NCBI RefSeq assembly: GCF_030433855.1
Contig: NZ_JARUXC010000003.1
Span: 124,001 to 188,000 of the forward strand
DNA from: Agreia sp. PsM10
Lineage (GTDB): Bacteria > Actinomycetota > Actinomycetes > Actinomycetales > Microbacteriaceae
DNA: 64,000 bases
Direction of reading: 5' to 3'
Part shown: piece after piece, positions 1 through 64,000 of the stretch
Layout: every line of letters starts with the position of its first letter
How positions within the stretch are numbered: the first letter of the stretch is position 1
The notes under the pieces: generated by a model
What the model saw: only the letters and a program-made list of their open reading frames with translations
Told to the model about the DNA's origin: nothing
Database searches by the model: none
Position numbers and translations under genes: made by a program

Positions 1-1716
1 CACCGGCCCGTCCTCGAAGACCTCGAACTCGACGACGTGCCCTCCTACGAGCTCCTGGCCCGCGGCGACACCCTCGGAGTCTTCCAGCTCGACGGTGGCG
101 CCATGCGCTCCCTTCTCAGGCTCATGAAGCCCGACAACTTCGAAGACATCTCGGCCGTGCTCGCGCTCTACCGGCCCGGCCCCATGGGTGCCGACTCCCA
201 CACCAACTACGCGCTCCGCAAGAACGCGCTGCAGCCGATCACGCCCATCCATCCCGAGCTCGAAGAGCCTCTGTTCGAGGTGCTCGGAACCACCTACGGC
301 CTGATCGTCTATCAGGAGCAGGTCATGTCGATCGCCCAGAAGCTGGCCGGCTTCACCCTGGCCCAGGCCGACCTGCTGCGCCGCGCGATGGGCAAGAAGA
401 AGAAGTCCGAGCTCGACAAGCAGTTCGAGGGCTTCTCCGCGGGCATGAAGGCGAACGGCTACTCGATGGCCGCGATCCAGACACTCTGGGACATCCTGCT
501 GCCCTTCTCCGACTACGCCTTCAACAAGGCGCACTCGGCCGCGTACGGCGTGGTCTCGTACTGGACCGCCTACCTCAAGGCCCACTATCCCGCCGAGTAC
601 ATGGCCGCGCTTCTCACGAGCGTCGGCGACTCGAAAGACAAGATGGCGATCTACCTCAACGAGTGCCGTCGCATGAACATCAAGGTGCTTCCGCCCGACG
701 TCAACGAGTCGATCGGATTCTTCGCCGCCGTGGGGGAGGACATCCGCTTCGGTCTCGGCGCCGTGCGCAACGTCGGGTTCAACGTCGTCGACGGGATCAA
801 GAACGCCCGCGAGGAGAAGGGCCGCTTCGAGTCGTTCCACGACTTCCTGCGCAAGGTTCCCCTGCCCGTCACGAACAAGCGGGCGATCGAGTCGCTGATC
901 AAGGCGGGCGCCTTCGACTCGCTCGGATCGTCGCGCCGCGCCCTCATGGAGATCCACGAGGATGCCGTCGAGAGCGCGGTCAGCGACAAGAGGGCCGAGG
1001 CCAACGGCCAGGTCGGTTTCGACTTCGACAGCCTGTGGGACGAGCCGCAGACCGAGAGCCAGGTTCCCGAGCGTCCCGAGTGGACGAAGCGCGACAAACT
1101 GGCGTTCGAGCGCGAGATGCTCGGCCTCTACGTGTCGGACCACCCCCTCGCCGGCCTCGAGATACCTCTGGCGAAGCACGCCTCGACCTCGATCACCGAT
1201 CTGCTCGCGAGCGAGCACACGCAGGACGGCGACCAGGTGACGGTGGCGGGCCTGATCACGAACGTGCAGCACCGCACGGCACGCAACAGCGGCAACCAGT
1301 ACGGCATGATCCAGATCGAGGACTTCGGCGGCGAGGTCACGGCTATGTTCATGGGCAAGTCCTACCAGGAGTTCGCACCGGCGCTGACGAACGACTCCAT
1401 CGTCGTCGTGCGGGGGCGCGTGAGCATGCGCGACGACGGTCTGAACCTGCACGCCTTCAGCCTGTTCTCGCCCGACCTCGGACAGGCGGGCGGTTTCGGC
1501 CCGGTCGAGATCTCCCTGACCGAGGCTCGTGCGACGACCGACACGGTCAAGGCGTTGAACGACGTGCTGATCCGTCACTCGGGCGACACCGAGGTTCGGC
1601 TCAAGCTCGTCAAGGGCCAGACGGCCCGGGTGTTCGAGATTCCCTACCCGGTTCGCGTCTCGGCCGACCTCTACGGAGAGCTGAAGTCGCTCCTCGGGCC
1701 GAACTGCCTCGCCTGA
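1..1716 (+). CDS. dnaE: DNA polymerase III subunit alpha, C-terminal part (5' end outside window)
   Basis: Catalytic subunit of the replicative DNA polymerase. The frame is open from base 1 and 571 residues are visible, roughly the second half of a protein usually near 1150-1180 aa. Seen: the finger-domain stretch GDTLGVFQLDGGAM, RPGPMGADSH and YQEQVM near the left edge, a helix-hairpin-helix region (around VTNKRAIESLIKAGAFD), the conserved MLGLYVSDHPL, and an OB-fold (about residues 400-480) with GDQVTVAGLITNVQ. The PHP domain and the palm with the catalytic aspartates lie upstream of the window. The stop is three bases before the end of a convergent flavin reductase gene, so no terminator space exists. 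Confidence 0.96.
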   Translation, partial: HRPVLEDLELDDVPSYELLARGDTLGVFQLDGGAMRSLLRLMKPDNFEDISAVLALYRPGPMGADSHTNYALRKNALQPITPIHPELEEPLFEVLGTTYGLIVYQEQVMSIAQKLAGFTLAQADLLRRAMGKKKKSELDKQFEGFSAGMKANGYSMAAIQTLWDILLPFSDYAFNKAHSAAYGVVSYWTAYLKAHYPAEYMAALLTSVGDSKDKMAIYLNECRRMNIKVLPPDVNESIGFFAAVGEDIRFGLGAVRNVGFNVVDGIKNAREEKGRFESFHDFLRKVPLPVTNKRAIESLIKAGAFDSLGSSRRALMEIHEDAVESAVSDKRAEANGQVGFDFDSLWDEPQTESQVPERPEWTKRDKLAFEREMLGLYVSDHPLAGLEIPLAKHASTSITDLLASEHTQDGDQVTVAGLITNVQHRTARNSGNQYGMIQIEDFGGEVTAMFMGKSYQEFAPALTNDSIVVVRGRVSMRDDGLNLHAFSLFSPDLGQAGGFGPVEISLTEARATTDTVKALNDVLIRHSGDTEVRLKLVKGQTARVFEIPYPVRVSADLYGELKSLLGPNCLA

Positions 1717-1719
1717 CGG

Positions 1720-2259
1720 CTAGGCGTGGTCGCCGAGCAGCCGGTAGGAGCGCTCGTGATACAGCAGGGCCTCGTCGTCGTCGCCGAGGCCGCCCTGCTC
1801 GATCTGAACGGCGACGACCGCGTTGTTGTGCAGCGGCATGCGCCCGATGATCCGGCCGACCATCCACGCGGTCACGTCCTTGAGCACGGGCAGGCCGTGC
1901 GGCCCCCGGTGCCAGTGGTCGCCCGCGAATCGCAGCGAGTGATCGCCCGACATGATCTCCGCCACCGGACGGTTACGCGAACCGAGCATGTGGATGGCGA
2001 CGAACTCGGTCTCGGAGATCGCGCGCCACGCGCTGGCCGAGCGGGCCATGTTGAAGGTCGCCATGGGCGGCACCGCGGAGAGCGACGACAACGACGTGGC
2101 GGTGAAGCCGACGGGATCTCCCTCGGGGGAGAGCGCCGTCACCACGGCCACGCCGGCGGCATGACGCCGGAACGCCTGTTTGAAAGCCAGGAGATCGTCG
2201 GGTGTCTGCGGCTGGCTGGGGGTCGCCTCGGGGGCGTCGGGCTCGGTGCTATCGGTCAC
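1720..2259 (-). CDS. Flavin reductase family protein (FMN-binding, HpaC-like)
   Basis: A 179-aa protein of the split-barrel flavin reductase family, which reduces FMN or FAD with NAD(P)H, often for a partner monooxygenase. Seen: FKQAFRRHAAGVAVVTALSPEG at the start of the barrel, GFTATSLSSLSAVPP (typical flavin-contact segment) and a C-terminal HYER-like segment (LLYHERSYRLLG). I chose GTG 2259 because GGAGGA lies just upstream; a TTG at 2271 would add four residues. No monooxygenase is adjacent, so the partner and substrate are unknown. It is transcribed divergently from hisD. Confidence 0.85.
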   Translation of the reverse strand: MTDSTEPDAPEATPSQPQTPDDLLAFKQAFRRHAAGVAVVTALSPEGDPVGFTATSLSSLSAVPPMATFNMARSASAWRAISETEFVAIHMLGSRNRPVAEIMSGDHSLRFAGDHWHRGPHGLPVLKDVTAWMVGRIIGRMPLHNNAVVAVQIEQGGLGDDDEALLYHERSYRLLGDHA

Positions 2260-2325
2260 GCATTCCTCCAACGCGGCACGGAGGGTGGGCTATTCCCCGA
2301 GGAGAGGACACCGGGGAACGGCTAA

Positions 2326-2331
2326 TACAAT
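2326..2331 (+). promoter_or_regulatory. Possible -10 element of hisD (TACAAT)
   Basis: TACAAT matches the actinobacterial -10 pattern TANNNT and ends nine bases before the hisD ATG, so the transcript could be leaderless or nearly so. Only a weak CAGG precedes the ATG. No convincing -35 is seen. Confidence 0.35.
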
Positions 2332-2340
2332 GAACAGGCC

Positions 2341-3657
2341 ATGATTCAGACGATCGACCTCCGAGGTCACAAGCCTAGCCCTTCCGAACTCAGCGACCTG
2401 GTGCCCCGTTCGCTGACCGATGTGTCGGTCGCGCAGCTCGCCGCGCAGGAGTTGATCGATGATGTGGTCGCTCGGGGAGAGCAGGCGATCCTCGACCAGG
2501 CCCTGCGGTTCGACGGCGTCGCGCCGGCGTCCATCCGGGTCTCGCAGAGCGAGATCGACGACGCCGTCGCACAGCTCGACCCCGCGGTGCGCACCGCCCT
2601 GGAGTCGGCCATCGACAGGGTTCGCAAGGCCACGCGCGCCCAGGTTCCCCCGCCCACGACCACGAGCCTCGGCCCCGGAGCGCTCGTCGAGCAGCGGTGG
2701 CAGCCTGTCGACAGGGTCGGTCTCTACGTGCCCGGCGGCAAGGCGGTCTACCCGTCGAGCGTCGTCATGAACGTGGTTCCCGCGCAGGTTGCCGGGGTCT
2801 CCTCGATCGCCCTCGTCTCGCCCCCGCAGAAGCAGTTCGGCGGATCGGTGCACCCCACCATCCTCGGCGCGGCGGGTCTGCTCGGCATCACCGAGGTCTA
2901 CGCCATGGGCGGCGCCGGCGCGATCGGCGCCCTGGCCCACGGCATCCCGTCGCTCGGCCTCGACCCCGTTCAAGTCATCACCGGGCCCGGCAACGTCTAC
3001 GTCGCCGCTGCCAAGCGCATCGTGCACGGGCGTGCGGGCATCGACTCCGAAGCAGGTCCCACCGAGATCCTCATCATCGCCGACGACAGCGCGGACGCGT
3101 CGTTCGTCGTGGCAGACCTGGTGAGCCAGGCCGAGCACGACGAGCTCGCCGCGGCTGTGCTCGTGACCGATTCGGCCCGGCTCGCCGACTCCGTTCGGTC
3201 GCTGCTCGACGACGCCGCACGGTCCACGCGTCACGCCGACAGGGTGGCCGTGGCGCTCGACGGCGTGCAGTCGGCCATCGTGCTCGTCGACGACCTCGCG
3301 GCGGCGGCTGACTTCAGCAACGCCTACGGTCCCGAGCACCTCGAGATCCAGACGAGCGATCCCGACGCACTCCTTCCCGCGATCCACAGTGCCGGGGCGA
3401 TCTTCCTGGGTGCGTACTCTCCCGTGAGCCTCGGCGACTACCTCGCCGGTTCGAACCACGTGCTCCCGACCGGGGGCCAGTCCCGGTTCTCCTCAGGCCT
3501 CGGCGCCTACACGTTCCTCCGTCCTCAGCAGGTCATCCGCTACGACAGTGCGGCCCTCCGAGAGGTCAGCGGCCGAATCCACGCCCTCGCCGAGTCGGAG
3601 AACCTGCCGGCGCACGCCGAGGCCGTGGCCGCGCGTTTCGAATCCACAGACAGGTAG
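2341..3657 (+). CDS. hisD: Histidinol dehydrogenase
   Basis: Catalyses the last two steps of histidine synthesis, L-histidinol to L-histidine with two NAD+, in the cytoplasm. The 438-aa length is usual for the family. Seen: [16 protein letters not shown] (NAD-binding region), [12 protein letters not shown], the Zn/substrate region [12 protein letters not shown] with its Gln and His, and GPEHLEI plus [14 protein letters not shown] near the C-terminus. It stands apart from the other his genes in this window. The downstream nrdR follows after 11 bases, so the two are probably cotranscribed. The start may be leaderless. Confidence 0.97.
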
Positions 3658-3668
3658 GCCTTCTCCCC

Positions 3669-4157
3669 ATGTTCTGCCCATATTGCCGATACCCCGACTC
3701 CCGGGTCGTCGATTCTCGAACGACAGACGACGGCCTCGCGATCCGCCGTCGGCGCCAGTGCCCGGAATGCGGCCGACGCTTCAGCACCACCGAGACCGCA
3801 AGCCTCAACGTGATCAAGCGCAGCGGTGTCGTCGTGCCCTTCAGCCGCGACAAGATCGTGAGCGGAGTGCGCAAGGCCTGCCAGGGTCGACCCGTCACCG
3901 ACTCCGACCTGGCGATTCTCGCCCAGCGCGTGGAGGAGACCGTGCGCCTCAGCGGAGCCGCGCAGATCGAGGCGAACGATATCGGTCTCGCCATCCTGCA
4001 GCCCCTGCGCGAGCTCGACGAGGTGGCCTACCTGCGCTTCGCGAGCGTGTATCAGGGCTTCGATTCGCTCGAAGACTTCGAAGAGGCCATCACCCTGCTG
4101 CGTGTCGAGCACGCGGCGTCACGCTCCTCCGACGAGAAGCAGACCACGGTCGAGTGA
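3669..4157 (+). CDS. nrdR: Transcriptional repressor NrdR
   Basis: Nucleotide-sensing repressor of ribonucleotide reductase genes. The 162-aa protein begins [17 protein letters not shown] and has the paired zinc-ribbon cysteines CPYC and CPEC (residues about 3-34), followed by an ATP-cone domain from about residue 46 ([16 protein letters not shown]) that binds ATP/dATP. No NrdR boxes were recognised here and the nrd genes are outside the window. Its TGA overlaps the ATG of pyrD by one base (TGATG), which suggests translational coupling. Confidence 0.97.
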
Positions 4158-5197
4158 TGTATGCGCTTCTCTTCTCCCTCGTCCTGACCCGCCTCGACCC
4201 CGAACGCGCGCACCACCTCGCGTTCACGGTGATCCGTCTCATACCGCGCCTCGGCATCGGCGGCATCGTCCGACGATTCACCGCGTCGAGATCGACGCAC
4301 GCCGTGAAGACCTTGGGTCTCGACTTCGCCACCCCGTTCGGACTGGCGGCCGGATTCGACAAGGATGCCCGCGGCATCCAGGGTCTGGGTGCACTCGGGT
4401 TCGGGCATGTCGAGGTGGGTACCATCACGGCGCATCCGCAGCCGGGGAACGACAGGCCCCGCCTGTTCCGTCTCATCGCCGACCGGGCGGTCGTGAACCG
4501 GATGGGGTTCAACAACGGGGGAGCGGCCGAGGCCTCGCTTCGAGTGGCGCGGGCGACCGCGTATCCGGGCCGACCCGTGATCGGGGTCAACATCGGCAAG
4601 AGCCGCATCGTCGATGTCGACGACGCGATCGGCGATTACATCTCGAGCACACGGGCGCTCGCCCCGGTGGCCGACTACCTGGTGGTGAACGTCAGCTCCC
4701 CGAACACCCCGGGGCTTCGCGGCCTGCAGGAGATCGACAAGCTGGAGCCGCTGCTGAAGGCGGTCAAGACCGAGGCCGGCTCGACACCGCTGCTCGTGAA
4801 GATCGCGCCCGACCTCACCGACGACGAGGTGGAGCGGGTCTCCCGGCTCGCTGTCGACCTGGGCCTCGACGGCATCATCGCCACGAATACCACCCTCTCC
4901 CGCGAGGGCCTGCGCACAGACCCGACGATCGTGGCGGCAGCCGGTGCGGGCGGGCTCTCAGGCGCCCCTCTGGCGGCGCGATCCCTCGACGTGCTGCGTC
5001 TCATCCGGGCGGTCGTGCCTGCGGAGCTCTGCGTGATCTCCGTCGGCGGGGTGGAGACGGCGCACGACGTGGTCGAGCGGCTTAGAGCGGGCGCGACCCT
5101 CGTTCAGGGTTACACCGCGTTCCTCTACCTCGGGCCCCTGTGGGCGCGCCGTATCAATCGCGGGCTCGACAGACTGCTCGCGGCGGAGAGCGCCTAG
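4157..5197 (+). CDS. pyrD: Dihydroorotate dehydrogenase (quinone), class 2
   Basis: Oxidises dihydroorotate to orotate in pyrimidine synthesis and passes electrons to membrane quinone. The 346-aa protein has the class 2 N-terminal membrane-association helices ([20 protein letters not shown]), FGLAAGFDKDARG (FMN site), NRMGFNN and the serine-containing catalytic segment VNVSSPNTPGLRGLQ; TNTTLSR and SVGGV follow at the FMN phosphate site. The ATG overlaps the nrdR stop. The 3' end overlaps the convergent YdeI-like gene by four bases. Confidence 0.96.
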   Translation: MYALLFSLVLTRLDPERAHHLAFTVIRLIPRLGIGGIVRRFTASRSTHAVKTLGLDFATPFGLAAGFDKDARGIQGLGALGFGHVEVGTITAHPQPGNDRPRLFRLIADRAVVNRMGFNNGGAAEASLRVARATAYPGRPVIGVNIGKSRIVDVDDAIGDYISSTRALAPVADYLVVNVSSPNTPGLRGLQEIDKLEPLLKAVKTEAGSTPLLVKIAPDLTDDEVERVSRLAVDLGLDGIIATNTTLSREGLRTDPTIVAAAGAGGLSGAPLAARSLDVLRLIRAVVPAELCVISVGGVETAHDVVERLRAGATLVQGYTAFLYLGPLWARRINRGLDRLLAAESA

Positions 5198-5637
5198 CGG
5201 AGCTCGGCCAGCGCGGCGTCGATCCGGCGGAGGCGCGTGGCCTCGGTCTTCGCCGACTCGATCGGCAGCACGATGCGGTTCTGATTGCTGTACGAGAGCG
5301 CGTCGAAGCGGGCCTTCGCGGCAGGGTCGCCATCGAGAGCGCCGGCGAGGTCGGCGGGAACGGCGACCTCGCGGGGGGCGGTGTCGGGCTCGAGGGCGAC
5401 CTCGACCTCGTCGCCGCCGGAGACGCCCGCCGCCTCACGGTTCGCCGCGCTGAGAAAGATCATCAGCCGGCCCTTGTAAGGCGCGACGCTGCTGCGATAG
5501 CTGTGGCCTCCCACGGTCACGACGACGGGGATCCGCTTCGCCGTTCCGAGAGCGGACATGACGTCGGCGGGAACCTCGATGCCGGTGTTGTTGCCGTCGA
5601 GGACGATGGTCGTGGTGAACTTCACGAGAGCAGCCAT
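5194..5637 (-). CDS. DUF1905 / YdeI-like (OmpD-associated family) protein
   Basis: A 147-aa two-part protein. Residues 1-95 look like the DUF1905 beta-barrel (VKFTTTIVLDGNNTG, IPVVVTVGGHSYRSSV, SGGDEVEVALEPD). Residues 100-147 carry the short helical YdeI/OmpD-associated segment (ARFDALSYSNQNRIVLPIES). Family members have been linked to bacteriocin protection by homology only, and the true role here is unknown. It lies 29 bases downstream of the DUF3043 gene on the same strand, so the two may share a transcript. Confidence 0.8.
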   Translation of the reverse strand: MAALVKFTTTIVLDGNNTGIEVPADVMSALGTAKRIPVVVTVGGHSYRSSVAPYKGRLMIFLSAANREAAGVSGGDEVEVALEPDTAPREVAVPADLAGALDGDPAAKARFDALSYSNQNRIVLPIESAKTEATRLRRIDAALAELR

Positions 5638-5666
5638 GTCGTTTCGCCTGGGTCGAGGCCCGTGGA

Positions 5667-6236
5667 TCAGACCGGGTACTTGCCGCGCTTGACCTGCGGC
5701 TTCGGCAGGCGGAGCGGGCGCAGCTGCAGGGCGCGCATGGCCGCGTACCAGCGCACGCCCTTCTCGACGCGGTCGTCGCCGAACTTCGCCTTGAGCTTGC
5801 GCGTGACGAGCCAGCCGAGCAGGAGGCTGTCGGCCACCACGAGAACGACGAACGCGTAGAGGGCGAGCATCAGGGCCGTCTGAACGGTCGGGTTCGGAAC
5901 GAGGGTCGCCAGGATGACGGCGAACATCACCGGGATCATGACCTCGCCGAGACTGAACCGTGCGTCGACGTAGTCGCGGATGTAGCGGCGCTGGGGACCC
6001 TTGTCGCGGATCGGGAGGAACTTCTCCTCGCCGTTGGCCATGCCGATGCGGGCCCTGTCGCGGGACTCCTGCAGCTTCGCGCGCGACGCCTTGCGGGCCT
6101 CTTTGTTGTCGCCGGCGACGAGAGGACGCCTGTTCGCGGCCTCGCGCTCCTTGCGCGTCGGGGTCGCGTGACCCTTGCCGCCCAGCGGGGCGTCGTCGAG
6201 CTGCGCGTCGAGAGCGGGTGCTTTGTCTTTGGCCAC
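5667..6236 (-). CDS. DUF3043 domain membrane protein
   Basis: An actinobacterial conserved protein of 189 aa with no assigned function. A charged N-terminal half (KERE, KEARKASRAKLQESRDRARIG) is followed by RRYIRDYVDARFSLGE and two hydrophobic helices (about residues 108-125 and 130-152), then a basic C-terminal tail. The GTG at 6236 begins VAKDKAPALDAQ; the longer upstream reading frame lacks family-like sequence and runs into the divergent dipeptidase gene. It is transcribed divergently from that gene with 46 bases between starts. Confidence 0.8.
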   Translation of the reverse strand: MAKDKAPALDAQLDDAPLGGKGHATPTRKEREAANRRPLVAGDNKEARKASRAKLQESRDRARIGMANGEEKFLPIRDKGPQRRYIRDYVDARFSLGEVMIPVMFAVILATLVPNPTVQTALMLALYAFVVLVVADSLLLGWLVTRKLKAKFGDDRVEKGVRWYAAMRALQLRPLRLPKPQVKRGKYPV

Positions 6237-6268
6237 GAGGTACGTCCTTGCCGAAAAGTGCAGAAGGA

Positions 6269-6274
6269 TAAAGT
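6269..6274 (+). promoter_or_regulatory. Possible leaderless promoter -10 for the dipeptidase gene
   Basis: TAAAGT lies eight bases before the ATG at 6283, and TTGCCG (6248-6253) lies 15 bases upstream as a possible -35. The only purine-rich stretch (AGAAGG) is 15 bases from the ATG, too far for a ribosome binding site, so a leaderless transcript fits better. Confidence 0.4.
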
Positions 6275-6282
6275 TTACCTCT

Positions 6283-7713
6283 ATGACTGAGAACACGGGC
6301 ACGATCAATTCACACGGCAGCGAAGCGCAGCAGACGGTGCGCGAGATCGTCGAGCGCAACATGCCGGCATCCATCTCCGACCTGACCGACCTCGTGCGCA
6401 TCCCGTCGGTGTCGTGGGAGGCCTTCGACCGGTCGTTCGTCGCCCAGAGCGCAGCGGCGGTGGCCGCGCTGCTCGACGACACCGGTGCCTTCGACTCCGT
6501 CGTCACGTCGCAGGCGGAGACGCCCGAGGGTGGTCTCGGACAGCCCGCCGTGCTGGCGACGAGGGCGGCGAAGAACGGGCGCCCCACCGTGCTGCTCTAC
6601 GCGCACCACGATGTCCAGCCCCCCGGCGACGAGGCCGATTGGCAGTCGGCGCCCTACGAACCCACGATCCGGGGCGACCGTCTGTACGGGCGCGGGGCAT
6701 CCGACGACAAGGCCGGCGTCGTGTCGCACATCGCGTCGGTGCGCGCCCTGGTCGAGGCGACGCAGAACGAGTTCGACCTGGGTCTGGTCGTCTTCATCGA
6801 AGGAGAAGAGGAGTTCGGCTCGCGCTCCTTCGCAGCATTCCTCGACAAGCACCGCGAGCAGCTGGAGGCCGACGTCATCGTCGTCGCCGACTCCGACAAC
6901 TGGAACGTCGACACCCCGGCCCTCACCATCAGCCTGCGCGGCAACGTCACGTTCAAGCTGACGGTGCGCACCCTCGAGCACGCGTCGCACTCGGGCATGT
7001 TCGGGGGTGCGGCGCCGGATGCGATGCTCGCAGCCGTCCGCCTGCTCGCGTCGCTGCATGGCGAAGACGGGTCGGTCGCCGTCGACGGCCTCGTCGGAAC
7101 GCAGGGTGCGACCCCGGAGTATCCCGAGGATCAGCTGGCCGAGGAAGCAGGGTTCCTCGAGGGAGTGCGGAGCGTCGGGCACGGCGCCATCCTGTCGCGG
7201 CTCTGGTTCCAGCCGGCCATCACGGTAACCGGGATCGACGCACCCAGCGTCGCGAACGCATCCAACACCCTTCTGCCCCAGGTGGCCGTGCGCATCAGCT
7301 CGCGCATCGCCCCCGGGCAGAAGGCGCGCGAGGCGTTCGCCGCCATCGAGACGCACCTGCGTGCCCATGCGCCCTTCGGAGCGACCCTCGAGATCACCGA
7401 CGTCGACCTCGGCGACGCGTTCCTCGTCGACACCAGCGGCTGGGCGGTACGCGAGGCCAAGGCGGCCATGAAGGACGGCTGGGGTGTCGATCCGGTCGAC
7501 ACCGGCATCGGCGGATCCATCCCGTTCATCTCCGATCTCTCCCGCGTCTTTCCCGACGCGCAGATCCTCGTGACCGGCGTCGAGGACCCAGACACCCGCG
7601 CGCACAGCCCGAACGAGTCGCAGCACCTGGGCGTCTTCAAGCGCGCGATCCTGAGTGAGGCCCTTCTTCTGGCGCGACTGAACGAGAAGACTCTCGCCCA
7701 GCTCTCGGAATGA
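6283..7713 (+). CDS. M20 family dipeptidase
   Basis: Zinc-dependent cytoplasmic peptidase of the M20/ArgE-DapE-ACY1 group, 476 aa. Seen metal-site motifs: YAHHDVQPPGD (His ligand), GASDDKAG (bridging Asp), IEGEEEFGS (catalytic Glu pair) and, near the C-terminus, GIGGSIPFIS and DTRAHSPNES. A dimerisation lid domain lies between about residues 215 and 360. The substrate cannot be read from sequence; the closest family role is hydrolysis of dipeptides or acylated amino acids. ATG 6283 was chosen over upstream in-frame codons because they would overlap the divergent gene. Confidence 0.88.
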   Translation: MTENTGTINSHGSEAQQTVREIVERNMPASISDLTDLVRIPSVSWEAFDRSFVAQSAAAVAALLDDTGAFDSVVTSQAETPEGGLGQPAVLATRAAKNGRPTVLLYAHHDVQPPGDEADWQSAPYEPTIRGDRLYGRGASDDKAGVVSHIASVRALVEATQNEFDLGLVVFIEGEEEFGSRSFAAFLDKHREQLEADVIVVADSDNWNVDTPALTISLRGNVTFKLTVRTLEHASHSGMFGGAAPDAMLAAVRLLASLHGEDGSVAVDGLVGTQGATPEYPEDQLAEEAGFLEGVRSVGHGAILSRLWFQPAITVTGIDAPSVANASNTLLPQVAVRISSRIAPGQKAREAFAAIETHLRAHAPFGATLEITDVDLGDAFLVDTSGWAVREAKAAMKDGWGVDPVDTGIGGSIPFISDLSRVFPDAQILVTGVEDPDTRAHSPNESQHLGVFKRAILSEALLLARLNEKTLAQLSE

Positions 7714-7822
7714 AATCCGCCCACGCACGGTTTGCGTGTTTAGACTGACCACTACCGACGTTCGTGAGCGGGTCTCCCGCGCTCAGCGCCGCACGTGCTT
7801 TCCCGACTTCCTAGGAGCAGCC

Positions 7823-8185
7823 ATGAGCGACACCACAATGACCCAGACCGAGGCGCCCAGCCACCGCGTGGGCGTCACCGACGCCGCCGCCGAGAAGGTG
7901 CGCAGCCTGCTCGTGCAGGAGGGCCGTGAAGACCTCCGCCTGCGCGTCGCCGTGCAGCCGGGCGGATGCTCGGGCCTCATCTACCAGCTCTACTTCGACG
8001 AGCGCCAGCTCGACGGAGACGCCGTCGTCGACTACAACGGGGTCGAGGTGATCGTCGACGAGATGAGTGTGCCGTACCTCGACGGAGCCACCATCGACTT
8101 CGAGGACACCATCCAGAAGCAGGGGTTCACGATCGACAACCCCAACGCCGGAGGAAGCTGCGCCTGCGGCGATTCGTTCCACTGA
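7823..8185 (+). CDS. erpA: A-type iron-sulfur carrier/insertion protein (HesB/IscA/ErpA)
   Basis: Delivers Fe-S clusters to apo-proteins. The 120-aa protein has the three family cysteines, one in QPGGCSGLIY and the C-terminal pair in GGSCACGDSF. The start ATG 7823 has AGGAG seven bases upstream. It directly precedes the respiratory operon; the Rieske subunit QcrA in the facing operon is a plausible client, though that is inference from neighbourhood only. ErpA is the usual actinobacterial name, but IscA/SufA-type naming is equally possible. Confidence 0.9.
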   Translation: MSDTTMTQTEAPSHRVGVTDAAAEKVRSLLVQEGREDLRLRVAVQPGGCSGLIYQLYFDERQLDGDAVVDYNGVEVIVDEMSVPYLDGATIDFEDTIQKQGFTIDNPNAGGSCACGDSFH

Positions 8186-8225
8186 TTATTCGGGTCCCAC
8201 GAGGCCCGGAGATCCGCTGTTCCTC

Positions 8226-8253
8226 AAGGGAGTCGCTGTCAAGCGGCTCCCTT
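8226..8253 (+). terminator. Rho-independent-type hairpin after erpA
   Basis: An 11-bp stem (AAGGGAGTCGC with GCGGCTCCCTT, one G-U pair) with a six-base loop. It lies 40 bases after the erpA stop and before the cta operon. Confidence 0.7.
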
Positions 8254-8348
8254 CGTGGATTCAGGCGGGCGTGTTATGTCGAGTAGGCTAGGCCTCGGTT
8301 CTCTACACTTGTGGGTAGTTCCTTCCACAGTCTTCCGAAAGGTCACTG

Positions 8349-9215
8349 GTGCGCTCTCGACGTCTCCGCTGGGCCGCAATTCCCATTGCTGCCACCCTCG
8401 CATTCCTCCTCGCCGGCTGCACTCAGCAGCAGCTGCAGGGGTGGCTGCCCACCGAGCCGGGAACGACGAACAACGTCGATCGCGTGATCGGGCTCTGGGT
8501 CACGTCGTGGATCGTGCTCCTCATCGTCGGAGTCATCACCTGGGGCCTCACGCTCTGGGCGGTCATCGTCTATCGTCGTCGCCGCGGCCAGACGGGCCTC
8601 CCCGCCCAGCTGCGCTACAACATGCCGATCGAGATCTTCTACACGGTCGTTCCGCTCATCCTGGTGCTGGGCTTCTTCGCCTTCACCGCCCGTGACCAGT
8701 CGGCCATCGAGGCCAAGTACGACGACCCCGACGTCACGATCGCCGTCTACGGCAAGCAGTGGGCATGGGACTTCAACTACGTCGACGAAGACGTCTACTC
8801 CGCCGGCATCCAGGGCCAGCCCGACCCCGACGACGCCAAGGGCAGCCTGGTCGAGTCCGAGATCCCCACGCTGTACCTGCCGGTGGGCAAGAAGGTCGAG
8901 ATCCAGCTCGAGGCTCGCGATGTCATCCACTCCTTCTGGGTCATCGACTTCCTCTACAAGAAAGACATGATCCCCGGCAAGACGAACTACATGTACGTGA
9001 CGCCGGAGCGTGAGGGCACGTACAGCGGCAAGTGCGCGGAGCTGTGCGGCGAGTACCACTCGCTCATGCTCTTCAACGTCAAGGTCGTCTCGCAAGACGA
9101 GTACGACACGTACATCCAGTCTCTGAAGGACGCCGGATTCAACGGCCAGCTCGGACACGAGTACGACAGAAATCAGAACCTCCCCGGCACGACGTCGCCC
9201 CGGGTAGCGGAGTAG
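8349..9215 (+). CDS. ctaC: Cytochrome c oxidase subunit II
   Basis: Takes electrons from the bcc complex through the CuA centre and passes them to subunit I. The 288-aa lipoprotein has a signal peptide ending LAGC, two transmembrane helices (about residues 47-70 and 92-115), then an extracytoplasmic cupredoxin domain with the CuA motif CAELCGEYHSLM and the upstream His in DVIHSFWV. The GTG start has GAAAGG upstream. First gene of ctaC-ctaD-ctaF, with 12 bases to ctaD. Confidence 0.97.
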   Translation: MRSRRLRWAAIPIAATLAFLLAGCTQQQLQGWLPTEPGTTNNVDRVIGLWVTSWIVLLIVGVITWGLTLWAVIVYRRRRGQTGLPAQLRYNMPIEIFYTVVPLILVLGFFAFTARDQSAIEAKYDDPDVTIAVYGKQWAWDFNYVDEDVYSAGIQGQPDPDDAKGSLVESEIPTLYLPVGKKVEIQLEARDVIHSFWVIDFLYKKDMIPGKTNYMYVTPEREGTYSGKCAELCGEYHSLMLFNVKVVSQDEYDTYIQSLKDAGFNGQLGHEYDRNQNLPGTTSPRVAE

Positions 9216-9227
9216 GGGAACGTAACG

Positions 9228-10964
9228 ATGACGACCACAGCCGTAGCGCCGACCACCGGTCAGACGCTCACCGACGGACAGTCCCGAAGCGCTGAGCGCA
9301 AGGGCAACGTGCTGGTCAAGTGGATCACCTCCACCGACCACAAGACCATCGGGTACATGTACCTGATCTCCTCGTTCATCTACTTCTGCCTCGGCGGGGT
9401 CATGGCGCTCGTCATCCGCGCCCAGCTCTTCGAGCCCGGTCTCGAGATCCTGCAGACGAAGGACCAGTACAACCAGCTCTTCACGATGCACGGCACGATC
9501 ATGCTCCTCATGTTCGCGACGCCGCTGTTCGCCGGTTTCGCCAACGTGCTGATGCCGCTTCAGATCGGTGCGCCCGACGTCGCCTTCCCCCGACTCAACG
9601 CCTTCGCGTACTGGCTCTACAGCTTCGGCAGCCTGATCGCCGTGGCGGGGTTCCTCACCCCCCAGGGCGCGGCATCCTTCGGCTGGTTCGCCTACGCCCC
9701 GCTCTCGAGCGAGACGTTCACGCCCGGCGACGGTGGAAACCTCTGGGTGATCGGACTCGGCATCTCCGGATTCGGAACCATCCTCGGTGCGGTCAACTTC
9801 ATCACCACGATCATCACCATGCGCGCACCCGGCATGACGATGTTCCGCATGCCGATCTTCACCTGGAACATCCTCGTCACGTCGATCCTCGTGCTCATGG
9901 CGTTCCCCGTGCTGGCAGCGGCCCTCTTCGCCCTCGGAGCCGATCGCATCCTCGGCGCCCACGTGTACGACGCCGCCAACGGGGGAGTGCTGCTCTGGCA
10001 GCACCTGTTCTGGTTCTTCGGCCACCCCGAGGTCTACATCATCGCGCTCCCGTTCTTCGGCATCATCTCCGAGGTCCTGCCGGTGTTCAGCCGCAAGCCG
10101 ATCTTCGGCTACAAGACGCTGATCTACGCGACGATCTCGATCGCGGCGCTGTCGGTCACCGTCTGGGCTCACCACATGTACGTCACCGGCTCGGTGCTGC
10201 TTCCCTTCTTCGCCCTGATGACCATGCTCATCGCGGTGCCCACGGGTGTGAAGATCTTCAACTGGATCGGCACCATGTGGCGAGGTTCGGTCACGTTCGA
10301 GACACCCATGCTCTGGGCTATCGGCTTCCTCATCACGTTCACCTTCGGTGGTCTCACCGGCGTGATCCTCGCATCGCCGCCTCTCGACTTCCACGTGTCC
10401 GACTCCTACTTCGTGGTCGCGCACTTCCACTACGTCGTCTTCGGCACCGTGGTGTTCGCGATGTTCAGCGGGTTCTATTTCTGGTGGCCCAAGTGGACCG
10501 GCAAGATGCTCAACGAGACGCTCGGCAAGTGGCACTTCTGGATGCTGTTCATCGGCTTCCACACCACGTTCCTGATCCAGCACTGGCTCGGAGTCGTCGG
10601 CATGCCGCGACGCTACGCGACGTACTCGCCTGAGGACGGCTTCACATCGATGAACCAGGTCTCGACGGTCGGTGCGTTCCTGCTCGCCGCGTCGCTGGTG
10701 CCGTTCTTCCTGAACGTCTACATCACGGCCCGCCGCGCTCCCAAGGTCACGGTCAACGACCCCTGGGGCTACTCGCGTTCGCTCGAATGGGCCACGTCGT
10801 GCCCGCCGCCGCGCCACAACTTCACGTCGATCCCGCGTATCCGCAGCGAGTCGCCGGCCTTCGACCTCAACCACCCCGAGGCGGGCATCCCCTTCGGTGT
10901 GGGCCCGGCGAAAGACGCGCCCGACGCCCCGACGTACGACACGGCATCCGAGAAGGTGAAGTAA
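9228..10964 (+). CDS. ctaD: Cytochrome c oxidase subunit I
   Basis: Catalytic subunit of the aa3-type terminal oxidase, 578 aa with about 12 transmembrane helices. Seen: [10 protein letters not shown] (low-spin haem His), [10 protein letters not shown] (CuB His and cross-linked Tyr), HHMYVTG (paired CuB His) and [12 protein letters not shown] (haem a3 and haem a ligands). The C-terminal [14 protein letters not shown] is typical of the family. Operon with ctaC upstream and ctaF three bases downstream. Confidence 0.98.
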
Positions 10965-10967
10965 GAC

Positions 10968-11384
10968 ATGAGAGCCAATAAGAACCTCTTCTGGATCCTG
11001 GCGGTCTTCTGCGTCCTCCTCGCGGGTGTCTACGTCTTCTGGAGCATCATCGACACGGGCAACGTCGAGTGGGTCGGTGCGCTCGGCATCGGCCTGGCCG
11101 GCATGCTTGCGGCCTTCCTCGCCTTCTACCTGGGGCGCGTGTACAGCGCGCAGGGCGGAGATCTTCCGGAGGACCGCCTCGACTCCGACATCGACGACGG
11201 CGACCCCGAGATGGGCTTCTACAGCCCGTGGAGCTGGTGGCCCGTCATCCTCGCCGGGTCTGCCTCTCTCATGCTTCTCGGTTTCGCCGTGGGCACGTGG
11301 ATCACGTTCATCGGAGTCGCTCTCGTGCTCGTCGCGATCGTCGGCTGGGTGTACGAGTACTACCGCGGGTACTTCGCCCGCTAG
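10968..11384 (+). CDS. ctaF: Cytochrome c oxidase subunit IV, actinobacterial type
   Basis: Small accessory subunit found in the actinobacterial aa3 oxidase. The 138-aa protein has about four hydrophobic helices and the characteristic loop DLPEDRLDSDIDDGDPEMGFYSPWSWWP. It follows ctaD after three bases and ends just before a strong terminator, closing the operon. Confidence 0.95.
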   Translation: MRANKNLFWILAVFCVLLAGVYVFWSIIDTGNVEWVGALGIGLAGMLAAFLAFYLGRVYSAQGGDLPEDRLDSDIDDGDPEMGFYSPWSWWPVILAGSASLMLLGFAVGTWITFIGVALVLVAIVGWVYEYYRGYFAR

Positions 11385-11403
11385 TCCGCCACGCACGGTC
11401 TCA

Positions 11404-11433
11404 GGGCCCGTCTCGCATCGTCGAGACGGGCCC
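11404..11433 (+). terminator. Terminator of the ctaCDF operon
   Basis: Perfect 12-bp stem (GGGCCCGTCTCG with its complement) and six-base loop, 19 bases past the ctaF stop, followed by TTCGTCGT. Confidence 0.85.
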
Positions 11434-11531
11434 TTCGTCGTACGAGCGCGCTTGTTCACGCGCTGCTCAGTCCGTCTGTCGTCAGTCGGTTCTGAGAACT
11501 GTGCGTGGTCAGAGCCTTCTGAGTTCTCTCG

Positions 11532-12330
11532 TCATCCGGTCGCCTGTCGTTCCGAACGGGTCGTCGGTGGCGTAGCCGCATGTTCGTCGGCGAAGAGCTC
11601 GCTGCGTCGCGCGAGGACCGCGCGTCGCTGAGCGGAGATGGCGCGGCTGTAGGCCAAGGTCGCACGGTGCCTGTCGAGTCGGATGCTTTGGGCAATGTCC
11701 TGGGACGTGTCGGCGATCCGCCGGCGCCGAAGCGCAGGCAGGTCTCCACCGTGCCGATCGATCTCGGCCAGAATGTAGGCGGGGGAGTTGCTCTGCACGA
11801 GTTCGTCCCGAAGGCTTGCGTAGGTGCTGCTGGATGCCGGGTCGTCCTGGCGCGCTGATCGACCGCGGAGCTGGGCGTCGAGACGACGGGAGGCGTAACG
11901 TCCGGCTGCGATGACCGCCAATCCGCCTCTGCCGACCACCTCGTCGTGGTCGCGCCCGTCCACGCCTCCCAGACGGGTGCCGGTGCCCCTGCCCGACATC
12001 AGGGTGGAGATGGTCACGGCGCCGATCTCGCCGGCGCGCGCGACGATGGCGGCCTCGTCGTCGCTCCGCTATGTCGTCGACCAGGGCTGCGAGTTTCTCC
12101 TCCACCGTCAGGAAGACCCGGCCGGGTGCATGGACGCGGACATTCGGTCGGTGCCTGCGGACTGACGCTGAGGTGTTCTTTGGCCTCGACCGCCGCGTGC
12201 AGGCCCGTCGGGCCAGCGTCGGAGATGGGCGATACGGCCTCGGCCGTTCTCGATCAAGTTGATGGAGTCACCATCGATCATGTAATCGAAATCGCGACGC
12301 TGCGATCTTACGTTCGAACCCTCCCGTATG
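11532..12330 (-). pseudogene. secA2: Decayed SecA2-type preprotein translocase ATPase (fragmented relic)
   Basis: Read on the minus strand, three separate frames give consecutive SecA-like pieces. Piece 1 (about 12330-12204) reads DYMIDGDSINLIENGRGRIA then RRWPDG, as at the end of the preprotein cross-linking domain. After a one-base shift near 12203 the frame reads LHAAVEAKEHLSVSPQ. Piece 2 (about 12110-12064) reads FLTVEEKLAALVDDIAE. A further one-base shift near 12063 leads to piece 3, with EAAIVARAGEIGAVTIST, SGRGTGTRLGG, DEVVGRGGLAVIA and RRLDAQLRGRSARQDDP, matching the second helicase domain of SecA (SGRGT, QLRGRSARQ motifs). The tail LDRHRATLAYSRAISAQRR fits the SecA2 scaffold rather than housekeeping SecA1. 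The Walker A half, the Walker B half and the central segment are missing, so this cannot be an active ATPase. Confidence 0.75.
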
Positions 12331-12341
12331 GATAACGACAG

Positions 12342-12371
12342 AAACGGCCCTCCCCGAAGGGAGGACCGTTT
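12342..12371 (-). terminator. Terminator of the ctaE-qcrCAB operon
   Basis: Minus-strand hairpin: AAACGG and CCTCC arms pair with GGAGG and CCGTTT with one mismatched pair, loop about six bases, followed on the minus strand by CTGTCGTTAT. It starts 22 bases after the qcrB stop. Confidence 0.75.
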
Positions 12372-12393
12372 CTGATCTCTTACGCGAGCGGAT

Positions 12394-14043
12394 CTAGTGG
12401 TGGCCGCTGCCGCTCTCGAGCTCCTTCGGGCTGACCGGCGCGATGCGGTCTTCGAAGAACCACCGTGACAGGCCGGCGCGGAAGCGCTGGACGGCCGTGA
12501 TCTGACCGCGGGCGTTCGGGCGAATCATGAGCGGCTGGTAGTCGTTGTAGTCGATGAGCTTCCACCGCTCGTACTCGTCGACCGGCTGGTGGACCTCGAT
12601 GTACTCTCCACCGGGCAGACGCACGATGCGACCCGACTCGAAGCCGTGGAGGGCGATCTCGCGGTCCTTCTTCTGGAGGGCGAGGCAGACGCGCTTCGTG
12701 ACCAGGTAACCGATGATCGGTCCGAGGATGAGGAGCGCCTGGTTGACGTGGATGACACCTTCGATCGACAGCTGGAAGTGCGTGGCGATGATGTCGGAGC
12801 TCGCAGCACCCCAGAGGGCCGCGTAGAACAGCACGCCGGCGACACCGATGGCGGTACGGGTCGGCGCGTTGCGGGGACGGTCGAGCAGGTGGTGCTCCCG
12901 CTTGTCGCCGGTGATCCACGCCTCGATGAACGGGTACACCAGCACGGCGACGATGAAGCCGCCGAGGATGAGCACGGGGATGATGATGTTGAACGACCAG
13001 GTGCGATCCCAGAGCTCGAACTCGAGTCCGGGCGGCATCAGACGCAGGGCGCCGTCGGCGAAGCCGATGTACCAGTCGGGCTGCGTTCCCGCAGAGACGG
13101 GCGACGGGTCGTAGGGGCCGTAGTTCCAGATCGGGTTGATCGTGAAGAACGTTCCCATGAGCGCGATCACGCCGAAGACGATGAAGAAGAATCCGCCGGC
13201 CTTGGCCGCGAACATCGGCAGGATGGGGGAGCCGACGACGTTGTCCTTCGTCTGGCCCGGGCCCGACCACTGCGTGTGCTTGTGCACGACGACGAAGACG
13301 AGGTGGAGCGCGAGCATGACGGCGAGGATCGCGGGCAGCAGGAGGATGTGCAGCGAATACAGTCGGCCGACGATGTCGGTTCCCGGGAACTCGCCACCGA
13401 AGAGCAGGAAGGAGATCCAGGTGCCGACGACGGGCAGTCCCTTGATGAGGCCGTCGATGATGCGCAGGCCGTTTCCGGAGAGCAGGTCGTCGGGAAGCGA
13501 GTAGCCGGTGAAGCCCTCGGCCAGCGCCAGGATGAAGAGGATGAACCCGATGACCCAGTTCAGCTCACGCGGCTTGCGGAAGGCGCCCGTGAAGTAGATG
13601 CGGAGCATGTGGATGCCGATGGCCGCGATGAAGGTCAGGGCCGCCCAGTGGTGAATCTGGCGGATCAGCAGACCACCGCGCACGTCGAACGAGATGTTCA
13701 GCGTCGACGACATGGCCGTGGACATCTCGACGCCCTTGAGCGGAACGTAGGAGCCGTTGTAGACGACCTCGGCCATGGATGCCTGGAAGAAGAACGTGAG
13801 GAACGTTCCCGTTAGGAGGATGACGACGAAGCTGTAGAGGGCGACCTCGCCGAGCATGAACGACCAGTGGTCGGGGAAGATCTTGCGACCGAACTCCTTG
13901 ACGACGCCTGAGATGCTGGTGCGCTCGTCGATGTAGTTCGCAGCGGCCTCGGTGAAGCGGCTGGAGGTGCTGCGCGGCGCGGACGGCCGTGTCGGCGCTG
14001 CGGCTGGTGCTGGTGCCGTCTCCGGCGTGGTCACTGTACTCAT
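12394..14043 (-). CDS. qcrB: Menaquinol-cytochrome c reductase cytochrome b subunit
   Basis: Quinol-oxidising cytochrome b of the actinobacterial bcc complex, 549 aa. Haem-ligand regions are visible in RQIHHWAALTFIAAIGIHML and LYSLHILLLPAILAVMLALHL; the Qo-site motif is PDWY (the actinobacterial form of PEWY). The long hydrophilic C-terminal extension after the last helix (from LQKKDREIALHGFESGR) is characteristic of actinobacteria. Its ATG overlaps the qcrA stop by four bases (ATGA). Confidence 0.97.
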   Translation of the reverse strand: MSTVTTPETAPAPAAAPTRPSAPRSTSSRFTEAAANYIDERTSISGVVKEFGRKIFPDHWSFMLGEVALYSFVVILLTGTFLTFFFQASMAEVVYNGSYVPLKGVEMSTAMSSTLNISFDVRGGLLIRQIHHWAALTFIAAIGIHMLRIYFTGAFRKPRELNWVIGFILFILALAEGFTGYSLPDDLLSGNGLRIIDGLIKGLPVVGTWISFLLFGGEFPGTDIVGRLYSLHILLLPAILAVMLALHLVFVVVHKHTQWSGPGQTKDNVVGSPILPMFAAKAGGFFFIVFGVIALMGTFFTINPIWNYGPYDPSPVSAGTQPDWYIGFADGALRLMPPGLEFELWDRTWSFNIIIPVLILGGFIVAVLVYPFIEAWITGDKREHHLLDRPRNAPTRTAIGVAGVLFYAALWGAASSDIIATHFQLSIEGVIHVNQALLILGPIIGYLVTKRVCLALQKKDREIALHGFESGRIVRLPGGEYIEVHQPVDEYERWKLIDYNDYQPLMIRPNARGQITAVQRFRAGLSRWFFEDRIAPVSPKELESGSGHH

Positions 14044-15116
14044 GATGAAGATCGCTCCCAGAAGCTCGGGCCGACGGGTTCGTGGAAATCGCTCTGGGCG
14101 ATCAGGTAGCCTTCGCCGTCCACGGCGATCGGCAGCTGCGGCAGTGCGCGCTTCGCCGGTCCGAAGATGACCTTGCACTCTTCGGTGACGTCGAAAGTCG
14201 ACTGGTGGCAGGGGCACAGCAGGTGGTGCGTCTGCTGCTCGTACAGCGCGACGGGGCATCCGACGTGCGTGCAGATCTTCGAATAGGCGACGATGCCGTC
14301 GTACGACCAGCCCGCGCGCTCCGGGCTCTCCTTGAGCTTGGCCGGGTCGAGGCGCATCAGCAGCACGGAGGCCTTGGCCTTCTCCTCGAGACGGTGCTCG
14401 GACTCGTTCAGTCCTTCGGGGATGACATGGAACGCAGACCCGAGCGTGACGTCGGATGCCTTGATCGGCAGGCCGGACGGGTCGAGTGTCAGGCGGGCGC
14501 CCTTCTCCCACATCGTGTGCTCGAGCAGTTCGACAGGATTCTCGTCCTGAGGGCCCCATCCACGGAAGAGCACGACCGCGGGGAGGGGGAAGGCGACGAG
14601 AGCGCCGAGGAGCGTGTTGCGAACCAGGGTGCGGCGGCCGAAGCCCGACTCCTCATTGGCTTCCTTGAAGATCTCGACGGCACGGGCGCGCGTCTCCTCG
14701 CTGCCACGCACGGCGTGACGCTGGTCGATGCCCTCGTGGTTCGCCATGAGGCTCTTCGACCAGTGCACGGCGCCGAGACCGAGGCCGAAGAGGGCGAGAA
14801 CGATACCGATGCCGAGCATCATCGTGTGCAGCCGCAGGGCTCCGGTGTCGCCGTCTTCGATGGGGAAGGCCATGTACGACGCGATGGCGAAGATGCTTCC
14901 GACGATCGAGAGGTAGAAGAACGTGTAGACCTGTCGTTCGGCCTTCTTCTCGGCCTTCGGGTCGGTGTCGGTCACGCGCGGACGGTGAGCCGGGAAGCCC
15001 GGGTTCTCGAACGTCTCGGAGGGGACGACGGCCGTGCCAGGAGCTGCCGTCTCGTGCGAGACGTCAGCCGACGAAACAGCGGTGATGTCCTTGCCGCTCA
15101 GATCGTCATGTGCCAT
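14040..15116 (-). CDS. qcrA: Menaquinol-cytochrome c reductase Rieske iron-sulfur subunit
   Basis: Rieske [2Fe-2S] protein of the bcc complex, 358 aa. The actinobacterial form has an N-terminal extension with three transmembrane helices (around residues 70-88, 100-118 and 170-190). Cluster ligands are seen in CTHVGCPVALY and LLCPCHQSTFD. GPAKRALPQLPI follows in the cluster-binding fold. It lies between qcrC and qcrB in the operon ctaE-qcrC-qcrA-qcrB. Confidence 0.97.
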   Translation of the reverse strand: MAHDDLSGKDITAVSSADVSHETAAPGTAVVPSETFENPGFPAHRPRVTDTDPKAEKKAERQVYTFFYLSIVGSIFAIASYMAFPIEDGDTGALRLHTMMLGIGIVLALFGLGLGAVHWSKSLMANHEGIDQRHAVRGSEETRARAVEIFKEANEESGFGRRTLVRNTLLGALVAFPLPAVVLFRGWGPQDENPVELLEHTMWEKGARLTLDPSGLPIKASDVTLGSAFHVIPEGLNESEHRLEEKAKASVLLMRLDPAKLKESPERAGWSYDGIVAYSKICTHVGCPVALYEQQTHHLLCPCHQSTFDVTEECKVIFGPAKRALPQLPIAVDGEGYLIAQSDFHEPVGPSFWERSSS

Positions 15117-15206
15117 GTGATTGCCTTTCGAGCTTTTCTTCGAGGAAGTCCCTGTCGGGAACGTCCTCGCCTCGGTGAAGAATGTGTGAGCGGCAGGGCC
15201 GCCGGA

Positions 15207-15995
15207 CTAGTTGGACTTCGCCGTGAGCCAGACGGTCAGGGCGACGATGGCACCCAGGCCGAAGATCCACACGAAGAGTCCCTCGGCCACGGGGCCGAGG
15301 CTGCCGAGTTCGTATCCGCCCGGGGACGGGTTCTTCTCGAGGTACTTGAGGTACGTGATGACATCGCGCTTGTCTTCGGGTGACAGGTTCTTGTCGTTGA
15401 AGACGGGCATGTTCTGAGGACCGGTGACCATGGCCTCGTAGATGTGCACGGCGGCGACGCCGGTCAGCGCGGGGGCGAACTTGCCCTCGGTGAGTGCTCC
15501 ACCGGCTCCGGCGACGTTGTGGCACATGGCGCAGTTGATGCGGAACAGTTCGGCACCGTTCGTGGCATCGCCCTCGGCGTCGAGCAGGCTGTCGTCTGGA
15601 ACGGCGGGGCCGGGGGAGAGGGAGGCGACGTAGGCGGCGAGCGCTTCGGTGTCTTCGGCGGTGAACTGCGGTGCCTTCTCCATGGCCTGCGGACCCTGCA
15701 TGGCCATCGGCATGCGTCCTGTTCCCACCTGGAAGTCGACCGAGGCCGCACCGACTCCGAGGAGGCTGGGGCCTTCGCCCGTGCCCTGAAGGTCGAGTCC
15801 GTGGCAGCTGGCGCAGTTCGCGGCGAAGAGCTTCTTGCCCTCGTCGATGGTGGTCTGAGAGGCGGTGCTCGTCTCGGCCGTGGCCGTGCTGCTGAACAGC
15901 GCGTATCCACCGCCCGTGAACAGGAGTCCGATTGCGATCAGGGCAACGGTCGCCATGGGATGACGTCTGTTCGCCGTGCTGCCTTTTCGGGCCAT
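15207..15995 (-). CDS. qcrC: Menaquinol-cytochrome c reductase dihaem cytochrome c subunit
   Basis: Dihaem cytochrome c of the bcc complex; it replaces soluble cytochrome c and hands electrons directly to CtaC. The 262-aa protein has an N-terminal hydrophobic anchor (MATVALIAIGLLFTGGGYAL), two CXXCH motifs (CASCH at about residue 56 and CAMCH at about 153), methionine-containing axial-ligand regions (GRMPMAM, GPQNMPVF) and a C-terminal transmembrane helix. ATG 15995 (MARKGSTANRR) was chosen; GTG 16013 is an alternative that adds six residues. Confidence 0.96.
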   Translation of the reverse strand: MARKGSTANRRHPMATVALIAIGLLFTGGGYALFSSTATAETSTASQTTIDEGKKLFAANCASCHGLDLQGTGEGPSLLGVGAASVDFQVGTGRMPMAMQGPQAMEKAPQFTAEDTEALAAYVASLSPGPAVPDDSLLDAEGDATNGAELFRINCAMCHNVAGAGGALTEGKFAPALTGVAAVHIYEAMVTGPQNMPVFNDKNLSPEDKRDVITYLKYLEKNPSPGGYELGSLGPVAEGLFVWIFGLGAIVALTVWLTAKSN

Positions 15996-16059
15996 TCTCT
16001 TCACTCTTCTCACAACTCTCTTGATGCGTCGACCGGGGTTCGGGTGGGGGCCGGTTGAT

Positions 16060-16689
16060 CTATTTCAGCACGTAGATGACGAGGAACAGGCCGATCCAGA
16101 CCACGTCGACGAAGTGCCAGTAGTACGACACGACGATGGCGCTCGTCGCCTCGCGGTGCCCCATGTTCTTGACGGCGAAGATGCGGCCGATCACGAGCAG
16201 GAATGCGATGAGGCCGCCGGTGACGTGGAGGCCGTGGAAACCGGTGGTGAGGTAGAACGCGGAGCCGTATGCGCTGGAGCTGATGGAGATGCCCTCGGAC
16301 ACCAGCGTCGCGTACTCGAAGATCTGGCCCGACACGAAGATCGCACCGAGGAGGTAGGTCAGGAAGAACCACTCGGTGGTGCCCCACCTGTTCGGCTGCC
16401 ATCCGGTGGCGCGCGCCTGGAGACGCTCTGCGGCGAACACTCCCGCCTGGCAGGTGAACGAACTCGCCACGAGGATGATCGTGTTCACCAGCGAGAATGG
16501 AACGTTGAGCACGCTCGACTCGCTCTCCCACAGCGGACCGGAGGTGCTGCGGAGCGTGAAGTAGATGGCGAAGAGGCCGGCGAAGAACATCACCTCGCTT
16601 CCGAGCCACACGATTGTGCCCACTGCCACGACGTTCGGTCGTTGGATCAGCGGGGCACTCGAAGTCTGGGTCAGGGAGCTGCTCGTCAC
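16060..16689 (-). CDS. ctaE: Cytochrome c oxidase subunit III
   Basis: Non-catalytic oxidase subunit, 209 aa with five transmembrane helices, as usual in actinobacteria, which lack the first two helices of the seven-helix form. Seen: [50 protein letters not shown] and [15 protein letters not shown]. The GTG start 16689 has GGAGA directly upstream. First gene of the minus-strand operon that continues with qcrC, qcrA and qcrB, matching the supercomplex formed by these proteins. Confidence 0.96.
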
Positions 16690-16781
16690 TTCTCCATTAT
16701 GTCCGATATCAGCACAGGGTTTTTGCATTTGGGTGTGAGTGGCGCAGCCCATTGACACCCGGCCGGCAGGCGTTCGGCCTT

Positions 16782-16787
16782 TAGAAT
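16782..16787 (+). promoter_or_regulatory. Leaderless-type -10 element of trpD (TAGAAT)
   Basis: TAGAAT ends six bases before the trpD ATG, the spacing expected when transcription starts at the A of ATG. No ribosome binding site is visible between them. A TTGACA at 16752-16757 is 24 bases upstream of it, too far to be its -35. Confidence 0.5.
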
Positions 16788-16793
16788 CGGGAT

Positions 16794-17846
16794 ATGGCGT
16801 ACTCACAGTCCTGGTCCGAAATCCTTTCCTCGCTTCTCGCCCGGGACGACCTCTCGGTCTCCGAGGCATCGTGGGCGATGGACCAGGTGATGACGGGTCA
16901 GGCGTCCGACGCGCAACTCGCCGCATTCCTCATCGCCCTCAGGGCCAAGGGGGAGACGGTCGACGAGATCGTCGGATTCCGTGATGCGGTTCTCGATCAT
17001 GCCGTCAGCCTCGACGTCGACCCGATGGCGCTCGACATCGTCGGAACCGGGGGAGACAGGCACGGCACGGTGAACGTCTCCACCATGGCGTCGATCGTCG
17101 CGGCCGCGTCGGGCGTGCCGGTGGTCAAGCACGGGAACCGCGCAGCCAGCTCGAAGTCGGGATCCTCCGACGTGCTGCAGGCCCTCGGCGTCGACCTCGA
17201 CATCACCAATGTGCGAACGGCAGAGGTCCTCGACGAGGCGGGAATCACGTTCGCGTTCGCCTCGAAGTTCCACCCCGGGTTCGGCAACGTCGCCAATGTG
17301 AGACGGGAGCTGGGCGTGCCCACCGTCTTCAACTACCTGGGCCCGCTGTGCAATCCCGCGCGACCCGAGGCATCCGCTGTGGGGGTGGCGCAACTCGATC
17401 GCGTGCCGATCTTCGTGGGCGTTTTCCAGACGCGCGGCGCCACCGCTCTCGTCTTCCGCGGCGACGACGGGCTCGACGAGCTGACCACGACAGGTCACAG
17501 CCACATCTGGGAGGTCTCTCTCGGAGCGGTCGTCGAGCATGACCTCGATCCTCGTGACCTCGGCATCGCCCGTGCGCAGATCGGCGATCTGCTCGGCGGC
17601 GACGCCGAGCACAACGCCGACATCGCACGCCGCGTCCTCCAGGGGGAGGTGGGCCCCGTGAGGGACATCGTGCTGCTGAACGCCGCCGCGGGTCTCGTGG
17701 CCTTCGACCTCGCCTCGGATCCGGAGCAGGGACGGCGGCCGATCGTCGAGCGCCTGCGCGAGAAAATGGCCGTCGCCGCCCGGACGATCGATTCCGGTGC
17801 GGCGACGGCCACTCTCGACGCGTGGGCCGAAGCCACGCGTCACTGA
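16794..17846 (+). CDS. trpD: Anthranilate phosphoribosyltransferase
   Basis: Second step of tryptophan synthesis, joining anthranilate to PRPP. The 350-aa length is usual. Seen: [18 protein letters not shown] (PRPP-binding GTGGD motif), [21 protein letters not shown] and the metal-site pair in the DGLDE segment. It stands alone, separate from other trp genes. The ATG probably begins a leaderless mRNA. The stop is one base away from the convergent glpK stop. Confidence 0.96.
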
Positions 17847-17847
17847 C

Positions 17848-19362
17848 TCACTGGGTGTCTTCGTCGACCCAGTCGAGGGTCTTCGTGACGGCCTTCTTCC
17901 AGTTGCGCAGCAGGCGGTCTCGCTCTGCCGCGTCCATGCTCGGAGTCCAGCGCTTGTCCTCCTGCCAGTTGTCGCGCAGTTCGTCGAGGGTCGACCAGAA
18001 GCCGACGGCCAGGCCGGCCGCGTAGGCCGCGCCCAGCGCCGTGGTCTCGGCCACGACCGGTCGCACGACGGGCACGTCGAGGATGTCGGCCTGGAACTGC
18101 ATCAGACGGTCATTGGCGGATGCTCCGCCGTCGACCTTGAGCTCCGTGAGGGGCACACCCGAGTCGGCGTTCACGGCGTCCAGAACCTCGCGTGTCTGGA
18201 AGGCGATCGCCTCGATGGCGGCGCGGGCGATATGGCCCTTGTTCACGTACCGGGTCAGTCCGACCAGCGCGCCCCGGGCATCCGATCGCCAGTGCGGCGC
18301 GAAGAGGCCGGAGAAGGCCGGCACGAAGTACGCGCCGCCGTTGTCGTCGACCGTGTCTGCCAGCGCCTCCACCTCGGGTGCCGAGGAGATGATTCCGAGG
18401 TTGTCGCGCAGCCACTGGATGAGCGATCCGGTGACGGCGATGGAGCCTTCGAGGGCGTAGTGGGTCTCGCCGTCGCCGAGCTTGTAGCCGATGGTGGTGA
18501 GCAGGCCGTTCTCGCTCTTGACGATGTCGGTGCCGGTGTTGAAGATCAGGAAGTTTCCCGTGCCGTAGGTGTTCTTCGCCTCGCCCTTGTCGAAGGCGGC
18601 CTGGCCGAACGTGGCGGCCTGCTGGTCGCCCAGGATTCCGGCGACGGGTACCTCGCGCAGCAGACTGGAGTCGTGGACGAGCCCGTACGTCTCCGACGAG
18701 CTCTTCACCTCGGGAAGCATCGACTTCGGCACGTTGAACACCGCAAGGATGTCGTCGTCCCACTCGAGCGTCTCGAGGTTGAGGAAGAGGGTGCGGCTGG
18801 CGTTCGTGACGTCGGTGATGTGCACGCCGCCGTCGACGCCGCCGGTCAGATTCCAGGTGACCCAGCTGTCGGTCGTGCCGAACAGCAGGTCCCCGGCTTC
18901 AGCGCGCTCACGGGCGCCTTCGACGTTCTCGAGGATCCAGACGATCTTTGTTCCGGCGAAGTACGTCGACAGGGGGAGTCCGACGATGTCCTTGAACCGG
19001 TCGACCCCGCCGTCGGCGGCGAAGCGGTCGACGATCTCCTGCGTGCGGGTGTCCTGCCAGACGATGGCGTTGTAGATGGGTTCGCCCGTGTTCTTGTCCC
19101 ATACCACCGCGGTCTCGCGCTGGTTCGTGATGCCCACGGCCTTGATGTTGTGGCGCGTGATGTTGGCCTTCGACAGCGCCTGGCCGATGACCTCACGCGT
19201 GTTGTCCCAGATCTCTTTGGGGTTGTGCTCGACCCAGCCCGCCTTCGGGAAGATCTGCTCGTGCTCGAGTTGGCCGGTCGAGACGATCGAGCCCGAGTGG
19301 TCGAAGACGATCGCCCTGGTGCTGGTCGTTCCCTGGTCGATCGCGAGAATGTAGTCCGTCAT
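17848..19362 (-). CDS. glpK: Glycerol kinase
   Basis: Phosphorylates glycerol to sn-glycerol 3-phosphate. FGGY-family kinase of 504 aa starting [21 protein letters not shown] (ATP-binding segment); also seen are [40 protein letters not shown] and the C-terminal [19 protein letters not shown]. It lies downstream of glpF on the same strand, 83 bases away, with a hairpin between. A 5' SD-like AAAGGAG precedes the ATG. Confidence 0.97.
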
Positions 19363-19407
19363 TGTCTAACTCCTTTGTTGAGTCCTGAGGTTCGTGGGTG
19401 ACACGAG

Positions 19408-19440
19408 AGCGGGCCCGTCACGATCATGTGCGGGCCCGCT
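19408..19440 (-). terminator. Hairpin between glpF and glpK
   Basis: A perfect 10-bp inverted repeat (AGCGGGCCCG and its complement) with a 13-base loop, just after the glpF stop on the minus strand and 46 bases before the glpK start. There is no clear U-run, so it may be a weak terminator or an mRNA-stabilising hairpin between two genes of one operon. Confidence 0.5.
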
Positions 19441-19445
19441 GTGTG

Positions 19446-20207
19446 TCAGGTGAGGATGGGGAGGAGGGGCACGGCGGCGAAGCCGGCCAGGACGCCTCCG
19501 ACGATGGGGCCGAGGACCGGGACCCAGGAGTAGGACCAGTCGGAGGAGCCCTTGCCCTTGATCGGGAGGATGAAGTGCGCAATGCGCGGGCCGAGGTCAC
19601 GGGCCGGGTTGATGGCGTACCCGGTCGGGCCACCAAGGGATGCGCCGATCGCGATCACGAGGATCGCCACGGGAAGAGCACCCAGGGCTGCGAGGCCGCC
19701 CTCACCCTGCCTGCCGCCCCCGAAGCCGATGACCACGAACACCAGCACGAACGTGCCGATGACCTCGGTCAGGAAGTTCCACCCGTAGGAGCGGATCGCC
19801 GGTCCGGTGGAGAACACGCCGAGCTTGTTGGCCGCGTCGGGCTCTTCGTCGAAGTGCTGCTTGTAGGCGAGCCAGACGAACACGGCGCCGATGATCGCAC
19901 CCAGCAGCTGGGCGGCGATGTAGGTGAGGATCGACACGATGTTCACGGGAACGCCGGAGCCGAACTCGGTCGCGCCGTTCGCGACGAGGCCGAGGGTGAC
20001 GGCGGGGTTCAGGTGCGCACCACTGTTGTACGACACGATCACACCCGAGAACACGGCGAAGCCCCACCCGATGTTCACCATCAGGAACCCGCCATTGAAA
20101 CCCTTGTTCTTCACGAGCGCCACGTTGGCGACGACGCCGCAACCGAGAAGAACGAGCAGGGCCGTGCCTACCAGTTCAGCGAGAAATACAACTCCGAGAT
20201 TGTCCAC
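19446..20207 (-). CDS. glpF: Glycerol uptake facilitator (MIP/aquaglyceroporin)
   Basis: Membrane channel for glycerol, 253 aa with six transmembrane helices and the two half-helix NPA motifs, [11 protein letters not shown] and [11 protein letters not shown]. The Asp after the second NPA (NPARD) is the usual mark of glycerol-conducting members rather than strict water channels. GTG 20207 ([14 protein letters not shown]) has AAGGAAGG six bases upstream. It pairs with glpK for glycerol entry and trapping and is divergent from dhaKLM. Confidence 0.94.
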
Positions 20208-20223
20208 GTCGACCTTCCTTCGT

Positions 20224-20239
20224 GTGACGTCTATGTCAC
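20224..20239. promoter_or_regulatory. Inverted repeat GTGAC-N6-GTCAC upstream of glpF
   Basis: A perfect 5-bp dyad with a six-base spacer, 17 bases upstream of the glpF start. It resembles a CRP/GlxR-type half-site pair but with a wider spacing than TGTGA-N6-TCACA, so the binding protein is uncertain. Confidence 0.35.
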
Positions 20240-20273
20240 CTTGTGCAGAACCCCACATCAAGCGGTTGACTAC

Positions 20274-20306
20274 ACCATATCCGCAGGGATCTGCGGCGCA
20301 TATGGT
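20274..20306. promoter_or_regulatory. Extended dyad in the glpF-dhaK intergenic region
   Basis: Arms ACCATAT and ATATGGT enclose a second inverted repeat CCGCAG-GGAT-CTGCGG, with a three-base CGC bulge. It sits near the middle of the 237-bp divergent intergenic region and may be an operator controlling both directions. No regulator gene is adjacent. Confidence 0.45.
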
Positions 20307-20444
20307 CTGGCGGGCAAAAGTCCAGACACTTCCGTGGAACTCGGGCGAACAAGTAGATTTGGCAGTGCGAGCTGCGCTCCCGCGCGGCTCCCTGAGCCGT
20401 TCCAGGCCCAGGTCGCACGGCACCATCAAAGAGGATTGCCACTC

Positions 20445-21446
<1,002 letters not shown>

Positions 21447-21451
21447 ACGAC

Positions 21452-22090
21452 ATGACGTTGGACACGGCATGGGCCGTTCGCTGGATCAGGGCGAGTGCCG
21501 CCGTCATCTCCGAGCACCGGGTCGAGCTCATCACGCTCGACCGCGACATCGGCGACGGTGACCACGGAGAGAATCTCGATCGGGGGTTCTCGGCCGTTCT
21601 GCCGAAGCTCGACGATCTGGCCGACGATGCCACGCCGGCGGATGCGCTCAAGCTCGTCGCGACGACGCTGATCTCGACCGTGGGCGGTGCGGCAGGCCCG
21701 CTGTACGGCACCGCGTACCTGAAGGCGGCAGGTGCGATCGCCGGACAGGCCGAGCTCGACGGCGCGGCGATCGTGGCCCTGCTCACGGCCGCTCGTGACG
21801 GCGTCGTCCTGCGAGGCAAGGCCGCCCCGGGCGACAAGACCATGGTGGATGCCTGGACGCCCGCCGTCGACGCGGCCGCGGCCGCCCTGTCGAACGGCTC
21901 GGACGAAGCAGGAATCCTCGACGCCGCCGCGACGGCGGCGGAGGGCGGCGCCCGGGCCACGGAGCCGCTCGTAGCGCACAAGGGTCGGGCGAGCTACCTG
22001 GGGGAGAGGGCCATCGGGCATCGCGATCCCGGTGCTCAGTCCTCGGCCCTGCTGCTCCGTGCCGCCGCGGACACGGCGACGGACGCCTGA
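21452..22090 (+). CDS. dhaL: Dihydroxyacetone kinase, ADP-binding subunit DhaL
   Basis: Nucleotide-carrying subunit that transfers phosphate to dihydroxyacetone bound on DhaK. The 212-aa protein has the three Mg-ADP aspartates in LDRDIGDGDHGENLDRGF, followed by TVGGAAGPLYGTAYLKA and RGKAAPGDKTMVDAW, all characteristic of DhaL. In the PTS-dependent system the bound ADP is rephosphorylated by DhaM. ATG 21452 was chosen; GTG 21434, which overlaps the dhaK end, is the alternative. Confidence 0.95.
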   Translation: MTLDTAWAVRWIRASAAVISEHRVELITLDRDIGDGDHGENLDRGFSAVLPKLDDLADDATPADALKLVATTLISTVGGAAGPLYGTAYLKAAGAIAGQAELDGAAIVALLTAARDGVVLRGKAAPGDKTMVDAWTPAVDAAAAALSNGSDEAGILDAAATAAEGGARATEPLVAHKGRASYLGERAIGHRDPGAQSSALLLRAAADTATDA

Positions 22091-22091
22091 T

Positions 22092-22787
22092 ATGGCGCCG
22101 GTGGCCGGCAAGGTCGGGTTGGTCTTCGTCTCGCACAGCTCCAAGATCGCGGAGGGGCTGGTCGAACTCGCGCAGCAGATGGCCGGGACCACGGCGATGG
22201 CAGCCGCCGGAGGCACGGACGAGGGCGGAATCGGCACGAGCTTCGAGCGAGTCGGGGAGGCCATCGCCTCGGTCGACTCGGGGGAGGGTGTCGTCGTACT
22301 GTGCGACCTGGGCTCGGCCATCCTCACGGCCGAGACGGCGAAGGACTTCCTCGACGATGACGTGCGCGATCGCGTGGTGATCGTGGACGCCCCGCTCGTC
22401 GAGGGTGCCGTCGCCGCATCCGTCGAGGCCGAGTCGGGCGCCGACCTCGGCGCGGTGGTGGCCGCCGCCCGGTCTGCGATCGGCGCGTTCGCTGCCGGCG
22501 ACCCGCATCCGGTCGCCGACGAGACGACATCGGGGTATTCCCGCAGCGTGACCATCGTGAACACCGACGGGCTGCACGCCCGGCCGGCCGCCGAGTTCGT
22601 GAAGCTGGCCAATTCGCTCGGGGTTCCGGTCACGGTCAACGGGGCGGATGCACGAAGCCTGCTGGGCATCATGTCGATGGGGCTCGTCAAGGGCCGATCG
22701 GTCGAATTGTCGACGCCGAGCCCCGACGGCAGGGCCGCTGTGGATGCGCTGGCCGAGCTCGTGGAGTCGGGTTTCGGCGAGTCGTAG
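22092..22787 (+). CDS. dhaM: PTS-dependent dihydroxyacetone kinase phosphotransferase DhaM (EIIA-HPr fusion)
   Basis: Phosphoryl donor for DhaL. The 231-aa protein has an N-terminal mannose-EIIA-like domain (VGLVFVSHSSKIAEGL with the active His, GGTDEGGIGTS, VVVLCDLGSAILTAE) and a C-terminal HPr-like domain from about residue 150 (NTDGLHARPAAEFVKLAN with the phospho-His, SLLGIMSMGLVKG). It lacks the enzyme I-like third domain of E. coli DhaM, so it needs a separate enzyme I encoded elsewhere. The ATG lies one base after the dhaL stop. Confidence 0.93.
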   Translation: MAPVAGKVGLVFVSHSSKIAEGLVELAQQMAGTTAMAAAGGTDEGGIGTSFERVGEAIASVDSGEGVVVLCDLGSAILTAETAKDFLDDDVRDRVVIVDAPLVEGAVAASVEAESGADLGAVVAAARSAIGAFAAGDPHPVADETTSGYSRSVTIVNTDGLHARPAAEFVKLANSLGVPVTVNGADARSLLGIMSMGLVKGRSVELSTPSPDGRAAVDALAELVESGFGES

Positions 22788-22816
22788 TCACTCTGTGCAC
22801 TACGTCGGGTGCGCCT

Positions 22817-23056
22817 CTACGAGGAGACATCGACCGTTGTCGGACCGATGAGGACGACGAGGCTGGCGACCGCGACGAAGGCGCAGCCGATCGTCACGCA
22901 CCCCCAGATCGATCGGCTGAGAAGCAGTTCCGTTCTACGGGTCATGCTCGACGACCACGCCAGGATCGAGGCGAGCAGCGCGAGCGCGAGGGCGAAGCAG
23001 GCGGCGCTCGACGACAGAGCGGCGAAGACGACGTCGAACGATCCCCATGCCGACAT
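22817..23056 (-). CDS. Small hypothetical two-helix membrane protein
   Basis: A 79-aa reading frame with hydrophobic stretches at about residues 12-33 (AACFALALALLASILAW) and 50-72 (IWGCVTIGCAFVAVASLVVLIG). ATG 23056 has a strong GGAGGT six bases upstream, the main reason to believe it. I do not recognise a family. It is convergent with dhaM. Confidence 0.5.
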   Translation of the reverse strand: MSAWGSFDVVFAALSSSAACFALALALLASILAWSSSMTRRTELLLSRSIWGCVTIGCAFVAVASLVVLIGPTTVDVSS

Positions 23057-23184
23057 GAACCGACCTCCAGAGCGCCCGGGGACCACCGAGGCGGTGAAGA
23101 TCCCTCACTGACCTAGACGGGCGTCCGTGCCGATCATGACGGCGCATTCGTCAGACGGCGCACCGCAACGGCGGGGGAGAGGAG

Positions 23185-23538
23185 TCAGGCGGCCTGCCAC
23201 AGCTCGATGCGATTGCCCTCCGGATCGACGACCCAGCCGAACCGACCGACCCCGTCCATCGTCTCGGTGCGAGGGTCGACCTCCGCTCCCGCGGAGCGGA
23301 GCTGCTCGAGCATCGCGTCGAGGTCGGCGACGCGGAAGTTCAGCATCATCTGCTGCGAGGGGGATCCGAGGTAGTCGCTTGTGCGATCGAACGTCGCGAG
23401 AATCGTGGGCCCTGCCTGCTGCTGCCACGGGTCCGACGGGTCGGTGCCGATTCCGAGATTGTCGCGGTACCAGGCGGACAAGGCGTCGGGATCCGACGAA
23501 CGCATGAACACTCCGCCGACGCCCAGAACTCGCTCCAT
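23185..23538 (-). CDS. VOC family (glyoxalase/bleomycin resistance fold) protein
   Basis: A 117-aa single-module vicinal oxygen chelate protein. Seen: the opening MERVLGVGGVFMRSSDPDAL then WYRDNLGI, central QMMLNFRVADLDAML, and the closing beta strand WVVDPEGNRIELWQ with its putative metal Glu. The substrate is unknown; members range from dioxygenases to drug-binding proteins. The ATG was chosen at 23538, as upstream codons add non-family sequence. It ends just left of the dif-containing stretch. Confidence 0.82.
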   Translation of the reverse strand: MERVLGVGGVFMRSSDPDALSAWYRDNLGIGTDPSDPWQQQAGPTILATFDRTSDYLGSPSQQMMLNFRVADLDAMLEQLRSAGAEVDPRTETMDGVGRFGWVVDPEGNRIELWQAA

Positions 23539-23651
23539 GCCGACATCCTGCCGCCGAGAATGGAGTTGTGTAAAGAGGCCTGTTCCCTCACCCTGTCGAA
23601 AGGCGCGGATGTCGGCACCGGCTAGGCAGCGCCGGGCGCGGCGCGCGGGTG

Positions 23652-23679
23652 TGTTGACATAATGTGCATTATCGGACAT
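23652..23679 (-). other. dif: Candidate chromosomal dif site (XerC/XerD recombination)
   Basis: On the minus strand the 28 bases divide into an 11-bp arm ATGTCCGATAA, a 6-bp centre TGCACA and an 11-bp arm TTATGTCAACA. This is the layout of bacterial dif sites, with the conserved XerD arm beginning TTATGTNAA and the XerC arm ending GATAA or CATAA, as in E. coli. Dif lies in the replication terminus and serves chromosome dimer resolution. It lies in a gene-free stretch, as expected. Assignment rests on sequence pattern only. Confidence 0.7.
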
Positions 23680-23900
23680 TTGGTGGAGGCGGCGGAGCGG
23701 GGTCGATCAGCGACTGCGAGCCGGCCCGAGCCGGTCGCCCGATGGTCTCTGCACGGTGACTCTGTGCGCTCCGGCGCAGGCTGCTCCGGGTGGCGAGTCG
23801 ATGGCTGAAACTCTATGGCTGTGCGATGCGCTCATCTGGTGACGGGCCTGCACGACGACCGTCGCGCATCCGTGGCTCTGGCTCGTCACCGTGAAATCTC

Positions 23901-23910
23901 TTGACATAAT
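23901..23910 (-). repeat. Second copy of the XerD-arm decamer of the dif candidate
   Basis: TTGACATAAT here repeats positions 23654-23663 exactly and in the same orientation, 247 bases away. The sequence beyond it does not match a XerC arm, so it is a half-site at most. Confidence 0.5.
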
Positions 23911-23950
23911 CACAACCGGGCCAGAACAGACTCGTTGTCACGAACGACGC

Positions 23951-26305
23951 TCAGGCACCCACGTACCGTGCCAGGTATTCGCCGGTCAGGGTCGATCGTG
24001 CGTCGACGAGGTCGGACGGAGTTCCTTCGAAGACCACGGTGCCTCCGTCGTGGCCGGCGCCGGGCCCGATGTCGATGATCCAGTCGGCGTGAGCCATGAC
24101 CGCCTGGTGGTGCTCGATGACGATCACCGACTTTCCTGAGTCGACCAGCCGGTCGAGAAGGCCGAGCAACTGTTCGACGTCGGCGAGATGAAGCCCGGTG
24201 GTCGGCTCGTCGAGGATGTAGACGCCGCCCTGCTCCGACATGTGGGTGGCAAGCTTCAGGCGTTGCCTCTCTCCGCCGGAGAGCGTGTTCAAGGGCTGTC
24301 CGAGACGGATGTACCCCAGGCCGACGTCTGCCAGACGCTCCAGGATCGACTGGGCGGCCGGCGTGCGCGAGTCGCCGGTCGAGAAATACAGCAGCGCCTC
24401 GTCGACGCTCATGCCGAGGACCTCGCTGATGTCGCGCCCGTTCAGGTGGTAGTCGAGCACCGAGGCGTCGAAACGACGGCCCTCGCATACCTCGCAGGTG
24501 GTGGTGACGGAGGCCATCATGCCGAGGTCGGTGACGATCACGCCGGAGCCGTTGCAGTTCGGACAGGCCCCTTCCGAATTCGCACTGAACAGGGCGGGTT
24601 TGACGCCGTTCGCCTTGGCGAACGCCTTGCGGATGGGTTCGAGCAGTCCCGTGTATGTCGCCGGGTTGCTGCGACGGGACCCTCGGATGGCGCCCTGGTC
24701 GACCGAGACGACGCCGTCACGACCCGCGATCGAGCCGTGGATGAGCGAGCTCTTGCCCGAGCCCGCGACGCCCGTGACGACGGTGAGGATGCCGGTGGGA
24801 ACGTCGACGTCGACGTCGCGCAGGTTGTGCGTTCGCGCCCCGCGGATCTGCAGGGCACCGGTGCGCGTTCGCACGGTCTTCTTGAGGGTGTGCCGGTCGT
24901 CGAAATGGATGCCGGTCAGGGTGCCGCTCCCCCGCAGCCCGTCGACGGTGCCCTCGAAACAGACCTCGCCTCCCGCGGTGCCCGCGCGCGGCCCGAGGTC
25001 GACGATGTGGTCGGCGATGGCGATCGTCTCGGGCTTGTGTTCGACGACGAGAACGGTGTTGCCCTTGTCGCGCAGTTGCAGGAGGAGGCCGTTCATGCTC
25101 TGGATGTCGTGGGGGTGCAGACCGATGGTCGGCTCGTCGAAGACATAGGTGACGTCGGTCAGGGAAGAGCCCAGGTGCCGGATCATCTTCGTGCGCTGCG
25201 CCTCGCCGCCCGAGAGCGTGCCCGCGGGTCGATCGAGCGAGAGGTATCCCAGTCCGATCTCGACGAAGGAGTCGAGCGTGTGCTGCAGGGCGCTCAGCAG
25301 GGGCGCGACCGACGGCTCGTCGATCGTGCGCACCCATTCGGCGAGATCGCTGATCTGCATGGCACAGGCATCGGCGATGTTGATCTCGCCGATGCGGGAG
25401 GAGCGCGCGCCCTCGTTGAGACGCGTGCCCGAACACTCCGGACAGGTCGTGAAAGTGACTGCCCGGTCGACGAAGGCCCGGATGTGGGGCTGCATCGCCT
25501 CCCGGTCCTTCGACAGGAACGACTTCTGTACCTTGGGGACGAGTCCCTCGTAGGTCATGTTGATGTCGCCGACCTTGATCTTGACGGGCTCGTGATAGAG
25601 GAAGTCGTCGAGCTCCTTCGTCGTGTAGTCGCGGATCGCCTTGTCGGCGTCGAGGAATCCGGAGCCCGTGAAGATGCGTACTCCCCACCCGTCTGCCGTG
25701 TATCCCGGAATGGTCAGGGCGCCCTCGTTGAGCGATTTGCTGTCGTCGTAGAGCTGGGTGAGGTCGATGTCGTTGACCTTGCCCATGCCCTCGCAGCGGG
25801 GGCACATGCCCCCGGTGACCGTGAAACTGCGGCGTTCTCTGACCTCTCGCCCGCCCTTCTCCATCGTGACGGCGCCGGCGCCGCTGACCGAGGGAACGTT
25901 GAAAGCGAATGCCTGTGGCGAGCCGAGGTGGGGCTGGCCCAGTCTGCTGAAGACGATCCTCAGCATCGCGTTCGTATCGGTCGCCGTTCCGACGGTCGAG
26001 CGCGAGTTTGCCCCCATGCGTTCCTGGTCGACGATGATCGCGGTCGTCACGCCCTCGAGCACGTCGACGTAGGGACGGGCGAGCGTCGGCATGAATCCCT
26101 GCAGGAATGCGCTGTAGGTCTCATTGATCATGCGTTGCGACTCGGCGGCGATCGTGGCGAACACCAGGGAGCTCTTGCCCGACCCCGAGACACCGGTGAA
26201 GACGGTGAGGCGTCGTTTCGGGATGTCGACGCTGACATCCTTCAGGTTGTTCTCGCGGGCACCCTGCACACGGATGCGGTCGTGGTTGTCGGCTGCCGTG
26301 CTCAT
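23951..26305 (-). CDS. Compact UvrA-like excinuclease ATPase (UvrA paralogue)
   Basis: ABC-type DNA-binding ATPase of the UvrA family, 784 aa against about 950 for housekeeping UvrA, so it belongs to the short paralogue group that includes DrrC-like drug-resistance proteins. Two ATPase modules are visible: Walker A GVSGSGKSSLVF (N) and GVAGSGKSSLIHG (C), signatures LSGGEAQR and LSGGERQR, and Walker B regions VFDEPTIGLHPHD and ILDEPTTGLHLAD. Zinc-finger cysteines are seen in CPRCEGMG, CPECSGTRLN and CPNCNGSG with CEVCEGRRF. Roles could be DNA repair or protection against DNA-binding compounds. It precedes no uvr gene; a Nudix gene lies upstream on the same strand. Confidence 0.9.
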   Translation of the reverse strand: MSTAADNHDRIRVQGARENNLKDVSVDIPKRRLTVFTGVSGSGKSSLVFATIAAESQRMINETYSAFLQGFMPTLARPYVDVLEGVTTAIIVDQERMGANSRSTVGTATDTNAMLRIVFSRLGQPHLGSPQAFAFNVPSVSGAGAVTMEKGGREVRERRSFTVTGGMCPRCEGMGKVNDIDLTQLYDDSKSLNEGALTIPGYTADGWGVRIFTGSGFLDADKAIRDYTTKELDDFLYHEPVKIKVGDINMTYEGLVPKVQKSFLSKDREAMQPHIRAFVDRAVTFTTCPECSGTRLNEGARSSRIGEINIADACAMQISDLAEWVRTIDEPSVAPLLSALQHTLDSFVEIGLGYLSLDRPAGTLSGGEAQRTKMIRHLGSSLTDVTYVFDEPTIGLHPHDIQSMNGLLLQLRDKGNTVLVVEHKPETIAIADHIVDLGPRAGTAGGEVCFEGTVDGLRGSGTLTGIHFDDRHTLKKTVRTRTGALQIRGARTHNLRDVDVDVPTGILTVVTGVAGSGKSSLIHGSIAGRDGVVSVDQGAIRGSRRSNPATYTGLLEPIRKAFAKANGVKPALFSANSEGACPNCNGSGVIVTDLGMMASVTTTCEVCEGRRFDASVLDYHLNGRDISEVLGMSVDEALLYFSTGDSRTPAAQSILERLADVGLGYIRLGQPLNTLSGGERQRLKLATHMSEQGGVYILDEPTTGLHLADVEQLLGLLDRLVDSGKSVIVIEHHQAVMAHADWIIDIGPGAGHDGGTVVFEGTPSDLVDARSTLTGEYLARYVGA

Positions 26306-26326
26306 GGATTCCCTCTCGTCGAACAG

Positions 26327-26797
26327 TCAGCAGGATGCGAGCTGGCCGCGCAGGAGCCGAGCGAGGTTCTCGGGTTCGACCGGGTCGGCGGTCGTCTCGA
26401 GCTCGCGCAGGCTCCACCACCGCTGGTCGATGATGTCTACCTTCTCCTCGGGCGTCCACCTCGTCGAATCGACCTCGAATCGCCGGGTGCGGAAGGAGTA
26501 CCACGCCTCGTGGTGCGCGGCCCAGACGCCGGGAGCCCGTTCGGCCACGAAGTCGCGGGTCGAGAACGGTGCTCCCGGATCGTCGATGACGAGGCCTGTC
26601 TCCTCGAAGAGTTCGCGCACGGCGGCCGTGCGATGGTCTTCGCCCGGCTCGAGGTGCCCGCCCGTCGTCAGCCACCTGGCCGGATAGCCGTCGACGTCGT
26701 GGCGGGTCAGCATGAGCAGCACGTGGTCGTACTGGTCGACGAGAAGCACTCGTGACTTCGCATAGACGACGTCGGTGGTCGTGGCGTGCACGCTCAT
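26327..26797 (-). CDS. NUDIX hydrolase
   Basis: A 156-aa nucleoside-diphosphate-X pyrophosphatase-fold protein. The Nudix box is complete: GGHLEPGEDHRTAAVRELFE followed by ETGL. A substrate-specificity region lies in the C-terminal half (WAAHHEAWYSFRTRRFEV). The substrate cannot be predicted. It sits 21 bases upstream of the UvrA-like gene on the same strand and downstream of the SDR gene, so the three may be cotranscribed, perhaps in nucleotide or DNA damage clean-up (inference). Confidence 0.9.
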   Translation of the reverse strand: MSVHATTTDVVYAKSRVLLVDQYDHVLLMLTRHDVDGYPARWLTTGGHLEPGEDHRTAAVRELFEETGLVIDDPGAPFSTRDFVAERAPGVWAAHHEAWYSFRTRRFEVDSTRWTPEEKVDIIDQRWWSLRELETTADPVEPENLARLLRGQLASC

Positions 26798-26819
26798 GCC
26801 GGCCGGTTCGTTCTGGATC

Positions 26820-27590
26820 TCAGTCGACGGGCGTGAAGTCGCTGATGTCGCCGACGTACCGCGTGTGATTCACGGGAATCGGCTCGACGGCGGCGAGTGC
26901 GACCTCGGCGGCGAACTCCCCCACGTTGTACAGGCGGCCGGCCGACTCCTTGCGCGAACTGATCGCGCCCGGATTCGCTCGCTCGAGGAGGGTGGCCGTG
27001 ATCGTTCCCTCGATCATGTCTCCCGAGACGACGACGAACTCGATGCCCTTCTCGTCGAGCTCGGGGATGAGTGCGCGGAGCGCGTCCTCCCCTGCACGCT
27101 TCGACAGGGCCACCGGAACGTACTCCGGCATGGTCTCGGTCGTGTGGATGAAGTGCGCCTGGTGGCTGGTGACGAAGACGACTCGTGAGCCCGGGGCGAG
27201 CAGGGGCACGGCGCTCGTGAGCACGTTGAGCTGGGCATCGCGGTTGAGCGTCATGGCGTAGTCGGCGGCCATGCCGCCCTCCATGCCCCCCGAGGCGTTC
27301 AGGACGAGAACGTCGAGTCCGCCGAACTCGGACTGGATGCGCTCGAACAGCTGGGCGACCGAGGAGGGGTCGGTGAGATCGGCTCCGACCGTGATGGCCT
27401 CTCCCCCGGACTCGGCGATCTTCGCTGCCAGCTTGAGGGCTCGCGCCTCTTTATTGCGGAAGTTGATGGCGACCCGGGCGCCGGCCGCGGCGAAGTACGA
27501 CACGGTGTCGGCGCCGATTCCACGCGATGAGCCGGTGACGAGCACGCGCTTCGCGGCCATGGATTCGGGTTGCAGGGGGTTTGTTGACAC
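26820..27590 (-). CDS. Short-chain dehydrogenase/reductase (SDR) family oxidoreductase
   Basis: A 256-aa Rossmann-fold protein with the NAD(P) motif VTGSSRGIGADT, NFRNKEA after beta-2 (suggesting NADP preference), GADLTDPSS, LVLNASGG (NNAG-type motif) and an atypical active site: the Ser is in VFVTSHQAHF, but the usual YXXXK position reads YVPVALSKRAGED, where Tyr and Lys are separated by more than three residues. GTG 27590 has AAAGGAG upstream; an internal ATG at 27560 would shorten it by ten residues. The substrate is unknown. Confidence 0.85.
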   Translation of the reverse strand: MSTNPLQPESMAAKRVLVTGSSRGIGADTVSYFAAAGARVAINFRNKEARALKLAAKIAESGGEAITVGADLTDPSSVAQLFERIQSEFGGLDVLVLNASGGMEGGMAADYAMTLNRDAQLNVLTSAVPLLAPGSRVVFVTSHQAHFIHTTETMPEYVPVALSKRAGEDALRALIPELDEKGIEFVVVSGDMIEGTITATLLERANPGAISSRKESAGRLYNVGEFAAEVALAAVEPIPVNHTRYVGDISDFTPVD

Positions 27591-27698
27591 TCTCGGTGCT
27601 CCTTTGACTCTGGCTCCCGAGACTACCAAGTCAGGGTCATGCACTCAGGCGTTGCTGGTAGTTTTGAGGAATACATCGACGAGAGGAGTCGTGTACAG

Positions 27699-28172
27699 AT
27701 GGTCGAATTCCTGGCGTCCTACGCGTGGACGATCTGGCTGGCCCTGGTGCTGGTCTTTCTCATCGTCGAGATGTTCAGTCTCGAATTCACGTTCCTCATG
27801 ATCGCTCTGGGCAGCGTCGGCGGTCTCGTCTCCAGCCTCGTCGGGGTTCCCTGGTTCTTGCAGATCGTGATCGCGGCTGCGATCTCGCTTCTCCTCATCT
27901 TCACCATCCGCCCTCCGTTGCTCCGGGCTCTTCGGCGGGGCGGCGACCCCACGAAGAGCAACGTGGATGCGCTCATCGGGCTCGAGGGCATCGTCACGAC
28001 GCGGCTCACGAAGGGCGGCGGTCACGTCAAGCTCTCCAATGGAGACATCTGGACGGCTCGGGTCTCCCCCATCACCGACGCGGCGGATGTCGACCTCGGT
28101 CAGAGGGTGCTCGTGACCGCCATCGACGGCGCCACGGCATTCGTGGTCCCCGCAGAAAGGACAGCGCTGTGA
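27699..28172 (+). CDS. NfeD family membrane protein
   Basis: A 157-aa NfeD-like protein with two or three transmembrane helices (about residues 10-70: WTIWLALVLVFLIVEM, FLMIALGSVGGLVSSL, FLQIVIAAAISLLLIF) and a soluble OB-fold at the C-terminus (GLEGIVTTRLTKGGGHVKL, RVLVTAIDGATAFVVP). NfeD proteins work with SPFH/stomatin partners in membrane organisation. The next gene is such a partner and overlaps by GTGA, so the two form a translationally coupled pair. Confidence 0.9.
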   Translation: MVEFLASYAWTIWLALVLVFLIVEMFSLEFTFLMIALGSVGGLVSSLVGVPWFLQIVIAAAISLLLIFTIRPPLLRALRRGGDPTKSNVDALIGLEGIVTTRLTKGGGHVKLSNGDIWTARVSPITDAADVDLGQRVLVTAIDGATAFVVPAERTAL

Positions 28173-29089
28173 CCGGTTCGGATTCCTCCATCGTCGGACA
28201 GATCGTGGTGATCGCGATCATCGTGGTGATCGTCATCTTCGTTCTGGTGATCCTCGCCCGCTCGATCCGCATCATCCCTCAGGCCACGGCCGGAGTCGTG
28301 GAGCGGCTCGGCGCCTATCACAAGACCCTCGAGCCGGGCCTTCGGGTGCTCGTGCCCTTCATCGACCGGCTCCGTCCCCTCATCGACCTGCGCGAGCAGG
28401 TCGTGTCGTTCCCACCGCAGCCCGTGATCACCGAGGACAACCTCGTCGTGTCGATCGACACGGTGGTGTTCTTCCAGGTCACCGACGCCCGCGCGGCCAC
28501 CTACGAGATCGCCAACTATCTCGGGGCGGTCGAACAGCTTGCAACCACCACATTGCGCAACGTGGTCGGTGGCCTCAATCTCGAACAGGCGCTCACCAGC
28601 CGCGACGAGATCAACGGGCAGCTGCGCATCGTGCTCGACGAGGCCACGGGAAAGTGGGGCATCCGAGTCGGACGGGTCGAGCTGAAGGCGATCGATCCTC
28701 CCCTGTCGATCCAGGATTCGATGGAGAAGCAGATGCGCGCCGAGCGTGAGCGTCGCGCCGTCATCCTCACCGCCGAGGGCACGAAGCAGTCCGCGATCCT
28801 CGAGGCAGAGGGTCACCGACAGGGCGAGATCCTTCGTGCCGAGGGCGACGCCCAGGCGGCCGTGCTGCGCGCGAAGGGCGAGGCCGAGGCCATCACCACC
28901 GTGTTCGGGGCGATCCACCAGGGTGAGCCCGACCAACTGCTCCTCGCCTATCAATACCTGCAGACCCTCCCCAAACTCGCGGAGGGTTCGGCGAACAAGC
29001 TCTGGATCATCCCGAGCGAACTCACCGAGGCGCTCAAAGGAATAGGGCAGGCATTCGGCGACCGTGGCCCGACGACACCGACCAGCTGA
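28169..29089 (+). CDS. SPFH domain / stomatin-like (band 7) membrane protein
   Basis: A 306-aa stomatin/prohibitin homologue. One N-terminal transmembrane helix (IVVIAIIVVIVIFVLVILA) precedes the SPFH domain (RIIPQATAGVVERLGAYHKT, LEPGLRVLVPFID, DLREQVVSFPPQPVITEDN) and a coiled-coil rich in E-A-E repeats (AEGTKQSAILEAEGHRQGEI). Such proteins oligomerise in membrane microdomains and act with NfeD or proteases. The GTG start overlaps the nfeD stop; the GDPD gene overlaps its 3' end by 26 bases. Confidence 0.94.
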   Translation: MTGSDSSIVGQIVVIAIIVVIVIFVLVILARSIRIIPQATAGVVERLGAYHKTLEPGLRVLVPFIDRLRPLIDLREQVVSFPPQPVITEDNLVVSIDTVVFFQVTDARAATYEIANYLGAVEQLATTTLRNVVGGLNLEQALTSRDEINGQLRIVLDEATGKWGIRVGRVELKAIDPPLSIQDSMEKQMRAERERRAVILTAEGTKQSAILEAEGHRQGEILRAEGDAQAAVLRAKGEAEAITTVFGAIHQGEPDQLLLAYQYLQTLPKLAEGSANKLWIIPSELTEALKGIGQAFGDRGPTTPTS

Positions 29090-29870
29090 CCGCGGCGAGT
29101 GGTTCTCGCCGCCCGCTCCGCGGGTGCTGGCGCATCGAGGACTCGCCCTTGACGCGCCCGAGAACACGCTCGCGGCGTTCGACGCCGCGCTGCGTCGAGG
29201 GGCGATCTACATCGAGACGGACGTTCACGCATCCCGCGACGGCGTGGCGATGATCGCGCACGATCCGAGTCTGCTGCGAGTCGCCGGCATCGACGCCGAG
29301 GTCGCGAATATGACAACCGATGAGTTGCAGAAGGTCGACCTGGGCGACGGCCATCGCATGCCGACGCTCCTCGACGCCCTGAGAGCCTTTCCGCAGGCGC
29401 GGTTCAACATCGACGTCAAGTCGCAGCGCGCGGGAGTCGCGATCGCGCGCGCCGTGATCGAGGCGGGCGCCACTGGTCGTGTGCTCGTGACGTCGTTCTC
29501 GGCCAGCCGCCGGGCTGTGGCACTCGATCTCCTCCCGGGGGTCGCGAACTCGGCCAGCGCCCCTCGCTTCGTCGCCATCCTCGCTCTGGCGAAGCTCGGT
29601 GTGCTCGGGCTCGCCCCCTGGGTTGTCGGTGGCGTCGACGCCGTGCAGGTCCCCCCGAGGCGCGGCCGGCTCTCGATCGCGACGCCGCGCGTCGTGCGAG
29701 CGCTTCACCGCCGAGGTGTCGAGATGCACGTGTGGACCATCAACGACCCCGACGAGATACGACGGCTCCTCGCGATGGGCGTCGACGGCATCGTCACCGA
29801 CAGATGCGACCTCGCACTCGACGTCGTGCGAAGCACGGCCGAAGACCGCTCGCCGGTTCCGCCCGCCTGA
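29064..29870 (+). CDS. Glycerophosphodiester phosphodiesterase
   Basis: TIM-barrel enzyme of 268 aa that hydrolyses glycerophosphodiesters to glycerol 3-phosphate and an alcohol. Seen: VLAHRGLALDAPENTLAAF (catalytic His-Arg), YIETDVHASRDGVAMIAHDP (metal Glu-Asp and second catalytic His), FNIDVKS, and C-terminal HVWTINDPDEIRRLLAMGVDG then TDRCD. No signal peptide, so it acts in the cytoplasm. The GTG start lies inside the end of the SPFH gene. Its product could feed the same glycerol phosphate pool as GlpK. Confidence 0.93.
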   Translation: MARRHRPADRGEWFSPPAPRVLAHRGLALDAPENTLAAFDAALRRGAIYIETDVHASRDGVAMIAHDPSLLRVAGIDAEVANMTTDELQKVDLGDGHRMPTLLDALRAFPQARFNIDVKSQRAGVAIARAVIEAGATGRVLVTSFSASRRAVALDLLPGVANSASAPRFVAILALAKLGVLGLAPWVVGGVDAVQVPPRRGRLSIATPRVVRALHRRGVEMHVWTINDPDEIRRLLAMGVDGIVTDRCDLALDVVRSTAEDRSPVPPA

Positions 29871-29910
29871 CCTGCAGACTCTCTGGGAGAGTTCTGGTAA
29901 AGCTCCGGCT

Positions 29911-29937
29911 GGGAAGAATTACCCCTGTTCTGGGGTT
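29911..29937 (+). promoter_or_regulatory. Possible SigH/SigR-type promoter of rbpA
   Basis: GGGAAG at 29911, an 18-base spacer and GTT at 29935 match the GGAA-N17-20-GTT pattern of thiol-stress sigma factors (SigH of mycobacteria, SigR of streptomycetes). It lies 36 bases upstream of the rbpA ATG. RbpA is a known member of this regulon in Streptomyces. A TATAAC-like -10 just downstream (about 29938-29943) may provide housekeeping expression. Confidence 0.5.
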
Positions 29938-29973
29938 TATAACGGTGTAAGCAACGCGAGAAAGGACCACACA

Positions 29974-30336
29974 ATGGCGGATCGCAGCTTGCGCGGAATG
30001 AGACTCGGAGGCCAAAGCCTCCAGACCGAAGAAGGCGTCGTCTTCTCCCCGCGCTTGACCCACACGTATCACTGTTCCTCCTGCGGAAAAGACACCGACA
30101 TGGTGTTCTCCGCAGAGGCCGAGGCTCCCGACACCTGGGAGTGCAAGTACTGCAGCATGGAAGCCACACGCATGGTCGGGTCTGAGCCCGTCGTCGTCGA
30201 GCACGCGGAGTCCAAGACGCCGCGAAGCCACTGGGACATGCTGCTCGAGCGTCGCACCCGTGCAGAGCTCGAGGAGCTCCTCGAGGAGCGGCTCACCTAC
30301 CTTCGTGCCCGCCGTGGCCATAAGGTCAACGCCTAG
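29974..30336 (+). CDS. rbpA: RNA polymerase-binding protein RbpA
   Basis: Actinobacterial transcription factor that binds sigma factor and core RNA polymerase and stabilises the open complex. The 120-aa protein has the N-terminal tail (MADRSLRGMRLGGQSLQ), a zinc-binding core with CSSC and CKYC, a basic linker (ESKTPRSHWDMLLERR) and the C-terminal sigma-interaction helix region (ELEELLEERLTYLRARRG). AAAGGA lies seven bases before the ATG. It has its own upstream control region and a strong terminator downstream. Confidence 0.97.
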   Translation: MADRSLRGMRLGGQSLQTEEGVVFSPRLTHTYHCSSCGKDTDMVFSAEAEAPDTWECKYCSMEATRMVGSEPVVVEHAESKTPRSHWDMLLERRTRAELEELLEERLTYLRARRGHKVNA

Positions 30337-30356
30337 TACTCATCACGGCACGATTC

Positions 30357-30391
30357 AGCGCCCCGGTCAGCGACAGCTGACACGGGGCGCT
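30357..30391. terminator. Bidirectional terminator between rbpA and lnt
   Basis: A 15-bp stem (AGCGCCCCG plus GTCAGC paired with their complements, one bulged A) with a four-base loop. It fits the 57-base gap between the convergent genes. Confidence 0.8.
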
Positions 30392-30393
30392 TG

Positions 30394-32034
30394 TCAGTTG
30401 ACCCGGCGTCGTGCGGCGGCGGTGGCCAGCGAGAGCACCAGGCCCGCGAGGCCCAGCCCAGACACGAGGAGTTCGATGCCCGCGCCCAGAAGTGTCGCCG
30501 GGCTGGTCCGGGTCGCGAGCGGAACGTCCGCGATCATCGATCCGGCCTCGTAGGGGGCGACCGATGCGATCGTCGAACCGTCCGGGGCGATGATCGCGCT
30601 GGTGCCCACCGTGGAGATGTTCACGACGCTGCGCCCTGTCTCGACGGCACGGAGGCGGGCGATCGCCAACTGCTGCAGGTTCTCGTCGGTCTTGCCGAAG
30701 TCGGCGTTGTTCGTCTGGGCGAGGATCACCTGGGCCCCGTCGCCCATCATCTCGCGGGCGACCGCGTCGTCGGTGATGTCGAAGCAGATGGAGATTCCCG
30801 CGATCACGCCGTTGATGTCGAAGACGGTGTCGGTGGTTCCCTTCGAGTAGTCGCGTGTCACGAGGTCGACCAGGTCGGGAACGATCGCTCGGAAGATTGC
30901 GCGCGCGGGCATGTACTCGGCGAACGGAACGGGGTGTCGCTTGTCGTAGTGGTCGACCGAACCGCTGCCGGCCTTCCAGAGCAGCGAGGTGTTGAAATAG
31001 GTGTCCTCGGACGGGTTCGTGATCGTGCCGACGATGAACGGCGCATTCATGGCCTCGCTCAGGTAGTCGAGCTGATCGGCCGCCAATTGCGATCGGGCGG
31101 GGTCGAGGTCCGAGCCGTTCTCGGGCCACACGACCATGTCGACCCTCTGATCGATGATCTTCAAGGTCTCGGCGGTCTGGTCGCTCAGCACGTCGCCGGC
31201 GGCACGCTCGGAGAACAGCGACGCGTCGGTGTTGCCCTGCACCGCGGCGATGCGCGACGTGCCCTCGGTCGGCGCGTACCAGGCGGGCACCGCGAGTGTG
31301 GCGACAACGGCCACGGCTGCCCACAGGACTCGAGTCCTCGCGAGGACTCCGGGCGTGCGCGCGAGTTCGACGAGGAATGCGACGAGCCAGACCATCACGA
31401 ACGAGAGTCCGGAGAATCCGATCCAGCCGACCAGCGACGCATAGGGGCTCTCGGACTGGGAGAAGACCACGCGTCCCCACGAGAATCCGCCCTCGGGCCA
31501 GACGGCCGTGAGGGCCTCCCTGGCCGTCCAGAGTCCGGCGACCACGACGGGCAGCATCAGAAGCCGGATGCCGGCGCCCGGCCAGGTGATCGACGCACGA
31601 CCGTAGACCACGGCGATCAGCGCTGCCCCGACGGCGAAGAAGAGCGACTGCAGAATCGCCAGAGCCAGCCACGGGATAGGCCCGAGGTACAGCGTGAGCC
31701 AGAAGATGTGCACGCCCCAGAAGGAGAAGCCGCCGACGAGGCCGATCAGCAGTGCACCCCAGAGACGCCGACCGATCAGGGAGACGAGCACGAGCCCGAT
31801 TCCCAGGAACGTGACCGGCCAGACGTCCTTGTCGGGGAAACCCGTGTCGAGAGCTACTCCCCCGGCCGCCGCCGTGAGGAGGGCGAGCCAGTACGGCATG
31901 ATCGGGCGCGCGCGCTCGCTCGGGATGGACGACGGCCCGGGCAGGCGAACGGATGCGCTGCCCCCGGGTCGGGGGCGAGACGATGGCGCTGCGGGGTGCG
32001 CGGCGACGTTCGGCGGGCTCAGCTCGACGACCAT
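30394..32034 (-). CDS. lnt: Apolipoprotein N-acyltransferase
   Basis: Adds the third acyl chain to lipoproteins at the outer face of the membrane. The 546-aa protein has about six to eight N-terminal transmembrane helices (residues 50-235) and a C-terminal nitrilase-type domain with the expected catalytic residues: Glu in VVWPENGSD, Lys in HYDKRHPVPFAEYMP and Cys in ISICFDI. A final transmembrane helix follows. ATG 32034 is preferred because GGTGG lies seven bases upstream; GTG 32040 overlaps the helY stop. Last gene of the trmI-to-lnt run. Confidence 0.92.
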   Translation of the reverse strand: MVVELSPPNVAAHPAAPSSRPRPGGSASVRLPGPSSIPSERARPIMPYWLALLTAAAGGVALDTGFPDKDVWPVTFLGIGLVLVSLIGRRLWGALLIGLVGGFSFWGVHIFWLTLYLGPIPWLALAILQSLFFAVGAALIAVVYGRASITWPGAGIRLLMLPVVVAGLWTAREALTAVWPEGGFSWGRVVFSQSESPYASLVGWIGFSGLSFVMVWLVAFLVELARTPGVLARTRVLWAAVAVVATLAVPAWYAPTEGTSRIAAVQGNTDASLFSERAAGDVLSDQTAETLKIIDQRVDMVVWPENGSDLDPARSQLAADQLDYLSEAMNAPFIVGTITNPSEDTYFNTSLLWKAGSGSVDHYDKRHPVPFAEYMPARAIFRAIVPDLVDLVTRDYSKGTTDTVFDINGVIAGISICFDITDDAVAREMMGDGAQVILAQTNNADFGKTDENLQQLAIARLRAVETGRSVVNISTVGTSAIIAPDGSTIASVAPYEAGSMIADVPLATRTSPATLLGAGIELLVSGLGLAGLVLSLATAAARRRVN

Positions 32035-32036
32035 GC

Positions 32037-34493
32037 TCACGCCACCGACGAATAGGCCACGATGCCGCGGCGGATCAGGTCGAGTGCGTCGCGGGCCGCG
32101 CGGGCGATCCGGGCGTCCGGCTGGCCCTGGAGCTGGTCGAGCAGGTCGATGGTCTGCTTCGTCCAGCGAACGAAGTCTCCCGCCTGCATGTCGGCGTCGA
32201 CCAGCACGTCGTCGAGGCGGGCGCCGCGGGCCCACTGGTGCATGGCCAGGCTGAGCCCGGTGGAGAGCGGAGCGCCCTCGGGCAGTCGATGCCTCGCCTC
32301 GAGCTCCTGAAGCGAATCGAGGATGTGTCGGGTCGACTCGAGCGCTGCCCGGAACGTTCCACGGGGAAGGAACCGATCGGCCCCCTCGTTCTCCTCCCTG
32401 CGCGGCTCGTACACCAGGGCGCAGGCGATGGCGGCGAGTCCGGCCGCGTCGAGGTCTTTCCAGGCCTGTCTGCGCAGGCACTCGGCCACCAGCAGGTCTC
32501 GTTCGCCGTAGATGCGCTTCAGCGTTCGCCCCGTCGGCGTCAGGGTCATCTCTCCGTCGTCCTGCTCCGACAGGTACCCGAGCTCGACGAGCACATCGGT
32601 GACACGGTCGAAGACCTTGGAGATGGCTCCGGTCCGTGTGCTGATCTGCTGCGCGAGGCGGTCGGTCTCTTTCTTCAGGCGCCACCACCGCTCGGCCCAG
32701 CGTGCGTGCTGCTCGCGGTCGGGGCACGAGTGCACGGGATGCACCTTGAGTCGACGACGGAGATCGTTGATCTTCTTGGCCCTGGCATCCCGATCGGCCC
32801 GGGATTGGCTGTCGGCGCGGCCGGCTCCCGAGCGCTCGAGATCGGTGATCTCGCGTCTGAGCGCCGCGTACTCCGAGAAGTCGCCCCGGTCGCAGGCCAT
32901 CGATCGCGCGTAGCCCGCGAGCGACTCCTCTTGTGAGCGGAGCTTGCGGGCGAGATCGACGACCGCCCTGTCGGCCTGGAATTGCGCGAACGAGGATTCG
33001 AGGCTCTCGCGCGTTCTGGCGCGACCGAACTGCTCGATGAGGTTGACGGCCATGTTGTACGTGGGTCGGAAGCTCGAGTTGAGGGGGTAGCTGCGCCTCG
33101 ACGCCAGTGAGGCGATCGCCTGCGGGTCGAGCCCTTCTCGCCACTGGATGACGGAGTGTCCCTCCACGTCGATTCCCCGGCGGCCCGCCCGACCGGTGAG
33201 CTGCGTGTACTCCCCCGGCGTGATGGGCACCCGTGCTTCGCCATTGAACTTCTCGAGCTTCTCGAGGACCACGGTTCGTGCAGGCATGTTGATGCCGAGG
33301 GCCAGGGTCTCGGTCGCGAAGACGACCTTCACCAGCTTCTTCTGGAACAGTTCTTCGACGACCTCCTTGAAGGCGGGAAGAAGACCGGCGTGATGGGCGG
33401 CCACGCCGCGCTGGAGGCCCTCGAGCCATTCCCAGTAGCCGAGCACGGCCAGATCCTCGTCGAGGATCGTGCGGCAGCGATCCTCCACGATGTCGCGGAT
33501 CTCGTCTCGCTCGTCGGACGTGGTGAGCCGGATGCCGGCCCGCAGCACCTGCTTGACGGCCTGATCGCATCCGACCCTCGAGAACACGAAGAAGATCGCC
33601 GGCAGCAGATTCTGCCGGTCGAGCATCTCGATGACCTCGGGCCGGTCGGCACGTTCCTGTGCCGCACCCCCGCGATGGTACGAGCCGCCGCCGCGCCGGT
33701 CGCGCGAGCCACCCCGCCGATTCGATCCCTGGGGCATCGAGTTGCGCGCGATGCGCAGGAGCTCGGGATTCACCCTGTTCGTCGCCGCCTTGCCTGTGGC
33801 GTCGAACAGGTCGATCAGTTTGCTGCGCACCATCACGTGCTGGTCGAGGGGAACCGGCCTCTCCTCCGACACGATGACCGAGGTCTCGCCGCGGACCGCC
33901 TGCAGCCAGTCGCCGAACTCCTCGGCGTTCGAGACAGTCGCGCTGAGCGATACGAGCCGCACGTCGGAGGACAGGTGGATGATCACCTCTTCCCACACCG
34001 CCCCGCGGAATCGGTCGGCGAGGTAGTGCACCTCGTCCATCACGACGTAGGCCAGGTCGGTGAGCAGATCGGAGTCGGCGTAGATCATGTTGCGCAGCAC
34101 CTCGGTGGTCATCACCACGATGCGCGCGGAGGCGTTGATGTTCGTGTCTCCGGTGAGCAGTCCGACGCTCTCCGGACCGTACTCCGCGGTGAACTCCTGG
34201 AACTTCTGGTTGCTCAGCGCCTTGATGGGCGCCGTGTAGAAGACCTTCGCCCTCTTCTGCTGCATCGCCAGGAACACCGCGAACTCCGCCACGACCGTCT
34301 TGCCGGCGCCGGTGGGCGCGGCGACGAGCACGCTGTCGCCGCCCTCGAGAGCGCCGCAGGCCTCGAGCTGGAAGGAGTCGAGGCCGAAGTTCTTCTGCGC
34401 GGCGAACGCGTCGAGCAGGGGCCGACCCCCTCTCGCGCGACTGCGCGCATAGCGTTCGGAGGGCGACAGGGTGGCGGGATCGGATGCGGGCAT
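32037..34493 (-). CDS. helY: SKI2-type DEAD/DEAH RNA helicase HelY
   Basis: Large ATP-dependent helicase of the Ski2/Mtr4 family, 818 aa, probably acting in RNA turnover. Motifs in order: Walker A APTGAGKTVVAEF, the DEAH-like box MDEVHYLAD, SLSATVSNAEEFGDWL, FVFSRVGCDQAV, ETLALGINMPARTVVLEKL and QLTGRAGRRGID. The C-terminal third carries the DSHCT-like domain. The ATG overlaps the tatC stop by one base. The position downstream of tatAC is conserved in actinobacteria, including mycobacteria. Confidence 0.93.
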   Translation of the reverse strand: MPASDPATLSPSERYARSRARGGRPLLDAFAAQKNFGLDSFQLEACGALEGGDSVLVAAPTGAGKTVVAEFAVFLAMQQKRAKVFYTAPIKALSNQKFQEFTAEYGPESVGLLTGDTNINASARIVVMTTEVLRNMIYADSDLLTDLAYVVMDEVHYLADRFRGAVWEEVIIHLSSDVRLVSLSATVSNAEEFGDWLQAVRGETSVIVSEERPVPLDQHVMVRSKLIDLFDATGKAATNRVNPELLRIARNSMPQGSNRRGGSRDRRGGGSYHRGGAAQERADRPEVIEMLDRQNLLPAIFFVFSRVGCDQAVKQVLRAGIRLTTSDERDEIRDIVEDRCRTILDEDLAVLGYWEWLEGLQRGVAAHHAGLLPAFKEVVEELFQKKLVKVVFATETLALGINMPARTVVLEKLEKFNGEARVPITPGEYTQLTGRAGRRGIDVEGHSVIQWREGLDPQAIASLASRRSYPLNSSFRPTYNMAVNLIEQFGRARTRESLESSFAQFQADRAVVDLARKLRSQEESLAGYARSMACDRGDFSEYAALRREITDLERSGAGRADSQSRADRDARAKKINDLRRRLKVHPVHSCPDREQHARWAERWWRLKKETDRLAQQISTRTGAISKVFDRVTDVLVELGYLSEQDDGEMTLTPTGRTLKRIYGERDLLVAECLRRQAWKDLDAAGLAAIACALVYEPRREENEGADRFLPRGTFRAALESTRHILDSLQELEARHRLPEGAPLSTGLSLAMHQWARGARLDDVLVDADMQAGDFVRWTKQTIDLLDQLQGQPDARIARAARDALDLIRRGIVAYSSVA

Positions 34494-35287
34494 CAGGCGG
34501 CCAATTCGGTTTCGAGGCGATCGGCGGCCCGGGCGACCCGCCAGTCGTGGATCCACGCGACGCCGTAGGCGGCGAAGTAGAGAACGACCATGGGGATCGC
34601 GAGGAGGATCATCGCCGTGGGGTCGGCGGCCGGCGTGGCGATGGCGGTGAAGAGCACGATCGCCAGGATCGCGATGCGCCAGGACTTGATGATCGATGAC
34701 GCGCTGAGCACTCCGACGAAGTTGAGCAGCACGAGGAAGACGGGGAGGACGAACGCGATTCCGACCGCGAGCACCAGCTTGAGCACGAAGTCGTAATAGC
34801 CCCGTGCCGTGATCAGGTTCGTGTCTTCAGACGGGGCGAAGCTCGCGAGGAGTACGACGATGTGGGGCAGTACATACCACCCGGCGACGCAGCCGGCGAG
34901 GAACAGGGGAATCGACGCCCCGAGGAATCCGACGCTGTAGACCTTCTCGCGCCGGGTGAGCCCGGGCACGAGGAACGCCCAGATCTGGTAGAGCCAGACG
35001 GGCGACGAGACGACGAAGCCGATCGTCAACGCGATCTGCACCTTGAGGTCGAATGCCCCGCCGATGTTGTCCCAGTTGATGCTGGCGACCCGGCCCTGCT
35101 GCTCGCCGATCTCGGTGATCGGGCCGCGGATCGCGTCGAGCACGAGGTCGGAGAGGAACCAGCCCGCGACGGCACCGAGCACGATGCCGATGGCGGCGAT
35201 GAAGAGTCTCTTGCGTAACTCGAGGAGATGCGCGCCGAGAGACATGCGCCCCTCGCGATTGGCACGCCGCTGTGATCGGGCGGCCAC
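34493..35287 (-). CDS. tatC: Sec-independent protein translocase subunit TatC
   Basis: Membrane receptor of the twin-arginine pathway that exports folded proteins, 264 aa with six transmembrane helices. Conserved segments: REGRMSLGAHLLELRKRL at the N-terminus, FVVSSPVWLYQIWAFLVPGL and FELP-like EDTNLITARGYYDF. GTG 35287 was taken because the REGRMSLGAHL extension is usual in actinobacteria; ATG 35245 is an alternative with GAGGGG upstream. It follows tatA by five bases. No tatB is adjacent. Confidence 0.94.
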   Translation of the reverse strand: MAARSQRRANREGRMSLGAHLLELRKRLFIAAIGIVLGAVAGWFLSDLVLDAIRGPITEIGEQQGRVASINWDNIGGAFDLKVQIALTIGFVVSSPVWLYQIWAFLVPGLTRREKVYSVGFLGASIPLFLAGCVAGWYVLPHIVVLLASFAPSEDTNLITARGYYDFVLKLVLAVGIAFVLPVFLVLLNFVGVLSASSIIKSWRIAILAIVLFTAIATPAADPTAMILLAIPMVVLYFAAYGVAWIHDWRVARAADRLETELAA

Positions 35288-35292
35288 CGTGC

Positions 35293-35553
35293 CTATGGCT
35301 TTGGCTTGGACTCAGGCGAGACGACGCTCGGCGTCTGGTCGGCGACCGGCGCGGCCTGTGCTGAGGAGTCGGACGCGGCAGCGTCGGACGGAGACGCGTT
35401 CTCGTCTTTCATCGTCTTGACCTCGCTGCGGAAGATGCGCATCGACTGGCCGAGGCTGCGTGCGAGACCCGGGAGCTTCGGAGCACCGAAGAGCAGAACG
35501 ACGACGACGAGAATGATGAGTAGGTGAGGCCACCCAAATGCGTTACCGAGCAT
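35293..35553 (-). CDS. tatA: Sec-independent protein translocase subunit TatA
   Basis: Pore-forming component of the Tat system, 86 aa. One N-terminal transmembrane helix (HLLIILVVVVLLFGAPKLPGLAR) with the hinge FGAPKLP, then an amphipathic helix (SLGQSMRIFRSEVKTM) and a low-complexity acidic tail. It overlaps the upstream small membrane protein by 11 bases and is followed by tatC. Confidence 0.95.
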   Translation of the reverse strand: MLGNAFGWPHLLIILVVVVLLFGAPKLPGLARSLGQSMRIFRSEVKTMKDENASPSDAAASDSSAQAAPVADQTPSVVSPESKPKP

Positions 35554-35887
35554 CGGTCCGTCCTTCCCAGGCGTGTGGTGCGGTGATCAGTCTACCCCGC
35601 GCCAGGCGGGTGTCCCTGCGAAGCTGCCGCATGGTCGCCCGCCGGTCCCTCTCGCGATCCCGCCGGTTCGCCACCGCCGAGTAGCCGTCGAGAATGGCGT
35701 TCGGTGGTGAGTCCGATGCGAGTTCGTCGACGTTGCGCTGCAGAAGATCGATCTTGTCGGTCAGTCGTTCCAGTTCCTCGACGACCGCGATCCCTTTGCG
35801 GAAGAGACGCCACCCGAAGTACCCGATCGTGCCCACGAGCGCCAGCGCCAGAACGAGCCAGATCACGATCCACGACCACCACTGCAT
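35543..35887 (-). CDS. Conserved small membrane protein between pafC and tatA
   Basis: A 114-aa protein with one N-terminal transmembrane helix (WSWIVIWLVLALALVGTIGYF), a short coiled-coil-like segment (VVEELERLTDKIDLLQRNVDEL) and a very basic C-terminal region (ANRRDRERDRRATMRQLRRD). I do not recognise a named family. Its ATG is nine bases after the pafC stop and its end overlaps tatA by 11 bases, so it is probably translated as part of this operon. Confidence 0.75.
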   Translation of the reverse strand: MQWWSWIVIWLVLALALVGTIGYFGWRLFRKGIAVVEELERLTDKIDLLQRNVDELASDSPPNAILDGYSAVANRRDRERDRRATMRQLRRDTRLARGRLITAPHAWEGRTDAR

Positions 35888-35896
35888 CGTGACAGC

Positions 35897-36916
35897 CTAC
35901 GCGTTCGCGATCGTGGGGTGCTCGCCGGGTGCGGCGGGATACGCCGCGCGGGCGTCGACGGCCCATTGCCGCACGGCACGTCGAGCCTCGGGCGGGTCGA
36001 CCACGCGGGCGACTCCCGCGAGCCCGGCGACGAGCCGCGTGAGGCCGTGGAAATGGGCGACGCGGACGGATGCCCGGCTCAGCTCGCCCACGCGGGTCAC
36101 CCGGGTGCCCTCGGGCACGAACTCTCCCAGCAGGCCGAGCGCCTCGGGCCGGAATTCGAGGACGACGGTCGTGTGCTCGCCCGAGGTGTCGAAGAGAGAG
36201 TCGGACAGGGCCACGTCGGACGGCCGATGCTCGATGGGCAGGTCGGTGACGTTCAGGCCGTCGAGCCGGTCGAGCCGGAACGTGCGAACCGACTCGCGCG
36301 AGTGATCCCAGGCCCGCAGGTACCAGTCGTCGTCGTCGGAGTCGAGGCGCAGCGGGTCGACGCGTCGATGCTCCGACTGGCCCTTCGAATCGCGGTAGTC
36401 GAACTCGAGCTGCATTCCTCGCGACAGAGCGTCGCCGATGCGGGCGAAGGAGTCGTTCGTCGCCGCCGGCGAGACGATCACCTGGCTCGGTGCCTCGGAT
36501 GCGCCCCGGGCCAGCTTCGCGGCGAGGCTCGAATACGCGGCGGAGTCGACGTTCTCGGGCAAGGACTGGAGATACTGCAGCCCGGCGATGAGCGCCGACG
36601 CCTCGCGTGCGGAGAACCGCGGCGAGTCGTCAATTGCCACGAGCTGCGTGATGATGATCTCGTTCTCGTCGAAGGCGTCCCAGTCGATGTCGAAGAGATC
36701 GCCGTGCTGGTAGTTGCTGTCGCTTCCCGGCACGCCGGAGACGGCGATCAGCAGGACCGCCTCGCGGATCGTCTGCTGTGAGACTCCGAAGTGCCGGGCG
36801 GCGTCGCTCACGCTCACCTGGGTCTGCTGGATCAGGTAGGGAACGAGCGAGAGCAGGAAGGTCAGCTTGTCCTGGGCGTGGTGGAAGCCGCCGGGGGCGT
36901 TCTGGTCGCCGCTCAT
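35897..36916 (-). CDS. pafC: WYL-domain transcriptional regulator PafC
   Basis: Partner of PafB in the RecA-independent DNA damage response described in mycobacteria. The 339-aa protein has an N-terminal winged-helix region (TFLLSLVPYLIQQTQVSVSD then HFGVSQQTIREAVLLI), a central WYL domain (LEFDYRDSKGQSEHRRVDPL, DDWYLRAWDHSRESVRTFRL) and a C-terminal WCX extension. The ATG overlaps the pafB stop (ATGA), as expected for subunits of one complex. Confidence 0.93.
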   Translation of the reverse strand: MSGDQNAPGGFHHAQDKLTFLLSLVPYLIQQTQVSVSDAARHFGVSQQTIREAVLLIAVSGVPGSDSNYQHGDLFDIDWDAFDENEIIITQLVAIDDSPRFSAREASALIAGLQYLQSLPENVDSAAYSSLAAKLARGASEAPSQVIVSPAATNDSFARIGDALSRGMQLEFDYRDSKGQSEHRRVDPLRLDSDDDDWYLRAWDHSRESVRTFRLDRLDGLNVTDLPIEHRPSDVALSDSLFDTSGEHTTVVLEFRPEALGLLGEFVPEGTRVTRVGELSRASVRVAHFHGLTRLVAGLAGVARVVDPPEARRAVRQWAVDARAAYPAAPGEHPTIANA

Positions 36917-37962
36917 ACGGCATCCATATCGTCTGGGTGGCTCGCGATGATGGCGGCGAGCCGGTCGCGGACGGCCGTGACGAGACCCGCCGGGGAGATC
37001 ACGACCACCTCGGGTCCGAAGGCGGCGAGGTCGTCGGCCAGCACGGCGAGATCGGTGTAGTGCAGCGCGATCGTTCCGTCGGGGTTCCGGATGCTGCCCC
37101 GCCGCTTGCCGAGACGGGATTCGGCATCGGTGCCGGGCCGCACCGAGACGTGCGCGACGTGGGTGCGCCAGATCTCGTCGAGTTCGGCGAGGGCGTCGTC
37201 GCCGGCCGTCGCCGAGGCCGACTGCGGCGACGGCGTGCGTGTGACGACCACCGGACCGACGATCCTCGACAGGAGGAAGGTGCGCGGCGCATCCGCCTTC
37301 TGGTCGAACGCCTGCAGATACCACCGGCCCTGGTGCTGCACGACGGCCGCCGGAGCGACGAGTCTCTCGCGGGCGTTCAGCTCGCCCGGCTTGAGATAGC
37401 TGAACCGAACGAGCACGGCCTTGTCGAGGGCATCGGTCAGGGGGCCGAAGGCGGCATCGCGGGTGCGGATGCGCGGGGCGTAGCCGATGAGCTGCTGGCT
37501 GCCCTCCGTGCCCAGGGATCTCAGTTTGAGCAGGGCCCTGCGGGACTCCCCCGAGAGCGAGCCCTCCCGCCAGACCATGGCAGCCAGATTCAGCAGGGTG
37601 GTCTCCTCGGGCGTGAAGGAGATGTCGGCGGGAAGGTCGTAGTCGCCCTTGGAGATGCGATAGCGGAGAGCCTGGTTGTTGCCCGGATCGGTCGGCGACT
37701 CGAGGGTCTCCAGCGGCACGCCGAGTTCGCGGATGTCGTCTTTGTCGCGTTCGAACTGCCGCTCGAGACTCGAGTTGTCGCCACCGGGCACGAACTTCTG
37801 CCGGTAACCCTGCACGGCACCCAGGATCTCGGCCTTGGTGAGTCCGATCTCAGTGGACACCAGGGCCAGCACGAGGCTGAAGAGCCGCTCCTCCACCGCG
37901 ACTGCGGAGGCGGAGACGTCGCTCGACGGGATCGATGGGGAGGACTCGGGCACGGACTTCAT
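36913..37962 (-). CDS. pafB: WYL-domain transcriptional regulator PafB
   Basis: The 349-aa partner of PafC. Seen: N-terminal winged-helix DNA-binding part (EERLFSLVLALVSTEIGLTK, QFERDKDDIRELGVPLET), WYL domain (VRFSYLKPGELNARERLV, HQGRWYLQAFDQKADAPRTF) and a C-terminal WCX part. In proteasome-bearing actinobacteria the pair follows pafA; here the FKBP gene is upstream and no Pup-proteasome gene is seen. DNA damage control rather than proteolysis is therefore the likely role. Confidence 0.93.
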   Translation of the reverse strand: MKSVPESSPSIPSSDVSASAVAVEERLFSLVLALVSTEIGLTKAEILGAVQGYRQKFVPGGDNSSLERQFERDKDDIRELGVPLETLESPTDPGNNQALRYRISKGDYDLPADISFTPEETTLLNLAAMVWREGSLSGESRRALLKLRSLGTEGSQQLIGYAPRIRTRDAAFGPLTDALDKAVLVRFSYLKPGELNARERLVAPAAVVQHQGRWYLQAFDQKADAPRTFLLSRIVGPVVVTRTPSPQSASATAGDDALAELDEIWRTHVAHVSVRPGTDAESRLGKRRGSIRNPDGTIALHYTDLAVLADDLAAFGPEVVVISPAGLVTAVRDRLAAIIASHPDDMDAV

Positions 37963-38003
37963 TTTAGTGCGCCGGCCGCCCGCGGCGACCGAGGCCGAGC
38001 CGC

Positions 38004-38954
38004 TCAGGAGGCCGGGTTGGCGCCGAGGATGTCGACGACGTACACGATCGTCGATCCGGCGGGGACACCGGTCGTTCCCGTGTCTCCGAAGCCGTCGGCC
38101 GGGGGCACGACCACGAGGACCTGCGATCCGATCGTCTGGCCGACCAGCGCCTTCAGGAGTCCGGGCACCACGCCGTTCTGGTCGGTCGAGATGTCGGCGG
38201 CGCGGATCTGCGTCGCCATGCCGTCCTCCCACGTTGAGGCGAAGACGGACTTGTCGTCCCAGACGACCCCGAGCGACTGCACCACGAGAACATCGCCCTC
38301 GGCGACAGTGTCGCCGGACCCCTTCTTCAGGGTCGTGTAGCGGAGGTCGGTGGGAACCGTGCCGGAGGGGATGGTGATGCCGGGTCGGCCGTCTGGCGCC
38401 GTGACGACGCTGGGGAAGCCGGCCTCTGCCGGCTCGGCCGCGCCGGTGGCGGCACCCGGGTACACCGAGGTGATGTCGAAGACGTAGGCATCGGCGGAGT
38501 CGTCGGTGGGAGCCTGCGTGGCGTCGGTCGTGGCCTGCGCTGCAGGAATGACGGCGGCGATGCGATCACCGGCGCGGGCACAGGCCAGAGCGTCGGTGAA
38601 TCCGGGAGGGGTGACCTTCTCGTCGAGCGTGATCATGAAGGGCGTCTGCTGGGCCGACGAGGCGTCTGTACCGGAGGCCAGCACCGCCTTGCCCCAGATC
38701 ACGTCGCCCACCTGGGCTGCAGGGCCTGAGCCCGCGGTGAGGACAGAACGCTCGGTCTGCTTCGACTTGAGCGGCGTGGCGAAGTCGAGGGTGGCCGCCC
38801 CGGGGTCGCCCGTGGCGGTGATCGTCTCGGAGGCGGAACCGGGCTGCGCCAGGGGCGAGCAGTCGCCGTCGGCGAGACCGGATCCGGTCGACGCGCAGGC
38901 CGACAGGGTGGCCAGAAGACCCGCGGACAGAATGAGCGCGAGGGACTTGCGCAC
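38004..38954 (-). CDS. FKBP-type peptidyl-prolyl isomerase lipoprotein
   Basis: A 316-aa exported lipoprotein: signal peptide with lipobox LSAC, a poorly conserved first half, and a C-terminal FKBP domain (about residues 205-316) with YTTLKKGSGDTVAEGDVLVV, ALVGQTIGSQVLVVVPP and GFGDTG. The first half has a faint second FKBP-like pattern (VGDVIWGKAVLASG). GTG 38954 has AAGAGG just upstream; a TTG at 38987 would add 11 residues. FKBP genes at this position next to pafBC are common in actinobacteria. Confidence 0.85.
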   Translation of the reverse strand: MRKSLALILSAGLLATLSACASTGSGLADGDCSPLAQPGSASETITATGDPGAATLDFATPLKSKQTERSVLTAGSGPAAQVGDVIWGKAVLASGTDASSAQQTPFMITLDEKVTPPGFTDALACARAGDRIAAVIPAAQATTDATQAPTDDSADAYVFDITSVYPGAATGAAEPAEAGFPSVVTAPDGRPGITIPSGTVPTDLRYTTLKKGSGDTVAEGDVLVVQSLGVVWDDKSVFASTWEDGMATQIRAADISTDQNGVVPGLLKALVGQTIGSQVLVVVPPADGFGDTGTTGVPAGSTIVYVVDILGANPAS

Positions 38955-38996
38955 GGATCCTCTTTTCACTGGTTGTTGAGCGGACAACAGCTTAGT

Positions 38997-40010
38997 TTAT
39001 TCCGGATCGGACTCTTCGCCGGGCGCCGGTGGGGCGGTATCGCCGCCGGTCCTGGCGGTGGCCGTCGCCGTCGCCATCCGCACCCGCTTGCGCAGGCTCT
39101 TGGGGCTGATGCCGCGTTCGCCGAGGGCGCCCGGGGTCCAGGCCTCCACGTCGTCGTCCGAGTACTCCGATTTGGATGCGCGTCGCTTCAGCTCCGGAAG
39201 CTCGGCGCCGGGGGCGAGCCGGCGAGCGGTGACCAGGAAGCCCGTGTGGCCGATCATGCGGTGATCGGGCCGCACGGCGAGGCCCTCGACGTGCCACGAC
39301 CGGATCATCGTCTCCGACGGCTGGGGGTCGGTGAACGATCCGGTGCTGCGGATGGTCTCGACCACGCGGGAGAGCTGCGTGACCGTCGCGACGTAGCAGA
39401 GCACGACGCCGCCGGGCTTCAGCGCGTCGGTGACGGCGGGGATGCACTCCCACGGAGCGAGCATGTCGAGGACGACCCGATCGACGGAATGGTTCTCGTG
39501 CCTCTCCGGCAGCGCCTCGCTCAGGTCGCCGAGCGTGATGCTCCAGTTCTCGGGAGCCGAGCCCGAGAACGCGGTCACGTTCGCCATCGCGACGTCGGCG
39601 AACTCCTCCCGCCGCTCGAACGACGACAGCGTGCCCTCCGGCCCGATCGCGCGCAGGAGCCAGAGCGAGAGCGCCCCGCTGCCCACGCCGGCCTCGACGA
39701 CGGTGGCGCCCGGGAAGATGTCGGCCTGGCCGAGGATCTGGGCCGCATCCTTCGGGTAGATGATGGCGGCGCCGCGGGGCATCGACATCACGAAGTCGGT
39801 GAGAAGCGGCCGGAGCACGAGGTACTCGACACCGACCGTGTTCGCGACGACCGACCCGTCGGGCCTGCCGATGATCGCGTCGTGGTCGATGGCGCCGCGA
39901 TGGGTGTGGAATTCCGCGCCCGCCGTGAGGGTGATGGAGTTCAGCTTGCCCTTGGGGCCGGTGAGCTGCACGCGCTCGCCGACGCGGAACGGTCCGGAGA
40001 AGGAGTTCAT
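38997..40010 (-). CDS. trmI: tRNA (adenine-58-N1)-methyltransferase TrmI
   Basis: SAM-dependent enzyme making m1A58 in the T-loop of tRNAs. The 337-aa protein has an N-terminal beta domain (GPFRVGERVQLTGPKGKLNS, HRGAIDHDAIIG), the SAM motif VVEAGVGSGALSLWLLRAIG, VVLDMLAPWE and a variable charged tail. ATG 40010 follows AGGAGAAGG-like sequence; GTG 40016 overlaps the HAD gene stop. In other actinobacteria the Pup-proteasome genes follow trmI; here the FKBP gene follows after 42 bases. Confidence 0.92.
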   Translation of the reverse strand: MNSFSGPFRVGERVQLTGPKGKLNSITLTAGAEFHTHRGAIDHDAIIGRPDGSVVANTVGVEYLVLRPLLTDFVMSMPRGAAIIYPKDAAQILGQADIFPGATVVEAGVGSGALSLWLLRAIGPEGTLSSFERREEFADVAMANVTAFSGSAPENWSITLGDLSEALPERHENHSVDRVVLDMLAPWECIPAVTDALKPGGVVLCYVATVTQLSRVVETIRSTGSFTDPQPSETMIRSWHVEGLAVRPDHRMIGHTGFLVTARRLAPGAELPELKRRASKSEYSDDDVEAWTPGALGERGISPKSLRKRVRMATATATARTGGDTAPPAPGEESDPE

Positions 40011-40012
40011 GG

Positions 40013-40717
40013 TCACTGGTGTCGACTTCCGGTCGTGGGGTGGATGGTGGGCGATCGGCGGTGTTCGGCCAGCGCGGTCGCGACGTCGTCGACGGTGCGG
40101 CCCTCGAGCGTGGCCCACAGCACGCTGGCCGCGCTGTCGTCGAGCGGGAGTATGTGGGGAACGCCGATGGTGACGGCTCCGGAGGCCGCCGCGCTGGCGA
40201 CGCCGGGAACGGAGTCCTCGATGGCCACGCAGTCTTCGATCGGTACTCCGAGGAGACGGGCGGCCTCGAGGTACGCCTCCGGATGGGGCTTGCTGTTCTC
40301 GACGCTGTCGCCCGACACCACGACGTCGAAGGCGTCGAACGGGATGAACGACCTGACGTGCTCCGCCATCACGCCGAGCGACATCGTCACCAGGGCGCAC
40401 GGCACATCGTGCTCCCGCAGGGCGGAGAGCAGCTCCCGGGCTCCGGGACGCCAGGGCACCGAGATGCTGATGCGCGTCATCACCTCGGCCGTCAGGTGGT
40501 CGACGATCGCACCGGTCGCCATGTCGACGCCGTGGCGCTGCAGGATCTGTGCCGAGCGCTCCAGGCCCGATCCCACGAGGGTGAGGGCGTCCTCGTGCGT
40601 CCACGTGCCGCCGAAACGGGCGACGAGAGCGGTCTCCGAGTCCATCCAGTAGGGCTCTGTATCGACGATGGTTCCGTCCATGTCCCAGAGAACGGCGGCG
40701 GGGAGGCGTGTCTTCAC
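40013..40717 (-). CDS. HAD family phosphatase/phosphomutase-like hydrolase
   Basis: A 234-aa haloacid dehalogenase-fold hydrolase. Motif I LWDMDGTIVDTEPYW, motif II LVTMSLGV (a Thr in place of the usual Ser position is plausible), motif III Lys in VENSKPHPEAYLEA and motif IV IEDSVPGVASA. A helical cap follows motif I. The substrate is unknown. GTG 40717 was chosen, though no strong ribosome binding site is visible. It overlaps or abuts trmI, in line with actinobacterial neighbourhoods. Confidence 0.88.
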   Translation of the reverse strand: MKTRLPAAVLWDMDGTIVDTEPYWMDSETALVARFGGTWTHEDALTLVGSGLERSAQILQRHGVDMATGAIVDHLTAEVMTRISISVPWRPGARELLSALREHDVPCALVTMSLGVMAEHVRSFIPFDAFDVVVSGDSVENSKPHPEAYLEAARLLGVPIEDCVAIEDSVPGVASAAASGAVTIGVPHILPLDDSAASVLWATLEGRTVDDVATALAEHRRSPTIHPTTGSRHQ

Positions 40718-40780
40718 GTCGAAGGAGTCTACGGGTCGCGGACCCGGGCGGAATCGACGGCCTATCCTTGACAGACGATC

Positions 40781-40813
40781 ATGCAACGACGAAAAGGGTT
40801 CTCGACACGGTGA
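40781..40813 (+). other. Possible 10-residue upstream ORF before the PAC2 gene
   Basis: An ATG at 40781 opens a 10-residue frame ([10 protein letters not shown]) whose TGA overlaps the GTG start of the PAC2 gene (GTGA). TATCCT at 40763-40768 would place the transcript start about five bases before this ATG. It may be a translational coupler or chance. Confidence 0.3.
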
Positions 40814-41730
40814 CACAGGGCAACGAATTCCTCAAAGGGCGACTTCTCGTCGTCGCATTCGAGGGCTGGAACGACGCAGGAGAGGCCGCCACGGGTGCGG
40901 TCCAGCTTCTGCGCGAGCAACTCGACGTCGTGACGCTCGCCGGCGTCGACGCCGAGGAGTATTTCGACTTCCAGTTCAACCGGCCGGTCGTGTCTCAAGA
41001 CGATGAGGGCACCCGTGCCCTGATCTGGCCGAGCGCGACCCTCTACGGACCGGCCAGCACCGACGTCGACAACATCCCCCTCGCCGCCGATGCCGAGCTC
41101 AGGGTCGGATCGGACAACACGGGCAACGTCTTCCTTCTCGTGGGAGCCGAGCCGTCGCGCAACTGGAAGAAGTTCACGGTCGAGGTGCTCGACGCCGCGA
41201 TGACGGCCGGGGTCTCCGGCATCGTCCTTCTCGGAGCGATGCTCGCCGACGTTCCGCACACGCGACCGATCTCGGTCACGGCGACGAGCGAGAACGCGTC
41301 CGTGCGCAGCCAGCTCGGCATCGAGAGGTCCACGTACGAGGGGCCCGTGGGCATCCTCAGTGTGATCGCCGATGCCGCCGAGGCGCTGGGCATCGCGACG
41401 GTCTCCATCTGGGCTTCCGTTCCGCACTATGTGCACAACGCGCCGTCGCCCAAGGCGACCCTGGCCCTGATCGACAAGCTCGAGGAACTCGTCGACGTGG
41501 TCATCCCCCGGGGCGATCTGGTCGACGAGGCCTCCGCGTGGGAATCCGGCATCGACGCGCTCGCGGGCGAGGACGACGAGATGGCGTCGTACATCCAGCA
41601 GCTCGAGCAGGCCCGCGACACCGTCGACTCTCCCGAGGCGAGTGGCGAAGCCATCGCGCAGGAGTTCGAGAAGTACCTGCGTAAGCGGGGCGACGGCCGG
41701 CCGGACGAGCCCTGGCGTCCGAAGGACTAG
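40810..41730 (+). CDS. PAC2 family protein
   Basis: A 306-aa protein of the PAC2 (proteasome assembly chaperone 2-like) family, common in actinobacteria. Seen: [20 protein letters not shown] at the N-terminus, [21 protein letters not shown], the HTRP segment and [18 protein letters not shown]. Its function in bacteria is not established; the name comes from a fold shared with a eukaryotic chaperone. GTG 40810 lies after AAAAGGG at 13 bases. It is convergent with mshC, overlapping by four bases. Confidence 0.88.
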
Positions 41731-43001
41731 GCCGCCCGGCTCGCCAGATCGATGCCCAGCAGGGCGTCGATCGCCTGGGCCGCGAGGCCGCTCGTCGCAT
41801 GACCGCCGGCCGTCCAGCGGTCGATGGCCGCGAGGGCGGCCGGGGTGTCGAGGTCTGACGAGAGAACGGTGCGCAGCTCGTCGAGCAGGGCGATCTCCTC
41901 GTCGCGGGGTGCGGATGCCGTCGGTAGCGCCGCCGCGTCGCGCCAGCGTTCGAGCCGGGCGACGGCCTCGGCGAGGCCCTGATCCGTCCACTCCCAGTCG
42001 TCGCGGTAGTGGTGGGCGAGCACGGCGAGGCGCACGGCGGACGGATCGACGCCGGATGCGCGCAGCGCCGACACGAGCACGAGGTTGCCGAGCGACTTGC
42101 TCATCTTCTCGCCCTGGTAGGCCACCATTCCGGCGTGGGCGTGCACGTCGGCGAAGCGTCGACCGGTGAGCGCCGTGGCGTGGGCCGCCGAGAATTCGTG
42201 GTGCGGGAAGACGAGGTCGCTGCCGCCCCCCTGGACGCAGAAGTGCGGGCCGAGAGCGTCGAGCGCGATCACCGAGCACTCGATGTGCCAGCCGGGGCGC
42301 CCTTCTCCGACTGGGCTGTGCCATGACGGCTCGCCGACGCGCGCGGCGCGCCAGAGAAGCGGGTCGAGACGATTCCGTTTTCCGGCCCTGTCGGGGTCTC
42401 CCCCGCGTTCCGCGAAGAAGGCGGCCATCGTGCCCGCGTCGAGGCGGCTCTCGAGTCCGAGGTGCCACTCCGTGCGCTCCGCGGCCGCATCGATGTCGAA
42501 GTAGATGTCCCGGCTGCCGGCATCCCTGGCGTCGGGCGTGTCGACCCCGTAGCCGAAGCCGGCCTCGACGAGCCGGCGTACGGCATCCGCTATCGGGGCG
42601 ACGACCTCGGTGACGGCGACGTAGTCGCGGGGCGGGAGGACCCGGAGCGCGGCCATGTCGGTGCGGAAGAGGTCGACCTGGGACTCCGCGAGCTCCCTCC
42701 AGTCCACTCCGGTCGCGGTCGCCCGCTCGAGCAGCGGGTCGTCGACATCGGTGATGTTCTGCACGTAGTCGACCTCGAGGCCCGCGTCGATCCACAGCCG
42801 CTGCAGGCCGTCGAACGCCAGGTAGGTCGACGCGTGGCCGAGGTGTGTTGCGTCGTAGGGCGTGATGCCGCAGACGTAGAGGCCGACGCGGCCGTCGACG
42901 CCCGCCGCTTCGACGAGCGAACCCGTCGAGTCGTCGAAGACCCGGGGAACGGGACCTCGTCCGGGAAGTGGGGGGACGACGGGCCTGCTCCAGGAATGCA
43001 C
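41727..43001 (-). CDS. mshC: Cysteine:1D-myo-inosityl glucosamine ligase (mycothiol synthesis)
   Basis: ATP-dependent ligase joining cysteine to GlcN-Ins in mycothiol synthesis; a cysteinyl-tRNA synthetase homologue. The 424-aa protein has the HIGH-type motif THLGHAST, the zinc/cysteine site [33 protein letters not shown], and the KMSKS loop [10 protein letters not shown]. It lacks the tRNA anticodon-binding domain of CysS, and the start [13 protein letters not shown] fits MshC. The GTG at 43001 precedes [13 protein letters not shown]. Its presence marks an actinobacterium that makes mycothiol. Confidence 0.93.
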
Positions 43002-43027
43002 TGGAAAAGACTACCGTCGCGCGGGGG

Positions 43028-43882
43028 TCAGGCCTGCATCGCTCCGGTGCCGAGGAGCACGATGAGGATCACGCCGAGGGCGATGCGGTAGACGACGAAG
43101 GGGAGGAAGCTGCGCCTCGAGATGTAGCTCATGAAGAAGGCGATGACGACGAGGCCCACGACGAAGGCGATGACCGTGGCCACCAGGGTCTCGAGCGGGC
43201 CGAAGACCTCGGGCGTGCACGTGGCGGTGGCGACGGTGCAGGTCTCCTTGACCGACTTGTACACCTGGTAGAGGCCGCTGCCGAAGACGGCCGGGATGGC
43301 GAGCAGGAAGGAGTAGCGGGCGGCGGCCGCTCGTTCGTAGCCCATGAAGAGACCCGCCGTGATCGTGCCGCCGGAACGGGAGACCCCGGGGATCAGTGCG
43401 AGGGCCTGGGCGAACCCGAACACGGTGGCGTGCGGCACCGTCAGCTGGTCGAGCCTCCTCTTCTTCGCTCCCACGTAATCGGCGACCCCGAGCAGGATTC
43501 CGAAGACGATGAGCGTGCCCGCCACGATCCAGAGGGAGCGCAGGGTGCTCTCGATCGCGTCCTGGAAGATCAGGCCCAGCACGACGATCGGCACGCTGCC
43601 GAGAATGATGAACCAGCCGAGCTTCGCGTCGGGATCGGAGCGGGGCACCCGGCCGATGATGGATCGGAACCACGTGGAGACGATGCGCGAGATGTCGCGC
43701 CAGAAGTAGATGACGACGGCCGTCTCTGTTCCGAGCTGCGTGATCGCCGTGAAGGCTGCGCCCGGGTCGTCGCCCGTGCCCAGAAGACGTCCGACGATGA
43801 GCAGATGCGCGCTCGACGAGATCGGCAGGAACTCGGTGAGTCCCTGAACGAGGCCGAGGATGACGGCGTTGAGGAAGTCCAC
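43028..43882 (-). CDS. uppP: Undecaprenyl-diphosphatase UppP (BacA)
   Basis: Integral membrane phosphatase that recycles undecaprenyl diphosphate for peptidoglycan synthesis. The 284-aa protein has about eight helices and the conserved motifs [20 protein letters not shown] and [21 protein letters not shown] 43882 follows AAGGAGA. It lies 26 bases upstream of mshC on the same strand, an arrangement also seen in mycobacteria with a few intervening genes. Confidence 0.95.
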
Positions 43883-43940
43883 GAACTCTCCTTGGGAGAT
43901 GATGCGACGTAGTCGGTCGGGCGTGCGGTGGTGCGGCCGG

Positions 43941-45266
43941 TCAGTAGCGGAGCAGGAGGTCGGTCAGAACCTTTCTGCCAAACACTAACGCGTCGAGGGG
44001 AACCCTCTCGTCGACGCCGTGGAACAGCGCCGGGAAATCGAGGGTCGGCGGGAGCTGCAGGGGCGCGAAGCCGTAGCCCTTGATCCCGATCGTGCTGAGG
44101 GCCTTGTTGTCGGTTCCCGCCGAGAGCAGGTACGGGAGCACCTGCGCCTCGGGGTCGAACTCGTGGAGGCTCGCGATCATCTGGTCGACGAGCGGGCCGG
44201 AGAAGTCGGTCTCGAGGCCGATGTCCTGATGCGAGATCTCGACCTCGACCCCCGGCCCGGCGAGCTCCCGGATGCGCCCGATGACCTCGTCCTCCTGGCC
44301 CGGCAGAACGCGGATGTCGAGCAGGGCCTCCGCCCGGTCGGGGATGACGTTGTGCTTGTATCCGGCGGTGAGCCCCGTGGGGTTCGCCGTGTTGCGCAGC
44401 GAGGCGGAGATGAACCTCGATGCCGTGCCGGTCGCGATGGCGAGTTCGTCGGGGGTCGTTCGCTGGGGGTCCCTGCCGAGGATCGCGGCAACCCGACCGA
44501 GGAGCTCCGTGGTGGTCTTGGTGAGATGCACGGGCCATTCCTGGCTCCCGACGCGGGCGACGGCGCCGGCGAGTCGGGTGATGGCGTTGTCGGAGTTGAT
44601 CTGCGATCCGTGCCCGGCGGTTCCGCGGGCGACCAGCCTGGCCCAGATCAAGGCCTTCTCCCCCGTCTGCACGAGGTAGGCGCGGGTGCCGTCGAGGTCG
44701 ATCGAGTACCCGCCGACCTCGCTGATCGCCTCCGTCGCGCCGGCGAAGAGATCGGGGCGGTTCTTCACCAGGTAGTGCGACCCCAGGACTCCCCCGGCCT
44801 CCTCGTCGGCGAAGAACGCGATCACGAGGTCGCGGGCCGGCCTGCGACCCGAGGACAGGATGTCGTCGAGCGAGGTCAGGATCATCGCATCCATGTTCTT
44901 CATGTCGACCGCGCCGCGGCCCCAGAGCATGCCGTCCTTGATCTCGCCGCCGAACGGATCGACCGACCAGTCGTCGGCGATCGCCGGCACGACGTCGGTG
45001 TGGCCGTGCACGACGAGGGCGCCGCGGCTCGGATCCTCGCCCGCCACCCGGGCGACGACGCTGGTGCGTCCGGGTTCGGAGTCGATGAGTTCCGGCACGA
45101 GGCCGAGACGCTCGAGATGCGCCGCGACATACTCGGCCGCGTCGGTCTCGCCGTTGGACCTGCCCTCGCCGAAGTTGGATGTGTCGAAGCGGATCAGGTC
45201 GCGGGCGATCACGGCGGTGGCATCGAGATCGGGCTCGGGGCCGGGGTTCGCGGGCGTCGAAGTCAT
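43941..45266 (-). CDS. M20 family metallopeptidase (DapE/ArgE-like)
   Basis: A 441-aa zinc peptidase. Motifs: [11 protein letters not shown] (His), [13 protein letters not shown] (bridging Asp), [13 protein letters not shown] (Glu pair) and [10 protein letters not shown] plus [11 protein letters not shown] (C-terminal His ligand). The lid domain spans about residues 190-310. Actinobacterial members at this position are often labelled M20/M28 peptidases of unknown substrate. ATG 45266 starts [12 protein letters not shown]; an upstream extension is not family-like. It is followed by uppP on the same strand after 58 bases. Confidence 0.88.
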
Positions 45267-45324
45267 GGCATCACGGTACCGCAGGGGCTGCCCGCGCCCG
45301 TGGCGTCGAGAGGGTTTCAAACCG

Positions 45325-45333
45325 TGCTATCGT
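45325..45333 (+). promoter_or_regulatory. Possible extended -10 of the tRNA-Leu gene
   Basis: TGCTATCGT is an extended -10 pattern (TG-N-TATCGT) about 41 bases upstream of the mature tRNA. No clear -35 is seen. Confidence 0.35.
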
Positions 45334-45373
45334 CTTACCTTGGTTGCACCGGGAACGGAAAGCAGCTCATCCA

Positions 45374-45458
45374 GTCCGGATGGCGGAAATGGCAGACGCG
45401 CTAGCTTGAGGTGCTAGTGCCCGTATAGGGCGTGGGGGTTCAAGTCCCCCTTCGGACA
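45374..45458 (+). tRNA. tRNA-Leu (anticodon GAG)
   Basis: Class II tRNA of 85 bases with a long variable arm. Acceptor GTCCGGA pairs with TTCGGAC (one G-U). Anticodon stem CTAGC/GCTAG encloses the loop TTGAGGT with GAG at 45408-45410, and the T arm is GGGGG-TTCAAGT-CCCCC. The 3' CCA is not encoded (ACA follows), as is common in actinobacteria. A strong terminator follows. Confidence 0.95.
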
Positions 45459-45471
45459 CAGACTGGACATC

Positions 45472-45513
45472 ACCCCCGGCCTCTCGTTTCATACGAGATG
45501 CCGGGGGTTTTTC
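45472..45513 (+). terminator. Terminator of the tRNA-Leu gene
   Basis: Stem ACCCCCGGC / GCCGGGGGT with an inner TCTCGT/ACGAGA pairing, followed by TTTTTCG, a classical rho-independent terminator. Confidence 0.85.
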
Positions 45514-45756
45514 GTTGCCTTCCGTCGGCCGCAGAGCCCTCGTATGACGGAGTGTGACCAAGGCGTGATGATATTGGTCGCCCGTCGAGGCCGAGAGCAT
45601 AGTAGGCTGTTCGTAGAAGTTGATGTGCCTCGCACGTCCGGGGTGCCTGCGGTGCCCTGCCCGACACTGTTCGGGCCCAATCCTGGGAGACGACGAACAC
45701 CCCGACGAGTGGCCCCGACAATCGGGACCGAATTATCACTCCAGGAGGAGTTTGCA

Positions 45757-45960
45757 ATGGCTACAGGCACAGTGAAATGGTTCAACGCTGAAAAGGGATT
45801 CGGCTTCATCGCCCCCGAAGACGGCAGCCCCGACGTGTTCGCGCACTACTCGGCTATCGCCTCCAGCGGATACCGCTCGCTCGACGAGAACCAGAAGGTC
45901 GAATTCGACGTCGCACAGGGCCCCAAGGGTCCCCAGGCTGAGAACATCCGCCCCCTCTAA
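45757..45960 (+). CDS. Cold-shock protein (CspA family)
   Basis: A 67-aa single-stranded nucleic acid-binding protein with the RNP motifs KGFGFIAP and DVFAHYSAI, starting [24 protein letters not shown] lies eight bases before the ATG, one of the strongest ribosome binding sites in the window. It is preceded by about 240 bases without a gene after the tRNA terminator, which may include a long 5' leader. A terminator follows. Confidence 0.96.
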
Positions 45961-46028
45961 GTCTTTCCTCGATCGGCTTCGGGTCCGCGAGAGCGGCATC
46001 TGATTCCGATTGGCGCGAAGCTTAAAAA

Positions 46029-46064
46029 CGAAGGCCCTCCACCCATTCGGGTGGGGGGCCTTCG
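46029..46064. terminator. Terminator after the cold-shock gene
   Basis: Hairpin CGAAGGCC(C)TCCACCC / GGGTGG(G)GGGCCTTCG, loop ATTCG, with TAAAAA on its left side and TCGT on its right, so it could work in both directions. Confidence 0.8.
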
Positions 46065-46154
46065 TCGTTCCCGCTCCCAATTCACGACACGCCGCTTCAG
46101 CTGCTGCGATTCGATTACGGATCGTGTATGGAACCGCACCTCATTCGTTGCTAG

Positions 46155-46190
46155 TGTGAACGATGTTGTTTCTGTGACGAATGTGACTCA
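46155..46190. repeat. Four phased 9-bp direct repeats upstream of the NlpC/P60 gene
   Basis: Consecutive 9-mers TGTGAACGA, TGTTGTTTC, TGTGACGAA and TGTGACTCA share TGT at each start, and three of them share TGTGA. They lie 36-72 bases upstream of the ATG at 46227 and look like a tandem binding site. The regulator is unknown. Confidence 0.45.
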
Positions 46191-46226
46191 CCTCTCGTCG
46201 CGACTTTCGGGGAAGACGGGGAATCC

Positions 46227-47543
46227 ATGCTCGACATCACCATCGCGTCGAATGCGAGGCCGTCGCGGCGCCGCTCTCCGTGGCGAAGCGCCCTCGCGAC
46301 AACGGCGGTGATCGGCCTGCTCGCGGTCGGCGCCGTATCGTCGGCACCGGTGGCGGCCGACAACTACCCCTCATGGGATGACGTGGTCGCAGCCCGTGCG
46401 TCAGAAGCCGGCAAGGAAGCCGAGATCGCCCGCATCACCGGCCTCATCGACGGTCTGCAGAGCCAGGTGGCCCAGGCCCAGGCTGCCGCGAGTTCGCGCT
46501 GGGAGGAGAACCAGACCGCTCAGAACGCCTACAACGCGGCATCCCTGAAAGCCGAACAGTTGGCGACGCAGGCGACGGCGGCCCAGACGAAGGCCGACGA
46601 TTCCCGTACCCAGGCCGCGATCCTCGCAGCCCAGTTCGCCCGATCGGGCGGCAACGACCTGTCCTCTCGTCTCTTCGTCGATGGAGACAAGGCCGACGAC
46701 CTCCTCTACCAGCTCGGAGCCATGTCGAAGCTCAGCGAGTCGACGACGGGCATCTACCAGCAGGCGGAGATCGACCAGAACGCGGCGACCTCGCTCAGCG
46801 ACCAGGCCGACGTGGCCCGCGACGCCCTCGGCGCCCTCGCAGCCTCGGCTCAGAGCGCCCTCGACGACGCCGTCGCAGCCCAGCAGGCCGTCGGCGCGGC
46901 TCTCCTCGAGCAGCAGGATCACGAGGCCGAACTGACGGTGCAGCTGCAGGCGCTCACCTCTGACGTCGAACTCACCGAGGAGCAGTACCAGGCGGGCGTT
47001 CAGGCGGCCGCGCAGGCCAAGCAGGCCGCCGATGAGGCGGCCGCGAAGGCGGCGGCGGACGCCGAGGCAGCGGCACCCGCTCCCGGCGCTCCCTCCTCGG
47101 GCGGTGGATCATCCGACGGCGGGTCGTCCGGCGGAAGTGCTCCCAGCGCTCCTGCGCCCAGCGCACCGGCCCCATCGGCCCCGGTCGTCAACCCTCCCCA
47201 GAGCTACAACGGCGACGCGGTGGTCGCCTACGCCGAGCAGTTCGTCGGCGTCGTGCCCTACGGCTGGGGTGCGGATCCCAGCGACAGCTTCGGATGCGAC
47301 GGGTTGACCCAGTACGTCTACAAGCAGTTCGGCATCAACCTGCCGCGCTACGTCCCCACCCAGGCCGCCCAGGGCATCCGTGTCTCCTCCGCCGACGCCC
47401 GCGCCGGCGACGCCGTGGTCTGGAGCGGTCACATCGGCATCTACGACGGCCACGGCGGCGTCATCCACTCCCCCGACTGGGGTCGCTACGTGACGCATGC
47501 CAGCTCGCTGTGGGGAAGCTACTACTTCGTTCGGTTCCTCTAG
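46227..47543 (+). CDS. Secreted NlpC/P60 peptidoglycan hydrolase with coiled coil
   Basis: A 438-aa exported cell-wall hydrolase, similar in design to RipA-type endopeptidases. Signal peptide or N-terminal anchor (ALATTAVIGLLAVGAVSSAPVA), long Ala/Gln-rich coiled coil (residues about 60-280), a Ser-Gly-Pro-Ala linker (about 285-320) and a C-terminal NlpC/P60 domain. The catalytic Cys is in DSFGCDGLTQYVYKQFG and the His in VVWSGHIGIYDG. The motif reads CDG where CSG is usual. Probably cleaves peptide stems during cell separation, with the coiled coil restraining it (inference from RipA/RipC). Confidence 0.9.
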   Translation: MLDITIASNARPSRRRSPWRSALATTAVIGLLAVGAVSSAPVAADNYPSWDDVVAARASEAGKEAEIARITGLIDGLQSQVAQAQAAASSRWEENQTAQNAYNAASLKAEQLATQATAAQTKADDSRTQAAILAAQFARSGGNDLSSRLFVDGDKADDLLYQLGAMSKLSESTTGIYQQAEIDQNAATSLSDQADVARDALGALAASAQSALDDAVAAQQAVGAALLEQQDHEAELTVQLQALTSDVELTEEQYQAGVQAAAQAKQAADEAAAKAAADAEAAAPAPGAPSSGGGSSDGGSSGGSAPSAPAPSAPAPSAPVVNPPQSYNGDAVVAYAEQFVGVVPYGWGADPSDSFGCDGLTQYVYKQFGINLPRYVPTQAAQGIRVSSADARAGDAVVWSGHIGIYDGHGGVIHSPDWGRYVTHASSLWGSYYFVRFL

Positions 47544-47554
47544 GCGGACGCCCG

Positions 47555-49426
47555 TCAGGAGTGGTGGGCGCCCATCCACTTGCGCACGGTCGCGATGCGC
47601 GACTGAAGCTGCGTGACGCTCGCCTGGGGTACGGCAGGGCCGCCGCACACGCGGCGAAGCTCGGCGTGCACGAGACCGTGCGGCTGGTCTGATGTCTTCG
47701 CCCAGATGCCCACGAGGCTGTTCAGGAGTTTTCTCTGCTCCGCGAGCGTGCGGTACAGGGGTGCCGCGGGCTCGTCTTCCGAAGGGGTCGGCGGGGCGTT
47801 CTTGCGGCGATCGGCGGCGTGCCGCTGCTGCCTGGCCTGCCGATGCTGCAGGAGTTCGCGCACCTGATCGGGCTCGAGCAGCCCCGGAATGCCGATGAAG
47901 TCGAGCTCCTCGTCGCTGTCGACGGGCGCCTCCGCGCCGAACTCGCTGCCCTCGAAGAGAACACGGTCGAACGTGGCGTGCGAGCCCAGCGCCTGGAACG
48001 CGAAGTCGTTCTGCAGGGCATCGGACGCCCTGTCCTGAACGTTCGCCTCGGCGACCATGGCGTCTTCGGGGTTCCACATGTCGCCCTCGGGGTCTCCCGA
48101 GTCGCGCCTATCGAGTGCGTGGTCGCGCTCGAGCTCCATGGTGCCGGCCAGGGCCATGAGACCCGGAACGTTGGGCAGGAAGATGGAGGCCGTCTCTCCG
48201 CGGCGCCTGGCGCGCACGAATCGGCCGATGGCCTGGGCGAAGAAGAGCGGGGTCGACGCGCTCGTCGCGTAGACGCCCACGGCGAGGCGGGGAATGTCGA
48301 CGCCCTCAGACACCATGCGGACCGCGACCATCCACCGACGCGACGACTTGGAGTACTCCTCGATGCGACCCGAGGCCTCCTTCTCGTCGGAGAGCACCAC
48401 GGTGACGGGCTCGCCGGAGATGTTCTCGAGGATCGCCGCATAGGCGCGCGCCGTGAACTGGTCGGTCGCGATCACCAGGCCCCCGGCATCCGGGATGCCC
48501 TGCCGCACCTCGGCGAGTCGACGGTTGGCGGCCGCGAGAACCGAGGGGATCCAGTCGCCGGCGGGGTCGAGAGCGGTGCGCCAGGCCTGGGAGGTGATGT
48601 CCTTGGTGTTTCCCTCGCCGAGGCGCGCCTCCATCTCGTCGCCGACCTTGCTGCGCCAGCGCATGTGGCCCGCATAGACCATGAAGAGCACGGGGCGCAC
48701 GACTCCGTCTTGCAGGGCGCGCCCGTATCCGTAGTTGTAGTCGGTCTGCGAGAGCCGGATGCCGTGTTCGTCTTGCAAGTAGCTCACGAACGGGATCGGC
48801 GATGTGTCGGAGCGGAACGGGGTTCCGGTGAGGGACAACCGGCGGGTTGCGGGTGCGAAGGCCTCTCTGATGGCCTCGCCCCAGCTGAGCGCGTCACCGC
48901 CGTGGTGCACCTCGTCGAGAATGATGAGACTGCGCGCCGACTCGGTGAGTTCGCGGTGCAGTGCGGGTCGGGCCGCGACCTGGGCGTAGGTGACGGCGAC
49001 GCCGTGGAAATGGCTGCCGTAGCGCCGGTCGCTGTTCTTGAAGCCGGGGGTGAGCCGGATGTGCACGCGGTCTGCCGCATCGGCCCACTGCTTCTTGAGG
49101 TGCTCGGTGGGGGCGACGACCGTGACCCTGTCGATGATGCCTCTGTGCAGCAGTTCGCTGGCCAGTCGCAGGGCGAAGGTGGTCTTGCCGGCGCCGGGCG
49201 TGGCCGCGGCCAGGAAGTCTCTCGGCTGGTGTGTGAAGTACGCCTCGAGCGCCTCTGACTGCCAGGCTCGGAGCTTGGACGCGGTGCCCCACGCCGCGCG
49301 TTCGGGGAACGACGGCGACAGATGCTCGGCCGCTCCGCCGCCGACGGCCGGAGTGATCGCGGTGCCCGAGGGATCGACCCGGTCTTCGGGCATGGCGAGG
49401 GGATCGGGCAGGCTGTTCACGTGCAT
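47555..49426 (-). CDS. DEAD/DEAH box (superfamily 2) helicase
   Basis: A 623-aa ATPase. Motifs: RAWQSEALEAYF (Q-like), AATPGAGKTTFALRL (Walker A), VVAPTEHLKKQWADAA (Ia), LIILDEVHHGGD (II), LSLTGTPFRSD (III), VSEGVDIPRLAVGVY (V) and QAIGRFVRARR (VI). The arrangement is like type III restriction or XPB/RadD-type helicases, but no nuclease domain is visible. The last 150 residues are variable and charged. ATG 49426 was chosen. It is divergent from the SGNH gene. Function is unknown; no restriction or defence genes adjoin. Confidence 0.85.
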   Translation of the reverse strand: MHVNSLPDPLAMPEDRVDPSGTAITPAVGGGAAEHLSPSFPERAAWGTASKLRAWQSEALEAYFTHQPRDFLAAATPGAGKTTFALRLASELLHRGIIDRVTVVAPTEHLKKQWADAADRVHIRLTPGFKNSDRRYGSHFHGVAVTYAQVAARPALHRELTESARSLIILDEVHHGGDALSWGEAIREAFAPATRRLSLTGTPFRSDTSPIPFVSYLQDEHGIRLSQTDYNYGYGRALQDGVVRPVLFMVYAGHMRWRSKVGDEMEARLGEGNTKDITSQAWRTALDPAGDWIPSVLAAANRRLAEVRQGIPDAGGLVIATDQFTARAYAAILENISGEPVTVVLSDEKEASGRIEEYSKSSRRWMVAVRMVSEGVDIPRLAVGVYATSASTPLFFAQAIGRFVRARRRGETASIFLPNVPGLMALAGTMELERDHALDRRDSGDPEGDMWNPEDAMVAEANVQDRASDALQNDFAFQALGSHATFDRVLFEGSEFGAEAPVDSDEELDFIGIPGLLEPDQVRELLQHRQARQQRHAADRRKNAPPTPSEDEPAAPLYRTLAEQRKLLNSLVGIWAKTSDQPHGLVHAELRRVCGGPAVPQASVTQLQSRIATVRKWMGAHHS

Positions 49427-49527
49427 CCACACTACCCGCCGCCACCGACGCGACGACAAAACGCCGTGTCTGGAGCGGCGTGGCGAGAGGAGTATGTTGA
49501 CGAGTGGATTTCTTCGAAGGAGTGCAT

Positions 49528-50346
49528 ATGACGGAGCGGCATCCATGGAGGCGGTACGTCGCCATCGGCGACTCGTTCACCGAGGGCATCGGAGACCCGG
49601 AGCCCGCGAGCCCCGGTGGCTACCGAGGGTGGGCCGATCGGGTGGCGGAAGTGCTGGGCGCCGAGGCCGGAGATGACTTCGCCTACGCGAACCTGGCCAT
49701 CCGGGGTCGCCTGATGCAGGGCATCCTCGACGAACAGGTCGAACCGGCCCTGGCTCTGCACCCCGACCTCATAACGATCTCGGCCGGCGGCAACGACATC
49801 ATCCGCCCCGGCACCGATCCCGACGACATCGCCCGACGAATGGATGCGGGCATCGAGCGCCTCAGGCGCGACAACGCCACCGTCGTGATCTTCACGGGAA
49901 CCGACGTGGCCTTCTCCCCCGTGTTCCGCGGCATCCGGGGCAAGGTCGCCATCTACAACGAGAACCTCCGCACCATCGCGGCCCGTCACGACTGCATCGT
50001 GGCCGACCAGTGGGGCCTGTCGTCCATTCAGGACTCGCGCATGTGGAGCCCCGACCGCCTCCACCTCAACCCCCTCGGCCACCACGAGGTCGCACGTCTC
50101 GTGCTGCAGGCGCTGAACGTCGAGAACGAGCTGCAGCCGGGCGCCCCCGAGCCGCTGCCCGTGGCGACGTGGCGGCAGGCGCGTTCGGAGGACCTGGTCT
50201 GGGCACGCACGCACTTCGTGCCCTGGGTGATCCGACGCGTCACCCACCGGTCGAGCGGCGATGGAATCTCGCCGAAGAGGCCGGATGCCGTGCCGATGCA
50301 CGTGCCGGGCACGGCGCCCTCCGATCCCGCGGGTCTCGAGGACTAG
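49528..50346 (+). CDS. SGNH/GDSL family hydrolase
   Basis: A 272-aa esterase-fold enzyme with block I YVAIGDSFTEGIGD (nucleophile Ser), block III SAGGNDI (Asn) and block V DRLHLNPLGHHEVARL (Asp-His). It lacks a signal peptide, so it acts in the cytoplasm. ATG 49528 has GAAGGAG upstream and is preferred over the earlier in-frame start. The C-terminal 70 residues are outside the core fold. Substrate unknown. It overlaps the convergent dacA gene by four bases. Confidence 0.9.
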   Translation: MTERHPWRRYVAIGDSFTEGIGDPEPASPGGYRGWADRVAEVLGAEAGDDFAYANLAIRGRLMQGILDEQVEPALALHPDLITISAGGNDIIRPGTDPDDIARRMDAGIERLRRDNATVVIFTGTDVAFSPVFRGIRGKVAIYNENLRTIAARHDCIVADQWGLSSIQDSRMWSPDRLHLNPLGHHEVARLVLQALNVENELQPGAPEPLPVATWRQARSEDLVWARTHFVPWVIRRVTHRSSGDGISPKRPDAVPMHVPGTAPSDPAGLED

Positions 50347-51587
50347 CCGAAGACCAGCTCGGGGTGGCCGACGCGCCACCAGAACCCGGGATCCTCCAGG
50401 GTTCCGTCGAGTTCGAGCGCCACCTGCTCCGTGCGTCCGTCGACGGTGTAGCGGATGGTGCCCACGTCGACGCCCGACCGGGCGGTCACGACGTCGTCCG
50501 CGCTGGCATCGACGGCGACCGGATCGTTCGACCAGACGAGCGCGTCCTCGTCGGTGGCGGCGACGATGGGGGCCGTCTCGCCCCACACCGTCGTGTACTC
50601 GCCCACCTCGGTGTCGGCCGTGATGAGCGGGATCGTGGTGAATGCGGCCCTCGTGCTGGCGAGGAGCGCCTGCACCGCATCGCGGGCCGCCTGGGAGCTC
50701 TGTGCGCCGAGGATGACACCCACGACCGACTTCGTCTCGCCGTCCACGGTGAATTCGGCGGAGAACAGCAGGCAGGAGCCGGCCTCGTCCGTCGTTCCGG
50801 TCTTGATGCCGTCGATGCCGTCGACGCCGAGAAGCTTGTTGCTGTTGTCGATCTCGCCGATCACCGGAACCTCGTCGAGGGCTGTCGACACGATCGTGGC
50901 CAGCACCGGATCGGCGAGGGCGAGCGAGGCGATGCGCATCAGGTCCTTCGTCGAGCTTCGGCTGCCCGGATCGAGGCCCGACGCGTCGACGACCGTGGTG
51001 TCGGAGAGGTCGTGCTCGGCGGTGAACGCCCGGGCAGCGTCGAGATAGGCGGCCAGCGAGCCGAACGCCCAGTTCGTGACCGTCTCTGCGTAGTTGTTCG
51101 CCGACTTCAGCAGCATGATCTCGAGCACCTGGCGCTCCGACAGAACCTGTCCCTCGTTGACGAGCTCGTACGATCCGTCGACAGCACGGGTCTGCTCGAG
51201 GATCTGCACGTCTGCCGCGGTCATGGTGATGCCGGGGCCGTCGTCTCCCTCGACGAGCGGGTGGGCGTCGAGGACGACGAGGGCGGTGATGACCTTCGTG
51301 ACGCTGGCTATCGGCACTGGCCCTGTCTGACCGCTCTCACCGAGCAGCTCGTCCGACCCCTCCAATGCGATCGCGCCGGTTCCCACGCCCGGCAGTGCGA
51401 GCGTGGCGGGTTCGGCCGGGGCGGGCGTCGGAACGTCCAGCTGGAGCTGCGCCGTGGGGAGCGGTGCCGCGAGGGCGGCGGGCACGTACAGGCCGAGGGC
51501 GACCGCGACGACGACCAGGATGCCCGTGGCCGAGATCGCGACGATCCGGCGGCCGCGGCGGCGGGCGGGTGCTGACGTCGGGGACAC
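50343..51587 (-). CDS. D-alanyl-D-alanine carboxypeptidase (PBP5/6, S11 family)
   Basis: Trims the terminal D-Ala of peptidoglycan stems. The 414-aa protein has an N-terminal transmembrane anchor (RIVAISATGILVVVAVALGLY), and the three active-site motifs SVTKVITALV (SXXK), KSANNYAETV (SXN) and GIKTGTTDEAGSC (KTG). The C-terminal domain is beta-rich. GTG start 51587. As a membrane-anchored enzyme it faces the outside. The upstream permease gene is 48 bases away on the same strand. Confidence 0.93.
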   Translation of the reverse strand: MSPTSAPARRRGRRIVAISATGILVVVAVALGLYVPAALAAPLPTAQLQLDVPTPAPAEPATLALPGVGTGAIALEGSDELLGESGQTGPVPIASVTKVITALVVLDAHPLVEGDDGPGITMTAADVQILEQTRAVDGSYELVNEGQVLSERQVLEIMLLKSANNYAETVTNWAFGSLAAYLDAARAFTAEHDLSDTTVVDASGLDPGSRSSTKDLMRIASLALADPVLATIVSTALDEVPVIGEIDNSNKLLGVDGIDGIKTGTTDEAGSCLLFSAEFTVDGETKSVVGVILGAQSSQAARDAVQALLASTRAAFTTIPLITADTEVGEYTTVWGETAPIVAATDEDALVWSNDPVAVDASADDVVTARSGVDVGTIRYTVDGRTEQVALELDGTLEDPGFWWRVGHPELVFG

Positions 51588-51634
51588 CCGCCAATCCTAG
51601 GAGACCTGTTGCTTGGAGAACGCCCCCAAGGGCA

Positions 51635-53194
51635 TCACATCCGTCCGCCGTCCACCGACCTCGGGATGCGGGTCTCGCCTTCCGGAACCAGAACCGGCGT
51701 CTCGCGATTGAGGCTCTCTCCGCGGAAGAACGGCTTCGCCGCGGGGAAGAAGTACCACACGACCATGACCACGGCACCGACGAGCAGCGAGCCCACGCCG
51801 ATCACGAAGACTCCCCCGATGCCGAAGAGCACTGTGTACCCGTAGTCGGGATCGAGCATGTCGATGGCGGACTGGACGAAGGCTGCGGTGAGCATGAGCC
51901 CGCCGAGCAGAGGGAAGAGGCCTTTCGTCACGAAGTTGCGCGCCGACGTGAAGAGCTCACGTCGGAAGTACCAGACGCAGGCGAAGCTCGTGATCGCATA
52001 GTAGAACGCGATCGCCAGTCCGAGAGACAGGATCGTGTCGGAGAGGAACGCGTCGCTGATGATCGTCATGCCCACATAGAAGACGCTGGCCACGATGCTC
52101 ATGACGATCGTCGAGAACGCCGGCGTGCGGAATCGCGGGTGCACCCGGCCGAACCGCTCGGGCAGCGCGCGGTAGGTGGCCATCGAGAGCGTTCCCCGAG
52201 CGGTCGGCAGGATCGTGGTCTGGGTCGACGAGATGGCCGAGACCATCACGGCGATGACGAGCAGCCACGCCCACGGTCCGAAGAGTGCGTCCTTCAGGGC
52301 GAAGAACACGTCTTCCGCGTTCTTGTCGTTTGCGAGCCCGAGCCCCGCCTCGCCTAGGCCGGCGTACGCCATCGCGGCCACGGCCACCGCCACATAGGTG
52401 ATCACCAGGATGACGGTCGAGAGCAGGGCCGCGCGTCCCGGGATGTGCTCCGGGTCCTTCGTCTCCTCATTGAGGGCGAGGCATGTGTCCCAGCCCCAGT
52501 AGATGAACAGGCACAGGAGGATCGCCTCGGTGAAGCCGGGCAGCGAGTCGAAGGCGAACGGGTTGAACCAGTCGGCCTGAGGCACCATCGATCCCTCGGG
52601 CGCCGTGCCGGCGAAGACGCTGCCCAGCGCGAAGACGACGAACAGGATGAGCGCAACGTACTGGATGCCGAGCAGGATGTTCTGCAGGATCTCGCCGATC
52701 TCCAGGCCGCGCACGCTGACGAACGTCATGGCCGCGATGAAGAGCACGCCCGTGGCCGTGACGAGGGGCGTGCTGTTGTAGAGGTCGGGATTGCCGATGA
52801 GGAGCCAGAAGTACTTGCTGCCGATCTGCGCGAGGTTCGCGAGCACGATGGTTCCGGCAACGATGACGCCCCACCCGCTCATCCATCCGACCCACGGGCC
52901 GAATGCCTTCGTGCTCCACGTGAACGAGGTACCGCAGTCGGGAACGGCCTCGTTGAGCTCCCGATAGGCATAGGCCGTGAGGAACATCGGAATGAACGCG
53001 AGGACGATGGCGATGGGGGCCTGTGCTCCCACGGCCAGGACAACGAACCCCACCGTGGCCGCCAGGGAGTAGACGGGAGCCGTGGACGCGAGCCCGATCA
53101 CCACGGATCCGACGAGTCCCAGGGATCCGGTGGCCAGCCCCTTTCCGTCAGACGTTCCTTCGCCCGCCGTGGACGTCGTGGACTGCTGCGACAT
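51635..53194 (-). CDS. APC family amino acid permease
   Basis: A 519-aa transporter with about 12-14 transmembrane helices. Seen: GLVGSVVIGLASTAPVYSLA (helix 1 with its unwound glycine stretch), AYRELNEAVPDCGTSFTWST (family motif) and KDPEHIPGRAALLSTVILV. Substrate probably an amino acid or polyamine and cannot be assigned. ATG 53194 has GAGGAGG upstream, a strong ribosome binding site. Confidence 0.92.
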   Translation of the reverse strand: MSQQSTTSTAGEGTSDGKGLATGSLGLVGSVVIGLASTAPVYSLAATVGFVVLAVGAQAPIAIVLAFIPMFLTAYAYRELNEAVPDCGTSFTWSTKAFGPWVGWMSGWGVIVAGTIVLANLAQIGSKYFWLLIGNPDLYNSTPLVTATGVLFIAAMTFVSVRGLEIGEILQNILLGIQYVALILFVVFALGSVFAGTAPEGSMVPQADWFNPFAFDSLPGFTEAILLCLFIYWGWDTCLALNEETKDPEHIPGRAALLSTVILVITYVAVAVAAMAYAGLGEAGLGLANDKNAEDVFFALKDALFGPWAWLLVIAVMVSAISSTQTTILPTARGTLSMATYRALPERFGRVHPRFRTPAFSTIVMSIVASVFYVGMTIISDAFLSDTILSLGLAIAFYYAITSFACVWYFRRELFTSARNFVTKGLFPLLGGLMLTAAFVQSAIDMLDPDYGYTVLFGIGGVFVIGVGSLLVGAVVMVVWYFFPAAKPFFRGESLNRETPVLVPEGETRIPRSVDGGRM

Positions 53195-53238
53195 TGCATC
53201 CTCCTCGTTGCGTGGTAGCCGGATACTACCGCTGAAGC

Positions 53239-54039
53239 TCAGCGGAGCGTATAGAGCGCCACGGCGCTCGCGGAGGCCACGTTGAGGGAATCCACTCCGT
53301 GGCTCATGGGAATCGTCACCACGGTGTCCGCGGCGGACAGCGCCTGCCGCGAGAGTCCGTCCCCTTCCGATCCCAGGACGAGCGCGAGCTTCGACGGAAC
53401 CTCGGCTGCGAACTCGTCGAGGGTGACCGCCTCGTCGGAGAGGGCGAGGGCTGCGATGTGGAATCCGGCGTCATGCAGGAGCGGAGCCGCCTCCGACCAT
53501 TCGGGCAGTCGGGTCCACGGAACCTGGAGCACGGTGCCCATGCTGACCCGTACGCTTCGCCGGTACAGCGGATCCGCGCACCGGGGAGAGATCAGCACGG
53601 CGTCGGCGCCGATACCGGCGACGGCACGGAAGATCGCCCCGACATTCGTATGGTCTGTGATGTCCTCGAGAACCACGACCCGCCTCGCGCCCTCGATGAC
53701 CTCTGCGACGGGCCGGAGTTCGGGGCGATGCATGGCCGCGAGGGCACCCCTGTGCAGGTTGTAGCCCGTGAGCGATTCGAGCGTCGGCGCGTCCCCGACG
53801 AACACGGTCACGTCATCCCATCCGGCCAGCAGGGTCTCCATATCGGACAACCACTGCTCCTGCACCAGGACAGAGCGCGGTCGGTGACCTGCCGCGAGGG
53901 CGCGGGCGATAACCTTGGGCGATTCCGCGATGTAGAGGCCGCCTGCCGGCTCGCTGAGGCGTCTGAGCACGACATCCGTCAGTCGCGCGTAGTCGTCGAG
54001 TCCGGGCACGTCGAGGCTGTCGATCCACACTGTCTTCAC
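53239..54039 (-). CDS. TrmH/SpoU family RNA 2'-O-methyltransferase
   Basis: SPOUT-fold methyltransferase acting on tRNA or rRNA, 266 aa. Substrate-binding N-terminal part (GGLYIAESPKVIARALAAGH), then the SPOUT motifs 1 (VVLEDITDHTNVGAIFRAVA), 2 (LALVLGSEGDGLS) and 3 (VTIPMSHGVDSLNVASASAV). Which nucleotide is modified is not clear from sequence. GTG 54039 (VKTVWIDSLD) was chosen; a farther start would run into the divergent sirtuin leader. Confidence 0.92.
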   Translation of the reverse strand: MKTVWIDSLDVPGLDDYARLTDVVLRRLSEPAGGLYIAESPKVIARALAAGHRPRSVLVQEQWLSDMETLLAGWDDVTVFVGDAPTLESLTGYNLHRGALAAMHRPELRPVAEVIEGARRVVVLEDITDHTNVGAIFRAVAGIGADAVLISPRCADPLYRRSVRVSMGTVLQVPWTRLPEWSEAAPLLHDAGFHIAALALSDEAVTLDEFAAEVPSKLALVLGSEGDGLSRQALSAADTVVTIPMSHGVDSLNVASASAVALYTLR

Positions 54040-54186
54040 CGTCGAGGCACTCCTGATTCGATCGCGTTCCCTCCCCCATGACACGGGCGGTCTGCCGATC
54101 GGAAACAAAACGGCAACGGGGACTGTTTAGACTTCGAAGAGTAACGCGAAGCGTCGGAGTCCATGACCCGACGGCAGGAGGTGCAG

Positions 54187-55050
54187 ATGGTCCCGCTCGT
54201 CGAATCGAGCCCTCGAGAAGCCTCGCCCGCCGACATCGACGAGGCTGTGGCGGCCCTCAAGGGCCGAAAGATCGTGGTCCTGACGGGCGCCGGCATGAGC
54301 ACCGACTCCGGAATCCCCGACTACCGGGGTGCCGGGGCGCCCAAGCGCAATCCGATGACCTTCGATCAGTTCCGGGAGAGCCTCGACTACAGGCGCCGGT
54401 ACTGGGCCGGCAGCCACCTCGGCTGGAAGATGTTCGACGCCGCTCGCCCCAACGAGGGCCACCGCACCCTCGCGGAGCTCGAGGACGCGGGAGTCGTGTC
54501 GGGCGTCGTCACGCAGAACGTCGACGGACTGCACGCCCGCGCGGGTTCCACGCACCTCGTCGACCTGCACGGCTCGATGGATCGGGTGCTCTGCCTGAAC
54601 TGCGGCCAGACGTTCGCCCGAGCGAGCATCGCCGAGCGCATCTCGGCCGACAACCCCTGGGTCGACCAGCCCGATGCGATCACTCTTGCACCCGACGGCG
54701 ACGCCGACGTCACCGACTACTCGTCGTTCGTCGTGCCGTCGTGCTCGGTGTGCCAGGGCATGCTGAAACCCGACGTGGTGTTCTTCGGCGAGTTCATTCC
54801 CACCGAGCGGTTCCTGGAGGCCTCCGCCCTCGTCGCCGGTGCCGAGGCGATGCTCATCGCGGGGTCGTCGCTCGTGGTCAATTCGGGCATCCGGCTCCTC
54901 GAACAGGCGCGTCGGCGGCGGCTGCCCATCGTCATCGTCAACCGGGGGGTCACGAAGGGCGACTCGCGCGCGACGGTGAAACTGGATGCCGGCGCCACGG
55001 AGACGCTCGCCGAACTGAGTCGGCACCTGCTCCCCGGGATCCCGGCCTGA
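54187..55050 (+). CDS. Sir2 family NAD-dependent protein deacetylase (sirtuin)
   Basis: Removes acyl groups from lysines using NAD+. The 287-aa protein has VLTGAGMSTDSGIPDYRG (NAD site), TQNVDGLH, catalytic His in DLHGSMD, zinc cysteines CLNC and CSVC, KPDVVFFGE and GSSLVVNSG. It is more distant from CobB and resembles class II-like bacterial sirtuins. ATG 54187 has AGGAGGT four bases upstream and is preferred over 54163. The next gene starts on its stop codon (TGATG). Confidence 0.93.
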   Translation: MVPLVESSPREASPADIDEAVAALKGRKIVVLTGAGMSTDSGIPDYRGAGAPKRNPMTFDQFRESLDYRRRYWAGSHLGWKMFDAARPNEGHRTLAELEDAGVVSGVVTQNVDGLHARAGSTHLVDLHGSMDRVLCLNCGQTFARASIAERISADNPWVDQPDAITLAPDGDADVTDYSSFVVPSCSVCQGMLKPDVVFFGEFIPTERFLEASALVAGAEAMLIAGSSLVVNSGIRLLEQARRRRLPIVIVNRGVTKGDSRATVKLDAGATETLAELSRHLLPGIPA

Positions 55051-55679
55051 TGCCGACGACGGACCTGGTCATCGTGCGCCACGGCGAGACCGACTGGAAC
55101 CTGGCCCGGCGCATCCAGGGCTCGACCGATATTGCGCTGAACGACACGGGACGCGCGCAGGCAGCGGCCGCTGCGGAGAGCCTTGCAGGCGAGACGTGGC
55201 ATGCGATCGTCACGAGTCCGCTCGGCCGGGCTCGTGAGACCGCTCGCATCATCGCCCGTCGACTCGATCTCGGCGAGCCGCAGGTCGACGACCGGCTCGT
55301 CGAGCGCGCCTACGGCGAGGCGGAGGGGCTGGATGCGGCCGCGCTCGCAGACAGATTCCCGGGCATGGAGGGTGTGCCGGGAATCGAACGACGCAGCGAC
55401 GTGACTCGCCGGGTGCTTCCCGCGCTCGAGAGCATCGCTCTCGAGAATCCGGGTCGGCGCGTGCTGATCGTGGCCCACGGCGGTGTCATCGGCTCAGTGG
55501 TGCGCTGGGTGACCGACAAGGCGCTTCCGGGCGGCCACACGCGCATTCCGAATGGATCAGCGCATCGCTTCCGCTATGCAGACGGCCTGCTCGTGCTCGA
55601 GGAGTTCAACGGCCTGCCGGTCGAGCCGCCAATTCGGCGAGAAGCTGCCATAGGGTCTGCGCTGACCTCGTCCAGCTGA
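55050..55679 (+). CDS. Histidine phosphatase family protein (phosphoglycerate mutase-like)
   Basis: A 209-aa phosphatase with the phospho-His motif IVRHGETDWNLARRIQGST, second Arg region SPLGRARETARI, acidic ERAYGEAEG and the distal His in IVAHGGVIGS. Likely a broad-specificity phosphatase rather than glycolytic mutase, as it lacks the mutase insertions. Overlaps the sirtuin stop by one base. Its last 74 bases overlap the convergent glycosyltransferase gene. Confidence 0.9.
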   Translation: MPTTDLVIVRHGETDWNLARRIQGSTDIALNDTGRAQAAAAAESLAGETWHAIVTSPLGRARETARIIARRLDLGEPQVDDRLVERAYGEAEGLDAAALADRFPGMEGVPGIERRSDVTRRVLPALESIALENPGRRVLIVAHGGVIGSVVRWVTDKALPGGHTRIPNGSAHRFRYADGLLVLEEFNGLPVEPPIRREAAIGSALTSSS

Positions 55680-56685
55680 ACGTCGCAGCCTGGTCGACGC
55701 CGGCGAGCGAACGGCGCGTGAACTCGTCGGGGTCTTCGAGCGATCGCACCTGCGTCGCCAGGGCCGCCGCGTCGTGCGCGGCGAAGTACAACCCCGCATC
55801 GCCGCCGATCTCGGAGAACACGGGGATGTCGCTCACGACGATGGGCGTCCCCTGGGCCATGGCCTCGACGAGGGGAATGCCGAAGCCCTCCTCCAGCGAT
55901 GCCGTCACCAGGGCCGTCGCATGCCTCGTCACGTCGATGTACTCGTCGTCGCTCGCCCCGTCGTGGAACACGAGCCGCGCCGCCGGTGAGACCGCCTCGA
56001 GGCGCCGCCTGTCGGCATCCGACACCCGGCTCATGAGGTGCAGCTCGTAGTCGTCGAGCAGGCCTGCGGCCTCGACCAGCGTCTCGACGTTCTTGTACGG
56101 CATGAACGACCCCATGTAGACGAGTTGCTTGCGCCTCTGCTGCGCCGGCAGCGGGGCCGACTCGGCGCCGTCGGCCGCGTTGCGCACGACCGTGACGGGC
56201 CTGCGGGTGAGCCTGTTGCGCGCGATGAGGTTGCGGGTGGTCTGAGAGACGGTGACCACCGCATCCGCTCGCGACAGCAGAAAGCGCTGAGGCCACCAGG
56301 AGAGGTGGTAGGCGCGCCACAGGAGCCGGATCGGCCATGCCAGATCTCGGGGAGGAGTGGGGTTGGAGTAGTAGATGAGGTCGTGAACCGTGAGAACGAG
56401 CCGGTAGCGCCGGCCGAACGATCCCATGGTCTGCATCGGCGAGAACACGACGTCGGGCTTCAGTGCGTTGACCTGCAGGGCCACGAGGGGCTCCCTGACA
56501 CTCGTCGGCGAACTCGCGAGGTGCCACGGCAGGTCGGGAAGCATCTCGAGCTGGCGGACGTCGCTGACCAGCATCAGGACCTCGTGCCGCTGCTCGGTCA
56601 GCGCGGAGACGAGCCCCGCCGTGTACCGGCTGATGCCGTCGTGTCGGCCGATGCGCGTGTAGCGGCAGTCGACGACGACCCTCAC
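55606..56685 (-). CDS. GT4-type glycosyltransferase family 1 protein
   Basis: A 359-aa GT-B fold glycosyltransferase. Seen: RIGRHDGISRYTAGLVSAL at the N-terminus, LVLTVHDLIYYSN, DAVVTVSQTTRNLI, LVYMGSFMPYKNVETLVEA and the nucleotide-sugar EX7E motif EEGFGIPLVEAMAQGTPIV. Donor and acceptor are unknown; alpha-mannosyltransferases of envelope glycans share the pattern. The GTG start overlaps the stop of the alpha/beta hydrolase gene (GTGA). The C-terminus overlaps the opposing phosphatase gene. Confidence 0.9.
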   Translation of the reverse strand: MRVVVDCRYTRIGRHDGISRYTAGLVSALTEQRHEVLMLVSDVRQLEMLPDLPWHLASSPTSVREPLVALQVNALKPDVVFSPMQTMGSFGRRYRLVLTVHDLIYYSNPTPPRDLAWPIRLLWRAYHLSWWPQRFLLSRADAVVTVSQTTRNLIARNRLTRRPVTVVRNAADGAESAPLPAQQRRKQLVYMGSFMPYKNVETLVEAAGLLDDYELHLMSRVSDADRRRLEAVSPAARLVFHDGASDDEYIDVTRHATALVTASLEEGFGIPLVEAMAQGTPIVVSDIPVFSEIGGDAGLYFAAHDAAALATQVRSLEDPDEFTRRSLAGVDQAATFSWTRSAQTLWQLLAELAARPAGR

Positions 56686-57581
56686 GGCGTGTCCTGCTCG
56701 CTCTGCAGGAACTCGTCGATCGCCGCGGCCGCCTGCTGCGGAACCTCGTAGTGCACCAGGTGACCGACGTCTGTCAGCACGACGAGGCGCGAATCGGAGA
56801 TCTTGCGGGTGAGCCTGTGCTGGGCCTCGACCGGCGTGATGTCGTCTTTGTCGGCGGCGATGAGAAGAGTGCGGGTGCGGTTGTCGGCCGCGTACTCCGA
56901 GACGTCGTGCGAGATGGACGCCGTGAACGCGTCGAGCACGACCTGCCGGTTCGAGAAGGCGCCGAAGTACAGGTCGTGCTGGTTGTGGATCCACCGGCGC
57001 AGCGACCGCGAGCGTGTCTTGGCCATCGTGACACTCATGATGCGCGTCACGAGGGGCGACTTGAGCACCGCGAACCCGAGGCGCTCGGGCATCTTCGCCG
57101 GAGCCCAGTAGTAGAAGACGGCCAACCGGGTGAGAATGCCGCGGGGGCCGGAGAGGGCGGGCGCGGCGATGGGATTGACAAGAACGATGTCATCGACATC
57201 GAGTCCCTGGGACAGAGCCCGAGACACGATGATCGATCCGAACGAATGGCCGAGCACGACGGTCCTGCCGGGTCCGCGGACGCGGTCGACGAGCTCGATC
57301 AGCCAGGCCGAGTAGCCGTCGATGTCATGGGTGCGGTCGAGGGGTGTGGATGCCCCGAATCCCGGCAGATCGGCGACGATCGTGCGGTAGCGGGGCAGGT
57401 GCGCGACGATCGGCTCGAGGCCGTGGTGGTCTCCGCGGAAGCCGTGAACCAGCACGATCGTCGTGTCGGCGTCGCTCGGGCCGTAGACCCAGAGTTCGGT
57501 CGTGCTGCCCGCGATGTCTTCGGTGCGACGAGAGAGCGGGATGGCCTCGAGTCGGGATGCGTATGGCGAAGGAACAATCAT
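56682..57581 (-). CDS. Alpha/beta hydrolase
   Basis: A 299-aa serine hydrolase. Seen: VLVHGFRGDHHGLEPI (oxyanion region), nucleophile elbow VLGHSFGSIIVSRAL (GHSFG), Asp in AADKDDITPVEAQ and His in LTDVGHLVHYEVP. A cap region lies at about residues 140-220. Substrate unknown. The downstream glycosyltransferase is coupled by GTGA. It is divergent from treS, with 83 bases between starts. Confidence 0.9.
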   Translation of the reverse strand: MIVPSPYASRLEAIPLSRRTEDIAGSTTELWVYGPSDADTTIVLVHGFRGDHHGLEPIVAHLPRYRTIVADLPGFGASTPLDRTHDIDGYSAWLIELVDRVRGPGRTVVLGHSFGSIIVSRALSQGLDVDDIVLVNPIAAPALSGPRGILTRLAVFYYWAPAKMPERLGFAVLKSPLVTRIMSVTMAKTRSRSLRRWIHNQHDLYFGAFSNRQVVLDAFTASISHDVSEYAADNRTRTLLIAADKDDITPVEAQHRLTRKISDSRLVVLTDVGHLVHYEVPQQAAAAIDEFLQSEQDTP

Positions 57582-57664
57582 CGTGATCCAGTGTAGGTGC
57601 AGGCCTAGACTGGCGTGATGCAGCGTGGCGACCGCCCCCATACGCGCATCGGAAGGACTTGTAC

Positions 57665-59383
<1,719 letters not shown>

Positions 59384-59419
59384 TCGGCGGTGTCCGAGGC
59401 GGCCGGTAGAGTTCGTGTC

Positions 59420-60223
59420 GTGACAGATTCAGTGCAGCCCGAGTTATTCAGTCTCTCCGACGACGCGGTCCTGGTCGTCGACCAGGCAGAGATCGATCAC
59501 GCGGCGACCGGCCAGGCGCAGCTCGAGGGCGAGGCCGCTCCCGCGTGGTGGCACCGCCTCGCCGTCTTCGACCTCGAGACCACCGGCATCGATGTGCAGA
59601 CGAGCCGCATCGTCACGGCCAATGTCAGTGTGATCGGCGCCGACGGGCATCCGGTGTCGCGCCTCGACTGGCTCGCGAACCCCGGCGTCGAGATTCCCGA
59701 GCAGGCGACAGCCGTGCACGGGGTCACCACAGAGCGCGCCGTCGCCGAGGGGCGTCCGGCGGCCCTGGTCGTGTACGAGATCGTCGAGGCACTGAAAGCG
59801 CTGCTCGCCGAGGGCGTGCCGCTCGTCATCTACAACGCGCCCTACGACCTCACGCTGCTCCACCACGAGGCGGTGCGCTACGGCATCGATCCTCTGGAGC
59901 TTCCCGCCGCCATCATCGATCCCCTCGTCATCGACAAGGCCGTCGATCGCTACCGCAAGGGCAAGCGCACCCTCGAGGCCGCCGCGGTCGTCTACGGCGT
60001 CGAACTGCTCGACGCCCACGACGCCGGCGCCGATGCCATAGCTGCCGGCCGTGTGGCCCAGGCGCTCGCCCAGAAGCACGACGCCGTGTCGGTCCTGGCC
60101 GTGCACGAGCTGCACGAGAAGCAGGTCGACTGGTTCCGCGAGCAGGCAGAGAGCTTCCAGGAGTACATGCGGCGTACGCACAATCCGGAGTTCACGGCGC
60201 GCACCGCGTGGCCCGTCGGCTGA
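59420..60223 (+). CDS. DEDD-type 3'-5' exonuclease (DnaQ-like)
   Basis: A 267-aa exonuclease of the polymerase III epsilon fold. ExoI motif is seen in RLAVFDLETTGIDVQTSRIV (D-E pair), ExoII in VIYNAPYDLTLLHHE, and ExoIII-type HDAGADAIAAGRVAQAL. The N-terminal 45 residues lie outside the fold. It differs from DnaQ in context, with no replication genes near. GTG 59420 (VTDSVQPELFSL) follows the treS stop by 36 bases. Role unknown, perhaps proofreading or repair. Confidence 0.87.
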   Translation: MTDSVQPELFSLSDDAVLVVDQAEIDHAATGQAQLEGEAAPAWWHRLAVFDLETTGIDVQTSRIVTANVSVIGADGHPVSRLDWLANPGVEIPEQATAVHGVTTERAVAEGRPAALVVYEIVEALKALLAEGVPLVIYNAPYDLTLLHHEAVRYGIDPLELPAAIIDPLVIDKAVDRYRKGKRTLEAAAVVYGVELLDAHDAGADAIAAGRVAQALAQKHDAVSVLAVHELHEKQVDWFREQAESFQEYMRRTHNPEFTARTAWPVG

Positions 60224-60264
60224 CCCGCACCCGGAAGCCGCATGCAGAAGCACGCGACAGAACC

Positions 60265-60320
60265 ACCATACGAAAGAAGGGCCGGAAGCGAATTCGCTTC
60301 CGGCCCTGCTTTCGTATGGT
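60265..60320. terminator. 56-bp near-perfect palindrome, bidirectional terminator
   Basis: Outer 12-bp arms ACCATACGAAAG / CTTTCGTATGGT enclose a perfect inner 15-bp stem (AGGGCCGGAAGCGAA and its complement); a single A-G mismatch separates them. It lies in the 105-base gap between the convergent exonuclease and L31 genes. Confidence 0.85.
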
Positions 60321-60328
60321 GCAGCGTG

Positions 60329-60580
60329 TTACGCGCCGAAGCCCTTGTAACGGCTGTTGAACTTCTCGACGCGACCGGCCGAGTCCATGATGCGCTGCTT
60401 GCCCGTGTAGAACGGGTGCGACTCGGAGGAGATCTCGACGTCGATGACCGGGTAGGTGTTTCCGTCTTCCCACTCGATGGTCTTCGAGCTGCCGACCGTC
60501 GAACGGGTCAGGAAGGTGGCGCCGGAGGCGAGATCGCGGAAGACAACCGGAGCGTAGTTCGGGTGGATGTCTGTCTTCAT
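60329..60580 (-). CDS. rpmE2: 50S ribosomal protein L31 type B
   Basis: Zinc-free paralogue of L31, 83 aa: [40 protein letters not shown] and RYKGFG. The cysteines of the zinc-binding form are absent, which defines type B. Such genes are often repressed by Zur in actinobacteria, but I see no AT-rich palindrome upstream. AAGGAA lies seven bases before the ATG. Confidence 0.96.
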
Positions 60581-60706
60581 GGGGTTTCCTTATGGGTTAC
60601 GAGTGATGCGAGAAAGTCTGTTCGGCCCTGTACGAACGCGGCACACTGCAGCGGCGACCGGGCCAGCGGTCAACTCTATCAGAAAAGTGCCGAGTCGGAG
60701 CGAGTG

Positions 60707-61489
60707 TCAGGCGGCGCGAGCCGAGTACCGGCCGTCGGTCTCGGTCAGCGTGATCGGAAGGCCGAAGGTGGACTCGAGGTTCTCGGAGGTCAGGACCTCG
60801 GCCAGGGGACCCGCTGCCACGATGCGTCCGCCCGAGACGAGCAGAACGTTGGTGAAGCCGCGCGGGATCTCCTCGACGTGGTGCGTGACCATGACGATCG
60901 CCGGGGAGTCCGATGAGCTGGCGTAGCCGCCGAGCAGCTGCAGGAGCTCCTCACGGGCGCCCAGGTCGAGGCTCGCGGCGGGCTCGTCGAGGAGGAGCAG
61001 CTCAGGATCGGTCATGACCGATCGGGCGATCTGCACGCGCTTCTGCTCGCCGTCGCTCAGCGATCCGAAGAGGCGGTTCTCGAGGTGGTCGAGTTTCCAC
61101 TCGGCCAGCACTCGGTGAGCGCGTCGGAGGTCGACGTCCTCGTAATCCTCGTTCCAGCGACCGGTCACCGAGTAGGCGGCGGTCAGAACCACGTTGAGGA
61201 CAGTCTCGTCGGCGGGAAAGCGGCGGGCCATCGCGCTCGATGCGAAGCCGACACGGGGGCGCAGCTCGAACACGTCGACCTGGCCCAGTTTGCCGTCGAG
61301 CACCGTCGCGGTACCCGTCGACGGGTGGCTCATCGCCGCGGCGATCTGCAGCAGCGTCGTCTTGCCCGCGCCGTTCGGGCCGAGGATGACCCAGCGTTCG
61401 TCGCCCTCCACCGTCCAGTCGAGGTTCGAGAGAATCGGATTTGCGTCTCGGACTACGGACACATCGGACAGCTGGAGTACCACGGGCAT
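60707..61489 (-). CDS. Stand-alone ABC transporter ATP-binding protein
   Basis: A 260-aa ABC ATPase: Walker A LGPNGAGKTTLLQIA, signature SLSDGEQKRVQIARS (D for G in the usual LSGGQ), Walker B LLLLDEPAASLDLG and switch His MVTHHVEEIP. No membrane partner is adjacent. Similar single ATPases occur in actinobacteria next to glgA/glgC. The signature suggests the YlmA/ModF-like type, whose partner and function are unclear. Confidence 0.88.
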   Translation of the reverse strand: MPVVLQLSDVSVVRDANPILSNLDWTVEGDERWVILGPNGAGKTTLLQIAAAMSHPSTGTATVLDGKLGQVDVFELRPRVGFASSAMARRFPADETVLNVVLTAAYSVTGRWNEDYEDVDLRRAHRVLAEWKLDHLENRLFGSLSDGEQKRVQIARSVMTDPELLLLDEPAASLDLGAREELLQLLGGYASSSDSPAIVMVTHHVEEIPRGFTNVLLVSGGRIVAAGPLAEVLTSENLESTFGLPITLTETDGRYSARAA

Positions 61490-61509
61490 GGCACTAGCTT
61501 AACCGGTGA

Positions 61510-62691
61510 TCACAGGAGCGAGCGGTAGATACGCTCCGTCTCGACCGCGATCTGCGCCCAGCTGAACGTGCTCTCCGCTCGGAGCCGGCCGGCGCGCCCC
61601 ATGGCCTTCGCCCGCTCGGGGTCGTCGAGAACCCGGGTGAGCGCCGCCGCGAGGTCGGCGACGAAGCGGTCGGGATCGACGGGCGTGCCCGTGCCGTCCT
61701 GGACCTGGTCGATCGGAACGAGCACGCCCGTGACGCCGTCATCGACGACCTCGGGGATCCCGCCCGTCGCGGTTCCGACGACGGGGAGGCCGCAGGCCAT
61801 CGCCTCGAGGTTCACGATGCCGAGAGGCTCGTACACGGAGGGGCAGACGAAGACGGTGGCGCTCGAGAGCACGACCGACAGCGTGCGGGTGTCGAGAAGG
61901 CGGTCGATCCACACGATCCCGGAGCGGGTCTTCTGCAGCTCCCGCACGCCGGACGCGACCTCCTCGAGGATCTCAGGCGTGTCGGGGGCTCCCGCGCACA
62001 GTACGACCTGCACCTCCGGAGACAGGCGATCGATGGCCCGGATGAGGTACGGCAGTCCCTTCTGGCGTGTGATCCGGCCGACGAAGACCACGGTGGGCCG
62101 GTCGGGGTCGATTCCGAGTTCCGCGAGCACGGCGTCGTCGCTCACCGGGTGCCACTTCTCGAGGTCGATGCCGTTGTAGACGACACTGACCCGGTCCGGA
62201 TCGAGAGACGGATAACTGCGCAGGATGTCCCGGCGCATTCCGTGGCTGACCGCGATGACCGCGTCGGCGCTCTCGAACGACGTCTTCTCGATCCAGCTCG
62301 ACAGACGGTAGCCGCCGCCGAGCTGCTCGGCCTTCCACGGCCGGAGCGGCTCCAGCGAGTGGGCCGTGACGACGTGGGGGATGCCGTGCAGCCGGGAGGC
62401 GATCTGGCCGGCAGCATTCGCGTACCAGGTGTGCGAATGCACCACGTCGGCACCCGCGGCGTCGTTCGCGATCTCGAGGTCGGTGCCGAGCGTTCTCAGG
62501 GCGGGATTCGCGTCGACGAGCCCGGCCGGCGTCTGGTAGGAGAACACCCCCTCCTCGTCACGCGGCTCGCCGAACGCCCTGACGACCACATCGATGCTGC
62601 CGCGCAGAGCCTTGACGAGTTCGGCGACATGCACCCCGGCTCCGCCATAGACCTCGGGTGGATACTCTCGGGATATCACGTCTACTCGCAC
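61510..62691 (-). CDS. glgA: Glycogen synthase-like glucosyltransferase (GlgA/GlgM type)
   Basis: GT4-like retaining glycosyltransferase of 393 aa: VDVISREYPPEVYGGAGVHV at the N-terminus (sugar nucleotide pocket), VVHSHTWYANAAG, TAHSLEPLRPWKAEQLGGGY, VVFVGRITRQKGLPYLI and the EX7E motif YEPLGIVNLEAMACGLPVV. Actinobacterial enzymes of this length use ADP-glucose; in mycobacteria the orthologue in the same arrangement (Rv1212c) makes maltose 1-phosphate (GlgM). Either activity is possible. GTG 62691, divergent from glgC, 47 bases between starts. Confidence 0.92.
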   Translation of the reverse strand: MRVDVISREYPPEVYGGAGVHVAELVKALRGSIDVVVRAFGEPRDEEGVFSYQTPAGLVDANPALRTLGTDLEIANDAAGADVVHSHTWYANAAGQIASRLHGIPHVVTAHSLEPLRPWKAEQLGGGYRLSSWIEKTSFESADAVIAVSHGMRRDILRSYPSLDPDRVSVVYNGIDLEKWHPVSDDAVLAELGIDPDRPTVVFVGRITRQKGLPYLIRAIDRLSPEVQVVLCAGAPDTPEILEEVASGVRELQKTRSGIVWIDRLLDTRTLSVVLSSATVFVCPSVYEPLGIVNLEAMACGLPVVGTATGGIPEVVDDGVTGVLVPIDQVQDGTGTPVDPDRFVADLAAALTRVLDDPERAKAMGRAGRLRAESTFSWAQIAVETERIYRSLL

Positions 62692-62726
62692 AGCTATGAA
62701 CGTAGTACACGCCCCCGCCGAGGCTC

Positions 62727-62732
62727 TACTGT
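62727..62732 (+). promoter_or_regulatory. Leaderless-type -10 element of glgC (TACTGT)
   Basis: TACTGT ends six bases before the glgC ATG at 62739, the spacing expected for transcription starting at that A. No Shine-Dalgarno sequence is nearby. The 47-base gap must also hold the glgA promoter. Confidence 0.45.
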
Positions 62733-62738
62733 TATGAC

Positions 62739-63983
62739 ATGGCAGCATCGAAGAAGATATTTGGCATCGTCCTGGCTGGTGGAGAGGGCAAGCGGCTCAT
62801 GCCGCTCACGGCGGATCGCGCGAAGCCCGGAGTGCCGTTCGGCGGAAGCTACCGGCTCATCGACTTCGCTCTGTCGAACCTGGTGAACTCCGGCCTGCGA
62901 CAGATCGTCGTTCTCACCCAGTACAAGTCGCACAGCCTCGACCGTCACGTGTCGCAGACGTGGCGGCTGCCCATGATGCTCGACTCCTACGTCGCCTCGG
63001 TCCCCGCGCAGCAGCGACTGGGTAAGCGCTGGTTCGCCGGCTCGGCCGATGCGATCCTGCAGAGTCTGAACCTGATCGGCGACGAGCGGCCCGACATCGT
63101 CGTGGTCGTCGGCGCCGACCACGTCTACCGCATGGACTTCGAGCAGATGGTCGCCGCCCACATCGAGTCCGGACTGGGCGCGACCGTGGCAGCGATCCGC
63201 CAGCCCATCGAGCTGTCCGACCAGTTCGGCGTCATCCAGACCTCCGACGACGACCCCACCAAGATCTCCGAGTTCCTGGAGAAGCCGAAGGACGCCAAGG
63301 GTCTCCTCGACTCGCCCGGTGAGGTTCTCGCCTCCATGGGCAACTACGTGTTCGACGCGGACATGCTCATCGAGGCCGTGATCCGCGACGGCGAGAAGCC
63401 CGACTCCAGCCACGACATGGGCGGCGACATCATCCCCGACTTCGTCGAGCGCGGACTGGCCGGCGTCTACGACCTGCAGCGCAACGAAGTTCCGGGAGCC
63501 ACCGACCGCGACCGCTACTACTGGCGCGACGTGGGCACCATCGACTCCTTCTACGACGCGCACCAGGACTTGATCTCGGCGCTGCCGATCTTCAACCTCT
63601 ACAACCGCGAGTGGCCGATCTTCACCCAGCAGCTCAACTCGCCGCCGGCCAAGTTCGTGCGGGATGCGAAGGGCAACACGGGCACGACGCTCGGCTCGCT
63701 CGTCTCCCTCGGCTGCCTGATCTCGGGCGCACGGGTCGAGGGCAGCGTCATCGGGCCGTGGTCGACCATCGAATCCGAGGCGCTCGTTCAGGACTCGGTG
63801 CTCTTCGACCGGGTGCACATCGAACCGGGCGCCATCGTCAAGCGGGCTATTCTGGACAAGAACGTGGTCGTCGCGGCCGGAGCCCAGGTGGGCACGGATG
63901 CGGCGCGGGATCGAGAGCGCGGATTCACCGTGACCGACTCGGGCATCACGGTCGTCGGAAAGGGAATCCGCGTAGAGCCATGA
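62739..63983 (+). CDS. glgC: Glucose-1-phosphate adenylyltransferase
   Basis: Makes ADP-glucose from ATP and glucose 1-phosphate, the committed step of glycogen synthesis. The 414-aa protein has [20 protein letters not shown] (nucleotide site), [50 protein letters not shown] and [18 protein letters not shown], then a beta-helix domain ([27 protein letters not shown]). The stop overlaps the ATG of the next gene (ATGA). Confidence 0.97.
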
Positions 63984-64000
63984 GTCTGACATCGGAGGCA
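63980..64000 (+). CDS. Start of a downstream gene, truncated by the window edge
   Basis: An ATG overlapping the glgC stop (ATGA) opens a frame reading MSLTSEA to the window end. Only seven residues are visible, so no family can be named; the overlap makes a real gene in the same operon likely. Confidence 0.5.

Follow-up and report, generated by a model that had tools for sequence, protein, structure and literature searches.

Once replication ends, the cell unlinks its doubled chromosomes at dif. Another kind of site, the SMC-unloading site, is a XerD arm without a XerC arm near ter, where bound XerD unloads SMC. In Bacillus subtilis, XerD sites at the terminus, attributed to Karaboja and colleagues in 2021, are said to unload SMC and to work without XerC and dif. 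As cited in the available passages of later papers, they resemble by description the locus reported here, in which a putative XerD site also lies near the terminus and apart from dif. The present one differs in belonging to an actinobacterium and in lying on one side of dif, mostly in one orientation relative to it.

Kono et al. (2011; PMC3025954), who predicted dif sites, quote that of the actinobacterium Frankia alni, which shares with ours a single copy, a place near the terminus and the 22-base core CCGATAATGCACATTATGTCAA, identical to the F. alni dif as quoted there. The outer bases differ, and the available part of that article mentions no further half-site. According to the available text of PMC2830990, (T/C)GGGGGAG is a known architecture imparting sequence that was used for finding dif in Corynebacterium aurimucosum. 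The same octamers and the same switch of polarity at dif are found here, whereas C. aurimucosum belongs to another family and in Agreia the switch is bracketed to 1.8 kb. Our analysis of polarity is therefore a known method applied to a new genome. In the plasmid systems cer and psi, accessory sequences of about 200 bp adjoin the XerC site (available text of PMC11724359). Their likeness to our locus is this length of about 200 bp on the XerC side, but they are bound by ArgR or ArcA with PepA and are not a lone XerD site.

The dif site and its machinery

The window is the whole stretch of DNA analysed, 64,000 nucleotides of the draft genome of Agreia sp. PsM10 (4,010,356 bases in 106 contigs), at positions C42:124001-188000 of the 409-kb contig C42. 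The dif site, its parts and the neighbouring genes are as follows:

23652..23679, minus strand: dif, chromosome dimer resolution site; core shared with the published F. alni dif; the draft genome contains no other match
23669..23679, minus strand: XerC-binding arm ATGTCCGATAA, from the sequence, the arm assigned by established dif anatomy
23663..23668, minus strand: 6-bp central region TGCACA, from the sequence
23652..23662, minus strand: XerD-binding arm TTATGTCAACA, from the sequence, the arm assigned by established dif anatomy
23185..23538, minus strand: glyoxalase/VOC-like gene on the XerD side of dif (PF18029, 43.5 bits; PF00903, 32.9 bits)
23951..26305, minus strand: gene of a UvrA-like ABC protein on the XerC side (TIGR00630, 663.9 bits, under the cut-off of 729.8)

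On the minus strand the 28 bp read ATGTCCGATAA-TGCACA-TTATGTCAACA, in the 11-6-11 arrangement of a chromosomal dif and with arms matching the dif of the phylum. At up to three mismatches the dif pattern matched once in the window (100 shuffles gave no match) and once in the whole 4.01-Mb draft genome, where the pattern read backwards gave none. The expectation of one copy per chromosome thus agrees with what is seen, as judged on a draft genome. At the same threshold 91 of 99 genomes (our own and relatives) have a match and 8 have none, and the backwards control matched once in total across the same 99. The core is without mismatch in all eight Agreia genomes. With stricter patterns, matches were obtained in 83 of 118 genomes of a class-wide sample and in all 41 genomes of another family, the Micrococcaceae.

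Some genomes carry more than one dif-like sequence. A second, weaker match with two mismatches lies on the small contig C2 of the Agreia genome G006. G033 has five matches (up to three mismatches) on contigs C3 and C4 plus two on C1; those on C3 and C4 are perhaps Xer modules of plasmids. Extra dif-like sites are also present in G052, G048 and G228. All seven genomes sampled from the genus g101 (7.1-9.9 Mb) are without a match at up to one mismatch, perhaps owing to linear chromosomes.

XerD is encoded at C42:8502-9428 (345 bits; NCBIfam cut-off 329.6). A second recombinase, on contig C64, scores best as XerC (316 bits, under the cut-off of 335), and a FtsK gamma domain is encoded as well (81.5 bits, cut-off 30.6). 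The genome thus encodes XerD, FtsK gamma and a XerC candidate, the last under its cut-off, as expected with a chromosomal dif. Downstream of xerD, in the same direction, come a ParA-like gene, scpA and scpB (C42:8502-11825), a cluster that links the dif recombinase with the SMC complex; SMC itself is encoded on C64.

We conclude, with a probability of about 0.96, that this actinobacterium has its chromosomal dif at 23652-23679, at the terminus; taken by itself, this dif is of an ordinary and known kind. It is almost certainly wrong that the 28 bp are a chance match or a decoy and that the true dif lies elsewhere: a gap in the 106-contig draft could hide another site, but the match is the single one in the draft genome, its core is identical in all 7 other Agreia genomes, and the polarity of GGGGGAG switches at this very position (see below). 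The original prediction of a 28-bp site with dif architecture therefore holds, on the minus strand; the search that it proposed for further matches in the genome found none in the draft, and the proposed comparison with the dif of relatives agrees with it. Its placement of dif in a gene-free stretch of 412 bases (23539-23950) is correct provided that 23538 is the start of the glyoxalase-like gene and 23951 the end of the UvrA-like gene. An ATG within dif (23679) opens a longer minus-strand frame; the sole version tested for the glyoxalase domain was the short one, 23185-23538, which matched.

A C-rich block, GACCCCGCTCC (window about 23694-23704), starts 29 bases before the dif core. It is similar in other Agreia and in some other genera; considered as an element near -25 from the core it was set aside, being weakly conserved in the family (0.3-0.4 bit in the best columns). 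Farther away on the contig are two islands of low GC content, C42:20001-35000 and C42:300001-310000 (0.59-0.64, relative to about 0.68). The second, perhaps a mobile element, contains a weak XerD-family match at 302115.

Sequence polarity and the terminus

The strand polarity of 6- to 8-mers around dif was counted on the contig and in samples of G006. GGGGGAG is the top 7-mer, with 92 copies toward dif and 3 away from it in our genome and 65 to 1 in G006. Over the 409-kb contig 128 of 131 copies point at dif, and the best switch falls between C42:147173 and 148927, i.e. window 23173-24927. Within the window all 31 copies point at dif:

732..59176, both strands: 31 GGGGGAG architecture (KOPS-like) motifs, 16 on the plus strand (732 to 23173) and 15 on the minus strand (24927 to 59170)

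The longer CGGGGGAG points toward dif in all 87 of its occurrences on the contig, and the reversed control GAGGGGG gives 33 to 18. In G006 the first 100 of 436 copies of CGGGGGAG (29745-914240, with dnaA at 70) are all on the plus strand. Within about 6 kb of dif, GGGGGAG points toward it in 177 of 178 cases over our locus and 16 others, of which those of G005 and G051 are truncated at one end; the 15 loci that played no part in finding the motif give 156 of 157. The exception lies in G024. Polarity motifs are known from other bacteria, namely GGGNAGGG, GAGAAGGG and GAAGAAG. None of these shows polarity toward dif on the contig, where GAAGAAG points away from it more often than toward it (81 to 45); in the G006 samples GGGNAGGG leans toward dif (38 to 20).

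The distance between dnaA and dif is 0.376-0.492 of the chromosome in the 12 relatives for which it was computed (the single-contig genomes G061, G062, G070 and G089 were left out; our own genome is in contigs). GC skew proved a weak marker of the terminus. On the contig it reaches its minimum 12.2 kb from dif, at C42:135472 (window 11472), and passes from negative to positive along the plus strand, the reverse of the usual sign at a terminus. In G006, a near-complete relative, the sampled skew is also weak (between -0.036 and +0.037), and the same change of sign occurs near dif, yet already before it.

A chromosomal dif is expected at the polarity switch of its chromosome; judged by GGGGGAG our site is there, the skew minimum being 12.2 kb away. 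The claim of the original prediction that dif places the terminus in this window and sets the polarity of the flanking replichores is thus borne out by the GGGGGAG switch, 128 of 131 motifs on the contig conforming to it. The skew analysis that it recommended was run on the contig and, with a displaced minimum and a reversed sign, lends the terminus poor support. Since the site is the sole one in the draft, since XerD, a XerC-like protein and FtsK gamma are encoded and since GGGGGAG switches there, dif marks the terminus and the polarity of the replichores. Together, dif and the motif switch locate the terminus within 1.8 kb in a draft genome.

By established knowledge, XerC and XerD would bind the two arms of dif, and the GGGGGAG motifs would guide FtsK to it. 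FtsK would bring sister dif sites together at the septum and switch on recombination in the 6-bp centre, so that chromosome dimers would be resolved; the replichores would meet near dif. This mechanism appears to involve no departure from what is established for XerCD, FtsK and KOPS.

A solitary XerD half-site on the XerC side of dif

A second putative XerD site accompanies dif:

23895..23909, minus strand: solitary XerD half-site TTATGTCAAGAGATT, a copy of TTATGTCAA with a footprint in 6 of 8 Agreia genomes

It is found about 230 bp from dif, on the XerC side and in the orientation of dif, and starts 41 bases past the stop of the UvrA-like gene. By eye, no XerC arm precedes it; it thus has the make-up of a XerD SMC-unloading site, a XerD arm without a XerC arm near ter. 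From its identity with the XerD arm we infer that XerD alone would bind it. On the 409-kb contig TTATGTCAA has two copies, in dif and at window 23901-23909, on the same strand and 247 bp apart. The whole genome has 3 copies. In 16 genomes 43 copies were counted, 15 of them in dif and 9 of the 28 others within 1 kb of dif.

Our genome and five more of the eight Agreia genomes have the half-site 211-234 bp before the dif core and in the orientation of dif. Across these six the column identities of TTATGTCAAGAGATT are 666666666565665, and the 40 bases on either side reach identities of 2 to 5 of 6. The other copies of TTATGTCAA in the six genomes (seven loci, three of them aligned) lie in unrelated sequence, and background copies are therefore unconserved. 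G005 and G006 have no half-site, nor do they have the UvrA-like gene there, the contig of G005 starting 452 bp before dif and displaying just these bases on that side. This joint absence would suit a functionless remnant, left by a duplicated dif or by an element once integrated at dif, and Xer-using elements can leave partial sites. We regard such an origin as improbable: in six genomes the 15 bases hardly vary and the flanks are less conserved, a search for XerD-family matches found none within the window, and the same feature occurs on the same side of dif in other families.

The spread of the half-site was followed in 85 Micrococcales dif loci, one dif per genome, taken from the 99 genomes; left out were the 8 genomes without match, G010, G022, G027, G034, G080 and G096, and second dif-like matches. 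The XerC-side region, -800 to -45 from the core, was compared with +45 to +800, and 8-mers present in at least 8 loci (at least 6 in the same-strand list) were ranked. The most enriched XerC-side 8-mer is TTATGTCA, present in 20 of 85 loci where base composition predicts 0.34. Its sites number 21 on the XerC side (16 in the orientation of dif, 5 in the opposite one) and 1 on the other side. Variants of TTATGTCA with one mismatch show no XerC-side enrichment in the 85 loci.

When Agreia is left aside, 16 of the 77 remaining loci together have 17 exact sites within 1.5 kb of dif, of which 15 lie upstream and 2 downstream; the other 61 have none in that range, some loci being shorter. Simulated sequence for these 77 loci gave a mean of 1.35 sites and a maximum of 5 in 100 runs, a comparison that, like the next, overstates significance because related genomes are not independent. 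Of 30 Micrococcaceae loci, obtained from 41 genomes, 9 carry TTATGTMA upstream, at 10 sites that all share the orientation of dif, and 2 sites lie downstream; the simulated upstream mean was 0.42 and the maximum 3 in 60 runs. Two of these loci are also among those of the 85 that have half-sites. Three (L219, L221, L225) already belong to the 85, which leaves 27 new ones, where TTATGTCA has 6 upstream and 2 downstream sites. Over the combined 104 non-Agreia loci the count is 21 upstream to 4 downstream. Outside the order, 2 half-sites were found in 22 loci (L189-191, L200-218; some of them shorter), both upstream, counts too few to claim more.

We also scanned a genome collection (84,980 species) for a half-site followed after 198-228 bases by an exact dif core. 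The 15 loci retrieved are from 4 Agreia, 1 Microbacteriaceae bacterium and 10 Arthrobacter; being selected for half-site and spacing (209-236 bp), they enter no enrichment count. The Arthrobacter loci L124, L130 and L136 have 3-4 exact TTATGTCA in one direction before dif, with a 52-base period for the four copies of L124, and seven Arthrobacter loci of the scan have a copy of TTATGTAA or TTATGACA. In L125, L129, L130, L131, L133, L136 and L137, all Arthrobacter, the half-site nearest to dif is preceded at 1-2 bases by CGGGGGA, so that an architecture motif and a XerD arm are combined. The pairing does not hold generally: among the non-Agreia scan loci 7 of 11 show it, but in the Micrococcaceae loci, which were not chosen for a half-site, just 1 of 10 same-strand upstream sites does.

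A UvrA-like gene flanks dif on its XerC side in at least 18 of the 85 loci, our own included, from four families; the count is a lower bound, many dif loci spanning just 1.5-2 kb. That the half-site is a promoter or RNA element of the neighbouring genes seems very improbable. The plus strand reads TTGACATAAT, and one sigma-70-like match using CATAAT occurs at 23883-23910, 0.1 being expected. Against this, the transcript of that strand would run antisense into the UvrA-like gene, and the bases of the would-be first hexamer are unconserved in the genus. Neither a terminator-like site nor, up to E 0.5, a Rfam match was found at the half-site. Furthermore, in 13 of the 16 non-Agreia half-site loci the 1.5-6 kb covered contain no UvrA-like gene. 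The promoter, terminator and Rfam searches thus gave little.

Altogether, most dif loci are without an exact half-site, which is kept in most Agreia genomes and also occurs in some related bacteria. In the open-access literature searched, which was not limited to actinobacteria, we did not find a XerD half-site beside dif described. This is weak evidence of absence; as far as that search goes, the half-site makes the dif locus a variant that we did not find described.

Possible roles of the half-site

To judge by its sequence and conservation, we think that the half-site most likely serves to keep XerD beside dif for a job that would need no XerC arm. This job may be the unloading of SMC, a reading that we hold at a little under even odds. 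The half-site would then correspond, in an actinobacterium, to the terminal XerD sites of B. subtilis, and XerD bound to it without XerC would strip from the DNA the SMC-ScpAB arriving from the origin. The XerD arm is conserved without a XerC arm, SMC is encoded, and xerD is followed on one strand by the ParA-like gene and by the genes of the SMC partners, scpA and scpB. The three Arthrobacter loci with 3-4 exact half-sites also fit. In B. subtilis XerD is reported to unload SMC near ter, as cited in the available passages of later papers. On the other side, half-sites are nearly all on the XerC side (21 to 1 in the 85 loci, 21 to 4 in the 104 non-Agreia loci), a one-sidedness that SMC unloading does not itself explain. 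Moreover, the available text of PMC13342612 takes dif itself as the unloading site, and that of PMC11898615 has Corynebacterium glutamicum tolerating the loss of smc.

The bias to the XerC side, mostly in the orientation of dif, suggests a job tied to the geometry of dif. The half-site and the roughly 200 bp up to dif could be an accessory sequence for the dif synapse, like those of cer and psi; XerD at the outer end would help to wrap or loop the partner sites. We hold this slightly less likely than SMC unloading. The side and the length are similar to those of the plasmid accessory sequences: the distance is 211-234 bp in the six Agreia genomes, 222 bp in G035 and 209-236 bp in the spacing-selected scan loci, and the upstream sites follow the orientation of dif in 16 of 21 cases in the 85 loci and in 10 of 10 in the 30 Micrococcaceae loci. 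However, the intervening DNA is little conserved among Agreia genomes, and unselected half-sites lie anywhere from 49 to 745 bp from dif. Chromosomal dif sites, for their part, work with FtsK and without accessory sequences.

SMC unloading is favoured by the xerD-parA-scpA-scpB cluster, and an accessory role by side, orientation and likeness in place and length to the plasmid accessory sequences; by sequence the two appear inseparable. We tentatively propose, short of an even bet, that part of the Micrococcales may have a two-part dif locus, composed of dif and, toward the XerC arm, of at least one landing site for XerD only. Such sites would usually lie 0.2-0.75 kb from dif, mostly in its orientation, and would couple dimer resolution to SMC removal or to dif synapsis. 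The dif site is ordinary and mainly useful, and the half-site matters more. With a conserved lone putative XerD site by dif and a xerD gene adjoining scpA and scpB, a second role of XerD becomes directly testable in an actinobacterium.
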